From: Tribonema minus | Taxonomy: Eukaryota > Sar > Xanthophyceae > Tribonematales > Tribonemataceae | Direction of reading: 5' to 3' | Assembly: GCA_017506865.1 (NCBI GenBank) | Contig: JAFCMP010000090.1 | Coordinates: 1-64,000 of the forward strand | Length of the DNA stretch: 64,000 bases | Part shown: piece after piece, positions 1 through 64,000 of the stretch | Layout of the letters: each line of letters starts with the position of its first letter | Position numbering within the stretch: the first letter of the stretch is position 1 | Notes under the pieces: generated by a model | What the model was told of the DNA's origin: nothing | Database searches by the model: none | The model's input: only the letters and a program-made list of their open reading frames with translations | Position numbers and translations under genes: made by a program

Positions 1-436
1 GAGCCCGCAACCCCTCCTGCGCGGCCTTGGCGGTAGCGAGCGAGAGGCGGAGCTCGACGACGAGATAGCGCTTGCCCTTACGACCCAGCTCTGATTCGGG
101 TGAGGAGTCCGGTCTAACCGATCCAGAGCCCGTTATACCCGGCTCTCAGCTGTTACGGCCTCGCACAAAGTCCGGGGCATCTGCCTCGGCGAGACTGTCT
201 GCAGATAGTACAGCTCAAGAACGTTCCAGGACCTTGACGCCCAGGCTAAGGTGTGCGTGGCTCTGCGCGATGCTAGCAAGGAGGGCCCTGAACGTACAAG
301 TACAAGACGGAACTCTATGCGATCACGTACCAGCTTCCACGTCTTAAGGCGAGCATGAGCAGGTAGAAGTTGACCGCTGCGCGTACTCACAGAGATTCAG
401 CGCTTTGGAGACTGCTCGCTAGAACTCGACGCAATC

Positions 437-1926
437 ATGGATCGCGATCTTGGCGATGCAGATACACTGCGCCGTCTCAAGGCGTTCGAGAAGGTGCAGC
501 GGTGCAGCACTGCAGGCAGGGCGTTGGTCCAGGTTGCCCCGCCCCGCGTTGGCGTGGCGGCCTCGATTCAGATGTCTCATACTGCGCCGTCGAGCACTGG
601 GTCACCACGACCCCAGCGACGATGGCAGTGAACCGTCCCGAGCGGACGGCGCTGACGCTGCTAACAGGGGCAAGGGAGACGTCTATGCGAAGGCTGGAGG
701 ATTGCCGGCGTAGCCACCTCTCTTCTCGCGTAGGTGTATGTGTCACCAGGCTTGACTCACTCACCGCTGCGCTGCGCTCCATGGCAGAGGACGTCAAGGT
801 CCACGCTCTAAGTGTGGCCATAAAGGCGTCGAAGGACAAAACCTTACTTTCAACTGTGCGCCTACTGTCCCTAGAGGTCGGCGGCAAGCGGAAGGGGTGG
901 GAGCAGCTAACGTACGCAGAACGTTGTGCAGCCATAATTGAGCACTTCAACTCTGAAGCTGCCCAAGAGAAGGTGTACAATTCTCTACTTCAAGCCAGGC
1001 GTCTCCCGAGCGAGAGCCCTGGGGAGTTGGCTCTCCGCGTGCGGAACATGGTTGTACAGGCAGGTGGTAGCGAAAGTTCTCGTGAGTTTCTGAAAAGCTT
1101 CACTACTTACGCCTCATCTCATCCAAGGAGCGGACGGCGCTAGGGTTGCACTGGGGAGGGCTGGCAGGACGCTGGTCTTGCGAGCATTCAGGAGCACATT
1201 GAGCGCACCTGGAACGGGAAAGCCCATGCCGCGAGCAAGGGCGGACCCACGTCGCAGGATGGTTCTGACCGCGAGAGTTTGCGCGACGACGCGTCGCAAG
1301 CAAGTGACGCGCCGCGCCAGACGCCCTCTGCCTCGCAGATTGCGCGCAAGGAGAGGGCGCTGGCGGACAAGGAGAGGCGCCTCGCCAAAAGAGAGAAAGC
1401 CTTGGAGGTGCGAGCTGCTGCTGTAGCCGCCAAGTCGGCTCCGGCAGCCGCGCCCGCCAGGCGTGGGCCCCCCGCGCCTGAGCATGACAATTCAGGCATG
1501 GTGCAGTTCAACCCGCGTTCTCACTGGGTATGCTTTGACTGCCAGACAACGCTGCCGCGCGGTATCGCCGTTGACATGCATCGCAACACGCCCAACTGCC
1601 CGGCGTTTGATCCTTCCCGCCGCCCCCGCGCCGCACCGTACGGCGGGCCGCGCGGTGAGCCGCGCGGCGCGCCACCGGCGCATCAGGCGAATCAGTACAC
1701 GCGGTACGGTCCCCGCCCCCCTTTTCCGCCCCCGGCTGCTATGCCGCAGGCGCCGGTCGTGGCAGCGGCGGCTGCTGCCGCTGCGCCAACGCCAGCGGAG
1801 GCGGACGAGTATCACAAGATGATGGCCTTTGTGGCCTGGCAGAGGGCTCAGGGTGAGTCTACTTCGCTCGCGCGCGCGCGTGCGGCCCTCAGGGGGTGGC
1901 ACCAGCGGTGCGCGCGCCGCAGTTGA
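437..1926 (+). pseudogene. gag-like region with zinc knuckle, frame-disrupted
   Basis: A start at 437 opens a Gag-like N-terminus (begins MDRDLGDADT) in frame 2 that closes by 631. Most of the capsid-like sequence is in frame 1 from about 600 to 1143 and includes an Arg/Lys/Leu-rich helical stretch. Frame 1 has a TAG at 1141-1143 and then stays open to 1926. The second half has a charged coiled-coil stretch (about 1340-1425), then a C-x2-C-x13-H-x5-C knuckle at about 1531-1600 that looks like a nucleocapsid zinc knuckle, then a Pro/Ala-rich tail. The stop and the frame change mean the copy is either decayed or depends on recoding. Gag would package the element RNA in cytoplasmic particles. 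The true start and any frameshift sites are uncertain. Confidence 0.6.
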
Positions 1927-1954
1927 ACTTGAACATGCTTTTGGTCAACGTGAT

Positions 1955-2890
1955 ATGTGCGTCTCCGCGTCCATCGCAACCTCACCACGTGAGCGCGCGC
2001 CTGGGCACAATGACGCCGTATTGCTGGCTATGTTGCATCCTTCGTTACCCAGCGTACCTTCCCTCGCGGAAGTGTCGCAGTCTACGGCTGATGCTAACAT
2101 GCAACTTGAAGGTGATAGTGCAAACGATACTCCCCCATCAAACACTGGTTCGCCGCATACGGTTACCATACCTAATGCAAGCGAATCGCCTGTCTGTGCT
2201 ACCGCTGTGACACAGGACCCTGATGCTGGCATGCCAGTGGCGGGTGCAGCGCGGCATGTGACACACGCCTCCATATGCTGCGGCATTGGTGGCTGGGACG
2301 AGGGTTTAAAGCAGGCAAGTGTGGCAGGCCTTGTGGTGGACACTCAACTTGCTGTTGACAAGTGCCCCCGCGTGTGTGAGGCGTACCACGAACTGCACCC
2401 TGGCACCCACAAGGTTTTAAACGCGTGCCTGAGCGATGATGCAGTAGCCATAGCACTGGCTGAACTGGATCCTGACCTCACCACAATGTCCCCCCCGTGC
2501 ACAGATTATGCAAACGGGAGTGGCGTTGAGGGGGCAGCGGCGGAGGTGACGATCATGGCGGCGCGGCTGATTGTGAGGGCGAAGCTGCGCTGCTGTGTCA
2601 TCGAGAATGTGGTATCCATGCTCAGCTCCAAGGCGTGGGCGCGCGCGCAGGCTTTGCTGCTGGCCCACGGCTACTGTCTCTATGTCAGCAAGCTGAAGGG
2701 GTCGGATTTTAGCATAGCGTGCCACCGGCGGCGGCTGTATGTGGTGATTGCGCGGGCAGGGGTTGGTGTCACGACCGCTATGGCACGGTTCGGGGCGTTA
2801 ATTAATGCAATTCAGCGTTCATCATTACCCATGTCCGTACGGCGTTTCTTCGCTGCCCTGAGCGCTGTTTCTTTTGGAAATCTCGCGTGA
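1955..2890 (+). CDS. retrotransposon-encoded C5-cytosine DNA methyltransferase
   Basis: The frame is open from 1829 and the first ATG is at 1955. The first roughly 100 codons are low-complexity linker. From about 2260 the C5-methyltransferase motifs follow in order. Motif I for S-adenosylmethionine binding reads SICCGIGGWDEG. Motif IV is SPPCTDY, with the catalytic Cys at 2498-2500. Motif VI is ENV at 2603-2611. A motif VIII-like CHRRRLYVVIA lies at about 2719-2755. The ORF ends soon after with SFGN, possibly a motif X remnant, so there is almost no target recognition domain. The family transfers a methyl group to cytosine C5 in DNA. The ORF overlaps the gag frame (1829-1926) and the protease frame (2806-2890), so it may be made as a Gag fusion by frameshifting. 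A DNMT2-like tRNA methyltransferase is the main alternative, but the motif IV context does not settle it. Confidence 0.85.
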   Translation: MCVSASIATSPRERAPGHNDAVLLAMLHPSLPSVPSLAEVSQSTADANMQLEGDSANDTPPSNTGSPHTVTIPNASESPVCATAVTQDPDAGMPVAGAARHVTHASICCGIGGWDEGLKQASVAGLVVDTQLAVDKCPRVCEAYHELHPGTHKVLNACLSDDAVAIALAELDPDLTTMSPPCTDYANGSGVEGAAAEVTIMAARLIVRAKLRCCVIENVVSMLSSKAWARAQALLLAHGYCLYVSKLKGSDFSIACHRRRLYVVIARAGVGVTTAMARFGALINAIQRSSLPMSVRRFFAALSAVSFGNLA

Positions 2891-4230
2891 AGGGTACCAA
2901 GAGTGTGTATGATGCCGATGACTGCATGCCCAGCCCGGTCAGGCGGAACCCTGGAAAACCACCAGTGGATCTGGCTGACTATGTGGCTGATGATGAACAT
3001 GATGCTGGCCCTGTGCAAAATGCAAGAGTACTGTCATTGCGTGAAATGGCTGTCCTGCTCACCTTTACACGTGACTTGCCATGCAAGGCCACCATTGAGG
3101 ACATGAAGTTATGGCTTGTAAACTTAGTCATGCCACGCATGGCTTTTCACATTGCCGTTGGGCTTGTGGGATCTGGCATGCTTGATCTTCAAGTAGGCGC
3201 CCCTTGTCCCCGGGGTGTCCGCCTGGACCATGACCCTAGTGCACCCCCCCCTGAATGGATGCTGCCAGGGTCTGAAGATTACATGCATGTGGCAGAGACT
3301 CCTACTGAGCAAGGCAAGGTGCAGGCTAGGGTTGCGGCCATCACCGCACGATACAGTGCTTGGCAGTATGCAGTCACCCCTGATATGATATGTGCAGAAG
3401 GTTTGAATACAGGTCCTTGGTCTTGCACAGCGCTCAATGACTCGTGCAATGACTCAGACTCTGATGTTGATGAAGTTGAGGAAGAGGAACTTGTGCAGTC
3501 ACACCCTAGCGGCTCCTCACAAGGTGCATACGCCAGTGAAGACGAGCATCACTTTGACGACACGGTGCATGAGGCAACTCGCAGGCGTGGGCTAGGCAAC
3601 CCTCGCGTGAGCGCTGTGGCTGCCAAGCTACACGATGAAGCGAGCCGCTCACAAGCCGCTGAAGTGGATCCCGCCTCGGTGAGGCCGGGAGAGACAGTTG
3701 TGTTGCCAAGTGGCCAGCCCAGCAAGCAGCGGTTTGCCAGGCTGAAGGCACGCGTGCAGCACCAACGTGGGTTCAAAGAACGAGACTTTGTCTCATTGCT
3801 GGACCCCGGCGCTGAGGCAGGCATCATGGCAAAAGCAACGGCGGATGAGCTATCTCCAGGGACGACATGCCCTCTTGAGAAGGGGGACCATTCAGTCATA
3901 GAACTGGCAGACAGTCGCACACAGGTCAAGATCGTAGGCGCTTTGCACCTCACCTTACGGTTTGGTAACAAGCTGGTGCGGCACAAGTTCTACATTGTGG
4001 ACTTGGCCATCACCACCATTCTAGGCAGCGACTTCTTTGGCATGTACAAAACCCTCTTTGACTATGAGGATTTGACATACCAGCCGTTAGGTTCGGACGG
4101 CCCAAAGTTGAAGATGCTAGGCAGCGAGGCAGCGCATGGGACGGTGTGGCAAGGCGCTAAGACCGCAGGGGCTGTGAAAATTAGCCCAAAGTACCAGCCC
4201 CCCCTGCGCATCGTGCCGTGTGCCTGGTGA
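2887..4230 (+). CDS. retroelement aspartic protease segment
   Basis: This frame is open from 2806 and overlaps the end of the methyltransferase ORF, one base back in phase; the only early start is GTG, so it is probably translated as part of a longer polyprotein. The N-terminal 270 or so residues are not recognisable and include an acidic stretch at about 3450-3500. The retropepsin-like domain begins near 3780. The active-site region reads LLDPGAEAG (Asp codon 3802-3804), and ILGSDFFG at about 4018-4041 matches the hydrophobic-hydrophobic-Gly motif before the C-terminal strand. Most retropepsins have DTG or DSG; here the second residue is Pro, which is odd and may impair the enzyme. The role would be to cleave the Gag-Pol precursor. 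The segment ends in TGA just after a C7 run that overlaps the RT frame. Confidence 0.75.
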   Translation: MKGTKSVYDADDCMPSPVRRNPGKPPVDLADYVADDEHDAGPVQNARVLSLREMAVLLTFTRDLPCKATIEDMKLWLVNLVMPRMAFHIAVGLVGSGMLDLQVGAPCPRGVRLDHDPSAPPPEWMLPGSEDYMHVAETPTEQGKVQARVAAITARYSAWQYAVTPDMICAEGLNTGPWSCTALNDSCNDSDSDVDEVEEEELVQSHPSGSSQGAYASEDEHHFDDTVHEATRRRGLGNPRVSAVAAKLHDEASRSQAAEVDPASVRPGETVVLPSGQPSKQRFARLKARVQHQRGFKERDFVSLLDPGAEAGIMAKATADELSPGTTCPLEKGDHSVIELADSRTQVKIVGALHLTLRFGNKLVRHKFYIVDLAITTILGSDFFGMYKTLFDYEDLTYQPLGSDGPKLKMLGSEAAHGTVWQGAKTAGAVKISPKYQPPLRIVPCAW

Positions 4231-7200
4231 ATGACATACTCATTCCAGCGCACACCGAGGTGAACGTTGAAGTTGCATTACACCCACCAGTGAAAGGGCT
4301 GAGCCCCTACTCGGCAGTAATACAACCCGCAATGTCTCAGACGATGTTGAAGTTGCAAGAAAGGGGCGTAAAGGCCGCCATGTCGGTGGATATTGTTGGC
4401 GCGCACAACCCTGTGCGCGCACGCATGGTAAACTTCTCAGACCAGCCGGTGCTTATGGCCAGAAACACCTTCATTGGTGAGGCACGGCCGGCTTCGCCTG
4501 AGGATATCATTGAGTTGGAGGACGCATCTGCGACCAAGCTTGAGCAACAGCTCTTGCAGGTGGCTGCAGCTCACCACCCGAACAGCGAGTTCAGCTACGC
4601 TGCAACCGCGGCGCTGCGAGCAATTGCATTGGGGAAGGCTGCTGGTACCTATGGTGCTGCTAATGTGTCTGCTGCTACACCAGGCACAGAACGCACTCGT
4701 ACCACACAGGAACCCTGCACTGAAGCAGAGCTACGCGAGATGCTACCCACCAAAGGTGACCTTCATGATATGAAAGCCCCCGATGGTAGGCCATATGCTG
4801 AGCATCTGATGGATGTGTTCAACGAATTCGCGAGCGTGTTTGCAAAGGACCCCAAAAATCCGACAGTGACAAACCTCATGGAGTTTGAGATTGACACTGG
4901 TGATGCAATGCCTATCGCTGAAAAGGCTAGGAGGTGGGCGCAAAAGGAGGCAGAGTACATCATGGAACATGTCAAGGCCATGCATGTGCGCAAGCAAGTG
5001 GAGCCTAGCAATGGTCCATGGGCATGCAACCCAGTACTAGCAAGGCAAGGTGATAAGATACGATTTTGCGTGGACTTCCGCCGTCTCAACGCTGTCACGA
5101 AGCGCGACAGCAGAGGTCTAGGCAACATCGATGATATGGTGCATCAAATGAAGGGCGCCCGGTACGTGTCCTCAGTCGACATGGCCGCGGGCTACCATCA
5201 GATACCATTGCGCGAAAGTGACAAGCCTAAAACGGCATTCCGCACACCTGATGGAGGGCTATGGCAGTACACAGTGGCACCTTTTGGGCTTGTGAATTTG
5301 CCTGCGCAATTCACACGCTTGATGCACAACACTTTGGGCGCTGCCCTAGGTGCATATGCCATGGTTTACGTCGACGACGTCTTGATATATGATGACTCCA
5401 TGGAAACGCACCTTGCGCATATCCGTGACGTCCTATCACGCATCAAAGACGCTGGTCTAAGTGTGGCGCGGCACAAATGCCAATGGTTCCAAACTGAGAT
5501 CAAGTTCCTTGGTCACATTGTGGGATCAGGGGGCATTCGTCCGGACCCAGAAAAGGTTCAGGCAATGTCTGACATGAGCGCGCCATTGAATGCCAAAGGG
5601 AGAGCTGACAAGGGGCTAGTACGTACAGTACTGGGCTGCTTCAACTATTACCGGCGGTATGTTCAAGATTTTGCGACATTGGCAGCCCCACTTGTGGAGC
5701 TGACCAAAAGTGATGCAGAAATGGTATGGGATAGGCGCAGGCGCGATGCCTTTGAGGCATTAAAAAAGGCAATGTGCGAGGCAAAACTGGTGTCACACCC
5801 AGACTTCTCACTACCATTTGTGCTGTACACTGATGCATCTCAAACTGCCACTAGTGGCATTTTGACGCAATTTAAACCAGTGCAGGCACTTAGTGGCAAA
5901 GAAGCTGCCCCCGCGGCAGGCCGCAGGCGCACAGTAAATGGGAAGGAGGAAATGGAAGTAGTAGTGGGTTACTTCTCAAAAATTAATTCCACACAAGACG
6001 CCAAACTTGGCGCTACCGCGCTAGAGTGCCTGGCCGTCGTGCTGTCACTCAACCATTACCGACCTTACGTGTGGGGCAACCCAGTCACAGTGGTTACAGA
6101 TGCGGCGGCCCTACGATGGCTGCTGACTTTGCAGGACCACAATGGCAAGCTTATGCGGTGGGCTATGAGGTTGCTGGAGTACGACATTACCGTACAACAC
6201 CGACCAGGCCTGGTGAACTCAAATGCAGACGGCCTGTCCAGGCTCCCTATGCAAAAAGAGTTGGACGCTCCTAGAGAGTATGAGCAAGCAGACGAGCAAT
6301 GGTCAGACTCAATTCCATGCTTTGCAGCACCACCTTCAGGGGTGAAGTTTGCACATTTTGTGGGAGAGTTTGCGGCGCCCTTAGGGGAGTTTGCTGACCA
6401 AGCAAAGGCGACCAACCATGGGTCACATGTTTCTGCAGCGGCAATTAAAATTGCCAACTTCAGGGGTAAACTGGTGAGCAACGAGTGGGGCACTCCCTTC
6501 TCGCTCAATGAGCTAGCCATGAAGAATGCAAGTGAGGACTCAAGCATAGCAGCCAGGCTGGCTACGCTTACGGTCCAACAGGTCAATGTTTTGCTATGTG
6601 AGCTGGACGAGGAAGACTCTTCGTGGACGGATGGAGAGACTGCGTCGATGTCTTTCAGTCCAGCTACTTTGCATATGTATGCTAATGCATGCATGGATGA
6701 GGCGGCAGAGTCTGACTGGGACTCCCCGGCATCTAGCAAGACTGCGAGCATATCTGCCAAGCGCCGCCGGGTCGCTGCCAACACCGCTGTACCGCTACCA
6801 GGGGGCGCCATCCCCCCGCAGCGAACAGAGGGGGTGTCGGAGCCACGCCGTAAGCGCACACTCAGCAGGCCCAGCCATGAACTGGTCCCTGAACCAGTTG
6901 ACGAGACCACGCCTGTGCCGGCAATGCTAAGCCGGGAAGCGTTTATTGAGCTCCAGCAGCGGGACCCCTTGTGTCAGGCAGTGTCACGCACTCTGAGGGA
7001 CAATATATACCCGCAGGATAGTGAGCTGGCTGCACACTTAATGGTGAACCGTGACTGGTACTGTCACGAGGAGGATGGCCTGCTGGTACATCTGGCCACC
7101 AGCCACCCCAAACGCGGGATGGTGCTGCGCCAATGGTTTGTACCCGCCGCGCTGCGCCCTCTGGTTTTGAGGCTGGGGCATGACGACGCCACGGCCGGTC

Positions 7201-9131
7201 ACGCCGGCGCAAGCGCCACGTATGTCCGCCTGTTTGAGCGCTTCTACTGGCCTCGCATCAGCAGTGATGTACACACGTATGTCACTAGTTGCATGTCTTG
7301 CCTACAGCGCAAGAAGGCTACGACTGGCAAGGCCAAGATGATGTTAACACTGCCAACTCGCATGTTTCAGCGAGCGCACACTGACATCACCATGACCTCG
7401 GTGGTGTCTTCAGAGGGGCACATAGGGCTGCTGACAGTAATTGAGGCACGCTCTGGATTTTGCTGGCTCATGCCAATTAAAAACAAGGACATGCATACGG
7501 TTGCAAGGCTCTTGTACAAGGTAATCCTAGAAATGGGATCCATGTTAGAGGAGCTGGTGTCGGACCAAGGCAAGGAGTTTCTGAACATTGTGGTGCGCGA
7601 TTTGTGCTCAATTTTCAGGATCATGAAAATTGACACAAGTGCATACCACCCACAGGCAAATGGGGTCGCTGAACGGCAAAATGAACGCATCATGGCCATT
7701 CTGACTGCCTGGGTTGACAAGACCCAACAGAATTGGCATGAGGGCGTTGAGGCTGTGCAGTTCGCTCTCCGGTCCACCCCCAGAGAAGAAACAGGCCTGA
7801 GCCCTTTCTACTGTGTGTATGGCCGCGAGCCGTCCCTGCCGTTCGAAACCTTCCCTGATGAAGTGCATGGTGGCGACTTACATTCTGAGATTGAACGCAA
7901 GCGCGTCAACCTCAAAATGGCACAGAAGGTTATTGATGAGGCATATGGCATCAAGGCGCGCAGAGTTGACAAGGCTAATGAAGCGGTCAAGCGCGCAATG
8001 AAGGTTAAAGTTGGGGACCTGGTCATGATCAAGCAGAAGCCTGCTAAGGGACGCTCCAGGAAGCTGGACCCTAAATTCATTGGACCATGGGTGGTAGCAG
8101 AGGAAACTGGCGGATCTGGGCTGTCATTTTCATGCCGCATGATGGGGCGCCGGGTGCGTCGCACGCGGGCACATGTGACCAACATGAAGCCTTTTCATTT
8201 AAGGCCAAGTGTCATGGAACTTGACAACCCCTACGCGGTGCTTAATGAGGAAGACATTAAGCAACTGCCCAAGGATGGCTGGCTAGAGAGGCTGGTAGAC
8301 CGCCGGTACAACCCCAATGGTTCGTGGGACTACCGTTGGCTGCTCAGAGATGGTACGTTGAGCACATGGAAGACAGAGGACGATGCACTCGAGGTTGCCA
8401 TGCCTTGGACGCTCGATACTTTTCACGCGCTCTACGAGTTGAAGCATGTGAATGACATGCCTGACTACGCCACGAGGATACCACGGGAGGACCGGCGCGT
8501 ATCCACGAAAGAGGCTGCGCTGGCCCTATTCCCGAGAGGTACTAAGGTGGTGCGTGAGGAGCGCGGCGCGCTTAAGCAACAAGTCAAGTACCTATGGGGA
8601 ACCATCACTGGTTACCTCGCCCCGTACTGGCGCGTGCGCTATGAAGATGGTGACTGGGAGGACTTCACAAAGCGGCAGTTGCAATGCGCAATTGCGTTGG
8701 CTGAAGCCACTCAGCAGCGCGCAAAGGATCTGGGCGTCACGGTTTCTAGCCCCAAGGTGGTGCAGGAAATGTGCCCTGGGATCCCACCAGACTTTGGTGC
8801 GACTTACCATGGTCAGACCGTGAGAGTCAAAAGTGCAACTGGTTGGAGCCGTGCAGTGCTCAAGGAATACTTGCCCCGGGCCGGCAAGTACACATTTCGC
8901 GTGCATTACAACGGGCACCCAGTCACGCGTTTAATCACCGTGCGGCTGAGGCCTGACTACTACAGCACCGCAGTTACAAGCGAGCAGGCTGAGGCAGACC
9001 CTATGTCCAGTTGGAACCTACTGCTGACCACGGTCGCAGAAGAGGTCCCCTTGGGCCAGGAGTCTGGTCAGGGAGGTTCAGATTCATACAGTGGCGAGGA
9101 CATGGATTTGAGCGATGGTGATGTGAGGTAG
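4218..9131 (+). CDS. pol: Ty3/gypsy Pol: reverse transcriptase, RNase H, integrase, chromo/Tudor-like tail
   Basis: The frame is open from 4185 and has no ATG near its start, as expected for a product joined to the protease by a -1 shift. Residues are counted from 4218. RT spans about 215-450 with YVDD at 384-387. RNase H begins near YTDAS at 536-540 and ends near NADGLSRL. An H2C2 integrase zinc finger (HDDATAGH...CMSC) lies at about 990-1030. The integrase core has Asp 1056, Asp 1116 and Glu 1152, a correct D,D-35-E spacing. A GPY/F-like stretch follows (DPKFIGPWVV). Then come a chromodomain-like segment (LERLVDRRYN... TWK, nt 8275-8390) and two Tudor-like barrels (nt 8530-8690 and 8800-8970). 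Pol copies the element RNA and inserts the DNA; the tail probably reads chromatin marks. The reading frame is intact over 1,637 codons, so the copy may be young. Confidence 0.95.
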   Translation: MCLVNDILIPAHTEVNVEVALHPPVKGLSPYSAVIQPAMSQTMLKLQERGVKAAMSVDIVGAHNPVRARMVNFSDQPVLMARNTFIGEARPASPEDIIELEDASATKLEQQLLQVAAAHHPNSEFSYAATAALRAIALGKAAGTYGAANVSAATPGTERTRTTQEPCTEAELREMLPTKGDLHDMKAPDGRPYAEHLMDVFNEFASVFAKDPKNPTVTNLMEFEIDTGDAMPIAEKARRWAQKEAEYIMEHVKAMHVRKQVEPSNGPWACNPVLARQGDKIRFCVDFRRLNAVTKRDSRGLGNIDDMVHQMKGARYVSSVDMAAGYHQIPLRESDKPKTAFRTPDGGLWQYTVAPFGLVNLPAQFTRLMHNTLGAALGAYAMVYVDDVLIYDDSMETHLAHIRDVLSRIKDAGLSVARHKCQWFQTEIKFLGHIVGSGGIRPDPEKVQAMSDMSAPLNAKGRADKGLVRTVLGCFNYYRRYVQDFATLAAPLVELTKSDAEMVWDRRRRDAFEALKKAMCEAKLVSHPDFSLPFVLYTDASQTATSGILTQFKPVQALSGKEAAPAAGRRRTVNGKEEMEVVVGYFSKINSTQDAKLGATALECLAVVLSLNHYRPYVWGNPVTVVTDAAALRWLLTLQDHNGKLMRWAMRLLEYDITVQHRPGLVNSNADGLSRLPMQKELDAPREYEQADEQWSDSIPCFAAPPSGVKFAHFVGEFAAPLGEFADQAKATNHGSHVSAAAIKIANFRGKLVSNEWGTPFSLNELAMKNASEDSSIAARLATLTVQQVNVLLCELDEEDSSWTDGETASMSFSPATLHMYANACMDEAAESDWDSPASSKTASISAKRRRVAANTAVPLPGGAIPPQRTEGVSEPRRKRTLSRPSHELVPEPVDETTPVPAMLSREAFIELQQRDPLCQAVSRTLRDNIYPQDSELAAHLMVNRDWYCHEEDGLLVHLATSHPKRGMVLRQWFVPAALRPLVLRLGHDDATAGHAGASATYVRLFERFYWPRISSDVHTYVTSCMSCLQRKKATTGKAKMMLTLPTRMFQRAHTDITMTSVVSSEGHIGLLTVIEARSGFCWLMPIKNKDMHTVARLLYKVILEMGSMLEELVSDQGKEFLNIVVRDLCSIFRIMKIDTSAYHPQANGVAERQNERIMAILTAWVDKTQQNWHEGVEAVQFALRSTPREETGLSPFYCVYGREPSLPFETFPDEVHGGDLHSEIERKRVNLKMAQKVIDEAYGIKARRVDKANEAVKRAMKVKVGDLVMIKQKPAKGRSRKLDPKFIGPWVVAEETGGSGLSFSCRMMGRRVRRTRAHVTNMKPFHLRPSVMELDNPYAVLNEEDIKQLPKDGWLERLVDRRYNPNGSWDYRWLLRDGTLSTWKTEDDALEVAMPWTLDTFHALYELKHVNDMPDYATRIPREDRRVSTKEAALALFPRGTKVVREERGALKQQVKYLWGTITGYLAPYWRVRYEDGDWEDFTKRQLQCAIALAEATQQRAKDLGVTVSSPKVVQEMCPGIPPDFGATYHGQTVRVKSATGWSRAVLKEYLPRAGKYTFRVHYNGHPVTRLITVRLRPDYYSTAVTSEQAEADPMSSWNLLLTTVAEEVPLGQESGQGGSDSYSGEDMDLSDGDVR

Positions 9132-9371
9132 CTACACCACGCATGTGCTCAGTGGCTGGCCGGCGCTGTGACATGAAGCTATCCTCGAGCTGTGCAGCGG
9201 CGCCTTAAACGAATATTGCGCTGCACAGTACCTATGTGGATACTCTATACGAGGGTCTGTAAAGGTTGGGTGTGGAGGTGAAGCAAATTGAATTACACAT
9301 ACGCTAACGTAGAACTGTAGCAACGTTGATCCCTGTGGTGCTATGCGTTTCTCTGGGGACAGAGAAATCAT

Positions 9372-9383
9372 GAGAAGGGGGAG
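9372..9383 (+). promoter_or_regulatory. polypurine tract of the Ty3 element
   Basis: Twelve consecutive purines (gagaagggggag) lie about 240 bases after the pol stop and immediately before a TG dinucleotide that could start the LTR. This is where plus-strand DNA synthesis starts in LTR retroelements. The interval 9132-9371 has no credible ORF and is 3' untranslated sequence. Confidence 0.7.
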
Positions 9384-9384
9384 T

Positions 9385-9710
9385 TGACACGGGCAGCTGT
9401 ATGTAAAGTAAACTATTTATGTAGCCTTCTGGCTTATGATGTTTCAACTCTATTATATTCGGCCGTTATTAGGGCCCAGGGCAATTGGTTCGAACTAGGG
9501 GAACATTGCAGGAAAACCCCTTAACCGGTGAGACCCTTGAGTCTCCCCAGATGAAGGGTTGTGCTTGCAAGGCCTCGGTTCTTGTCACTCAGCTAGGATA
9601 CCACGGCTCCAGGATAGAGACAACTGAAGCCAACAACCATCAACCATCATGGACCCGTCTAAATCAGCCCAAGCCAACGCTGCCCCATCTACAAGTAAGA
9701 CAGGCTTAAC
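9385..9710 (+). repeat. putative 3' LTR of the Ty3 element
   Basis: The sequence after the polypurine tract starts with TG and is AT-rich with no coding potential that fits the element. The right boundary is a guess, near a CA at about 9709, because the 5' LTR is not in the window for comparison. It would carry the promoter and polyadenylation signals of the element. Confidence 0.45.
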
Positions 9711-9738
9711 ATAACAAATATAACCCCAACTTTGTTTC

Positions 9739-10335
9739 AAACGTCTTGTGATTCACTCGGACACGCCTTCGTGTAGGGCAATTTTGGCGTAAACGTCTTA
9801 ATGACGCCTTATTTGTATCTCGGCGAAAAGTGCCGAGGCAGGACATATGCCGTAATCTCACGTCACGCCATGCCCCTGCCTAGGCATGCGCCATGTGGGA
9901 CTGCCATGAACGCACGTGATTTCACGCCTTGCTTGACAGTAGGCGACGCCTTCGCCGTGCGGCAGAATGCAGTTACACGTTTATTGGGCACGTTGCATAA
10001 ACGAGGCGAAACGGCTCGAGGACGTTACTTGCCATTTCTGAAGCGTAAACGTGTTGCGCTGCACGAGACAACGCTTACATGCAGGCACACAATATCAGTA
10101 AACGCATCGACCAACGTCTTGTGCTTCACGAGGCTACGCCTTCATGTAGGAGCGCAATTGCAACAAACGCTTTCATCAACGCCTTGTCTTTCACGAGGGT
10201 ACGCTTACATGCAGGCACACAATTGCAGACAACGTGTAGGGTAACGTCTTATGTTTCACGAGGTCACGCCTGCGTGTAGGCGCACAATTGCAGTTGACGT
10301 GTATGCCAACGCCTTGCCATTCACGAGGTTAGGCT
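9739..10335 (+). repeat. degenerate tandem repeat, period about 65 bp
   Basis: The clearest units start at 10048, 10113, 10178, 10243 and 10308, each opening with a variant of aacgtcttgtgcttcacgag and containing a shared centre (catgcaggcacacaattgca). Less regular copies begin near 9739 and 9795. ORFs across this stretch reflect the repeat and do not look like a gene. It lies just outside the retrotransposon. Confidence 0.8.
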
Positions 10336-11284
10336 TTATTCAGCTCAATGCCAACATGAACACATGTCAGCTGGTGCGCATCATGGAATCTCCTGGAATC
10401 GCGATCGTACTTTACTCACAAGCGCATGGAGATCCCCGAGATTGCTGCCAACCACGCTGCACGCACTCCATAATCATCACAGCAGCAACACGCAAATCAA
10501 AGGCACAACTGCAGCGCGACTCAGGAGTGCAGTGGCGTGACAGGGGTGCGCCAGCGCCGGCAGGGTTTCCAAAGGCTAGTGCTTCAGTTGGCACAGGTGC
10601 GTACCTGATTGGCAGCACACCGTCTGGCGGATGTCCATGCCTCGTTTGGTGCGGAAGCAAGACCCGCTGTAGGCGAGGTCACAGTAGAGCCAAATCGCCC
10701 TGACCTTGCCCTGGACACATTGTGTCGACGATGAGCTGGCGTACTCTTGCTGCTCTGCAGGCACCAACACTTGTGGTAATGGCGCTAGACATGCTTGTCG
10801 CACGCGCTGCTGCCCAAGTACGCTCTGTGCTGCACTCCGCCTCGGGAAATGATTTAGGTTTGCATGACGTATGCATTGTCGTGTGCTGCAGGAATTCAAG
10901 GGAGCAAAATTGGCGTTCACGTGTCGCCCTTGAGGCAGTGAGCCGCCGCCCAGGAGCAGCACCAGGGCTTGCCGTCATGGTGAGACTGCTGAGGTTGCCT
11001 GCGTGATGGTAGCCTTTTGTTTCAATTCCATTTGTACCAGTGCCGTAGTGAGCGGCGTGGCTAGCTGCTTCGCAAGGAGGGGCGGCCCTTCCTTGCATAC
11101 TCTGGTCAGCGCGCTCACATTAACCCAACTGTCTTGCACGGCGGGCTCTTCGCATGCATGCCCATCGTACTGAATCGACACTCACTTGCCTTCACCATGC
11201 ACTTAGTCACGGCAGCGATGCGCACCCCACGCTCGCCCGTAGCAAGGCTGATGATCATTGTTGTCTGCCTTTCCGCCACGCTGA
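10336..11284. other. no recognisable gene
   Basis: Several ORFs of 60-150 codons occur on both strands, but none has a recognisable motif, consistent splice context or convincing composition. A 94-codon ATG ORF at 10722-11006 (starts MSTMSWRTLA) is the least unlikely. No repeats were seen. The stretch may include the promoter or an upstream exon of the next gene, since the long ORF at 11285 opens right after a splice-acceptor-like ttgcag. Confidence 0.4.
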
Positions 11285-11359
11285 TTGCAGGCGTCGGAGC
11301 GTCCGGCCCGAAAGTTGAGAGTGCTCTACGAAGGCTTGCTGGCAGCCGACCCTAACGCA

Positions 11360-13549
11360 ATGACAGTGGAGGAGCAACTTGCGCAACTGAAGGCGCTTCC
11401 GCAAGCGAAGCAGGAAGACGGCAAAGTCGGCCGGCAAGTGCGTGCGCAACAAACCATAGCGGATTTCGCCAAGCTGCTGGAGGACAACAAACGCAGCATC
11501 ATCATCGACCTGGCAATATGCAACGATGGCGGCTGGCTGCCCGAAGCGCTCGCCAAACGCGGACCACAAGGCGGTGTCATTGGAGTCAGCCCTATGGAGA
11601 GCCTCGCCGCCGCATTAGAGGGCCTGCCGCCGTGCGACCCGGGCGTGATGGCGGTCGTGACAGCATGCTGCCTGAAGAGGGCAGTGGCCGACGAACGCAT
11701 AGTCATCAATCGCGCAATATGGCGCTATGACGTGGACCCGTCGCTGGTTGCGATCGGCGTCGTGCCGGGCGAGAAGCTGGCGCTGGTGGGTAGTATCAGC
11801 ATACACGCGCCGGGCGTGGACGACGAAGCGCGGCCCAACGCCGACGTGCTGCACGACGCCGCCATCTCGCTGCGGTTGGCGCTGCAGTTGGCCATCGACC
11901 CGCCCTCGTACGACCAGGAGCGTGTCATCTGGAACAACGTGTACAACATCGGCATGGCGATCATCTCCTTTCGGGCTCTGCTAGACGCGACACGACGCAG
12001 CGACTTCAACATCCGGGTGCGAGCACCGGCAGAGCTTGGAGGCGCCGACGCCGACGACCTCGTGCTGATTTGGCGCGAAGGGACGCGTCTGCGCGTCCTG
12101 ATCGGAGAGCACCTGCTGCGCCACATGTTTGTGGGGCAGCTGCTGGTGGCATTGGCCAGGACGGGCAGCAATGGCAACGCCGAGGGGACGGGCGGCGACG
12201 GCGATGCCGAGAGGACCGGTGGCATCGGCGACACCGAGCTGCTGGTAGTCCAAGGAGACCTCTCTGCCTACACTCCAGGCAAGAAGGTCTTTCCCCTGCT
12301 GCGCGTCTTCCAGCAGGGCAGTACATGGAACGTGAGCGGAAGCGGGGAGCCCGATCTGCTGGAGCAGCCGCACGTGCGCGGCATCATGGACGCGCTGCGC
12401 ATTTGTTGCGCGGCGTCCGGGGGGGTAGAGGAAGCGGGGGGGGTAAAGGAGCGGGAGGGTGTAGAGGGGTCGGGGCGCGGTGCTGCCTACAAAAACAGCC
12501 CACGTGACGTACGGTGGAGCAGGCGAGCGGCCCTGCAGCGCCTGGCGGTGATGCTGGCAGCGAACCCCGGCGACCCGGCCGTGGCGCGTCAGTGGAGGCT
12601 GCTTGTTGTGTGTGCGGCGGCGTGCGAGCTGGCGGACACCTGGGAGGACGTCTTCCATCTGCTGTACTACGCCCGCGTCGTAGACAGCTGCAAGGATAGC
12701 GAAGGCGATGTAGACGTAGCGTGGGGCGCGCCGCCGGAGCTGGCGGCCCTCGCCACCGCCATCCTGCAGTTCAAGACACTTAAACTGGGCGCTGCGGAGT
12801 TTGACCCCACGAAGACACGCCCCTTCAATCTCACCGGCCACGACCACGAGGCGCCTGGCGTGCTCAAACGGCCGCGCACCACCCGGTCCTGCGTGGACGG
12901 CATGAATGTCGGCCGCGGGCGCGGCGACGAACTTGCCCGCGGCGACGATACACTGAGGGTGCGGGTCAAAGGCGGGCGCTTTATTAAGGTAACGCTGGAG
13001 GACGGCGTACTTTTCAGCACAAGGGCCTTCGAGCCAAAAGACCTGCTGCAGCCTTTCACCCGCATTGTTGGCCTGAATGTGCTGCAGGTAGTGGAAATCA
13101 CGTGGGCCCCGTTGCCGCTTGCGCCGCCCGCCCCTCGCACAAAGGTGTCTGGCACGCTGTTCAAAGCGCTGCTGCAGGGCTGCAACGGGCCCGAGCCTGC
13201 CGGGTGGCTGCTGGACCGCATTTTCAACGGCGAGGTGGCGCTGCGCAGGCTCAGCCCCGAATCCAGGCAGCCCACGTTTCTCACGGCATCGCCGCGGTTT
13301 ATAAACGTGACTTTCAACGAGGACAGCCCTTACAGCGCCGAGTACACGTCGCTGGACGCTGATCTCTTGTGTCAACTGCACACGTACGAAGACGGCACCC
13401 ACGTGTGGCTAGACCTGTTCAACGATAACTCGCTGCGTCGGGTCACAAGGGTAGTTGAGTGGCTGCTGGAGCTGCAGCCAATCGAGTTTAGTGGGGATCA
13501 TGAGCTGCTAAGTGAGTGTTCTTTCACAGGCCACTACAAGCTGCGCTGA
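11360..13549 (+). CDS. large orphan protein (about 729 residues)
   Basis: A single uninterrupted frame runs from a TGA at 11282 to the stop at 13549. The first ATG is at 11360; an acceptor-like ttgcag at 11285-11290 leaves open an extra 5' exon. I do not recognise the protein. The first third is Leu/Ala/Val-rich and helical. A Gly-rich repeat-like linker (GNAEGTGGDGDAERTGG) lies at about 12170-12235, and a second acidic Gly/Glu linker at 12410-12480. The C-terminal third (from about 12945) looks beta-rich. There is no signal peptide or membrane segment. The intronless state and the position before a virus-like block would fit a gene from an integrated giant virus, but nothing in the protein itself proves that. 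Codon use is GC-rich, like that of the host genes. Confidence 0.7.
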   Translation: MTVEEQLAQLKALPQAKQEDGKVGRQVRAQQTIADFAKLLEDNKRSIIIDLAICNDGGWLPEALAKRGPQGGVIGVSPMESLAAALEGLPPCDPGVMAVVTACCLKRAVADERIVINRAIWRYDVDPSLVAIGVVPGEKLALVGSISIHAPGVDDEARPNADVLHDAAISLRLALQLAIDPPSYDQERVIWNNVYNIGMAIISFRALLDATRRSDFNIRVRAPAELGGADADDLVLIWREGTRLRVLIGEHLLRHMFVGQLLVALARTGSNGNAEGTGGDGDAERTGGIGDTELLVVQGDLSAYTPGKKVFPLLRVFQQGSTWNVSGSGEPDLLEQPHVRGIMDALRICCAASGGVEEAGGVKEREGVEGSGRGAAYKNSPRDVRWSRRAALQRLAVMLAANPGDPAVARQWRLLVVCAAACELADTWEDVFHLLYYARVVDSCKDSEGDVDVAWGAPPELAALATAILQFKTLKLGAAEFDPTKTRPFNLTGHDHEAPGVLKRPRTTRSCVDGMNVGRGRGDELARGDDTLRVRVKGGRFIKVTLEDGVLFSTRAFEPKDLLQPFTRIVGLNVLQVVEITWAPLPLAPPAPRTKVSGTLFKALLQGCNGPEPAGWLLDRIFNGEVALRRLSPESRQPTFLTASPRFINVTFNEDSPYSAEYTSLDADLLCQLHTYEDGTHVWLDLFNDNSLRRVTRVVEWLLELQPIEFSGDHELLSECSFTGHYKLR

Positions 13550-14673
13550 CCCGAGGGGATCGCTTCTTTCGCCAGCGCAGTAGCACAAGCGCACGCTGTA
13601 ACACTTTAGCATCGCTTACATAGCAAAATGGTGCAAGAGGTGAAATTCCTCCATTCCAGGATCAAATGACTGGATGCACTTCATCGCGCACAATCAATTG
13701 CAACATCCATTTCAAATGCATCAACATGCAATGCGCCTGGGTCAATGTGTCTGGTTCTGGCTGTTGCGTGTGTGATGCATGCAATGTCTTGCACTGATAT
13801 ATGACCGCCAAGGACTGCATCACTTGTGTCTATTGAACGCCTTGATTCTGTTGCATGCACGTGCGCTTTGACTCAAATGCAAGCATTGTCTGAAATCACT
13901 GAGCACCAAGAATCGATATCTTCAACGAACACAACAGCGTCAAGAGCTTCACATGTGCCCATTGCATGCACACGCAGCTGAATCAATTGTTTCACTCACC
14001 GCAGCACAAGAATCACTTGTTCCAATGAACATGCAAGCCTGCCAAAGCACCCTAGCAATGTACACTTTGGTCACACTTGATGCTATTGAAGCAAGTGAGT
14101 TGTGTGTGTGTGCCTTGTTGATACATGTGCCACCATTGCCGCTCTGGAACGCATAGATTTGATTGAATCAAATGTGCGCGATTCTGTCAATAGGGTCAAT
14201 ATATGCAAATCGCGCAGCGATTTATAAGAGCGAAGTGTCGCAAAGAGACGTGGCCGAAGGCCACACTCTTGCATTGCAAACCATGTACCCGCACTCTCAC
14301 ATCACACACACATGTCACATGTCACATTTAATCTAATCAATTGTTCGACTGCGGCACAAGAATCAGGTGTACCAGTGACATGCAGGCCTGCCTACGCCGA
14401 TGACATCACGTCAGTAGATCAGGAGATCCAACAGAGCGTCTTTCAACTGCAAACAGACACACATAAACATGTAGTTAAAGACATACACTCGCTTCAATAT
14501 GCGACTTTTTTTTTTTCGCTTCAATATGCGACTTTTTATTTTTCGGGGCAACCCCAACTTCAATAGTGGCGAGACTCCATAAAATATTGTTCACTCTATT
14601 TTGTGGAACCAGTCAGTCACATCACATCAGCAACAGGAGATCAGAATCACGTTGAGAGGGGCGGAGCAGAATC
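13550..14673. repeat. intergenic repeats, copies 1 and 2 of a dispersed degenerate family
   Basis: No gene is seen. A motif of the form tcaattgttt...gcacaagaatca...tgcaagcctgcc occurs at about 13980-14045 and again at 14330-14395. Related copies occur near 16005-16065 and 17205-17265. Around it are further shared pieces, such as gcaatgtacac...cacttgatgctattga (14055-14090, also 17000-17030) and tttgattgaatcaaa (14158-14172, also 17090-17105). A near-duplicate 25-base segment (cttcaatatgcgactttt) occurs at 14491 and 14519. The family is AT-richer than the genes around it. Confidence 0.65.
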
Positions 14674-15374
14674 ATGTCGGGCGCTCAATCTGTGGACGAG
14701 GTGAGAGGCGAACGTACTTGCTTGTCAATACTCGGTGCTGGTGACGTGCACCATTGACTGACTGCCACTAGTTGCAGTGCACCAAGGAAAGACTGCCACT
14801 AGCTGCAGGTACAACTCCAGCGGCAATGCACACGAGTACTGCGGCACGTGACCTGCTCCATCCGCGCAACTAACTCCCTTCATAAATTGTTGCCTGACCC
14901 CACTCCACTTGACAGATGCGGCAGCAGCTAGAGCAGGCTGGTTCTGCGTCGCAGGTCCAGCCGGTCCTGGAGAGGGCGTCGAGGCAGTTGCACACTTCTG
15001 CCCCTACCGTCAGAGCAAATTATGAGGCTTATCAAGTTTTCAGTGCCGGGGATGCGCTAGCTCAAGATGCCACAGCTGTCGAGAATGCCGCGGTCGGCAG
15101 GCAGCTCGGCGCGTACCACCTTGGTATCCCTTATTGGGGTCGTTATAGTCAGCGCAATGCCAGTGCCAGCATGCCAATCGACCTCGGTATCCCTCATTGG
15201 GGTCATTATAGTCAGCGCAATGCCAGTGCCAGCATGCCAATCGACCTCGGTATCCCTCACTGGGGTCATTATAGCCAGCGCAATGCCAGTGCCAGCATAC
15301 CGAGCAACCTCGGTATCCCTCATTGGGGTCAGTATAGCCAGCGCAATGCCAGCATGCAGGGGGATATGCAGTAG
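14674..15374 (+). CDS. spliced gene for a small protein with 21-residue repeats
   Basis: Exon 1 (14674-14700) encodes MSGAQSVDE and ends at a GTGAG donor. The intron is 14701-14915 and ends in ttgacag. Exon 2 runs 14916-15374 and keeps the frame (phase 0), giving about 161 residues. An N-terminal Gln/Ala-rich helical part is followed by four tandem copies of a 21-residue unit of the form LGIPHWGHYSQRNASASMPID, the last one shortened. I do not recognise the function. The repeats are rich in Ser, Asn, Trp and Tyr and could be an extracellular or structural repeat. An ORF also runs through the repeats on the minus strand, but it lacks splice support. The flanking dispersed repeats place it in the same repeat-rich interval as its downstream neighbour. 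Confidence 0.55.
15120..15350 (+). repeat. 63-bp coding minisatellite, about 3.7 copies
   Basis: Units starting near 15120, 15182, 15245 and 15308 share ggtatccct-attggggtc-ttatag-cagcgcaatgcc. The period is an exact multiple of three and the differences are mostly single substitutions, so the array keeps the reading frame of the gene that contains it. Confidence 0.85.
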
Positions 15375-16185
15375 GCTGGCTCTGGAGCGCAACTGCAGGC
15401 GGCCCAGTTCCTCTGGGCAGCTAGGATGCACGCGGTGACAGAGCACGCACAGCATCAATGGATGCAGTACATACAATTCTTGTCAATGGAAACCAATGAT
15501 TCTGTCACGTGCATGTGCTCAATGCTGCCCAGCATCAAGAGACTCCAGTGCATGCATTGTGCCTCGACGCCATCAAAAATCAATTGTTGCCATTGACACT
15601 TGCGTTTGCACATGTGCACAGAGTGTCGGCACTTTGCATTATTTCACTTGCGTCAAATTTGTCAAACTGTGTCAACTGTGACAGGTGTGTCAAATGTGTC
15701 ACATGTGTTTAGAGCGTCGTATGCATCCCACTTGCCACTTGTAGGCTTTGCGTGACGTGATGCCTGTGATGCCTTGCAGCATGCATGACATACTGGTGTC
15801 AATTGAGGCAATGGTGCTGAGCATGCACTTATGTCAGCACTTCAGCACTTATGTCAGCACTTCAGCACTTGTGTCAATTGAAAGCACTTTTGTCAATTGA
15901 AAGCACCGATTCTGTTGCATGAGATTGACTCAAGAGATTCATGCATACAATGCACGACGTGTCGCCGACAGGCCATGTGTCCCGACACCGTCACTTCGCA
16001 ACCAGCAAGAATCACTTGTTTCAATTGACACTCAAGCTTGCCCAAGTACACCTTTTGCTAGCCTGCCAAGTCAACGACGTCACTTCATCAGTGTCAATAG
16101 TGTCAATAGTGCCTGTGCGTTCATAGAAGCCTTGCAACATACCTGATCAGTTTATTTTCTACACAGGCATGTAGCACAGTGTACC
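15375..16185. repeat. intergenic repeats including short tandem motifs
   Basis: No convincing gene is seen. A short tandem array of cagcacttatgt/cagcacttcag and cttttgtcaattgaaagca variants spans about 15832-15905. Another copy of the dispersed family (agcaagaatcacttgtttcaattgac) is at about 16005-16035. The motif gattctgttgcatg recurs here (15909), at 13845 and, in varied form, at 24650. Confidence 0.55.
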
Positions 16186-16917
16186 ATGTACCAACACTAC
16201 GCTCGCGAACCATATTGCCTCGCTGTTGAGAGTGCTGCACCTGATACGCAGTACTCAAGGAAAAAGGCATATGGGCATGATGACTTGGCAGTTCAGGGCA
16301 ATGTTGCTGCCATTGCTCCAGAGGTTTTGGCTCCTAGAGAAGTGCTTCAGCTGAAGTCAATGGACGCAGCGTTGCGCCGCGCCAAATGTATGCTGCGCTT
16401 CCTTAGCGTCACCATGCAGACTGATTGTGTGTGGTCGGTGGAGCGACAGGAGACATGTGGCTTTCACCTATCCACAGCATGCACGATGATAGCAGGCGTT
16501 TTGGACGGCATGGCCAATTTGGTGTCTGTTAGCGCCGGTGATGTCAGCCATCCAGGCGAAGCGACATTTGGCAATGTGTTGTTTCCATCGCTGGAGGCAG
16601 CGAGAGAGCAGGCAACCATACTGGGGCTACGATCGCCCCAACAGCCATCTCAAGGCATGCGTGCTGACTTCTTCAGCGTCGCCAACTACTGGAGGCAGTA
16701 CATGTCGCTGCCGCGCGAGCCCATCTTCTTCGAAAACGAGCAAGTATTTGACTATCAGCTAGTGTTGAGCGGTTCCACAGGAAAGATGTATGACCCTAGC
16801 GGGCCAATAATGCACGACCTACTGGTCCCGGCGTACGATGCTGCGTGCAAGATCCTACACTCACTTTCAAGGGATAGGGGGGTGCACGTGGAGTGCGCAC
16901 CTTTTCACGCCGCGTAG
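16186..16917 (+). CDS. orphan protein, 243 residues
   Basis: An intact ATG-initiated frame with no introns. I do not recognise the family. The sequence looks like a soluble globular protein of mixed composition, with a Cys-containing segment (residues about 70-95) and an aromatic-rich C-terminal half (WRQYMSLPREPIFF). There is no signal peptide or transmembrane segment. It is bracketed on both sides by copies of the same dispersed repeat family (about 16005-16065 and 17000-17290), so it could be cargo of a larger duplicated or mobile segment. Like the genes downstream it is intronless. The assignment as a gene rests on length, ATG start and codon quality only. Confidence 0.55.
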   Translation: MYQHYAREPYCLAVESAAPDTQYSRKKAYGHDDLAVQGNVAAIAPEVLAPREVLQLKSMDAALRRAKCMLRFLSVTMQTDCVWSVERQETCGFHLSTACTMIAGVLDGMANLVSVSAGDVSHPGEATFGNVLFPSLEAAREQATILGLRSPQQPSQGMRADFFSVANYWRQYMSLPREPIFFENEQVFDYQLVLSGSTGKMYDPSGPIMHDLLVPAYDAACKILHSLSRDRGVHVECAPFHAA

Positions 16918-17583
16918 CCAGCACTGGGTGAGCTTCGCTCACGTGGCCGTAGGCCACCCAACCGTGGCGGCTATTGAGACTGTTGCACTCTCCAGCAATG
17001 TACACTTTTGCAACACTTGATACTATTGAGTCGAGTGAGTCAAATGTGCCTTGTAGAGGTTGTCCTTTTGCCGCAGTTGAAAGGCATTGATTTGATTGAA
17101 TCAAACACGCGCAATTCGCCAACAAGGTCAATACATGCAGTGTAAGCCTTGTACCAACACTAGCACATCACACGCACATGTGAGTGGCACATTCAATGGA
17201 ATCAACTGTTTCACTGTCGCACAAGAATCACTCGTTCCAATTTACATGCAAGGCTGCCAAGAATCACATGTTTCAACTGACACAGGCAACTTGCTGGCAG
17301 TGGTGCAAGAATATGCTCAAAAATGCCGAAACGCTACTTCAAGTTCTTGGAATTGCCGACCACTCGCAATCATGTGCAGCCCTTATGTTATGCCTTGTAT
17401 CACCTTTTTGAAGCTGTGGATTTGTATTAGTGCTGTCCCTAATCAACCGGACCTACGCTTGTTTCCTCCCCTGACCGGAGACACTGCTAGGGGGGGTGAC
17501 ACAACGACTTTTGTGTTTTGAAGAGCACTTCAACATTGAAGTACGTCAACGCTGGGTGTGTTACCCACAACAACAACAAGGCC
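16918..17583. repeat. dispersed repeat copy downstream of the 243-residue ORF
   Basis: The segment 16985-17290 repeats the order of elements seen at about 14050-14395: the caatgtacac and cacttgat-ctattga block, the tttgattgaatcaaa block, then cacatgtga, atcaactgtttcactg and gcacaagaatcact. The conserved order implies a unit of several hundred bases that was copied, not chance motifs. No coding sequence is seen. Confidence 0.6.
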
Positions 17584-18609
17584 ATGACAGGCAAGCGTCT
17601 GAAGCGTGCTGCTGCTCCACCAGCACCAGCCCAACCAGCACCTGCTTCGCCAGCACCAGAACCATTGGCAGCAGCGCCAGCACCAGCACCATCGGCAGCA
17701 GTGCCAGCACCAGCATTACCGGCAACGGCCTCACCGGCTGCATCCAACGTTTACCACACACAAGCGCTCATGTCCGTCATCATGGAGTACACATGCTTGC
17801 AGTGCCTGCACAAGATGGTTCGACTGAGCTCTACAGGCTGCCAGCCCGCCATGATGGAGACTTTCAACAGAGCGCGCCAGCACATGATCGACATGTGGGG
17901 CCCCAGCGGCGCAGGCGGCTTGCGGAGGCAATGGTGTCACCCCGCCAACCTCAGCGCCATGCTGGCGGATCGCTGCGTCCTCTGCAGCAAAGGCGGGCGA
18001 GGAGGCGTGCGCGTTTTATCAACATGGGGACTCTACGCGCACCAATCCTGCGCGGACAAGATCACCAGAGCCTGGACCAGAGTCAAGGCGACGGTGCGCA
18101 ACGTCATCACCTACGACTTACCGCGTCAGGTGTTTGCGACATTGCGGTGGTCTGACCGCCGCGACGACCGCGTGCTGATCAAGCCACACTGGCTGCTTCC
18201 GACCTGCCCGTCCGTGCAAGACCTGGAGGCCAAGAACCACGACACCATCGCCGCCTCCACGCATTGTGACTACCTCACCACCTTCCACCACAACCGAGAT
18301 GGTCTTGCGAACCGCACAGGCTACGCGTCATGGAACGCCTTGAGCAGTGCGGTCCCGCTGTTCATCTGCAAGTGCAACACACACGGCCCCTCACCCGATG
18401 ACGTGCAGCTCGTGCACAACTTCGTGGCGTGGTCGCCCCAGGTGCCGCAGCCCCTGTGGAAGTGGTGCTTCATCAAGGAGCAGCTGCATCTATACCCACC
18501 GGAGGAGTGGGCGGCGCTGCTGCGCGAAGCGCCAGCCGGCTTTGCAGTGTGGGCTGGGGAGGTGGAGCACTGGAGCCCGCACGCAAATTTCATTCAGGTG
18601 CAGCGCTAA
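17584..18609 (+). CDS. Cys-rich orphan protein with Pro/Ala-rich N-terminus
   Basis: I chose the ATG at 17584 (MTGKRLKRAA), which gives 341 residues; the frame is open further upstream but without a better start. A basic N-terminus is followed by about 40 residues of Pro/Ala repeat. A Cys-rich domain follows: C-x2-C (CLQC), then CVLC and further Cys and His residues between about 17790 and 18050, resembling a zinc-binding domain of unknown type. The C-terminal half is Trp- and His-rich (WKWCFIKEQ). I do not recognise the family. The stop codon overlaps the ATG of the next ORF (TAATG), a compact arrangement common in viral genomes and unusual for nuclear genes. Confidence 0.65.
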   Translation: MTGKRLKRAAAPPAPAQPAPASPAPEPLAAAPAPAPSAAVPAPALPATASPAASNVYHTQALMSVIMEYTCLQCLHKMVRLSSTGCQPAMMETFNRARQHMIDMWGPSGAGGLRRQWCHPANLSAMLADRCVLCSKGGRGGVRVLSTWGLYAHQSCADKITRAWTRVKATVRNVITYDLPRQVFATLRWSDRRDDRVLIKPHWLLPTCPSVQDLEAKNHDTIAASTHCDYLTTFHHNRDGLANRTGYASWNALSSAVPLFICKCNTHGPSPDDVQLVHNFVAWSPQVPQPLWKWCFIKEQLHLYPPEEWAALLREAPAGFAVWAGEVEHWSPHANFIQVQR

Positions 18610-18776
18610 TGGCAGTCTACAGTTTGTTACGCCATGACCCGGAGGCGCTGGGCGCCGTGCAGAAGGCGCCAGCACATCATCTATCAAACCAGTTTCTCAT
18701 TGAGCTGGCAAGCATGGAAGCGGAACAAGCTCGTGTGCGCATCTTCAAACACATCTTAGAGAAGCGCGACGAGTAG
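18609..18776 (+). CDS. small overlapping ORF, 55 residues
   Basis: It begins MAVYSLLRHD at the A of the upstream TAA stop (TAATG overlap) and ends at TAG 18774-18776. The protein is charged and predicted helical. The function is unknown. The overlap suggests that it is translated together with the upstream gene by termination-reinitiation, or that it is a chance ORF. The 170 bases that follow contain no gene. Confidence 0.4.
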   Translation: MAVYSLLRHDPEALGAVQKAPAHHLSNQFLIELASMEAEQARVRIFKHILEKRDE

Positions 18777-18947
18777 CGCGAGAAGAGCGAGAAAGTGAGG
18801 AGAGCGATGGACAGACGTTGGCTTTGATTTTGATTTGTACAGCGCAATAATACACAACTGCAACATGCATCACTCTGTGTCTGAGGGCAAAGCACTTGCA
18901 AACACTGTGTCTCAACTTTAACGATGATCGCTTGTTCAAAGCTTCAT

Positions 18948-19643
18948 TCAACACATGTCAATCCAATTGTCGCCTAAGAATGCTGATATGTGATGTAGGA
19001 TGTCCTGTGGATATTGTAAGTCTTTGCGCAGAAAAAGCATCGCCACTTCATTGATGCCCCAACTGCTGATTGTATGAAGTCCCTGTGCGCAGCACAGAAT
19101 CTCATTCATTACATGGTCAAGATTTGTTGCGCACTTATGCAGTAGTCTCGCAATCTGCACAGCATCATGCGCGTCACTGTGGTTCATTGTCAACAATTCG
19201 CAACCCTTGGGGGCATGTGACAAGAACAACACCTCACCCTGGTATGCACTTGGACCTTCCACATAAATGTATACACCCAGATTCTTGCTGCCTTCCACCG
19301 ACGTCACCCTCACTAGTATGTCAGACGACCGGCCTTTAAAATGAAAAGAGTCACAACATTCTCTTGTGAAGTCAACATTGTATGATGCCACATGCGTCCT
19401 CAGTGCGGCTATGACTCTGATAGACACTTCCATGACCTTTTCATCGGCAGACATGACCTGCACTCGCTTGGCTAGCTGCATTGCATGTGCTGGCTCGACT
19501 GATTGTACTGCATATATTACTCTCACGAGTTGTGCAACGTGGTAGCAGGCAGCATTGCATGTGATGATAGCTGACAAGGCAGTTGCATAACCAGAAAACA
19601 CAGCACCGCAGAGCGCATATGAGAAACTGGTGGCGTCTGCCAT
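18948..19643 (-). CDS. orphan protein, 231 residues, hydrophobic N-terminus
   Basis: The start is the ATG at 19643 (MADATSFSYA); the open frame extends upstream to 19781 but only without ATG. Residues 8-35 are hydrophobic with small residues and Cys (ALCGAVFSGYATALSAIITC), compatible with a signal anchor or a buried helix. The middle is mixed alpha/beta. The end contains YPQDILHHISAFL, which faintly resembles the core of an F-box, but it sits at the C-terminus, so I do not assign one. It lies only 55 bases downstream of the ankyrin-type gene on the same strand, giving a tight arrangement. I do not recognise the function. Confidence 0.55.
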   Translation of the reverse strand: MADATSFSYALCGAVFSGYATALSAIITCNAACYHVAQLVRVIYAVQSVEPAHAMQLAKRVQVMSADEKVMEVSIRVIAALRTHVASYNVDFTRECCDSFHFKGRSSDILVRVTSVEGSKNLGVYIYVEGPSAYQGEVLFLSHAPKGCELLTMNHSDAHDAVQIARLLHKCATNLDHVMNEILCCAQGLHTISSWGINEVAMLFLRKDLQYPQDILHHISAFLGDNWIDMC

Positions 19644-19698
19644 ATGAATTATAATGCGGACATGCGGCCAGCTCAAGCAACAGTGCAGATACGCCACC

Positions 19699-21985
19699 TC
19701 AGTACTTGTACATCGAGCCGCCCCACCTCTGCATGCTAGGGTGGTTCTCACGCACATACTGTCTGACCTCAACGGTGGCATCGCGCCAATAGGCTAGCTT
19801 CATGTCACCCCATCTGCATTTCTCCTCTCTCAGCCACTTGAGCACGTGCACATGCTTGATGGCCGCACGGCACGTGTGCTTATCCCACTCCACCCCCTGT
19901 GCTCTCAACCACTGCACTACCCCCAAGTCCCCCCGCGCCACGGCTGCATTGAATATGCTGCAGTCACACACAGCGCCCTCCAACACCGCCTGCTTGAAAT
20001 CACTAATGTAACCATGCCCGAACAGGCTCCCTACCATAGACACACTTCGACAAACGCACCCCTGCTCCTTCGCCCAGCGGTAGACACCGACATGCCCCTG
20101 ACCAGCCGCTAGCTCCAACACTGAAGCAGGCCTGTGCGGCATGTTATCGAACGCCCACTTCAGAATGTGCAGGTGGTTGCCCATTGCCGCCCCATCAGCT
20201 GCCGCGTCCATGCTCCCCCCGTGACGATTTAGCCGTCGCAGCAAGCTCAAGTTCCCTTCACGCGCCGCCGTGCGCATGGCTTCGTTGGGAACCGGACATC
20301 CTGCGGTGAGGGCCCAGCTGAGCGCAGTCCAGAACCTTGACTTGATGAGCATCCTGCGCATGCGCACACATCACGCAGTTGCACGGTTATGTGATATTCC
20401 TACGAGTGACCAAATGTGCGTTTGAGCAATTCACATCAATTGTGCGTGGGCGACCCAAACACGTGGCCGTAGCGAGACCATGACAACGGCACTGCGCACT
20501 GGTGGCTGCAGAAAGCAATTGATATCTATGTCTCTATGAAAGCAAGCACAGACATGCAGTACACAGTACACAACATCATTCGCGTTGCTTGGGCGAGGCC
20601 TCGCCTGGAATTGTGAGCTTCTGAGCGTAATGCGTTCACATTTGTGTGCAGGTTCATTACCATCAATCAATAAAGTTTGTCGCACTTACGTGACGCAGTC
20701 GTCATGCCAGACACACGCCGCTGAGTTGCGCAGCCATTGCATGACCTCCAGTTGGCCAAGCGATGCGGCGAAGAGCGTGTCATACGCACGGAACTCCCAG
20801 TTCCACCTTCGCAGCTGCTCCAATGCATCGACTCGCCCTAGTTTGATCCAATGGGATAGGCGGACGCAGTGCACGTTTGCTCCCCATGAATGCAGCTCGA
20901 TGAGAGCTGGTAGATCTCCACGTTTGCTTGCAGCAACTGCAGCAATACGTAGGACAACATCGCAAACGGCGCCTCGGCTGCGCTTCCACCTCAGCACCTT
21001 CATGTTGCATTCCTTGGCAGCCGCCCTGAGGGCTTCGACGAGGTTGATGTTACGGTAACGCGCCACCAGCCAATCCGGCACATCGGTGTGCGAGGCGTCT
21101 ACTGCGACCATTGCTGCAGATTGAGCGAAGCTGTCATCGTCTGGTGCAATGTGGCAATGCATCACCAGCCGTTGCAGCGCCTCGATATGTGCACCTCGGA
21201 CCAAATGGAGCGCTGCCTCCTTGATGAGCGTCATGTCGGCTTCAGGCCTGAGGCAATCACAGTCAGTGCAGCGGAAGCTATGAGCCACGAAGTGTGCAAG
21301 TGTACTTATGCACGCAGGCTAAAAAGTGAAACATGACCAGTCATTGTTTCGCGCACCATGCTCATGTTGACGACTGCTTACATTAGCGCCATTGATTCAA
21401 CTGGGTGGCACAACAATGGCAGAAGCAGTGCAAGGCGTACCTGTGTGCAATCGCAAGGTCCAGGATTGAGGTGTGACCACCGAGTGCTGCGCCCGCCGCC
21501 ATATACGACCGGGAACGCTCCAAAAGCCGGCGATCTGTCAAAAGCCACTCCACAACCTTCTGCAGCCCCAAGCGTGCCGCCCCGAGGCATAGCTGATGAG
21601 GTGGGAGACCGAATGCAGGACTACGTGACCGTCGCTCTCGCAGCCCCCAGCACAACAAGAGGTTGGAGCTGGCACCAACTTTACTGTCATACGCCTCCAG
21701 CGGGTCGCCATTAACGTATTTGTAGTTTGAGCGCAAACTGTTGATGGCGGTGTCTACACAATACAAATTATCAATGTCCCAAACCGCATGCTTCAGTCCA
21801 GCCTTGAGTAGCACAGATTTCTGCACGACGTGCTCGCGACTGAAGAGTCTTTTCGGTACATACAACCCAGTGTACAAGTCCACCCTAGGCAGAAGCTTCG
21901 ATACTGCTATTGCGAGAGTAACAGCTTGCCTTCCACCGCGCATACTCTGACAGTCACTCAATAGCAACATATTTTCGCATGGCAT
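19699..21985 (-). CDS. ankyrin-repeat-type protein, three exons (about 604 residues)
   Basis: Exons are 21985-21441, 21304-20690 and 20353-19699. Donors are GTACGC and GTAAGT; the phases (2, 2) match at both joins and the total length is divisible by three, which supports the model. The weakest boundary is the acceptor at 21305. The protein has repeated ankyrin-like units of the type found in algae and giant viruses: G-x-L-x-x-L/V-x-W-L/A-x-x-x-G-C-x-W. Examples are HLHILKWAFDN, GHVGVYRWAKEQGC, GDLGVVQWLRAQGVEW, HVHVLKWLREEKCRW and GQLEVMQWLR. Ankyrin stacks bind other proteins, and no catalytic domain is visible. The spliceosomal introns argue for a host gene or a long-resident viral gene. 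It is divergent from the resolvase gene, with 81 bases between them. Confidence 0.7.
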
Positions 21986-22066
21986 CAAAGCATGCTTGAT
22001 ATATACATTCTATGTGTGCTTTTACGGCACCTTTTAATATGTGTACTGCATAGCATCTAAACAAAC

Positions 22067-22621
22067 ATGCTCACGCTTGGCATTGATATTGGCATACACA
22101 ACTTTGCAGGATGCTTAGTCACTGACGCTGTGGACGGAGTCAAGAAAACTGTAAGCGCCTTTGTCATTACATTGGGAGACAGAAAGGACCCCATTGACAA
22201 AATACTGACGCAGCTAGCACTTAAGACGCGCGAAATGAGCGACGTCTTCAATCACCCACAATTAGGCAGAGTCGTCATAGAACAGCAGCTGGGACTACAA
22301 GCGACAAAAAACTATGCCATATCAGCAGCCGTCTACATGTACTACGCGAGCATGAAACTTACGCGTCCGGCCCTGGAGATATGCTTTTCCAACCCGCGGC
22401 GCAAGTTCACAGTGCTCAGCAAGATGCAAAATGTACCAGGTGTCAGCGAACACGCGCCGAGAATCAAAGCCACCAAAGGCCCACAACTCAAGCGCCTCGC
22501 TGTCGAAATGGCATCTACATTGGCTGGACATTGGCATGACACAATCTTCCTTGAGTACCTGGCCTCACTTGCCAAAAAGGATGACATCTGCGACAGCTGG
22601 CTGCTCAGCACACTGTGCTAA
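22067..22621 (+). CDS. Holliday junction resolvase, poxvirus A22 / RuvC-like
   Basis: 184 residues, the usual size of the A22 family. The RNase H-fold acidic motifs are present: LGIDIGIHNFAG near the N-terminus (Asp 6), VVIEQQLG (Glu 69) and KKDDICDS near the C-terminus. This last block, K-K-D-D-x-x-D, is characteristic of resolvases from nucleocytoplasmic large DNA viruses. The enzyme cuts four-way DNA junctions, in viruses to resolve replicating genomes. It is intronless and has a compact AT-rich gap on each side. It is the best evidence for a viral origin of this block. A mitochondrial Cce1/Ydc2-type resolvase is the main alternative, but those are usually longer. The reading frame is intact. 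Confidence 0.85.
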   Translation: MLTLGIDIGIHNFAGCLVTDAVDGVKKTVSAFVITLGDRKDPIDKILTQLALKTREMSDVFNHPQLGRVVIEQQLGLQATKNYAISAAVYMYYASMKLTRPALEICFSNPRRKFTVLSKMQNVPGVSEHAPRIKATKGPQLKRLAVEMASTLAGHWHDTIFLEYLASLAKKDDICDSWLLSTLC

Positions 22622-22699
22622 TAAAATTAACACATATCCAAATGCACCTATGCTTCATTCCTCAAAAATATTATATAGTTTCAGTGTAACACAGGCAAT
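22622..22699 (+). promoter_or_regulatory. AT-rich intergenic promoter between resolvase and structural-type gene
   Basis: This 78-base gap contains aaaaatattatatag about 25-40 bases before the next ATG and is far more AT-rich than the coding sequence on either side. Short AT-rich gaps of this kind are typical promoters in large DNA viruses. A similar AT-rich stretch (ttgatatatacatt) precedes the resolvase near 21995. Confidence 0.4.
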
Positions 22700-24110
22700 A
22701 TGTCAGTCTATCCAATTGCATCAGGTTCGGTGTTTGCCAAAAGGGCCGGCCTGGGACCCACCAACGGCGAGTTCACTGTCAGCGATGCTGGGCAGGTTAC
22801 TTTCAACATTGGTACGCCCACTGCAACGGTCACTGCTGCATTTCCTGACCTCAGCGCACCAGACTTTTCAGCAACCACGTCAACTGGCATCTCGTCCGCA
22901 ACGAAAAACGTCGATGCCATTCAGAAACTTGACAACTGGCTTGACAAGTACCTACTCGATAGCCCTCCTGCGCCCACGCTAGTGTCTAGCGGCAGCGACA
23001 CGCAGAAAATGTTTGTCAATATTACTAACCCGCCTCAGAAGAAGCTCGCCTTCAGCGCCACAGCCATCCCGCTTCTCAAAGAGGCCGGGGCAGACATCAT
23101 CCTCTCGTCTGCCAACGCCGACCACCTGTTCACTGGTGCCGCGACCATCACTCTAGAGGCCGTCACAGGCAGCAACTTTGCCTCTGTGACAACACTTGAG
23201 CTGTACGTTGACGCAGGCACCAACCTGCTCTCTGGCACCACTTACAAGCGGTACGCCGCTGTAGCAACGGAAGTGTTCTACGACATTCGCGTTTACTACA
23301 CGAACGAGTCATCCCAAGCTAACAAGTACATTTACGTGTATGGCGTGAAAACTTTACCTATTGGCGTCCCAGTGGCTCCAACGTCCTTGACGGTGAGCTC
23401 GACTGCACAAACTGTCGCCAGTGTAGCCTGGACCAAGCCCATTGACCACGACTCCAACACCGTGGGCAACCAAACCACGCCTTATATCTCCACATACAAA
23501 GTTTCTCGCTCTGCGACATCTTCAGTGCGTTACGGCGGCGCAATCGCTGACACAGGCGACACGTTCACAACGACCACTTCAGGCTCCAACTCGGCCACAA
23601 CTGCGTCTATTGCCAGTCTGCATCCCGGCACGACTTACACACTCACAGTGTCCGGCAGAAACGCCATCAATTCAAATTATGGCCCTGCGAGCACCTCCAA
23701 CACGGCATTGACGCTGCTGCCGACCACTCCCACTTTCCTGTCCACGGCTGATGCGACGGCTATCAACTCGGTTAGCACGCTTCAGTCGCCATACTCAACA
23801 TCTGGCGGCTACAGCCTCGACGGCACAACTGTGACTACGCCCATCCTCAACTACTCCACGCTGTCCAATACCAATCTGCGCACGCCGTCAGTCGCCACTC
23901 GCGGTACCAACCTCACAGCGGGCAACACGGGAACTGTCGGTTCACTTGTAGCATTCGGCGGCCCCTCCTCTACGTACACCAACGCCGCAAACCAGGCAAC
24001 GCTGGCCACCCAGGGATTTGGCACTACGACCACAAACGGCAATACGACGTCTTCGTCCGGCTTCACCACGCTGTCCTACAGTAACGACGTCGATGCTTTT
24101 GCGGCTTCAT
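22700..24110 (+). pseudogene. virion-structural-type FN3 protein, 5' part (interrupted)
   Basis: The ATG at 22700 (MSVYPIASGS) opens a Ser/Thr/Gly/Ala-rich, beta-strand-rich protein with hardly any Cys. Residues about 222-332 fit a fibronectin type III domain, with VAPTSLTVSS, a central Trp in VASVAWTKP, and the LHPGTTYTLTVSGRN-type tyrosine-corner ending. The composition and repetitive Thr/Ser/Asn stretches resemble fibre or surface proteins of large DNA viruses. Homologous-looking sequence ends near DVDAFAAS (about 24105), after which the frame enters sequence of different character. A beta-rich continuation starts near 24705 in another frame. I infer one gene broken by an insertion. An intron is possible, but no good donor is visible. 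Confidence 0.65.
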
Positions 24111-24704
24111 CTATTGATCAACAGGGGTTTTTCAAATGCATTGACTGCTACGCGTGTGCAACAGACGTCATAAACACTGCGGAGTTGAAAAACGTCCTGT
24201 GTAAAGTACTCTGGGAGCAGCCACTATGGCCTACCCGACGTTTCTTATTCACACACACTGCAGAGGCCGCTTCAGCATTTTTGATTCCCTTACAGGGTAA
24301 CAATAAGCCCCCACCTCGTAAGCTTCGCCACTTACTGGACGGGTACAGTGTAGCAATGTTGGCGCTGCGACATGCAAAACTCTACCCTTGCGGCCACTGG
24401 ATCGTGATTCACAAGATGGAGGATGTGTGGCATGTATCCGATCCACTTCTTCCGCCTGGAAGATGTCATGGGGTGCCAAACAGAAAGCTTGCCATGTTTT
24501 TAGCAGCTGCAGACATAGTAATTGGCATTGACGTCAAGCCTAGTGTCGGTGTATGAGTTGCTTCGGGGGCAGGCACATACTCGAGCAATTTAATGCATAG
24601 AAGCAGTTGTTGACATTTGTGCGTGCTGTTTATGTTGAAGCCTTGAGTCTGTTACAATGTCTACCGTGCCCATTGCTTGATTTAGGCTCTTACGAACTCA
24701 TTGT
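24111..24704 (+). mobile_element. about 0.6-kb insertion in the structural-type gene
   Basis: The composition changes abruptly. The first 445 bases are open in frame with the upstream gene and encode a Cys/His/Trp-containing stretch ending ...GIDVKPSVGV. It contains PCGHWIVIHKMEDVWHVSDPL, which looks like the His-strand of a papain-fold cysteine peptidase, with Cys residues upstream in FKCIDCYACATD. The last 150 bases (24557-24704) are noncoding and carry a motif (gttgaagccttgagtctgtta) that resembles the dispersed repeat seen at about 13840. No terminal inverted repeat or clean target duplication is visible. It could be a transferred gene fragment, a mobile repeat or an intron-like element. 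Confidence 0.45.
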
Positions 24705-25364
24705 GTCAATCTCATCAAGGCCACACCTTACTCGCTTTACAGCAACAGCGGCGGTACTCAAGCGTCCTCGTCCTACATGGACGTGACTACTGGGTCTACT
24801 CTGGCACTGCGCATCGATACAATGTCGATCAATAACAAAAGGGCCTCAGCTTCTTTTGCTAACACGACGTTTGGCCAGCATGTCACATCTGGCACAGGCA
24901 CATACCCTTCGACCGGCTATGGTGCTGATTTTGATCACACTGTTGACATAACTGGCACGTCCGACCTGCAGCTCTTGGCTGGAGTGTATCAGTCACCTGC
25001 TTACAGTGCCAGCTCATACAAGAACTACTCTTCGTTCTGGTGCGCCGGGCTTTCGCATCCAAACTACTCGACCATCTCCAGCAGCAGCAGCTCTGTGCGT
25101 TTCGTTACATTTAAATTTACTGGGAGGATCGCATCGGGCAGTTACAGTAAGGTCCGCCTGGCACTGGTACATTCGGGGCTTACTGTGGATCTCAATGCCG
25201 TAAATGCCGCCAATCACTCACTGCAGCTGATGGTTCAAGCTCAGGCCAGTGAGCAAGTCGGGCGGCTCCATCTCGAAGATGATGGCGCGCAGCCGCCGGC
25301 AGACGAAGAGAATGAGGCAGATGACTTCGTGCAGCTCCGGCGGCGCCACAATGTCGACGGGTAG
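24705..25364 (+). pseudogene. virion-structural-type protein, 3' part
   Basis: This beta-rich segment (from VNLIKATPYSLYS through MDVTTGSTLALRI to about SLQLMVQAQ at 25240) has the Ser/Thr/Tyr/Gly-rich composition of the 5' part and is most simply its C-terminal domain. It lies in a different frame and has no start codon of its own in a sensible place; the first ATG is 24777. From about 25240 to the stop at 25364 the translated sequence becomes charged. That tail is the antisense of the last exon of the minus-strand gene, so the real viral sequence probably ends near 25240. Confidence 0.6.
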
Positions 25365-28300
25365 TGGACCGTTGCCGACGGAGCTTTTACCTGCATGTGA
25401 TGACGCCTGCTTCTGCTCCAGCGGGTTCTCGATGACCTGCACGTTGCAGTGCACGTTGGAAAGTGTTTACAGGGATGTTGAATGTAAAGTCCATTACATG
25501 CATCCTTGTCCTCACCAGGAACATGCGGGCGCACTGTAGTAGCGTATCATGCATCAGATCCAACATGATTTGCACGTTGTGGTGCACACTTGAAAGCGCA
25601 GAGCTGATAAGGAATGAAGTACATTGCATGCATCCTTATCCTCACCAGTGACATGTGGGTGCGCTGTAGTAGCATAGCATGCATCAGATTCAGCAGTTCT
25701 ATCCCAAGATGGTAACCTCACCTGGCGGATATTCCACTCGCCATCTGTCTCGTCGGCGAAGACCTTGCTCGGCTTGTTCTCCCAAAACGCCTGGCCGCGC
25801 ACTGTGACGACAAACGTCCAGTTGAGCGCCACGTATGCCTCCAGCGACGCCACATCGTGGGCGTTGAAGCCCTCGCGCTCCAGGTGTCGTGCCAGCGCCT
25901 CGCCCTCTTCCGTGATGAGATGGAGTCCATCGCCGTTGGTCTTGCGCTGGTTGGCCTTGCGGTTGTCGGCCAGGATGCCAATGAAGCGGGGCATCAGGTC
26001 AGCCACGGTGGACATGCCGCGGAAGAGGTTGGCGCAGTCGGCAGGCGGGTTGGCGATGCAAGCATTGATGGCGCGCATGAACGGCGCCTCAATCTCCTCC
26101 TTCAGCGTGGTGCGCATGTCCTTGTACTGCTGAGCTGCGTTCTTGGCGAAGGGAAGCCGGCCGTCATTCTCCTTCTTGGCGAACGACTGGCCCTCAGAGT
26201 CAGATTGTGCCTGCATGAGGCGGATGTTGCACACCCACTCCCTGCACTCCTTCTTGACGGCCTGCAGGTAGGTGAGCGCGTCCGCGTTGACCTTCCGAAC
26301 GTGGAACATGACGGTGCCTGTGCCATGCACGTTCTTGCTGTTGATGCCGTTGACGGATGACTTGCTGTAGCCGCCGCAGACGTCCTTCCCGTCGTTGCTG
26401 ACGATGCCGTTGTCTGTGCACTTGAGGAGCAGCTCCACGCGCGCGATGGGGCAGAGCAGCATCACACCGTCCTCCAGCAGAGGCTTGAGCGCATTGGGCA
26501 GTGCCGCAGCCACCTGTGTCGCGGAGTCAGCGTAGAGCACGTGCAGATAGGCTCGTGTCAGTAAGTGCACTTGAATTGATACAGAACGCACACACATGCC
26601 GCAAAATGGTACACTGAAGATACAAGTACAACTACGCTGAATTGCACGCAATCAGGTAGCGCCAGCACATAAACATCTGCCACGACCCTTTTCTTACCGC
26701 TTCTGTCGGCTGTTGCAGGTCGGTGGGCGTGCTGTCCGCTTCGAGGCACGGAAGCAGGGGGTTGATGCGCTGTCTGACTGCAATCAGCTCCTCCATGTTG
26801 ACAGGAATGAACAGCGTGCTGCAGGTCGGGTAGCGGTTCAGGGTGGACGCCGTGAGCAGGAGCTTGATGATGTCAGCTGCGCCGTTGTTGTTGGTCGGTG
26901 TGATGGTCTTGAGCGGTTTGGTCATGAGCTCGAAGCCGTCGAACTTGGCCCACGTCAGGCTCGGCCAGCAGAAGCTGAGGTACAGCTCCTCATCTGAGCC
27001 GATGTAGCGGTGGCCGTCATGCAGAACGTCCTTGCAGCGCAGGTGCTCAAGCAGAAGCCGAGCGGCGCTGCCGATGCGCGCCTTGGGCTGCGGCTGCTTG
27101 CCCTTGACCTTGATGTCTTGCAGGCAGTGGTTGATGTCGCGCGTGTGCTTGGCACGTGTCTTCTTGTCGATGTCGTTGATGTGTCTGCAATGGTGAGGCG
27201 CAGCAAGGCGTGGACAGGCATGTAGTGTCATGAGTGTCAATTGTTGCCGCCGGAGATCACGGCATGTAATAAATGCTGAGGGGCGCTGCAAACAGGCAAT
27301 GTCAGGCGCATGCGCATCTCTCCGTGCACGCAGCTCGTTGTGCGTGCTTACCTGTTCACCGAGATGATGGCTTCACCCCAGGCGATGGACATAATGCCCA
27401 GCAGGCGCTTCCATGTGTCCACCAGCGGCATGACGCCCTGGCCAGGCAGCGCATGTGTTAGCACGTATGTGAGGCCCCACAGCTTGGCATCCCCTCCGTC
27501 CTTCATCTGCGTGCTGCCACCAAAGCTGAAGTCGGCCGTTGAGCCGCCGCTGCTACTGCCGCCACCACCGCCGTCCTCCTCCAGCGCCTCCTGCTCCTCC
27601 TGCTCCTCCTGCTCGTGGTCGCTACCGCCATCACTGCCGTCCTCCTCCTCGTCCTCCTCCTCATCGTCACCGCCGCCGCTGGTAGTGTCCGGCTGCAGAG
27701 GCACCGCCTGTAGCTGCTCGCGGGAGCCGCCGATGCACCAGTACCCGGCAGCAGGGGGAATAAGGGCTGTGGAGTAGCAGTCATTGACGGCGGGCACCTC
27801 CTGCTTCTCCTTGGGGCTCCAGCGCGCCTCCACCGTTGCCTCGCCCTCCACCTTCTCCTTCCGTGCGGCAAACTTCTTCTTTGCAGCCTTGCCAGTCATG
27901 GCCATGGAGATGTCGCCAGGGTACCACACCGGTTGAGCGGAACCGACGACGTCGAAGGCGTACAGCAGCTTGAGGCCCAGCGCAGCGTCAGACCGCATGA
28001 AGGCTGTGGTGGGGCGGCCGGCCAGGACGAAGTTGCTGCCGGCGGCAAGAGAAGGGTGGCTGATCATGCCATCGACAGTCGGCAGCTGCGGCGCTGGTGC
28101 AGGTGGCGCTGGCGCCCGTGGTGCTGGTGCGCGCGGGCGCGGAGCCCGAGCAGGTCGAGGGGTGCGCTCTTGAGCTGTTGGGATTGCCAGGGATTGTAGG
28201 GCCGCGCTGTAGCCGCACTTGTAGGACTTGCCTACGGAGTCAAGCACGACACCATTGTCGTCCATCTTGATGCCCGCGGCGATGCCGTACGCCTCTGAGT

Positions 28301-29029
28301 CCATGACGCGGTACGTGTCCAACAGGTAGACGCCGTCCTTTGTCGTGGGCCCGCTCTTGCACCAAACGGCTCTGCCGTCAGGCAGCTCCTTCAACTTGAC
28401 GCAGAACTCCGCTGTCTCTCGAAGGCTCAGCTGTAAGGCACAAAGATGTGGGTGCGGAGTATTGCGTACTGTATTAGTTGGTAGTATAGGTGCGATGGTG
28501 TGCATGGCGCCAACAGGCAATAACCTCTCTACCATGCGCGCCAGTTACTGTGTCAAATCAACGCCTATGACTGGGCGACTGAGCCAATACAAATGTGCAC
28601 TCCAGCTTACAGCTTACACCACAGCGTTGCATCGGTGCCGCAGTGGTGACGGTGGCGCGCAAGTGCGACGGTGGCGCGCAAGTGCGACGGTGGCGCGCAA
28701 GTGCGCCAGTGTACAATGTGCGTTGCCGACAGCAAACAACCGTAAGCGCTGTGGTGGAACACTACTAGGTGGGCGACTGAGCCAGCACAACAGTAGCGAC
28801 GGCCGCGTGTACACTTGCTCACCTCTCTGTTGTTGAAGCCCTCGATGAATGCGAATGTGAGTGGGACCTCGCGGTGCTTGAGGCGCAGCTGCTGGATCTC
28901 CACAGCCCTGGCGATGGCAATGATGATGTTGTCACGTGCAGTTTTGCGGTCGCCTATGAATGACACCTTGGCGGCCACTCCATTGGCGCCCTTGGGTCCC
29001 TCTTCATCAAAGCACTTGATTGCTGGCAT
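25218..29029 (-). CDS. unrecognised five-exon gene, about 927 residues
   Basis: Exons are 29029-28823, 28430-27352, 27184-26698, 26513-25722 and 25436-25218. All introns are GT-AG and all phases agree. The protein starts MPAIKCFDEE. Exon 2 contains a Pro/Ala/Arg-rich linker (about 28090-28165) and a long acidic Glu/Asp/Gly/Ser stretch (about 27555-27690). Exons 3 and 4 are globular with basic patches. I see no known domain. Large low-complexity linkers between globular parts suggest a nuclear or regulatory protein, but that is a guess. The last 20 or so codons coincide with the junction to the virus-like block, so the original C-terminus may be lost. The acceptor of exon 4 was chosen because it alone keeps the frame. 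Confidence 0.7.
28648..28704. repeat. three perfect 19-bp tandem copies inside intron 1
   Basis: The unit gacggtggcgcgcaagtgc is repeated three times without mismatch within the first intron of the 927-residue gene. It is a very young minisatellite. Confidence 0.9.
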
Positions 29030-30185
29030 TGTTGGTACCTGCTGGAGTTGTCACGTGTGAAGTGTGAATGAGTGTGGATGGGGACCAGAGTTTACGTTGA
29101 AGCGAAAATTTATGTAGGCCGATTTTGCCTTACGCAACAAAAAATTCAGCGAAGAAATGTCAACGAAATTTCCTCGAAGAACTCGCATAGTGTGGATGTC
29201 AATGAGTGCAGATTCTTACAAGTACATTGATGCTACGTAATGCCGCTGTGTAAATGTGATTGAATGCACCTGTCGACCAGTCCCTCTGGTGTTCTACTCT
29301 GGGCGCGCTGACGCAGCCAGTTGCCTGTGACCTGCGGCGATGATATGAAACGAGAACATGAAGTACAGTCAGTGGAAGTGACTCGCCTCGCTTGTGTGAT
29401 GTGTTCAGTGCCTGCGCTTCGCCGCTGGGCACGGGCAAGTGGCAGGACTAGGGCGTGGCGTTGTATACAGTGCTGCCATTGACTCTTGATGCAGTACGGT
29501 GCATGCCCTTAGCGGGCAAGGCGGCCTTACAACCCAGCAACTTCGCCGCGAACTCTTGTTGGTGCCGGCGCTGTGGCCATGTAGCGGCTTGCAGTGGCAG
29601 CGCCAAGCAAGCAAGCGCGTCTAGTTCCAGCATCAAGCCTCTGCGGGTGCTTCTAGTGCATGCGATAAGCCTGATGGTGCCCTCACAGTGCTTACAGTGC
29701 GAGACCTACAGCAGGAACGTGGCTTGGTGTCTAGATTATGCCCTGGCGGCGGCCTTCAGATGCAGCGCCAAGCGGGCAAGCGCCTCTAGTTCCACCATAA
29801 AGCCTACATCGGTGCTTACAGTGTGTGCGCTAGGCCTGGCAGTGCCATCGCAGCGCTAGAAATGCAGGGCTTACCTGAGGTGCGGGCTTGGTGCTGGCGC
29901 TGTGCGCGGTCGGTGCCTTGCAGGCCGTGACCTAAGCCGCAGTGATGCTGTAGTGCAGGGCCTTGCCCTGTGGGCCACGCTTAGTGCGTCGCCTAGCCGT
30001 GTGCTGCTGCGGTGCCTGCGCTTCGCGGTGTTCTGGTGTGCTATGTGTGAGGGCTAACCCAGATGCCCGGCTTAACGCGAACACCCTGCACAATTCTTCT
30101 TAGTGACAGTACTTAGACAAAAGAAGGATTGTTTAGTGTTAGAACAATTTTCATGCACCTTTAAATCGTAACGCAGTAGCGAGTC
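29030..30185. repeat. intergenic, with a two-copy direct repeat of about 164 bp
   Basis: Segments at about 29590-29690 and 29754-29855 share cagcgccaagc--gcaagcgc-tctagttcca--at-aagcct and a similar 3' half, offset by about 164 bases. A 134-codon ORF (29455-29859) spans both but shows no recognisable motif, so I do not call it a gene. The rest (29030-29450, 29860-30185) shows nothing identifiable. Confidence 0.6.
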
Positions 30186-30188
30186 ACA

Positions 30189-31790
30189 TGGACGGGGTGC
30201 AGGCCACAATTGCAGCATTCAGCATCGCTTTTGCATTGTATCCAATGGCATTCGCGGACACTGTGACGAGGTGACGTAGCAGCGCATGTTGATTGTGACA
30301 ACAACTTCCACTTGTCAGCCCCAGCAGCACATGTTACAAGCGCCCATCAAATCCACCTGGCCTCATGACCAAGCCACATGTGCCTGATAATGTGGCCCGA
30401 CGCCAGTCACAGCCTGTATATGCAAGCAGGTTAACATTATGGCGGACCTGGTCGAGAGGCTCACCGACAGGTTCGCGGTGACTGTGTGTCACCATATGTT
30501 GTATTTGGTGTCGCTGTGTGTCATGCGCTGCCCCTTGCATGTGCAGCGGCATAAGTAAGCTGTTTCCACATCTTGCGGAGCTGATGGCCGGTCGGGACCT
30601 CTGGTGGTATGCTACATTTTCATGCAGTCATGGTCGAAGAAAGCCGATATCAACACCATGCGGCAGGGCACCGACCATTATGCTCGGAGCCAGTGCAATG
30701 CAGGCAATTGAGCGCGGCGGCGAACCAAGGTACCGCATCCTGGCCCCGTGGCTCGTCGACAGCACATTCATGACCGACGGCCACCAGCTCAAGGTTCTGC
30801 TGATCACCAACCACCACTCCCAAGGCAGGCCCCCATGGCCTGACCAAAATGCCGCGGAGGGAATATCAGGTGCCAAGCACAATGCTTAGCTGGTAGGAAT
30901 TATTGGTTGGGAAACAGTTTGTGCCCTCATTCTCATTCGGTGAGTGATGCTCGTCGATGAGGTACTTGTAATCTGAAGCTGCTCTGAGGTGTGCAAACTG
31001 TTTCTAGCAGTTGTAGATGCACCCGGTCTGGTTGTGTTGCTGGTACTCATATCACAACTGTTGCGTCTTTTTGATTCTATCAAAAGTTGATTAAGCAATC
31101 AACCAGCTTTCTTCTTACCGTCATGAACATAGTCACTGTGGCATTGGTGGTATGTCATGCTTGCGCCACAAAGTCCCATTTGAAATCTGACTCAATAACG
31201 TGCGCAGTGTGGCTGTTATGTGAATGTTGATTACGTGCAGACACTGTGTAGCCTCATCTTTGTGACTCCAGCATGTTATCAGTGAGAGCGCTTATTGTCA
31301 TGGCGCTGTACTATCTCTCATGGGCAGACTGAGAATACTACATTCTCCTCTGTGTGACAGGTTGTACACCAATGAGCTGCGGGATGTGCTGGACGGGGAG
31401 GTCGCCAAAGGTCGCAATGTGGTGTTCCGCCTCCAGTATGTACACACGGAGATAGGGGCGGAGCGGCCACGGTGGCGGACGGTACCCCTGCTGCACAGAA
31501 GCGGTTGGTCGGCCTAGCCCAGGTCCTGATGACTGGGCTGGACCCAGGCCAGGTGCTGGCTTTCAGTGCGGCCACTGCCATTGGCCAGCGCTGGAGGGGC
31601 GAGACCGCCGCAGATTTTTCAGCAAATCCGCCCCAAAAGGCGTGAAGTGGAGGCAGCGACAGGTGCCGCGAAGGGGCAAAGCCTGTGCGCAATGAGGTGG
31701 GGATGGCGTAATGCCGCGTGGAAAACCAGGCGTACGGCAATGCGGCGCTCGCGGAGAGGCACACGCCCACGGGCTGCTATCAGGTAAGAA
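30189..31790 (+). pseudogene. decayed coding remnant of unknown origin
   Basis: Several short exon-like pieces in plus-strand frames follow one another. One starts MDGVQATIAA at 30189. One at 30439-30470 (MADLVERLTD) is bounded by cag and gt. One at 30544-30600 reads FPHLAELMAGRDLWWY. One at about 30680-30845 contains VDSTFMTDGHQLKVLLIT. One at 31357-31460 reads RLYTNELRDVLDGEVAKGRNVVF. The fourth resembles the catalytic-core style of a DNA transposase (D-S-T-x-x-T-D-G), but stops and frame changes separate the parts. It may be a multi-exon gene with poorly visible joins, or a dead transposase gene. I could not join the pieces convincingly. Confidence 0.3.
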
Positions 31791-32107
31791 AGCGGGGCAA
31801 CAGCACGGGCCTCGTGTTGTCTGAGCCAATATCGCAGGCCCTTGCATGAGTGTGCATACATGCATGTTGTTGCCTTGTGTTGTACTGGATCAACAATGCG
31901 CAAGGGCCCACTGCTGTGTAACTCGATGCACAATCAGAGCAAGCACATGACATCATGACGGTCAGGTACCTGACCGTAATTGTCATCGACTCAGCAAGTC
32001 CTACGTGAATGTTACAGTTACAGGAGCGACATTGAAATGCAAGGTCTGAGTTGATGTGTGCGTTCATGTTCGTTACTGCTGCCATGGAACAAAGCAGGGG
32101 TTGTCCC

Positions 32108-32630
32108 GACTCCTCGCTCGGAGTCGTCTCTGACTCCGCTCCGACTCCGCTCCGGCCGGAGTGGAGTCGGAGTCGTTCGGCATATCTCATTGCTCCACGG
32201 AGTCGGAGTTGGAGTCGTTCGCCGAGCAAGTTGCTCCGGCCGGAGTCGGAGCGGAGTCGAACAGTTGCTCCGGAGCGAAAGGCCCGACGCCTGGCTGAGC
32301 ACGCCCCAAACACGCATATTTGGTACAATGCGGTACAACGCAGTGCTGGGTTGTGGCTGCAAGTAGCTGAGCTGAGCGACAGACGTAGTGTAAGGTGGTA
32401 TCGGCTACTAATAGGCAGGGAGCGGAGTCGGACCGGAGTCGTCGGTAACTCCGCTCCGACTCCACTCCGGCCGGAGCGGAGTCGGAGTCATTCGGCATAT
32501 CTCATTGCTCTGCGGAGTCGGAGTCGGAGTCGTCCAACGATTGATGCCAGCTCCGCGGAGCGGAGTCGGAGTCGTAGGCCCACGAGTCACTGCTCCTCGG
32601 AGCGGAGTCGGAGTCGTCCAGGTTTTGAGG
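32108..32630. repeat. palindromic ggagtcggagtcg satellite
   Basis: Two clusters (32108-32285 and 32418-32630) are built of ggagtcggagtcg units and their reverse complements, many forming inverted pairs such as gactccgctccggccggagtggagtcg, which can fold into hairpins. The long ORFs predicted across both strands follow from the repeat and its lack of stop codons. Confidence 0.85.
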
Positions 32631-33149
32631 AGTCGTGACAACCCCTGGAATAAAGCCTTGGGTCTCAAGATCAATGGCATATCTCGCCAAGGGCATGTCG
32701 TTCACTCTTTCTGGTGCACATGATGCATGAATGTTGCGTAGAGCCAATGATCCCAAGGCGATCGCTCCGCAGAGCTCTGACAGTGGGTCTCGATGACTTG
32801 AAGCCTTAGGGCATTTGCAGTGGTATGATGTCCTCTACATTTGATGCGGTGGGCCCTCATGTGACTCTGCCCCTGCCCCTACTGTGATGGTAAACCCCCA
32901 CTCATCCCTGGACATCACGGTGGCTGCATCATAACAGGTGCTTCGTGATTACTGCACCACTTGGGGGCAGCATGCAGATGCCATGTGGGGAGAGCTGCTG
33001 CGCCCAGCACTACGGCATCAGAGGTTCAGCTGCCAACGTTGATTACACCAGAGCCATACAGTACAATCTCGTATGGTTGCACGGCAGAAGACTTCCTACG
33101 GGCGGTAAGGAAGCTGAGTGCATGCACAGGTGCCTGCGGCCTGGTCCAT

Positions 33150-36100
33150 ATGTCAGCCAGCGCGGGGCAGAGGCAATGCGCGCTGACCTCGCCATGCCAC
33201 ACGTGTCGACGGAATGGAAGCGCCCCCACGCGCGCACGCCCGGCAGTACCCCCGGGCCAGTCCGAGGGCGGGGGTGCGGGTAGCGACGGCGCGGCCGCGG
33301 CGGCGGGGGCTGCCGCAGCGACACCTCCAAAACTACCGGCGGTGCCGGCTAGTGGCGCTGCCAACTCAAAGTCTAGCAAGAAACGCCCGGCGGCCACGGC
33401 AACCGGCGCGCAACGCCGGCGCCGAACGGCAGCTGCTGCGGCACCGCCTAGCAGCGCCGGCAGCCGCACTCAGTCTGACAGCCTGAGGCTGCAGGACAGC
33501 AGCCCCCCCCACGGGACGGCCGTGGGATGGGCGGACATGGACGTGGACCCGCCGGACGATGCCGCGTCACCGCCCCCCCCGACCACCACCACCAGTGGCA
33601 GGCCCTCAAAGCCCCAGGCACGAGCATCCCTGGCTTGGGACCTCTCGACGCCCTCGGTCGTCCACGCACTTGACCAGACCAATGAGGCGGATCTACTGCT
33701 GCTGCGGTTCATCACGACTGCCAACCCCTTCCGCACTCAGCTGCAGTGCACCCAGTGGGCACGGCTAGTGGAGCACGCCACACGACTACTGGCGGACGCC
33801 ACAGACAGTGCACGTGAGGCGGCACGGGTGCGCCTCCACCATGGTGCCGGGGCGTTTGCTCATCAGGTTTCTCAGACTCTAGTGCAGCGCGGCTACAGGC
33901 TGCTGCACCTGCTAGCAGCGATGGCCTTTGGTAGGCAACCGGAGGGAACCGGTATGCCGCCTGCGGCCCGGCTGGCAGCGTTGCTGTCTGGCGACTTCGC
34001 GGAGCTACTGAGAAAGACGCTGTCAGCAGCAGCGGCGCTGCGGGCCCCCAAACCAAACAACGCAGCTATGGCGTCGGCACAAACGAACTTCGATGCCGAC
34101 TGGACGGAGGCTGACTCCAGGCAGCAAACAGCATGCGCTGCCCTCTCAGGCAAGCGACGGGGGGTAGGCTTGGCTGCCGCACGACTAGAGGCGCGTGAAG
34201 CATGCGCCCCAGCAGACGAGGTCACGGCACAGGTGCTGGCAGCAAAGCACCCTGAAACTGGCACCCGGCCGGGGGTAGTCGATACGCCAATGGAGCAAGT
34301 GCGCGGCCTGGTACGCGACGCCCGGCGGCACTGCTTACACAGCGCAGGGGTGGCAACGACCACCGGGCCAGCTGGCAGCGGCAGTCCTGTCTTCGAATCG
34401 GGTCAGGCACATGATCACAGCGATAGGCCTGAGGATGCTGCCAGCGCAGCCGGACGGCGCCTCGAGGTGGAGGCGGCAGACATACTGTCGACCTTGTCCG
34501 CAGCAGGGGCGGGGAAGGCAGGAGGGCTGGACGGCCTACGCTATGAACACCTCTTGATGGCCGCTGGGCCTGGTGCACCAGTGAAAGCAGCCACCCGCCC
34601 CGTGAGCAGTGCCTCGCCAGGACTAGCTGGTGATTCAGAATCAGATGTGATGGAACCGGCATTCGCCCATCACCTGGCCAAGGTGTTCACGACGCTGCTT
34701 GTTGAGCCCGAACTGCTGCCGGAGCAATCGCAACGGCTTCTCCGCGCCGCGGCCCTCTCAGGCATAGGACAGAAGCGGCGTCCGATCGCCTGCTCCAGTG
34801 TCTGGCGCAGACTCCTCGGGTCCACAGCGGCACGGAGTGTCAAGGGCAAGATATCGGGGCTGCTGGCCTCCATGTCGCAGTTTGGCGTAGGATACCGGTC
34901 TGGCGTCGAGCATGTGGCAGCGCGCGCGCGCGTGTGGCACGAGCTGTATGGCACCACTATCCAACTGGACTGTGAGAACGCATTTAACAGTGTGGATCGC
35001 GCCGCCATTGTGCGGGGGCTTATGCTCTTCTGTCCGGAGCTGCTCCCGCACTTTGAGTCCGTATACTGTGGTGACACTGCCCCAGAGATGCGGGTGGAGG
35101 TGAACGGTGAAGCTCGCATTATCTGCTCCCACCTAGGGTGCCAGCAAGGGGACCCTCTAGGGCCGCTGTACTTTGCAGTGGCAGCGGCCTTCCTACTCTT
35201 CTACCCTGATGGAGTGAATGCGACGCCCGGCAGTATGCCGGCCTACGGCCACAGCACAGCGGAACCGCCAGCCCCGCACTGCGCTTTCCTGGATGACCTC
35301 AACGTGCTGCAAGCTGCCTACTTCGACGATGCAGCGGCCGCTGGGGTGGCAGAGGTGATCCGCCGGCTGGCGGCAGGGGGCCTACGCGTTCGACCAGACA
35401 AGTCGCTGGCCATCGCCATGCGCGGCACAGTGTTTGATGAAGCGGCCAGAGCACGCCTGCGCGCCCTTGACATACCGTTTGTGGACACCACCATGCCAGA
35501 ATCCAGTCAGGGCTTTACGTCGGTCGGGGTACCGGTAGGGCACCCAGCCTATGTGCACGCTGCCATGAGCAAGCATCTTGTCGACGCAGGGACATGGCGA
35601 TTGTCGTGGCAGCTAGCTGGAATGGCGCGGCATCACCTACAGGCAGCACAGTTCATTCTACGCAGGTCACTGACGAAGCGCATGGGCTTCTTAGCTCGGG
35701 TCGTTGACACGGCTTTGAGTGAGACATGGTTGCACGCGTTTGACGGGTTCTGTGCATGGACGCTCGAACGCATGCTGCATCTGCACGGCTGCTCTACCGC
35801 GGCAGCCATGAAGTCACACCTGCTGGCCGCCTGCACTGCTGGTGACAATGAGGAAGCCAGCAGTGGCAGCGTGCTGGTATTGCCGCGCTTGGGCCCGCCA
35901 GAACTCACGGACATCGCAGTGCCACTGCGGGCGTCACGGTTGCCGGAGCGACGAGGCGGTCTGGGCATGCCGCTTTTGGGGCTACTGGCACCAGCCGCAT
36001 ACACGGCCCAGGCATGCACAACACTGAGGCCGGCAATAATTCATGCCACTGTGGCAGCAGGGGCCCTGAGGCTCGGCACTGACGAACACGGCGCAGTCAC

Positions 36101-37598
36101 CTGGTTCGCGCAGCACTCATGCGCAATACGCGAGGACCAGGGACTGCCGCCAATCATCGAGGCCGTGCGACGCTCTACGCGAGCGCTGACAGCTGATGGC
36201 GGCGAAAAATCACGCACAGCTGTGGCCGAGCAGCTCCCAGCATCGTTGCTACGGTGGGCAGCAGATACGACGGCCGCAGCGTCGACGCTCCCCACTGCGG
36301 TGCAAGCGATCTACGCCGCAACTGCCGTCACGGAGACAGTGACCACTGAGCCAGCCCCACACACCCACGGCATTGTGCCTGGCGCCGAGGCGGCCGCTGC
36401 GGCGGCGACCGTACCTGGCCCTCAAGCCGCTGCCGCGGCTGCCCCTTCCACGCCCGCTAAAACACAAACTAGCGCGGAAGAAAGCAGCTGCAGCGGCGGG
36501 CAGGAGGACGACGACGACGACTGGGAGGCCTATGCTGACGAGATCTGCAGGAAGGTAGTGCCCCGCCGCCGGCGCGGTCACTTCACGCACGGACTACAAG
36601 CCGGCCTTTCAAATGTTCTTCGACGTCAATACGAGGATTGCCTGGTGGAGGACCTAGAGGCTGCCTCGGCTGGTGCCGTGGGCAAGCCGACGCAGGCTGC
36701 ACCTATTGGTGACTCGCGCGACACCAGCCGCCGCCGCCAACAGGCTAGCGCACGGGTCCTGGCGCAGCTGCGCAGCCAGCGTGCGTCCGGGGCAATGGCG
36801 TGGATGAGCGTGCCACCCACTGCCAATGACCGCCCGGGTGCGGCGCCCATGTCCAGTATGGCAGCAGCCACGATGATTTTGATTGCGATCTTCATAGACG
36901 GGTGGGGCATACAGGGCGAGGTGTGCCCATGGCGGTGCAGTGATGTGAGCCCCACCTCCACGCATGCGATCAGCTGCCCCAGCCAGCACATACGGGGGCA
37001 CAACGCGACACACACTGCCCAAAAGCGGTGCCTGCAGCGCATCTTGAGACAGCACCATGTCTCTATTGTCCGCAATGAGGACGCTAGCGTCTTCAAGGTA
37101 CCGGGGTATCGGGCGGACACAGTCATTGACCCAGGGTGTCTGCACTTTAGCAGTGCATACCGTAACAAGGGAATAGTGCTAGACACAAGTGTGCGCGCGC
37201 CCACAGCGAGCTCGTACCTGACAGGCAAAACAAATGCCTCGAACACGGACGGCTATGCTGCTGGGGTGGGGGAGGACGCGAAGGTCAAGCACCACACCGG
37301 CACCTTGACGTCATCTTGGGCTTTTGTGCCATTCGTGCAGGAGTCGTACGGACGGCTGGGCAAGCAGACAAGCCTTTTTGTTAAGGAGTTGGCAATGCAC
37401 TCAGCACTGTGCTCAGGGGGGGGGAAGGCAGATGTGTTACGCAAGGCCGGGTTAGCTAAGCGTCAGATCCTCATTGAGCTGAGCATATCGCTGGCGCGGG
37501 AGTTGGCGGAGCGCGTCATGGCGTACACACGTGGAGCGCGAATGCTGGGCTGTGTTGCGGCGCCGGTATCCAAGCTCCTAGGGCACAGCGCAGACTAG
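33150..37598 (+). CDS. non-LTR retrotransposon protein: reverse transcriptase plus restriction-like endonuclease
   Basis: The frame is open from 32961; the first plausible ATG is at 33150, giving about 1,482 residues. The N-terminal part has a Cys/His cluster (CALTSPCHTC) and a long Ala/Pro/Gly-rich linker. The RT begins near KAGGLDGLRYEHLL (about 34525), has LDCENAFNSVD (motif A, about 34970), CQQGDPLGPLYF (motif B, about 35140) and AFLDDLNVL (motif C, about 35285, FLDD for YxDD). After an Ala-rich linker comes a Cys/His finger (CPWRCSDVSPTSTHAISC, about 36925) and RADTVID ... IVLDTSV (about 37105-37190). That matches the PD-D/E pattern of the restriction-like endonuclease of R2/CRE/NeSL-type elements. 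The single ORF is intact, so the element may be recently active. No clear poly(A) tail or target duplication was identified. Confidence 0.85.
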   Translation: MSASAGQRQCALTSPCHTCRRNGSAPTRARPAVPPGQSEGGGAGSDGAAAAAGAAAATPPKLPAVPASGAANSKSSKKRPAATATGAQRRRRTAAAAAPPSSAGSRTQSDSLRLQDSSPPHGTAVGWADMDVDPPDDAASPPPPTTTTSGRPSKPQARASLAWDLSTPSVVHALDQTNEADLLLLRFITTANPFRTQLQCTQWARLVEHATRLLADATDSAREAARVRLHHGAGAFAHQVSQTLVQRGYRLLHLLAAMAFGRQPEGTGMPPAARLAALLSGDFAELLRKTLSAAAALRAPKPNNAAMASAQTNFDADWTEADSRQQTACAALSGKRRGVGLAAARLEAREACAPADEVTAQVLAAKHPETGTRPGVVDTPMEQVRGLVRDARRHCLHSAGVATTTGPAGSGSPVFESGQAHDHSDRPEDAASAAGRRLEVEAADILSTLSAAGAGKAGGLDGLRYEHLLMAAGPGAPVKAATRPVSSASPGLAGDSESDVMEPAFAHHLAKVFTTLLVEPELLPEQSQRLLRAAALSGIGQKRRPIACSSVWRRLLGSTAARSVKGKISGLLASMSQFGVGYRSGVEHVAARARVWHELYGTTIQLDCENAFNSVDRAAIVRGLMLFCPELLPHFESVYCGDTAPEMRVEVNGEARIICSHLGCQQGDPLGPLYFAVAAAFLLFYPDGVNATPGSMPAYGHSTAEPPAPHCAFLDDLNVLQAAYFDDAAAAGVAEVIRRLAAGGLRVRPDKSLAIAMRGTVFDEAARARLRALDIPFVDTTMPESSQGFTSVGVPVGHPAYVHAAMSKHLVDAGTWRLSWQLAGMARHHLQAAQFILRRSLTKRMGFLARVVDTALSETWLHAFDGFCAWTLERMLHLHGCSTAAAMKSHLLAACTAGDNEEASSGSVLVLPRLGPPELTDIAVPLRASRLPERRGGLGMPLLGLLAPAAYTAQACTTLRPAIIHATVAAGALRLGTDEHGAVTWFAQHSCAIREDQGLPPIIEAVRRSTRALTADGGEKSRTAVAEQLPASLLRWAADTTAAASTLPTAVQAIYAATAVTETVTTEPAPHTHGIVPGAEAAAAAATVPGPQAAAAAAPSTPAKTQTSAEESSCSGGQEDDDDDWEAYADEICRKVVPRRRRGHFTHGLQAGLSNVLRRQYEDCLVEDLEAASAGAVGKPTQAAPIGDSRDTSRRRQQASARVLAQLRSQRASGAMAWMSVPPTANDRPGAAPMSSMAAATMILIAIFIDGWGIQGEVCPWRCSDVSPTSTHAISCPSQHIRGHNATHTAQKRCLQRILRQHHVSIVRNEDASVFKVPGYRADTVIDPGCLHFSSAYRNKGIVLDTSVRAPTASSYLTGKTNASNTDGYAAGVGEDAKVKHHTGTLTSSWAFVPFVQESYGRLGKQTSLFVKELAMHSALCSGGGKADVLRKAGLAKRQILIELSISLARELAERVMAYTRGARMLGCVAAPVSKLLGHSAD

Positions 37599-37889
37599 GC
37601 TGCTGCGTTGACGCAAGCTTTTCGATTGCATAGGCAACCCGGCCTCCCTTGGGCCTTTAGAAATACAAGTCCATACGTACAATCTCGTGCCTAAGGTAAG
37701 GACAGCCCCACGCCCGGCAGCGGCAATGAGTTCGGGCACAGAAATAGGGTAGCCGAAGCGAGGACTGTGCTCTCGCTCAGGCGGCGGAGGAACAGGGGTT
37801 GCTGTCAGCGACTCCAATGCGCGTGCCAGCCTCGTCATGGGTGGCGTCTATGGGACGTGGGGCGTGGATGACATCAGTCCGGGGTATCC

Positions 37890-38151
37890 ACCGGATCAAG
37901 GAGAGGAGGAGGAAAGCAACGAGGTCTTCAAGAAGACGAGGAGGAGGATTGCGAGGAGGGTGGTGACGGCGACGAGGGCGGTGATGGGGGGAGGTCCCGT
38001 CGATGAAAGGGGGGGGGTGAAGGGGGGGGGTCCCGTCAATGACGGAGAGGGTGGTGGTAACGAGGAGGGGGACGACAAGGAGGCGGATGCCACAATGGCT
38101 TGAGGGGCAGTACTGAGGTTATGCAACCGGGGGGGGGGGGGGGGGGGGGGG
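37890..38151. repeat. polypurine microsatellite ending in a G23 tract
   Basis: From 37900 the plus strand is almost pure purine (gaggaggaggaaag... to gggggggggtgaagggggggg) and ends in 23 consecutive G at 38129-38151. ORFs here are low-complexity artefacts. The run may also be a sequencing or assembly weak point. Confidence 0.85.
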
Positions 38152-38326
38152 CACGGGGGGTTCGTGTGTAGGACTGCAGCAGTACATTTCACCAGCCACG
38201 TTGCAGAAGCAGTAGACACTGCGGTTACTGTAGTCCTCATGACCGTTACCAAGTAGAACTTGTAGTATACATCACTACAATTGTGTATGCAGGCGGGCAG
38301 GCGGCTATACCGCCGCAATCGGCACT

Positions 38327-38752
38327 GTGTGCCGCCAGATCTCAGTGCTACGCGAGCCATCACTGAGGCAGCAAAATGTTGTCCAGGTCACACCAAGAAG
38401 TACGAAAGAGGCCGCCAAGACTACCCACTATTCTGGTCATTATGATCAGAATTGCTACAAACTTGCCACTTTGGCAATAGGGTCATTTGGCAGCATCGGG
38501 GAGCAGGGGCGGAAGCTGCTGGAGGCTGTGGCGACGGAGTATGCCAGCAGGATGTCAGTGCCCGGAGGAGCGCGCCCTAAAGCTCTCAAGGGCATCGCCC
38601 TGGCGCGCTTACGCTCGGCACTGTCGGCAGCGCTCCACATGGCGTACTCTGGCCGTGTCATGACACACATGGCAGAATCCAGGGGGGGGGGGCACATGGA
38701 GGAGGACGTAGGGGAGGACCCTGAGATGCCATTTGGCGGCGGCGGCGTTTGA
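38327..38752 (+). pseudogene. 5'-truncated fragment of a second RLE-type non-LTR element
   Basis: The translated segment YDQNCYKLATLAIGSFGSIGEQ...ALARLRSALSAALHMAYSGRVMTHM parallels the last 80 or so residues of the neighbouring element: FVPFVQESYGRLGKQ...LIELSISLARELAERVMAYTRGARM. The match covers only the extreme C-terminus, and the upstream sequence is unrelated, which is the normal result of 5' truncation during target-primed reverse transcription. The ORF ends with a Gly/Glu-rich tail. It is not functional on its own. Confidence 0.65.
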
Positions 38753-40425
38753 GTGGTTGTCGTTGCGACACTTTCAGACTGTCATACGACATGTAGATTC
38801 CTTACAGCTAGATGCCAATCATCTGGGCTTTTTCGCGCCCTGAGCGAGAATTAATAAAAAGTACGAAAGTACCAATTGAGTCCAAAAAGGGCGCGTCGCA
38901 ATTCCCGGCAAATGTGTGGAAGTTGAGGCGTCTGCGCTGTCAAGGGCTCTGCTGTTAGCATGCCCTCGAATCAGCGATAATGAGCAAAGGCCCACCAACC
39001 CCACGGCACCATTAGTGAAATGATCAATTTGCGATTGTGATCGGTCCAACACATCATCTTCTGACGTGCTGTTGCAGCAAGCGTCTACAGCAAAGTTGCA
39101 GGCACAGTGCTGCCAATGAGCGCCTCATGCTAGTGCCATTGACACAATCTGTGCCTCAGATCACCTTTGTGCGAGTAGGCCTGGAATGGTGGATGTAACC
39201 AGGTCATTCAAAATACTACCTTTGACAATAGCTCTGTTGATCACAACAGAAGTTCAGAATTGGCAAGCTAAACCACCGACTTGTCGAAATGTCCTGAAGC
39301 ATTCAACAAGCAAGGGACAGAAAGTTGCGAGCAAGGGGACAAAAGCTCTCGTCGGGTCTTAAGTGTAGGTATAGCAGAGCCATCTTGGTGTGCATTTGTA
39401 CTGAAAGGCTGTAGCGTGGTGCTGTAGCCATGCAGTTCTTTGGATTTGTAGTTTCTTTCCACAGAGCCATGTCTACATCTCAATTTGACTCCGGCATGAG
39501 GTCGAAACGCGTCAATCTAAATTGGAAGGAACCATCGCCTCCACACAGAGCCTGCTCAGCAGCTGCAAGGTCATCCAGCGGCGGTGGTGTCACACTGTTA
39601 AAAGAAGGCGAAGAAACAGCACAGGGGATCAATGTGTCAGTGGGTTGGTAATTGGCGCGAACAGAATACAGTATATTTTGCCCTGACCCCTAGACTAGTG
39701 CATAGCAAAATGTCAAAACTCCCTGCTTCCTGTTGTTAGTTCTGCAAGCATCTGTCGACAGTTCTGCAAAGCACATGCAACACAGGTTTGCAGCACTTCT
39801 GCATCCAGAGCAGAGGTTAGGTTCCGTCATTGTGGCTGTCCAATGAGAGGCGACTTGTAAAGCTGCGGCAATGTCACAATTGACCTCTTCTTCTAAACAG
39901 ATGATTCATGGCATGATTTTTATGGAGCTCTGGGGCTCCTCAAAGGCAGCATGCAGAAACAGGCAGCTCTCAGCCTCTCTTCTGCGTCAGTTGGGAGTCT
40001 CATGAGAGGCAAACATCACTTTCCCGCATCTTGTCCAAAAACTGCTGCGCCTTCTAAGATCAATACATGCCCATCATAACACATTCGACTAGCAGGACCT
40101 TGACGCTGGTCTGCCCACTGTTGGCATGATCAAAAACTGCACGCATGTACTCAGAGCACTACATGATTGCGCACAACAATATTGCGCTGCCGCATCAAGG
40201 AAGGTACACATGCATCCAACCTGCTTAAAGGTGATCAACGGCTGCAACATTGCAAATATCAAGGTTACTGAAAATGATGGCGGTGTGCCAATCAATGCCA
40301 TCAGCAGCTAGTCCATGTGAACCATGTGAAAAAGGCTTAACCTCATTGCATTCACCTTGCAAACTCGCCAGGGATTGATGCGCCACATCTCTGGATGGCT
40401 TTTCAGCATCGAGTGCCTGGATCTA
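38753..40425. other. intergenic, no gene recognised
   Basis: The sequence is AT-richer than the elements to its left. Only short ORFs on both strands occur, none with a motif or splice support. It contains the 3' flank and presumably the polyadenylation region of phytoene synthase. Confidence 0.5.
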
Positions 40426-43400
40426 CTAGCTGCAGGTCAGTCGTTACCAAAGTCACAACCACCAACCTACGCAATAACAGCAGTTTGCAAGGGCCTGATG
40501 GCTCACCTTCGCCACCAGCTAAGTGGTAGCGTCAGCAGTTTTTGCGTCTTGGACACGTATGCGCGTTTGCGGAAGTTGTCATAGCTGCATGGCACACAAC
40601 CAACACATTTCAAAACATCTGTTGGTGCTGCCATGACCTGCGCTGAATGGTCACAGCATAGCATGATAGCAGAGCTGACAATATGCCTACAGTAGGAGCA
40701 TCAAAGTGCACATGCTGCAAGTACAAAACAGACAAAGACCTTGTGGGCAGGCGAGACAACAGGAAACGAATGATCACAGTGCAAGGCCGTTTATGGTAGG
40801 TGAATGTGATGCAAATATTGTAGCTCATACCAGCAGTGTTGTTAATGACGTACGTACGGGGGAGTACGTACGTACAAGGGAACAGGGGAGTACGTAGGAC
40901 TCTCAGACTATCACCGTATTACCGGCTAACCCTAGCATTAGGGTTAGCTAGAGTTAGCCAACCTAGCCCTAACCCTAACCCCACCTCCTTCTTCTGTACC
41001 AACCATATAGTCCTACTTGTTCTGTCTTATGTCCTCTGATGGTCAGGCTGGGACTGCCTATTGACGTGCAGACCGTGTTGCTACTAGTACGGTAGCACCT
41101 CATGCATCGCCATGAGCTTGTATGCTGTGTTGTCGTAAACTGTGGTAGGCCTGTTTGTTTTGCCTTGCCGGCAGCAGCTACACGTGCAGCCTGTCCTGCT
41201 CTCAGCGACAGCCTAGCGCTTCTTTGTGGCTGATGCCACTGCGTTGCTTTTGCATCTTATCGGGCACTCGGCATTCGTGCGAGAGCACGGTGCGCAAGAA
41301 GCCGTGATAGCTTATGACCACCAGGTGTATACATGTATACAGTCGCAGCATTTGCGCTGCCACTAGGAGCCCTTATCGCTATCTACACTCAGAATACACG
41401 GCTGCCACAGCGGCCTCTTTCTCCATTGCACTGCGTAGTCAAATCCAGCGAAAAGTCATTGTTGCCGGCTAAACCCTAGTTGTTGAAGTTCAACCCTACT
41501 TAGCAACTTCAACATGGGTCAAACCCTGAACCCTAGCCGGTAATACCGCACGGTACTAGGATTCCGGCTGTTACCGCGTACGCACGTACGTACATACCCA
41601 AAAGTGCCAGCTTTAACAACGCTGCATACCAGTATTGAGATCACTTCACAAACGATTGAACAGCTTGTGCAATTCAGTCGGTGTTCCATGCCACTGCTGG
41701 CCTCCAAGACCCAGCAGGATTTGCACTGAAGTGCACCTGGGTGGTATGCCTTGAATTGTCCTGCACTACAATGCACTTCGACATAACAATCAGCCACCGG
41801 CCGAAACTCACCCATTTTCTTCTATGGCAGTCAAAATGCGGCCGTACATGTCCAGGCTCGCTTGAACTGGCAGTCTGCTTTCAGGAGCGAGCATGGGCAC
41901 TCCCTTGGCCGCCTTGGCATAGTAATAGCGCGCACGTGCAATCTGGAAAGCCATGAGCTTCCTGTAATTGTCATCCAGGATACCTGGCGATTTTTCCAGC
42001 ACATTCAGGACAGCAGCAATGGCATGTGTTGAATTGGATGTCCGAAGTTGACTTGCCTCTCAAGACAACCATGTTTGACCGGTGTGTGGGTGTATGTGGG
42101 CATGTTTATTTGTCTGCGTGTGTGAGTGCACATGTTGCATGATGGGCTAGAAGATTTGCTAAGTTAATTGTAGCAGGAAGTTGTCCACAACATCGATAAG
42201 CAGTCAGTCTGTGCACCAAGTGCAGTACTTCGTAGCCCAAAGCACGATGGGCGCGAGGCCAGTCACATCGGAGTACGTGCGAGGTTTAGGTCAAACTAGT
42301 ACTGTAGGCTGCACAAGTGGTATTATCATGGCATTGTCCAACTCCCTGACCGCTCAAGAGAATGCGAGGCAACCGTGATCGTCTCATAGCGGGGATTACA
42401 ATGTGAAGTTGACACAAGGTGTTGGAATGTCTCCAACAGATCAGAGATGGTGAATGTGGTTCCAACGGACTACATTGAGAGTTTGCTACAGACCTGGTGG
42501 TCTGTCACAACTATTGTGACATTCCAGTGTCTGCCAAGAGATCTGAGTCAGTCATATGGTGAGGCGCTCGCTCATCCTCTTTTCGCTGTTGCGTTTCTGG
42601 TGCTTTCAGACCATTTGTGTGTGTGGTGCTCGTCAACGATTATTCAAACTTTGTAAGTTGTACATGGCCAAGCACGTGGCGCATTTGAGGTGCTTCTGAT
42701 GGTACAGATGGTGGCCAGCAGCCTCTGCTGTTCGCCGTTTGCCATTGCTGATTGATGCTTGACGTCGTATTTTGCACTTTGAAATAAGGACAACTGAGAA
42801 AAGCAAAAGTTGCACGAACGCACATGAACTGCAGAAGGAGAGATCTCAGGTTACCTGTTCTTCAGACACGCAAGTGGTGGCAACGTTGTGCAGCACATCA
42901 TTGCGGTACAATCAATAAAAAAAGCTCTTGATCTGACACTGCCTACAGAGCAAAGATGATGCAGCCATTTGCTCAGCATGAAAAAACCTTCACAAGAAAG
43001 CAATCGCAGCACAAATATGCAACCGCTAGTTTGCCGTTCGTGGCGTAGCATCACATGCCCCCCCCCTGCTCGCCTCAATCTCCAGTGCCACAAGGACGAC
43101 AATATCCATTGCAGCAGTGTTTGTTCATCCATGTTGTTGTTTGGCATATATGTGCCACTCTTCTGCAATTGCCTTACTGCAGCACATTCAGACACCCACC
43201 GAATGGAGGTTGGTCTCACCGTTCATGATGTGGTCCTCTGGTACACCAAACCGCTGCAGGTCCTCCTGAGGCAAATATATGCGCCCCCTCACAGCATCCT
43301 CTCCCACATCCCGCAGAATGTTGGTGAGCTGCAAAGCTATGCCCAGGCTCAGTGCTGGCTCCTGCATTGCGGAATGGTGAGTCATGGGGTTACCGCAAAG

Positions 43401-46400
43401 TATGAGAGTAGGTTCATGTCTGGCTACAGCACCTCGTGTTGAGTCCTGAAGTGGGAAACCAAGAAAATATCATGGCTTGATGGCGCAGAGCGTCACAGGT
43501 GACTAGACATGCTTGTTCATGTTCTGTGCCACAAAGCTAGGATTCGTGTGCTCAATGCTAGCTGCAACATACTGAAAATCGGACGTCTTATTGATGCAAC
43601 AGAGCTCATGGTGTCCAGTGATTGCACAGCGAAGCTGGTGTTACAAGAAGTCGAAACGCCAGGCCTGCGTGCAAGGCTTGGTTTGCATAGCTCGTGGCTG
43701 ATGTCTACCGTTATATCCCTATTTAAGCTTGATGAACACCTAAATTGAGACGATACTTAGCCTTCAACCTGATTTCAAGAATCTGAGTATTGTGTTTGAA
43801 CCTGTTTGAGCCGCCCACCTTTTCTGTCAATTGCGTGGGTGCTATCACGCAGGATGTCATGAGGATGATATTTGCACGATAACAACATAGAGCATAGCCA
43901 GCTTGACATGTCGATGACCACGCTTTGCGTATAGCCTCAACGCCAGCTCATCATGGGCGCTGGCTGTGTCTGAAGAGGTAAGAGCAACAGGAAAACCATG
44001 CATAATATTATTTCAAAAACGAGTGCATCTTTGAAAGGGAGCGCTGAGAGGTTGAAGATATGAATGACAGCTTACCAGCTCCAAGATCTGTTCTGGCCGT
44101 GCCCTCCATCGTTCACCCTCCCTTGCGACGCATGCAACAGCAGGTCCTCCGCAGGTGATGTATCGACCTATGATGCCCTCAGCATACGCATCGACGGTTA
44201 CCTAACCCTAACCCCTCCCCCGTAAGCCTATCCCTAACCCCCCAGCTCCCCCCCTTGAGTCGTTGCACATTCATTCAGCTAGACGTGGGTGGGCGTTGTT
44301 GTCGAGAGAGACTGGCGCGGGCAACACACGGGGACAGCCGTGCCATTGGAGGTGTGCATGCAACTATGACGAGTATAGAGCATGCTGCATAGAGAAAGGA
44401 CACAATACTACGGCATATATTGCCATGGACCATTCGAGAACCAGACAAGAAGCTACCATCCACTTTTGAGCCTGTTGCAGCTTCATGTGTTAAGATATGG
44501 TGTTTGACCGCTGAATCTTCTCAATTTGTATCAAACCGCGCTGCCAGGATGCTCCCGCACAATCAACATTCTGTGGGGCCTGCTTGAGTGATGTGTACAG
44601 TGACAGGCCAAACAACTGAAGCCTGGGTATACAATGACTCACTTTCATTCATTTGCGTATTCAATGTGTACAATTGCCTTGTATTCGGTGCCGAGCCGTC
44701 ATGGACAGCTCTTTCTGTTAGTGTTGAAGTTGGCAATCATCTTATATTGCAGTAGAATGTCTCTTCATTGGATCAAGCCTAGGTGCTCATAACTGAGTTG
44801 TAAGGCCTTCCCGTCAACACTTTGATGAGAAACATCTCATGTTTTCCACATGAGAAGCAAATCCTCCAGGTCAACCTCAAGAGCACTGATGTGCTGTGTT
44901 AACATTCAAAAACGTCAAAGGATTGCACAACGTAGCGGTACAGGTCATCTTTCGGCGAAGGTGCTTGGAGAAAATAGTCACAACATGCAGCTTTTTTGGA
45001 GATCAACATGCTTGCAGGATGACATTTGATTCATGATACAGCATGGCAACTTGGAGTGTGTGGCAGCATGGTCGCAAACCACTCACCTTTGCCTGCTCCT
45101 CTGTAATCCCCTTGGCAGTGCCCAGCACAGGCAACGTCATCAATCCCACTGTGCCTGCAACCCTGTAGCAGTACTCCTCCAGCTCCGAGAAAGTAGCTGC
45201 AGATACCATGTACAAAGGTTCATTTCATCATTGCACACGTAGCCAGCATCGGGTCTATCTGTGCTGGGATGCAGTGGATTGCGCACAAGGCAGACCACCA
45301 AGTTGGTATTCTCAACAAACCGCGGTTCTCTGCAGTGTGTTGCCAAAACTGCAAGCATCAATGCCCCATGTGCAGGTATTGTCAATTTTGACCCATAGTT
45401 GGTTTGATGACAAGCAACTGAAAGGTTGCAAACAAACCAATTGCACATGATGGCAACAACAAGTTTTACATATATAACTCAAGTAGAGCTCACACATTGC
45501 ATTGACAACAGGTCCCAAGTGAATGTGGAAGCTCTACATAGGCGACTTATCCGCGGTTAGGACATCAGGCCATAGGCCTCTTGCGATGCTTATGCCAGCA
45601 GCATCGCGATAGGTCAACGTCTGCTTGTGATTGATGTCTTTTTGCTGCGGCAGCCTTCTATCACAAGTGTAACTTGTGTGAAGCTCGCTTGAATGAAATG
45701 GGAGCACAGATGAACCCATTTTCGGATGCCCCTATACATGTACGATCAGGTAAGCTGCATTGAAGTGTGTACCAGCTGCGTTGCAGATGCCAACTAGGCA
45801 AAACAACTCACAGTATTTGCTTCAAGCAACTGATAGCAACCAGCAACTCGACAGGCTGTAGCAGCAGATGGCTTCAGAAGACTTGAAATCATGGTTGCTT
45901 TCGCAACACGAGCTTGGAAAGGAGTGCAAGCATAAATTATTAGAAGTAAATTATAATAAAACGTTTGGGACGAAACATGCCAAAAGCATGTATATGTTGT
46001 CGATTTTCTAAATGTTGCCCAAAAAAGTATTTATGCCAAAACCAAGGTGCATTGAGACAATCACAGTCACAATATCTTGCCCTACTGATGCTGCCGTATT
46101 GTGACACAGTGACTTGTGGGCCCAGTCAGCCCCACGACAACACCAACGCCATGCAGCAAAAGAGCTAATTCAACATGATAGTGCCATGGAGCTCACCATA
46201 TCGTTGCTTGCCAGCGCCAGGCACATCTAGCAGCATGCCCCCAATCATGTCCTTAAATGGACGAATAGAAAGGGTAGGATATCGCTGTTTGGCATCTACA
46301 AGGGCTAGATCCAGTGCATCCAGGCCCTTGCCCTCAAATATGCCCTCGAGCCGCTGGGTCCATCCATCCAGGTCCTGTCCACAGCAATCAAGCAAGCACA

Positions 46401-49400
46401 CACAACAAATGTCGAATTCTTGCTTCTGCCCTGGCGGTGGGCCTATTGAGGAATAAGCAATTCTGTGTTATAAACCTCATTCATGCAACCTTTCACCAAT
46501 TACCTACATAGGTAAATGATTTTGCCACGGATGTTGCACATTGCTTGCTTGAGGTTTGAGCAGCACAGAAGACTTAAGATTTGGTGTCAGTACCAGCAGC
46601 AGGGGAACATCGTCGTATGAGCGACTTTCAGTCGTGTCTGAATTGTGCTGTGCAGCTGCCATGCACCTACTGCAAGGCATCATCATGGAATAAATTCAGT
46701 CCTGTGCAATTCCTCATCTCACGTGTATATGTGCATTGAACAGCTGTTGAACTGTTTTGGCAACACACAACAGGTGTCAGTAATCGCTGAGCAACACCAA
46801 TGCACCACCTATTGCTTGCGTAGGCGGAAACATGGCCTTGCTGGATCGTCCAACCTCACTTTCTCAAGGCAATTTGGCTGAAACTGACGCCTTACTGATT
46901 ATTAACACCTTGTTTCATATTGGGTGCTCACGTAATTTTAAACATTGAGCACACCTGCTCTGCTGATGGAACTGATAGCTTGACAAGTGCCAAAACCACA
47001 TCAGCAAAGTCACACAGAAAGTGTCATGCAGTAACATGTATGTATGCTAAGAAATGGCACAGCGATTTCACATTCCACAAGGTTCGCTTTAATGTACTAC
47101 TAGTTGTCATGATTGTTCTGCAGACAAAACCGGAGTGATTGTTTAAACACATTAGCATCATACCTTGGCACCGCAATAGAGCATTGCAAGATAATGGGAT
47201 GCTCACAGTGTGGTGTCCTCTTCAAGGTGTTTTCTTGACAGATATGGCAATGATGTGTCCATGCTACATGTGATCACCTGACCAGTAAATTAGCAACAAT
47301 GACAGGTCTTCAAGTTCATGCTCCCTGGCTCTGTGGGACATGACAGCAGCGAGCACCGCTGTAGTCAACAGAGTAAATTTATTAAACACATTGTAAGTGC
47401 ATTAGCCCAGCACAACCAGTACTTAAATAATAAACCTACTATACCTGCATTCTGCTGTCCGCGTTCCAGTATCAAACATCCTGAGAGGCAGGTGCCGCGC
47501 ACCTTAAATGCCACAGTGGTATTATGTCTGATGTCGACTCAAAGTACTGGTCTTAAGCAAAGGAGGTACACATTGATCCAGGCGTGAATACCTTCTGCAT
47601 GCTGCGCTTCCCCCGCACCATAGCTCTTGGGCCGTCCACGATGTCATCAGTGCGGCGACACCACACGTAAATGGCCCACACCGCCTGAAACATGCAGGGC
47701 AAGTGAATCAGTCACCGCAATGCATGTTTGTTGCAGCGCTAATGCACCTCGAGTGATATGTGTTGCCAAAAACAATAAGTTACGAGCTTGAATCAAGCCA
47801 CAACCAATTGTAACACACCATCTATGCTGCACAAATGCTTCAGGGCCATAGATGCTTTAAGTGGACCGTGGCAAGCCCTGACACGATGAAAATGCCTCAT
47901 CATTGGCTGCAAGGACTAGGGAGCAGCTTGCAATACCCAACTTGAGCAATTTCTATGATCTCAACAGGGAGTAAATACCTTGCGCGCATCGTCGGCCATG
48001 AACTTGGTCCCCAGGTAGAATGTCTTGGCAAAAATCCCAGTGATACGCTCGCACTCCTGGTGCAAACCAATATCAACAGAGGGGCACATGCAGCTGTCAA
48101 TCCAGTAGGGACGGAATCTTAAAGTCAGGTCTGGTCAGCCAGTGTTGCAAGCTCAGCGCAGTGAATTGGTACACACGAATGCACTCATTGCGCACCACCA
48201 CAGTAGGGAACATTCTGCCCTTTTTCAGCGCAGATCTGACTTTGCAACTGTCATAGATGCTGACAGCAAAATATGCTGTTCCTTTGACACGAAACGGAGT
48301 GTCTGTTGGTGCAGCTCCTTTCTACAATTGTGCTATAACAAGTGTTCGGCATGCAAAGGTGACATGAGGGACCTTGTTATGAACATAGTGGTGGTGGCAC
48401 CCTGCAGCCAACGCCATGAATCTGCTGGACATTCTACATTTAGTATGCCTTCTCAGCAAGTCTCCTAGGTTCCACCTCTCATAATTCAGCATGACGAGTG
48501 CACTAGGTCATCAGCAGATACTGCCAAGCAGCGTGCAACTAGACCGCAGCGTTATCATTGCTTACCTCGTAGGCTTTTTCCAATATCACCTTACGCTTGG
48601 TTGCATCATCAGGTCCGCTGATGAATTCCACATTGTTCAGATCTCCCTCCGACAGCTTTTGTGCGTTTTCCATTGCCAATGCCAGTCCTGGGCTAATGGG
48701 CTGATTCTGTGAGTAGAACATACAGCAGTGATGCACCGTCATCTTTCTTGCAGTAGCTATTGTACATGCCTGACTTCAACAGCTTATGCACGCAGGCCTT
48801 GCAGGTTCAAGAACAATCCACCCGTGGCAGGTTCAAGGATTTTGACACAACAATTCATATCCACCATGGCAGATTTGCACTTGTGCGTGTGTAATGCTGT
48901 CGGGCACGCAATGGAACACCTGCATAGTAGGAATACATTCAAAGAAATAATTGCTGGCACCATCATATACATTGAAGACATCTCCATCTCTTTGCGCAAC
49001 TTGTATGTCATACACAACCAGAATGCGAGGCAGGTAGGCTTATGAATTGCCAACTCCTGGCATGCGAATCTTTTCAGCCATTTCGGAAGTGTTCGACAAA
49101 GCAGAGTATTTCGCAACTCGTAAGCGCCTCGCTGGTCTTTGAGAATTTCAGTTGGCACAGATGGCTGCCGTATTAAACAACAGTACTGCTCCAGGCAATG
49201 ACAATAATCATCGGGAGCCGATGGCCATGGCGCTGCTGCTTCCATCACCAGTGCATCAATGCCGCCACCAGAACCCGCAGCAGCTGAGTCAGCTTGCTTG
49301 ACGCGAGGCCCCAAGGAAGGCAGAATCGACGGTGCAATGTGAGTGCACTGACCTTGGGGCTGCTGATCTTGAGCTTGAGCAGCACGTCCTCCCTGGTAGC

Positions 49401-49589
49401 AGCAGAGGCATCGCTAGCAGGGGCCGACATGCACACAGGCGTCACGCCTGCAGCTTGTGCGCTCGCTGCTGCACTCACCGTGAGTGACCGCGCCCAGGAC
49501 GCAGCCTGATGGATCACAGCATTGCAAAAAGAGCTCAGTCCATGACCGTAGCAACTGCTCGTTGCCGCAAACAGGCACATGCAGTGCAT
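40426..49589 (-). CDS. PSY: phytoene synthase, ten exons (about 410 residues)
   Basis: Exons are 49589-49353, 48706-48566, 48056-47979, 47684-47592, 46374-46197, 45196-45087, 43361-43220, 41983-41812, 40584-40507 and a four-base terminal exon at 40429-40426 (least certain). All are GT-AG with consistent phase. The enzyme condenses two geranylgeranyl diphosphates into phytoene, the first committed step of carotenoid synthesis, in the plastid. The N-terminal 60 or so residues are Ser/Ala-rich like a transit peptide, though the exact start (ATG 49589) is uncertain. Diagnostic sequences are [24 protein letters not shown] (first Asp-rich motif), [12 protein letters not shown], and [13 protein letters not shown]...GRIYLP (second Asp-rich motif). 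The C-terminus has [17 protein letters not shown] and [12 protein letters not shown]. The length is normal for the family and no lesion is seen. It is divergent from the dynein gene. Confidence 0.93.
40850..41595. mobile_element. MITE-like inverted-repeat element in a phytoene synthase intron
   Basis: The left end has gacgtacgtacgg...gtacgtacgtac and, about 65 bases in, attaccggctaaccctag. The right end has the inverse, ccctagccggtaat (41533-41547) and cgtacgcacgtacgtac (41577-41594). The inner 600 bases contain no coding capacity but carry several ccctaa motifs. It sits wholly in the intron between exons 8 and 9 (40585-41811). The exact ends and target duplication could not be fixed. Confidence 0.6.
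43896..44370 (-). repeat. left arm of a long inverted duplication (copy of the dynein 5' region)
   Basis: Read on the minus strand, this segment matches 50008-50465 almost base for base, apart from scattered substitutions and a small length difference near 44030. It lies in the phytoene synthase intron 43362-45086. It includes an inverted copy of the first roughly 100 bases of the dynein first exon, so it is a non-functional promoter/exon duplicate. Confidence 0.93.
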
Positions 49590-50363
49590 ATTCAACAGGA
49601 ATTGAATCTGGACACAGCACTGGCAGCATGGACGCAGTGCATGGGACAAGATCTGCAGCAGTGACGAAGCACTTACCCCTGTGTGCAATGGCGATGGCTT
49701 TGAGATAGCAAGGCCTGCTACGTTGGGTAGAGCCACCAGCGCCACCCATAGGATCATCATGCCTTCAAAATGGCACCCTGTATGTGCTGTCGGCACCTGC
49801 GCTGGTCTCGACCGCGGTGTGCGAGGTGCAAGCGCGTAGCGCCTAGGTGGTCAACATGCAGCTGGTTCTGCGGCCACTAGTCTGCCTTCCCCGGATCGCG
49901 AGCCCTGCGCAGACAGAATGGAGTTGCAGAGTGTGCGCACGTGATAAGAGATAGCCTGAGGTAAAAGGAGGAGCCCCCGAGCGTTAGCCATGGGGTGCCA
50001 GCAGCACGTCATAGTTGCATGCACACCTCCAATGGCACGGCAGTCCCCGTGTGTTGGCCGCGCCAGTCTCTCTCGACAACAACGCCCACCCACGTCTAGC
50101 TGAATGAATGTGCAACGACTCAAGGGGGGGAGCTGGGGGGTTAGGGATAGACTTACGGGGGAGGGGTTAGGGTTAGGTAACCGTCGATGCGTATGCTGAG
50201 GGCATCATAGGTCGATACATCACCTGCGGAGGACCTGCTGTTGCATGCGTCGCAAGGGAGGGTGAACGATGGAGGGCACGGCCAGAACAGATCTTGGAGC
50301 TGGTGAGCTGTCATTCATATCTTCAACCTCAAAGATGCACTCGTTGTTGAAATAATATTACGC
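49590..50363. promoter_or_regulatory. shared interval between divergent phytoene synthase and dynein genes
   Basis: Only about 775 bases separate the two inferred start codons, so both promoters and 5' untranslated regions lie here. I see no unambiguous TATA box. The right half is the duplicated arm (from 50008). Unrecognised 5' untranslated exons may exist for either gene. Confidence 0.5.
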
Positions 50364-50465
50364 ATGGTTTTCCTTGCTCTTACCTCTTCAGACGCAGCCA
50401 GCGCCCATGATGAGCTGGCGTCGAGGCTATACGCAAAGCGTGGTCATCGACATGTCAAGCTGGCT
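50008..50465 (+). repeat. right arm of the inverted duplication (dynein promoter and exon 1 start)
   Basis: This is the presumed source copy, since it is continuous with dynein exon 1 (50364 onward). It contains a short ttagggttagg stretch at about 50166-50176 and the C/G-rich run ggggggagctggggggttaggg, both mirrored in the left arm. The arms are about 5.6 kb apart. Confidence 0.93.
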
Positions 50466-53400
50466 CCCAACTCCCCGCCGCGACATGTTCAATCAACAGC
50501 CAGCTTGGAATCAGTGTACAAGCAACAGGCCAGCGAGTCGGAGCCGTTGATTGCCAAGCTCCTCAGGAAGCCACAGGCGCTTGGCGCCAACAAGAGTCAA
50601 CAAACGCTGGCCACTGCCTGCGGCAGCAGCACAAGAGGTGAAAGCAAGGGCAACTCAATACTCATGCCTAAGGCGTCGCATCTGCACCAGACTGCCCCCG
50701 CTGCCATGTTGGCTGGACCAGATGTGGAGTCAGGAGCGGGTGACAGCAGCGGTCGCTCGCAAGCACGAGCCATCCGGCAAGGTGGCAAGATGCAGAAGGG
50801 AGGACAGGGAACAAAGACTCTGCAAGGGCAACAACCACAGGCAGCGCCATATGGAGCAACCGGGAAGTGGGGGACTGGAGGGGGGAGCGCCATCAGGGCG
50901 GCGGAGGGATCATTTGTGGCATCCCTGGGGCTGAGTGAGGAGCAGTACCTGGACCTCTTTCGCAACGATGGGCACTTCCTGTACCTCTCACAAAAACCTG
51001 GCATCGATTCGACATCCTACAACCTTCAGGTACTACCATGCGAACCCCAATTAGTTACTCAGTAAATGTTTACCACATGATGGATGTTTCGGCTACATGT
51101 GCTTGTGCTCCTCCACCTGATAGCTGCACCAGATATGAGCAGAATACACTTTGCTGCCAACCGACACACCTGGCAGCGTATGAGTGAGCACCTTCACACT
51201 GGGCCTTGGGTCCATGCGAGTTCATCCCCCGGTGTTTCACTTACCGCATTGCGGCCTGCAACAGGCTGTTGCCAGTTCGTTTGCCTGCACAGGTTGCAAT
51301 CACATCAGCGTCATCACAATGTGAAGCCCAGACGTCTTTGCGTAATTGCATCCCTACTTTTGTCCCATAATATGGAAGAACTCCTGCAGGCCACTGCTCT
51401 CTGTCCGAAGCAACCGGTTGAAAGCCCTGTGCGAACCTGCGAGCCACGTTTGAACTTCCTGGTGTACATGAACAAGTATGCGCAGTATGTGTACTTCTGC
51501 TCACTGGCCGCTGTGTGATATCAACATGCCCCCCTGTGCTTGATGCAGGTCAGCACCAGCTTCGACTGCCGGAAAGCCCATCTTCAGGACGTCTACTATA
51601 CACTGTCACAGGCAGGAATCACACGATTCAAACAGGGCGAGAGCGACTTCACCACCCTGGAACGCTGGGATCGCGAATATGCACTCTTCCACCGCATACA
51701 AACCATCCCATTCTTTGAGAAGTACCGGCGTTGGAAGAGCTTTGTCGTGTGGAAAAAGGCGATCAAGACCACCAAGTTCAGAACTGCAAGCGATGCAATC
51801 CAGAACCATCTGTTCAGCTTCAACCCCTCGCTGAGGAGAGCTTTGTACGCCATACGCAAGGAGTGTGTTGATGTGGGCCGACAGCGGTTGTTTGCAATGC
51901 AACCTGGGGACGGTAGCTGTGGCACAACCACCTTGCAAGCTTTCCTGCAACGGCAGACGGCGGCACAGCAGCTGGTGGCGAAGCAGCTGCAACAGCTCTC
52001 TGACAAGGTTCACAGGTAAATTCTTTTCAGAAATTTGGCTCAATGATTTAGCTGCAGAGGAATGGTCCTGCAATTATGTGTGTGAGCAGTGCATAATCAC
52101 GTACGACCAGTTGGGCTGAATCACACGCTGTTGGATTAACCAACTAAGTAGGAGCATGACACGCAATGCTATCGTCCCATTTCACCAAGCAGTCCCCCGC
52201 CGGGGGGGGCTCGCGACCGCCGGACGAGACATAAACTGCACTTTACTACAAGGACGATTTCAGGCAGCTTCACTGTACAACTGGGCAAATCCCTTATCTC
52301 TCGCTGATCAAAGATGTGGGTGTGGCCACGGTACCTGATAGTTGAAGCTGTGTTTGTTTGCTTAGTTTGCTGCAAGTTTAGTCTATTATACCTGACCCGA
52401 GCAACTACAATACCACTGTAGATAACATCTAACGAGTTCATTGGTGTTGCCTTTTGCACCCCCATGCAGCACAGTACAGGCGTCAACTGAGGAGGTGGTG
52501 GAGGAGTTTCTGCGTGACAACAACATCGTCATGGATCATAAGATGACCTTCATGGAGCGGGCCAGCTTGCGCGCAGAATGCCGGCGCCTCACAAGATTTC
52601 TGCGCCTGATCGACCTGAGCGTCATTGACACGTTACGCGACCTGGTGCTGGACTCCACGGAGGAGGCGGCGGCGTTCGTAAGCGAACGCAACACTTGCCA
52701 GATCATATACGCACCGGAGGCAGGTGTTGGCGCTCGCACAGCCGGCGGCAATGTCACCACTCGACAGCGCGGTTCTGCCAATCAGCAGGCAGACAAGGGG
52801 GGGGAGATGACAGGGGGAGCTCCAGCAGGGCAGCGGACAGTGGTGCCTGCAGGAGGCACAAGTGCATCTGGCATGACAGAGCCGCTATTCCAGGTGCATG
52901 CGGAGTTTCAGGAGGATGGCAGCTGCGTTGTGGTGCCCGCGCAGGAGGAGTTTGCTGAGGCGTTCCAGCAGGTGGGCCTGTGTGTGACTGCCGCTCATAT
53001 CCAAATGTGAAGCGTCGCACTTGTGCATTGCGGGGGGGGAATTACCAATGTGCTGTTGCTGTACAATTGGGCAAGAGTACGGACATGTGCCTGCACCAAA
53101 GACCAAGGGTGTATCGTCTTCTGTCATATTAGAACAGGCCATTGCCATGTGTGGATTGGCTGCAGTCTCTATAACGTAGGCATAATCTTCTTTCAACTTT
53201 ATAACTCTACTGCACCAATGCAAGACTGTAGTTGAGCTGGGACAAGTAAGTTTTCAATGCGGCAGATCTTTCAAATACTGCCATCTTGAGGCAACAATGG
53301 TGAGCGCTCAGGCATCGCTTACGCCTGAAAATGTTGTTGGTGAGACTGGAGGTTACATTGGAAGCTGTGGTGATACTTGCTGGCTCCAACATTCGTATGA

Positions 53401-56400
53401 GGAGAGAGAGATGTGCATGGTGCTTTAAGCATCGCCTTTAGCAGCATGGAGGATTGGGTGTCCGTTGCTCATTGTAACATTGGGCCAGTTTCTAATTGAA
53501 GCATGGACTTGTCAAATCAAAAGTGTACCACCGCTGTGTCACATGATGCATCATAATTCAACAAATTTTGTTACGCCTGAGCTTCATACTAACAGCGCAT
53601 GGCCAGTATGACCACCCTTCATTGGTCATAGCAATGAAAATTTGGCAATGTCTTTGTGCATGTGGTTGAGCCATGCAAGAGTACTCCTCCTCTGCCAAGC
53701 ATATCCTGACCTCAACAAGCGATCTACCAAGTAACCACATATTTATGAGAGACTAAGGCATTGGTGCTTTGTCTGTGTATGTCCATCAGTGGCAATACCA
53801 TGACGGAGATCTCAAGTCCGTGCAAAACATGTACTTCGAAGTAGCTAGGTTTTCCAGCACTTGACGTCTGCAGCACGCAGAGCAGTAAAACATCACACAC
53901 ATTATTGCAACACAGTATGGCAGTGATACAATTGCTGTGCGTGAGCAGTCGGAGGCATCATGAGCACAACACAAGTTATCATATCATATACTTTGCCACA
54001 TACGGCTGGCCAGGATATCACACTCGCGATGATTTTCTGAAAGCAGCATTAAAATGGTGACGATCACCCCAACCTACTGAGCTCCTGTTTTGGGCTTCGT
54101 GTTGTACGCAGGTGATCCAATTCGGCCTAGCAGTGGTTGGTATCCCCAGGAGAGTGCTGACCTCAGAGGAGCTGAGGTCAGTGACCTAGACTACTTATGT
54201 CTTAGCTTGCCTATCATGCTGTCATGAAAAGGCACACGCTGCATGTTGCCGCAATTCAAAGTGGATACTTCCTGCACTTGCTGGCAGTGACAAACGTTAT
54301 GTCCCAGACTGTGCTCTGTGGTGAGACGGTGCTAGCTCTTTCTTCTTGAAGCTGCAAAGGCCACGACATTGGCACCAGTTGCGTAGCAAAGATTTGTAGC
54401 AAGAGGCCTGCAATGCAGTGTGTGAGCCGCATTGCCTGTAAAAGTGCTGACAGGCATTGCCTTCTTTGTGACAATCTCTGTTAGCATTCGTCTTATTGAC
54501 TGCACTAGTCATACCTTTCACCTCTGATTGCTCTGAGGCACCACGTACAGAGAAGACATGAAACCGGCATTTGAGGGTTCAGAACCGCTACAGCTAGATG
54601 TACGTGAGGTAGCAGACGCAAAATGTGTAGTGTGGTGTGCAACAATGTGTAGTGTGGTGTGCAACAAGCAGTGACTTGCCTGACAAAAGAACACTGTTTG
54701 GAGTCTGAGGAGTTGGCCCTTGTCATGCCACTGACTCGTGTGCATGGTGCCGCTGCTTTTGTTATTGCACAATTCTTTTGCGACAGTGCATACGTCATGG
54801 CTGAGAGCAGCGAATCAGGTTCGTGCTGATGATCTGGTCCTCAGCCTTGCGAGTTTGAAATCTCAAAGCACCCATGTCTGCGCAATTCGTTACGTTATTG
54901 CGAGCCGTGCTCTTAGTAGCACCTCCAATGCAGACTTCTTTTTGATGTGTGCGCAAATGCTACATCTCAATATACTATGTGTACACAAAAGGTCATCAGT
55001 TACAAGCCCAAGAGCATGGACCTGCATGCTCGCCATGCGCAAATCGATAATGCTGATGGCAATTGCGATCTGTAGCAAATATATTGATAGTCAGTGTGGC
55101 TTTGAACAACATGGCTTTATCATGCTTTCAAGGACGGTGTACCTTATTAATCCAGGACCGCTTCGAGAGATGGTTTCTCTCACGCAGGTTCACCAAACAT
55201 GTTCAGTCTTGTTTCCATTGTTGTCGTAGTTTTTACTGCATCAAATCATTCAGGCATCATAATTAGGCAACTGCAATTTGAATCGTTTTAATCCGCAGGA
55301 TCATCAACACCAGGCCTTGAATGATTTTTGCGCAATGGTTTCTAGTGTCATTGACGCATCAGTGCAGGCTTCATCAACAGCATTTATTTGTGGTCATGTC
55401 GAGCACAGTTGTAATTGAGTATACCATGGCTTTGATTTGCGTGTTTCTTGCCGACTCACAGCAGAAGATGCCACGCGGGAGGAGGTGTCTGTGCAAGAGA
55501 TGGTCATAGGTGATGACCGTTTTGAGCTCATCAACTCCAAGATCTTCAAGAGCCTGGACGTGGCATTCAAACAAGTGGAGGACCACATCACTGTGTTTGA
55601 GCCATACAGACAGACATATGCAGAGAACCGCCGCTACACTGCTAGCATAGCTGTCAACCTCAAAGATGTCCCCTTGGAGGTGTACCGCTCCGAAATCGAC
55701 AAGTATCTGGGCATGGCTCGGAACTTTGAGAGGATACCAGTCAGCGCTGTAGTTGGCATCATGCAAGTGGAGTCTGGGAACATGCGAGCCTGTCTGATGC
55801 CCAGCCCCTCAGAATGCCTGCTTGCCGTCAAGGAACTGCTGCCAGTGCTGATGGAGCGGACAGCCAGTGATTTGCTGGACAACCTGGGCGCAGTCATACC
55901 CGTCATCGGTGGCGGCGTTACCACCGTTGAGGGCTTTGTGCGCAAGAAGAAGGCAGTCACGGCTGCACACGCAGACATGGAGGCTCACAAGTGCGCACAG
56001 AAGCGCCTGCAGGACATGGCCGCGCTCATGCTGGATTACAAGTGGCCCTTGCCTGACAGCGAGAAGGCACACCTTGTGATGATCGAGGAGCACATGAATG
56101 CTCTAGAGTCCGGCGTGCAGGTGGCGGAGTCGGTTGAGGAGGAGGAGACCAAGCGCTTCGCAGAGCACATGAAGGATGAGGTGCCACGCCTCAAAAAGCT
56201 GGTCGCCAGCGTGCGGGAGGACCTCGACAATGCCATCATCTCCTCAACGGATTCGTCTGCCGACAAGGTCCTTGGCTTCCTCGGACAACAGGCGGCAGTA
56301 CTTGCCTCTCACAAAACTCGTGCTGCGAAGCTTGCAGACTACCAAGCCATACTTGGGCAGCCGGTGGACGAGTACGATGTGCTGGACGAGGCACAAGCAG

Positions 56401-59400
56401 ACTTGACGCTCAAGACCAAGCTCTGGGAGGGAGTGAAGGAGTGGGGGCAACTGACAGCAGTGTGGCTTACTACTCCATTCAAGAAAGTAGATGCTGCTGC
56501 GCTGGAGAAGTACGTCACCATGTACCTGCGCACCTGCAGTCAGGCTGCCAAGGGGCTGCCAGGCAATCCAGTGGCCAAGCAGCTTAAAGGGGACGTAGAG
56601 ACATTTGCGCCTGCACTGCCGGTGGTGGTTAACCTCCGCAACGACTTCCTCAAGGAACGGCACTGGCAGCGCATACATGAGCTGGTGGGGTTTGACATCC
56701 TGGGGCAGGATGAGCTGACGCTCGGGGACCTGCTGGAGAAGAAGGTCACAGACTTTCACGAGGATATCGCCAATGTTGCCACCACCGCCGTGCAGGAGTC
56801 TGTGCTGGAGGAGATGATGGCTAAGGTGGCCACCCGGTGGGAGGCATGTGAGCTGGAGGTGCGCCCGTACAAGGACGTCAAGGACCTTTTCATCCTAGGC
56901 GATGTCACTGAGGTGGTGGCCAACCTGGATGACTCGCTTGTAACCGTCAACACCGTCCTAAGCTCACGCTACGTAGCCGGCATCCGCGCACTGGTCGATA
57001 CTTGGCGTGGGAAGCTGGTGCGTGTACAGGAGGTGATTGAGGAGTGGCTCATCTGCCAGCGCAACTGGATATACCTCGAGTCAATATTCAGTTCGCCAGA
57101 CATTGTTCGGCAGCTACCAGCAGCAGCAAAGGTGTTTGCCTACGTGGACAAGTCCTGGCGGCATATCATGCGACTTGCGGCAGATGACCCACTCGTGATG
57201 AAGCAGGGCATGGTGCAAGGCCGCAAGGAGCTTTTCGAGAGTCACAACGCAGCGCTGGACAAGGTGCAGAAGAGCCTGGAGGAGTATCTTGAGACCAAGC
57301 GGGCGGCGTTCCCGCGCTTCTACTTTCTCAGGCAAGCATTAGTGTTTTCCTGCAAGTTGTTAGGATGTACAACTGCCGAACATCATAGGTTGCTTTCGAA
57401 GCGGAGTATCGCTTGTCTTCAATTGTATGTGGTAGCCGTGCAGATCACCAAAAAAGCAGCCATGAGCCATCTACCGGCAGCAGTCAACTTTGACCAGCCG
57501 TGCAGTACTCCTGGACTAGTTATTGCTCACAAAATGTTGTCAAGCAGCTGAGAGCCAGCCCACATGATCATGAGTTTCAGCACTTAATTGACTGTGTTGT
57601 TATTTCTGCACTCTTTCCTCCATGCAGCAATGACGAGCTGCTAGAGATCCTGTCGCAATCGAAGGACCCACAAGCGGTGCAGCCACACCTGCGCAAGTGT
57701 TTCGACAACCTGGTCTTGCTGGACTTTGGTGACAAGGCAGGCTCAGTGGACATCGGTGCGATGGTGTCGTCAGAGGGGGAGCGTGTGCCCCTAGGGCGGA
57801 ACCTCAAGGCACGCGGCTATGTGGAGGACTGGTTGACACAGGTAGAGCTACGCATGCGCTCTTCTCTTCATGGTTTCATGAAGGCCGGCCTGCTTGATTA
57901 TGACACCAAGCCACGCAGTGAGTGGGTCACGAACCACCCAGGGCAGATTGTGGCCACAGTCGCGCAGATGACCTGGGCTCGAGAGACTGAGAAGGTGCTC
58001 AGGTCCACTTCACCGCTTCCAGCTATGCGCGCGTGGCTCAAAACCTACATCGCTGAACTCACGAGGCTCATTGTCAAGATTCGGGGGGATCTGACTAGCC
58101 TGGAGCGCAAGATCATTGTGGCGCTGGTGACGACAGATGTGCACGCGCGCGACATCATCGAAGACTTGTGTGACAGCCAGGCAGACTCCGTGCAGCACTT
58201 CACCTGGGTGCAGCAGCTGCGCTACTACTGGGACATGGAGGTGGACAACTGCATCATACGCCATTCCGATGCCAAGATCCCATACGGATATGAGTACATG
58301 GGTGCCACTAGCCGCCTGGTCATCACACCGCTCACCGACAGGTGCTGGCTTACGCTGACTGGCTCTTTTGAGCTCAAGCTGGGAGCTGCACCTGCTGGGC
58401 CTGCAGGTACAAATTAGGTGTTCACATTCTGATACTTCCATGGAGTTTTGTTGTACTGATTTTCCTTGTCCGCGTGCATCGACTTGCATATGCATCAGGT
58501 AGCTGTCAATTGCCATGGCATTGCTGTTGCACTATGTAGCGGCTAGCATGGAGAGCTTGTGGGGCTGAAGAGGTTTACAATGCTGTCTTTCGACTATTGT
58601 TGCAGGCACTGGGAAGACAGAATCCTCAAAAGATCTAGCCAAGGCCATGGGGATGCTGTGCGTCGTCTTCAACTGCTCCGACCAGATCGACTATCTCATG
58701 ATGGCCAAGCTCTTCAGAGGCCTGGCACAAGGCGGCTACTGGATATGCCTGGACGAGTTCAATCGCATCGACATCGAGGTGCTGAGTGTCATTGCTCAGC
58801 AGCTGCTGGTCTTGCGGGAGGGGCGCCTCATGGGCAAGCCCAACATCAACTTCATGGGCGTGCAGATAGGGCTGAAGGACCACCACGTCATCGTCACCAT
58901 GAACCCCGGTTACGCTGGCCGCACAGAGTTGCCAGATAACCTGCAAGTGTGCTTCAGGTGAGAATGCGCAGTTCTGAGTGCCCATTTGAAAAGCATAAGA
59001 ATCCAGCAGTACACTGATGATGACTCAAATTTGCGCGCTAATGGCTTCATATGTGCCTGTATGTGCTGACAACATCGCAGGCCTGTCAGCATGATGGTGC
59101 CCAACTACGCGCTCATTGCTGAGATCATGCTGTTTGCGGAGGGGTTCGCCGACGCAAAGACACTGTCACGCAAGATGTGCAAGCTGTACATCCTCTGCTC
59201 CGAGCAGCTGTCACAGCAACCCCACTACGACTATGGCCTGCGTGCAGTCAAGTCTGTGCTGGTGATGGCTGGCACTCTAAAACGTGCAATGCCCGACGTG
59301 GATGAGGACCTCACGCTGATTCGAGCACTGGTGGACTCCAACGTGCCAAAGTTCTTGGCTGAGGACCTGCCGCTGTTTGCGGCAATTGTCCAGGACCTCT

Positions 59401-62400
59401 TCCCTGGCAAAAGTGTCCCAGTCAATGACTACGGCGAGTTGTCTAGCGCCATGGACCTGCAGTTGGCGAGGCATGGGCTGCAAGTCGTCCCGCGCTTCTC
59501 CGCCAAGATCATACAGCTGCACGAGACATTCCAGATTCGCTTCGGCGCTGTGCTGGTGGGGCCTGCAGGTAATTCGTGTGATGGCTTGGGTTTGCCCATT
59601 CATATGCTTCAGGTCATAGGCGAGGGACCCTTCAGGGCGCGAGCCTTCTTAGGTATTTCGGCGCGCGCACGATTCTCCACACCACCGATGCATCTGGGCT
59701 TGCTATTTTTGCGGTGGGTACGTACACGTTTGCGTACCGCTACAACCGTTCACCAATCAGCGCGCTGGGGTCGAGTTGCCGCTCCCAGCGGGAACACCTA
59801 GGAAGCCTCGAGCTTATTCTGGCGCTGGCTCTCCAGCGCCTGGTGGTGTTGCTGCAGAGGCGGCGCTAAGCGCGTGCAGCGTATTGACGCTTGGCACGTG
59901 TCGTACTGCAGTCTCAAGCCTGCCGCCACGCTTCACGGCCTGCAGGGCGCTCTCATCATGGTCCGCACTTTTCGCTCCTTGGGAAAGTGAAGTTGTGCGT
60001 AACGGCTTTGAAGTTGATGAAGTTAAAACTTTTTGGATCGTGGTGCTCGGATGTGCTTATGTAGAAATAAAACCGTCTCATAGGAAGGCAGAACTCATGC
60101 TCGCAACCTGTAGTACGTGTTTTGATGCTCACAGATCCAACGCAGAGCAGCATTTGTGCACGTTCAAAAAACCATGGCTGAGGTGGGAGCGATGGTCTCT
60201 GACCCGCTTTGAGCGCAGCTTACCCCTTGCTAGCCTCCTCTACACTATGGGTATGGGTCCCTCGCCCCCTACCTCCGGAGGATTAAGGGAGGGCCTTCCT
60301 TGTGCTCGTGATGGGTTGGCTTTTCGCATTCATATGGCTCAGGACGTTGACAGCGAACTGCATGCTCTGATGTGCAGGTCACTCATTGCGACTGCTTAAT
60401 TTAAATGGTTGTTGCAGGTGCGGGGAAGACAACGTGCTATCGGATTTTAGCTGCAGTCATGACCCATCTGAGAGAGCAGAACAGCAGCAACCCCATCTTC
60501 CAGGTGACCTTGCTTCACGCGACTAACCATAAATTATTCGTGCATGTCAAGCTGCATTGTGCGTTTGCAAGTGTTGATCAAATTGTAAACAAGATTGGAA
60601 TCACTGCCTTCAGCAGGCAGATCACTGGCATCAAAGGTGGCGTACTGTATTATATGACAGCAACCATGCTAACATACCTTGATCAAGGCCACCCTCTAAT
60701 CACAGGTATCGGGCAATCAGTGCTCATCATGCGTATGTGCACACACTGCCTCAGAAAGCACAGCCTGCAAGTTTGCGAGGAAGGGGCAATGCGCATGCCT
60801 CATGCCATTCATGGCGGCCACTTTTGCGCATGCCTTGCGCTATTAATTGCTGCCACTTCTGCCAGAGGATAAGGCGTTGTCTCTGCGGAGCAACTGAATG
60901 TTTGGTGCCCTCGAGTCACTTGCCAAGCAACTGACCTGAAGGTGTATATGAGATGCATTTGGCATGATACAAGATCCGATTTCTTTCATCGCGCAAAATG
61001 CTTACTTCTGGGGAAGGGCACACTTGCTGAGCATGGCCCTGCACGTCAATACTGGTTCGTGTGTATATGGTATGTGTGCCTTGCTGTCATTTGATCAAAC
61101 ATTGGTATTCCCAGCGTCATGTCTGTGGCTGAAGCCACCAATGCAGCTCTTTGTGCAAGAGTTGACCCCTGCAGCTAGCATCACCATTGCGCATTCCTGA
61201 TGCCTGCAGAGTACAGTACCTTGTCCACTGTCCACCCCCCTTAGCCAAGAGAAACATTGTGAATCATGCCATCAATTGGATGGTCGTGCTGCATACTGTT
61301 GAGAGTTCCCAGGCATCACTACAATGTAGATATGCTTCAAAGTACTGCACGTGCAGCGCCATGAGCGGTTGCTATCATTTTCTACATGTGCCATCTGCGA
61401 AGCTGGTCGTAGGCATCACTGTCATATCATCCTTGTTGGTGGCGGATTTGAAACGTTGTCTAAGCCAGCAAGGATGCGCTAATGTGTTGTCAAGAGCTGT
61501 AGCGCGGACGAACATGACATTCACAAAGTGCAATGTGTTGTCGTGTGACTTGCTATTGCAGGTTGTGCGAACGGAGGTGCTGAACCCTAAGTGCATCACA
61601 ATGGGTGAGCTCTATGGCGAGTTCAGCCAGCTCACACAGGAGTGGCACGACGGCCTAGCATCGACCATCATGCGTAGAGCGGTCGGCGACACCACTACCG
61701 ACAAGAAGTGGACTGTCTTCGATGGTCCCATTGATGCGCTGTGGATCGAGAACATGAACACAGTGCTCGATGACAACATGACGCTGTGCCTGGCAAACGG
61801 GGAGCGCATCAAGCTGAAGTCGGATATGAAGATGCTCTTTGAGGTGATGGACCTCGCAGTAGCTTCTCCGGCCACGGTCAGCCGCATTGGCGTGGTGTAC
61901 ATGACGCCCACCGACCTAGGGTGGATGCCGTATGTGCGCAGCTGGACAGCAACTCTGCAGGTGCTCAACTGCCCGCATAATCAGCCGATGGTTCAGCGCG
62001 TACTGTGGCTGTTTGTCACATTCTTTCAGCGCGGTCTGGACTTCCAGCGCAAGCACTGCAGGGAGCCAGTGGAGTGTGTTGATGTGCAGCTTGCGACCTC
62101 GCTGGCACTCATACTTCAAAGCCTGCTGCTGAGCACTGATAGCACAAACAGCAGGATAGCTGCACTCACAGAGACAGAACTGCTGCAGCTGGTTGACAAG
62201 CTGTTCGCATTTGCGTTCACGTGGTCGATTGGTGGCAGCATAGATGAGACGCAGTGGGAAGCTATGGATCAGTTCACCCGGGACTTGTTCCAGGAGGCTG
62301 GCTTGCCTGTTGGGCTGCCACCGTCCGGCACCATCTACGACTTTTACGTCGACCTTACTGCCAGGGAGTTCAGCCCCTGGGCCTCAGTGGTGCCGGCATT

Positions 62401-64000
62401 TGAGTACAACCCGGCACTGTCGTACTTCCAGCTTGTCGTGCCGACAGTGGACACGGCCCGCTACAGCTACCTCTTCTCTCGGCTCATCGCGCAAAGCAAG
62501 CCCATATTCATCACCGGTGCAACTGGCACCGGCAAGACGGTGATGGTGCAGAGCTTACTGGGCAGTCTGGCGGCCGAGCCTGAGGACGGGGGGCAAGGGC
62601 TTGTGCACACCACCATCAACTTCTCCGCCCAGACGCAGTCGCTGGTGACGCAGCTGACCATTGAGGGCAAACTGGAGAAGAAGCGCAAGAACCTGCTCGG
62701 TCCTGCTGCCGGCCGCAAGATGCTGGTGGTGTTTGTGGACGATGTGAACATGCCGGTGGTGGAGGAGTACGGCGCGCAACCACCTGTTGAGCTGCTGCGC
62801 CAGTTCCTTGATTTCAAGGGCTTCTACGACCGCGACAAGCTGTTCTGGAAGGACATCGCGGACACGCTTCTGTTGACTGCTGCGGCGCCGCCTGGGGGCG
62901 GGCGCAGCAGAGTGACGCCGCGTTTCACACGCCACTACAATGTGTTCTGCGTCCCGCAAGCCAGTGCCAGTGCGATGTCGCTCATCTTTGGCAGCATGCT
63001 GACGGGCTTCCTGAGTCGCCGGTTTGACCCAGAGATCAAGAAGAAGGCCACTGCAGTGGTGGACGCCACCATTGAGGTCTACACGCGCATATCAGCTGAG
63101 CTGCTGCCAACACCCGCACGTTTTCACTACACATTCAACCTGCGAGATGTGTCCAAGGTTTTCCAGGGCATATTGATGGTCACCAGCAACAAGTGCCAGA
63201 CGCCAGCTACATTCGCTCGCCTATGGCTGCACGAGTGTCAGCGCGTCTTCTATGACCGGCTCATCTGCACCGAGGATCAGCAATGGTTCCATAAGCTGGC
63301 GGTGGAGCTCCTCACACGCCATCTGCAGCTCAGCTGGTCAGCAGAGGAGGTCTTTCTGGAGGACAGTCCCATCGTGTTCTGCGACTTCTTGCGGCCAGGA
63401 GCAGAGGTGTCGTTGTACGAGGAGTGCACGGACATGGCCAAACTGCGCCAGCTGCTTGACGACAGCCTGGACGAGTACAACATGGTATTCGCCAACCAGA
63501 TGAAGCTCGTCTTCTTTGCCGATGCAGTGGTGCACGTGGTGCGCATTAGCCGCATTCTACGACAGCCCAGAGGCAATGCCATGCTGGTGGGTGTTGGCGG
63601 TTCAGGCAAGCAGTCATTGACGCGCATGGCCTCGTTCGTGGCGGGCTACGAGTGCGTTCAGATCGAGATCAACCGCGGCTACGGCTCCAATGAGTTCCGC
63701 AACGACATCAAGGCCATGATGATGAAAGCCGGCATCCTCGGCAAGGGCATCACATTCCTGTTCACCGACACGCAGATCATCGTCAACACCATGATGGAGG
63801 ATATCAACAATCTGCTCAACTCGGGCGAGATACCAAATCTGTTTCAGCCTGAGGAGCTGGACAAGGTGGCCAACGACATGCTGCCTGTGCTGCGGCAGCT
63901 CGGTATCCCGGAGACACGCGACAACTGCTTCATGCACTTTGTGCTCCGTGTACGCGACAACCTGCACATCGTGCTGTGCATGTCGCCGGTGGGCGCAGCT
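50364..64000 (+). CDS. axonemal inner-arm dynein heavy chain (5' two-thirds; runs off the window)
   Basis: Exons recognised are 50364-51029, 51549-52015, 52470-52971, 54112-54176, 55462-57331, 57628-58406, 58606-58957, 59081-59568, 60418-60503 and 61562-64000 onward. Phases agree except between 54176 and 55462, where a small exon is probably missing from my model. The product is the ATP-driven motor of cilia. The N-terminal tail has ITRFKQGESDFTTLERWDREY and IPFFEKYRRWKSFVVWKK, typical of single-headed inner-arm chains. The linker ends near FNCSDQ. AAA1 has GPAGTGKTES split by an intron at the Gly, with Walker B ICLDEFNRI. AAA2 has GPAGAGKTT, also split by an intron. AAA3 has GATGTGKT (about 62513) and AAA4 GVGGSGKQS (about 63592). 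The 57332 intron has a GC donor. No stop occurs in the last exon before the window end. The exact paralogue (DNAH1/3/6/7/12 type) is not settled. Confidence 0.93.
54627..54666. repeat. two copies of a 20-bp direct repeat in a dynein intron
   Basis: The unit tgtgtagtgtggtgtgcaac occurs twice, back to back (the second copy preceded by aa), in the intron between the fourth recognised exon and the exon at 55462. It is a simple minisatellite. Confidence 0.75.

Follow-up and report, generated by a model that had tools for sequence, protein, structure and literature searches.

The first 9,739 bases of the window (the whole 64,000-nucleotide stretch of DNA that was analyzed, C90:1-64000) are a Ty3/gypsy retrotransposon truncated at its 5' end by the contig start, and its Gag-Pol region contains a C5-methyltransferase. 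Judged from its sequence, this methyltransferase domain is real and complete, and selection seems to have preserved it in a Ty3 family that is still young; its function is predicted. Retrotransposons that bear a DNMT are already known from dinoflagellates and a charophyte; for the family described here, the host is corrected to a probable xanthophyte, and a second capture is possible.

The window element is a Ty3/gypsy LTR retrotransposon. Its domains follow the order protease, reverse transcriptase (RT), RNase H, and integrase by Pfam matches, with the protease match under the cut-off (Table 1), and the solved structures closest to the RT/RNase H region are those of Ty3 (4ol8, 3.4e-60, then the Ty3-G Gag-Pol structure 7q5b, 3.3e-59). 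The initial annotation had placed the methyltransferase in a Ty3/gypsy element, on the same strand as a gag knuckle and a protease and between the two, and this description agrees with the PF00145 match, with the Ty3-like RT, and with the positions of a CX2C..H..C stretch in the Gag-like region (nt 1531, a loose pattern) and of the protease DPGA (nt 3796). The Gag-like region gave no Pfam gag match. Two C-terminal segments lie 3' of the integrase, one chromodomain-like and one Tudor-like, and both are weak; the chromodomain-like segment had no Pfam match as a cut-out piece. An Rfam search of the window returned nothing at the gathering score.

Table 1. Features of the Ty3/gypsy element in window coordinates
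Feature	Position	Strand	Basis or remark
Ty3/gypsy element, 5' end missing	1..9739	+	window base 1 aligns to C407 base 4222; C407 element spans 2614-13997
Gag-like region, approximate, frame-broken in window copy	299..1926	+	first ATG of C407 long frame, 4540, corresponds to about window 299
C5-methyltransferase domain, motifs I to X	2261..3165	+	I-VIII in frame 1823-2890; IX and X in frame 2806-4230
Catalytic Cys codon, motif IV (SPPC)	2498..2500	+	Cys invariant in 10 rows of alignment A3
Motif IX-like ARVLSLREMAVLLTF	3022..3066	+	in relatives P0001 and P0002, matched by alignment to LTIAQMCVISSFP of P0005
Motif X-like LWLVNLVMPRMAFHIAVGL	3109..3165	+	in relatives P0001 and P0002, matched by alignment to VMGNSVPPLLAAHVARAI of P0005
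Aspartic protease	3781..4038	+	PF13975 E 0.046, under Pfam cut-off; DPGA at 3796, ILGSDF at 4018
Reverse transcriptase	5052..5522	+	PF00078 104.7 bits
RNase H	5727..6182	+	PF17917 and PF17919
Integrase, zinc-binding and core domains	7140..7631	+	PF17921 65.4 bits; PF00665 39.7 bits
Chromodomain-like segment, weak	8283..8435	+	CDYL2 chromodomain E 0.0069
Tudor-like segment	8586..8684	+	PF21743 E 7.8e-6, 26.0 bits, cut-off 27.2, on cut-out piece; 20.9 bits on whole frame
Polypurine tract GAGAAGGGGGAGT	9372..9384	+	before 3' LTR
3' LTR, 355 bp, TGACAC...TTTCA	9385..9739	+	100% identical over 355 bases to C407 5' LTR

We looked for a full-length copy with two LTRs and the same methyltransferase, as the initial annotation had suggested, and found one on contig C407. 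This element, the one copy examined in this way, has a total length of 11,384 bp and two 355-bp LTRs that are 100% identical to each other, while the window copy holds the 3' LTR only. A single open frame of 3,104 codons lies between the C407 LTRs and runs through the methyltransferase, a TGG-initial candidate primer-binding site (TGGCACC...) is found directly 3' of the 5' LTR, and a polypurine tract is located upstream of the 3' LTR. The flanks of this single copy, AATAC and AACGT, differ and so show no target-site duplication there, on a contig whose joins are unsure. C407 may be the same locus as the window on another contig, since the 3' flank (9740-11627) is also common to both and the whole of 5743-11627 matches at 99.8%.

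Comparison of the window copy with C407 gave 50 difference events when runs were counted once: 28 deletions, 2 insertions, and 20 substitutions. Because the window starts at contig base 1 and 36 of these 50 events fall within contig positions 1 to 715, the overlapping short frames in the window copy are probably contig-end assembly errors, and we judged genuine biological frameshifts to be unlikely. The overlap of the methyltransferase frame with both of its neighbors, which had been described before, is thus visible in the window as short overlapping frames but is probably an artifact of the contig end.

The open frame at 1823-2890 matched the Pfam DNA_methylase profile (PF00145; 45.3 bits, E 1.1e-11, cut-off 22) over profile positions 4 to 164 of 324. 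CCGIGGW, SPPC, ENV, and CHRRR all lie inside this frame, which places motifs I, IV, VI, and VIII within 2261-2842 in a single open frame, with the catalytic cysteine codon at the position first assigned to it. Since motifs IX and X follow at 3022-3165 in the next frame, the predicted C5-methyltransferase domain is complete from motif I to motif X. These last two motifs were recognized by visual inspection and through an alignment to P0005, as Pfam aligns the first half only of the domain in the window's clade. Motif I was present in all 30 copies that we fetched from the genome, and motifs I, IV, VI, and X shared one open frame in 27 of them; the other three are L001 (the window copy itself), L028, and L030. 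The slightly more divergent L028 and L030 break alike inside the domain, both ending in CFFGNLA, perhaps through a shared old frameshift.

A search of the genome with the domain as the query returned at least 128 rows, 124 of the 128 being without an internal stop, and a few of these rows are fragments that belong to a single copy (C55, C412). Among the matches listed, 34 of 128 rows had at least 95% identity over nearly the whole query, the others being less identical or partial, and 11 of these 34 near-full-length rows sit in frames of at least 3,000 aa. The same open reading frame is therefore carried by other copies and is not a one-off insertion. With the window and L004 itself counted, 27 of the 30 fetched copies were at least 99.2% identical to L004; the rest were L028 (97.8%), L030 (97.7%), and L022 (87.6%). 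A PF00145 search of the genome, counted separately from the window-query list, found 123 rows, each of which scored above the cut-off, and many of these lie in frames of 2,000 to 3,500 aa outside that list. One match, C311:3718-4503, lies in an open frame of 6,208 aa, double the normal length, which may comprise two tandem elements.

We calculated dN/dS for the domain by the NG86 method in 14 pairs. Within clade 1, the values were 0.143 (L004/L031), 0.125 (L004/L032), 0.157 (L031/L032), 0.183 (L004/L033), and 0.234 (L031/L033), and three pairs within clade 2 gave 0.157, 0.154, and 0.134, with dS ranging from 0.13 to 1.6 across these eight pairs. The remaining pairs gave 0.224 (L039/L046), 0.235 (L047/L050), and, with dS near 2, 0.304 (L004/L037) and 0.274 (L004/L036), or no value (L033/L034, with 8 non-synonymous and 0 synonymous changes, and the saturated pair L004/L039). 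Because dN/dS is 0.13 to 0.23 within clades 1 and 2, we conclude that the domain evolves under purifying selection between subfamilies. The young copies (L001 and L022 excluded) carry 21 non-synonymous and 8 synonymous distinct variants, and the resulting pN/pS of 0.86 is as expected of fresh insertions and alone lends no support to selection.

We looked for traces of cytosine methylation by comparing C/T changes at CG with those at other C. Among 25 copies (without L001, L022, L028, L029, and L030), C/T singletons occurred at 8/596 CG versus 6/1721 other C (p 0.012). Pairwise comparisons gave 27/1180 versus 29/3439 for L004/L030 (p 0.0003), 23/1182 versus 31/3439 for L004/L028 (p 0.007), 20/356 versus 37/1383 for L035/L036 (p 0.011), and 49/356 versus 130/1373 for L035/L038 (p 0.024). 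The excess at CG in these five tested comparisons, which share sequences and are not independent, was 1.5 to 3.9 times the level at other C (p 0.0003 to 0.024). For further pairs we made counts only, outside the p-value set: L036/L038 had 48/354 versus 128/1351, and L037/L040 (5/470 versus 15/1607) and L033/L034 (1/496 versus 2/1692) showed no clear CG excess. In these pairwise counts, the second member of each pair is named from the order of comparison. The CpG observed/expected ratio of the element, 0.805, was not below the 0.781 of the rest of the window. Given the higher frequency of C/T changes at CG, methylation of CG is likely in this genome, and the signal could come from host DNMTs. 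Tribonema minus has been reported, in the passages available, with DNMT5, HELLS, and a putative CDCA7 (PMC10538959).

We consider self-methylation of the cDNA to be the likeliest role of the enzyme, with a probability of about one-half. One Gag-Pol frame would make the enzyme, located between Gag and the protease, and the protease would cut it out. The enzyme would then be packaged alongside RT and integrase, and in the particle it would methylate the new double-stranded cDNA before integration, most likely at CG, so that the new copy would arrive with the host silencing mark already on it. The reader-like chromodomain-like and Tudor-like segments might steer this copy to marked chromatin. Such premarking would hide the element from defenses against unmodified DNA and make its insertions less harmful, and these benefits would account for the retention of the domain by selection. 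In favor of this reading we count the PF00145 match, the open frames in 27 of 30 copies, the 34 near-full-length rows, the identical C407 LTRs, the dN/dS values, the Ty3 RT, the CG-linked C/T excess, the reported T. minus DNMT5, HELLS, and putative CDCA7, and the CG activity of the SymbioDIRS enzymes in yeast; against it we count that the element is not CpG-poor, that the CG signal may be of host origin and shows no clear excess in two further pairs, that DNMT2 supplies the nearest solved structures by profile, that the KnitGypsy and SymbioLINE enzymes gave no DNA methylation in yeast, that pN/pS is 0.86 in young copies, and that L035, L040, and L049 have altered motifs.

The main rival is that the enzyme, like DNMT2, methylates RNA within the particle, either the genomic RNA of the element or its primer tRNA, and we regard this as unlikely. 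The closest solved structures by profile are DNMT2 proteins (4h0n, 6.4e-12; 6fdf, 3.5e-11), reverse transcription of LTR elements is primed by a tRNA, and the candidate site after the 5' LTR begins with TGG. However, HhaI (1.7e-7) and DNMT1 also match the domain profile, and DNMT2 may top the ranking because its core is short and standard. The CFT tripeptide typical of DNMT2 is also missing from all 13 rows of alignment A1 and from 3 rows of alignment A2.

A second alternative, which we rate as quite improbable, is that the domain mainly alters the host, by methylating host chromatin in trans or by slowing retrotransposition, and is kept through host survival. The high copy number and the several lineages fit this explanation, and both ideas are discussed in the accessible text of de Mendoza et al. 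(PMC5890265), but selection on an element for a benefit to its host would be indirect. We give still less credence to a structural or nucleic-acid-binding Gag-Pol domain that has the methyltransferase fold without catalysis. Two long frames have changed catalytic motifs, with SSC in the motif of L049 (C23; a 3,177-aa open frame) and ESV in place of ENV in L040 (C112), and these perhaps encode enzymes that are losing or changing activity; L035 has an altered motif, CCRALGG. Against a noncatalytic role, the 10 rows of alignment A3, which leaves out L035, L040, L049, and clade 4, show no variation at Cys87, E122-N123-V124, R163, and R165. A pseudogene or a chance capture in one broken copy, to which the frameshifted window copy and the breaks inside the domain of L028 and L030 might point, is refuted by the 27 of 30 copies with an uninterrupted frame between motifs I and X together with the dN/dS of 0.13 to 0.23 within clades 1 and 2.

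Trees were built with the domain from most of a set of 20 further genome places that we fetched. Clades 1, 2, 3, 5, and 6 grouped together (support 100/99 in one tree and 99/98 in another), and clade 4 (L047 and L050) grouped with L045 of the same genome (100/99 and 99/98). A single group of all 15 retrotransposon-labeled rows was rejected (p-AU 0.003) in a test for which the group was defined after the first tree, L041, L042, and L044 were dropped beforehand, and the outgroups were few and long; of ten phage loci, one (L053) passed the motif filter of the first tree. By these trees, the related enzymes in the genome form at least five divergent lineages, plus a sixth, clade 4, that groups elsewhere. 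The clade 4 enzyme is preceded by RGTVLGKA, and because this resembles RNTFIGEA of the window (nt 4461), located between protease and RT, the enzyme seems to sit at that other place in pol. Its separate grouping and its apparent position between protease and RT suggest that clade 4 represents a second capture of a methyltransferase. Clades 1 and 5 have a protease motif in frame after the enzyme (L031, L032, and L040). The fetched pieces of clades 2, 3, and 6 held none of the searched retroelement motifs, and we provisionally place these clades in Ty3 elements by the kinship of their enzymes and by open frames that span roughly 1,000 to 3,400 aa.

Other methyltransferase-like sequences were also seen in the genome. 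L041 to L043 (C223:937874, C223:702740, and C181:39962) are frames of ~350 to 390 aa with the motifs FSGIGG and GFPC that might be host, viral, or bacterial genes; in the tree, a bacterial sequence clusters with L041 and L042. L044 (C523:358815-359333) resembles a DNMT2 exon by eye (FYSGIGG, SPPCQPY, and ENV) and has a long branch.

We searched for outside sources of the enzymes with scans seeded by short peptide patterns, which can miss relatives. A viral source was rejected for alignment A1 (0 of 78 pattern stretches in viral contigs), as was a prokaryotic source for A3 (0 of 59 stretches in genome contigs), and P0005 likewise gave 0 of 292 stretches in viral contigs. The same kind of scan with the clade 4 set, A2, found 61 loci from 110 stretches in viral contigs, at 22 to 36% identity. 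Homologues in long proteins elsewhere numbered 0 among 7,975 candidates. P0005 itself is 33% identical over half of the query, shares SPPCTDF, VEGEAAS, and IENV with the group, and has regular motifs IX and X; it differs in being a separate 505-aa protein, with a longest contig of 18 kb and a long branch in the tree.

The element had been ascribed to a chlorophyte, and this is most likely wrong: the assembly copy L031 is 94% identical over 169 residues to P0004, a protein of T. minus, which is a xanthophyte stramenopile and the most likely host. In the open literature searched by title and start of abstract, with subscription papers mostly outside the scope, we found no DNMT retrotransposons in Tribonema, a result that does not establish novelty. 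Should the host be Tribonema, a stramenopile would be added to the two lineages, dinoflagellates and charophytes, covered in 2018 by de Mendoza et al. (PMC5890265). That paper describes DNMT retrotransposons in Symbiodinium and Klebsormidium and has 0 occurrences of "chlorophyte" in its accessible text. A 2025 survey names retrotransposon DNMTs from streptophytes and dinoflagellates, and its available passages give no stramenopile C5 example (PMC12344493).

The closest known system in the passages of the 2018 report is KnitGypsy-Dnmt3 of Klebsormidium nitens, likewise a Ty3/gypsy element with a C5-methyltransferase in its polyprotein under purifying selection (KnitGypsy Ka/Ks < 0.2). It differs in its charophyte host, in having a Dnmt3-type enzyme in Pol, and in its DIRS-type repeat layout (PMC5890265). 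The family described here is set apart from it, by description, by two plain LTRs, an enzyme between Gag and protease, a probable stramenopile host, and the chromodomain-like and Tudor-like segments. SymbioDIRS-Dnmt3 and SymbioLINE-Dnmt are also cytosine methyltransferases borne by retrotransposons in many copies, but the elements are of the DIRS and LINE types and the host is a dinoflagellate (PMC5890265). In yeast, the SymbioDIRS DNMTs methylate CG de novo, and the KnitGypsy and SymbioLINE enzymes gave no DNA methylation, a result that the authors call inconclusive (PMC5890265). Gypsy-10_Ec32 of Ectocarpus is a Ty3/gypsy element with a C-terminal Tudor domain and a reported T. minus homologue; it differs in that "DNMT" occurs 0 times in the main text, as available, of the paper describing it (PMC12477816).

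More broadly, and as a tentative reading, Ty3 elements in one stramenopile genome might have captured methyltransferases at least twice, at one site between Gag and protease and at another between protease and RT, and radiated into at least five lineages that premark their cDNA, with chromodomain-like and Tudor-like segments aiming integration, so that the family would shape much of the host CG methylation. Retrotransposons are normally the targets of cytosine methylation, and a family that retains its own methyltransferase under purifying selection, along with chromatin-reader-like segments, makes it testable why an element would itself write a mark by which it is silenced. Long-read methylation calls are feasible with the many near-identical open-frame copies, probably in a species already in NCBI.

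Outside the element, the window contains a tandem repeat with 65-bp spacing directly downstream of it (10048-10307) and a 1,545-aa frame (32961-37598) that has a reverse transcriptase match barely above the threshold, at 30.3 bits (cut-off 29.6), and is probably a second retroelement. Farther along, at 55437-57551, a match to dynein heavy chain N-terminal region 2 (320.9 bits) marks a eukaryotic host gene.
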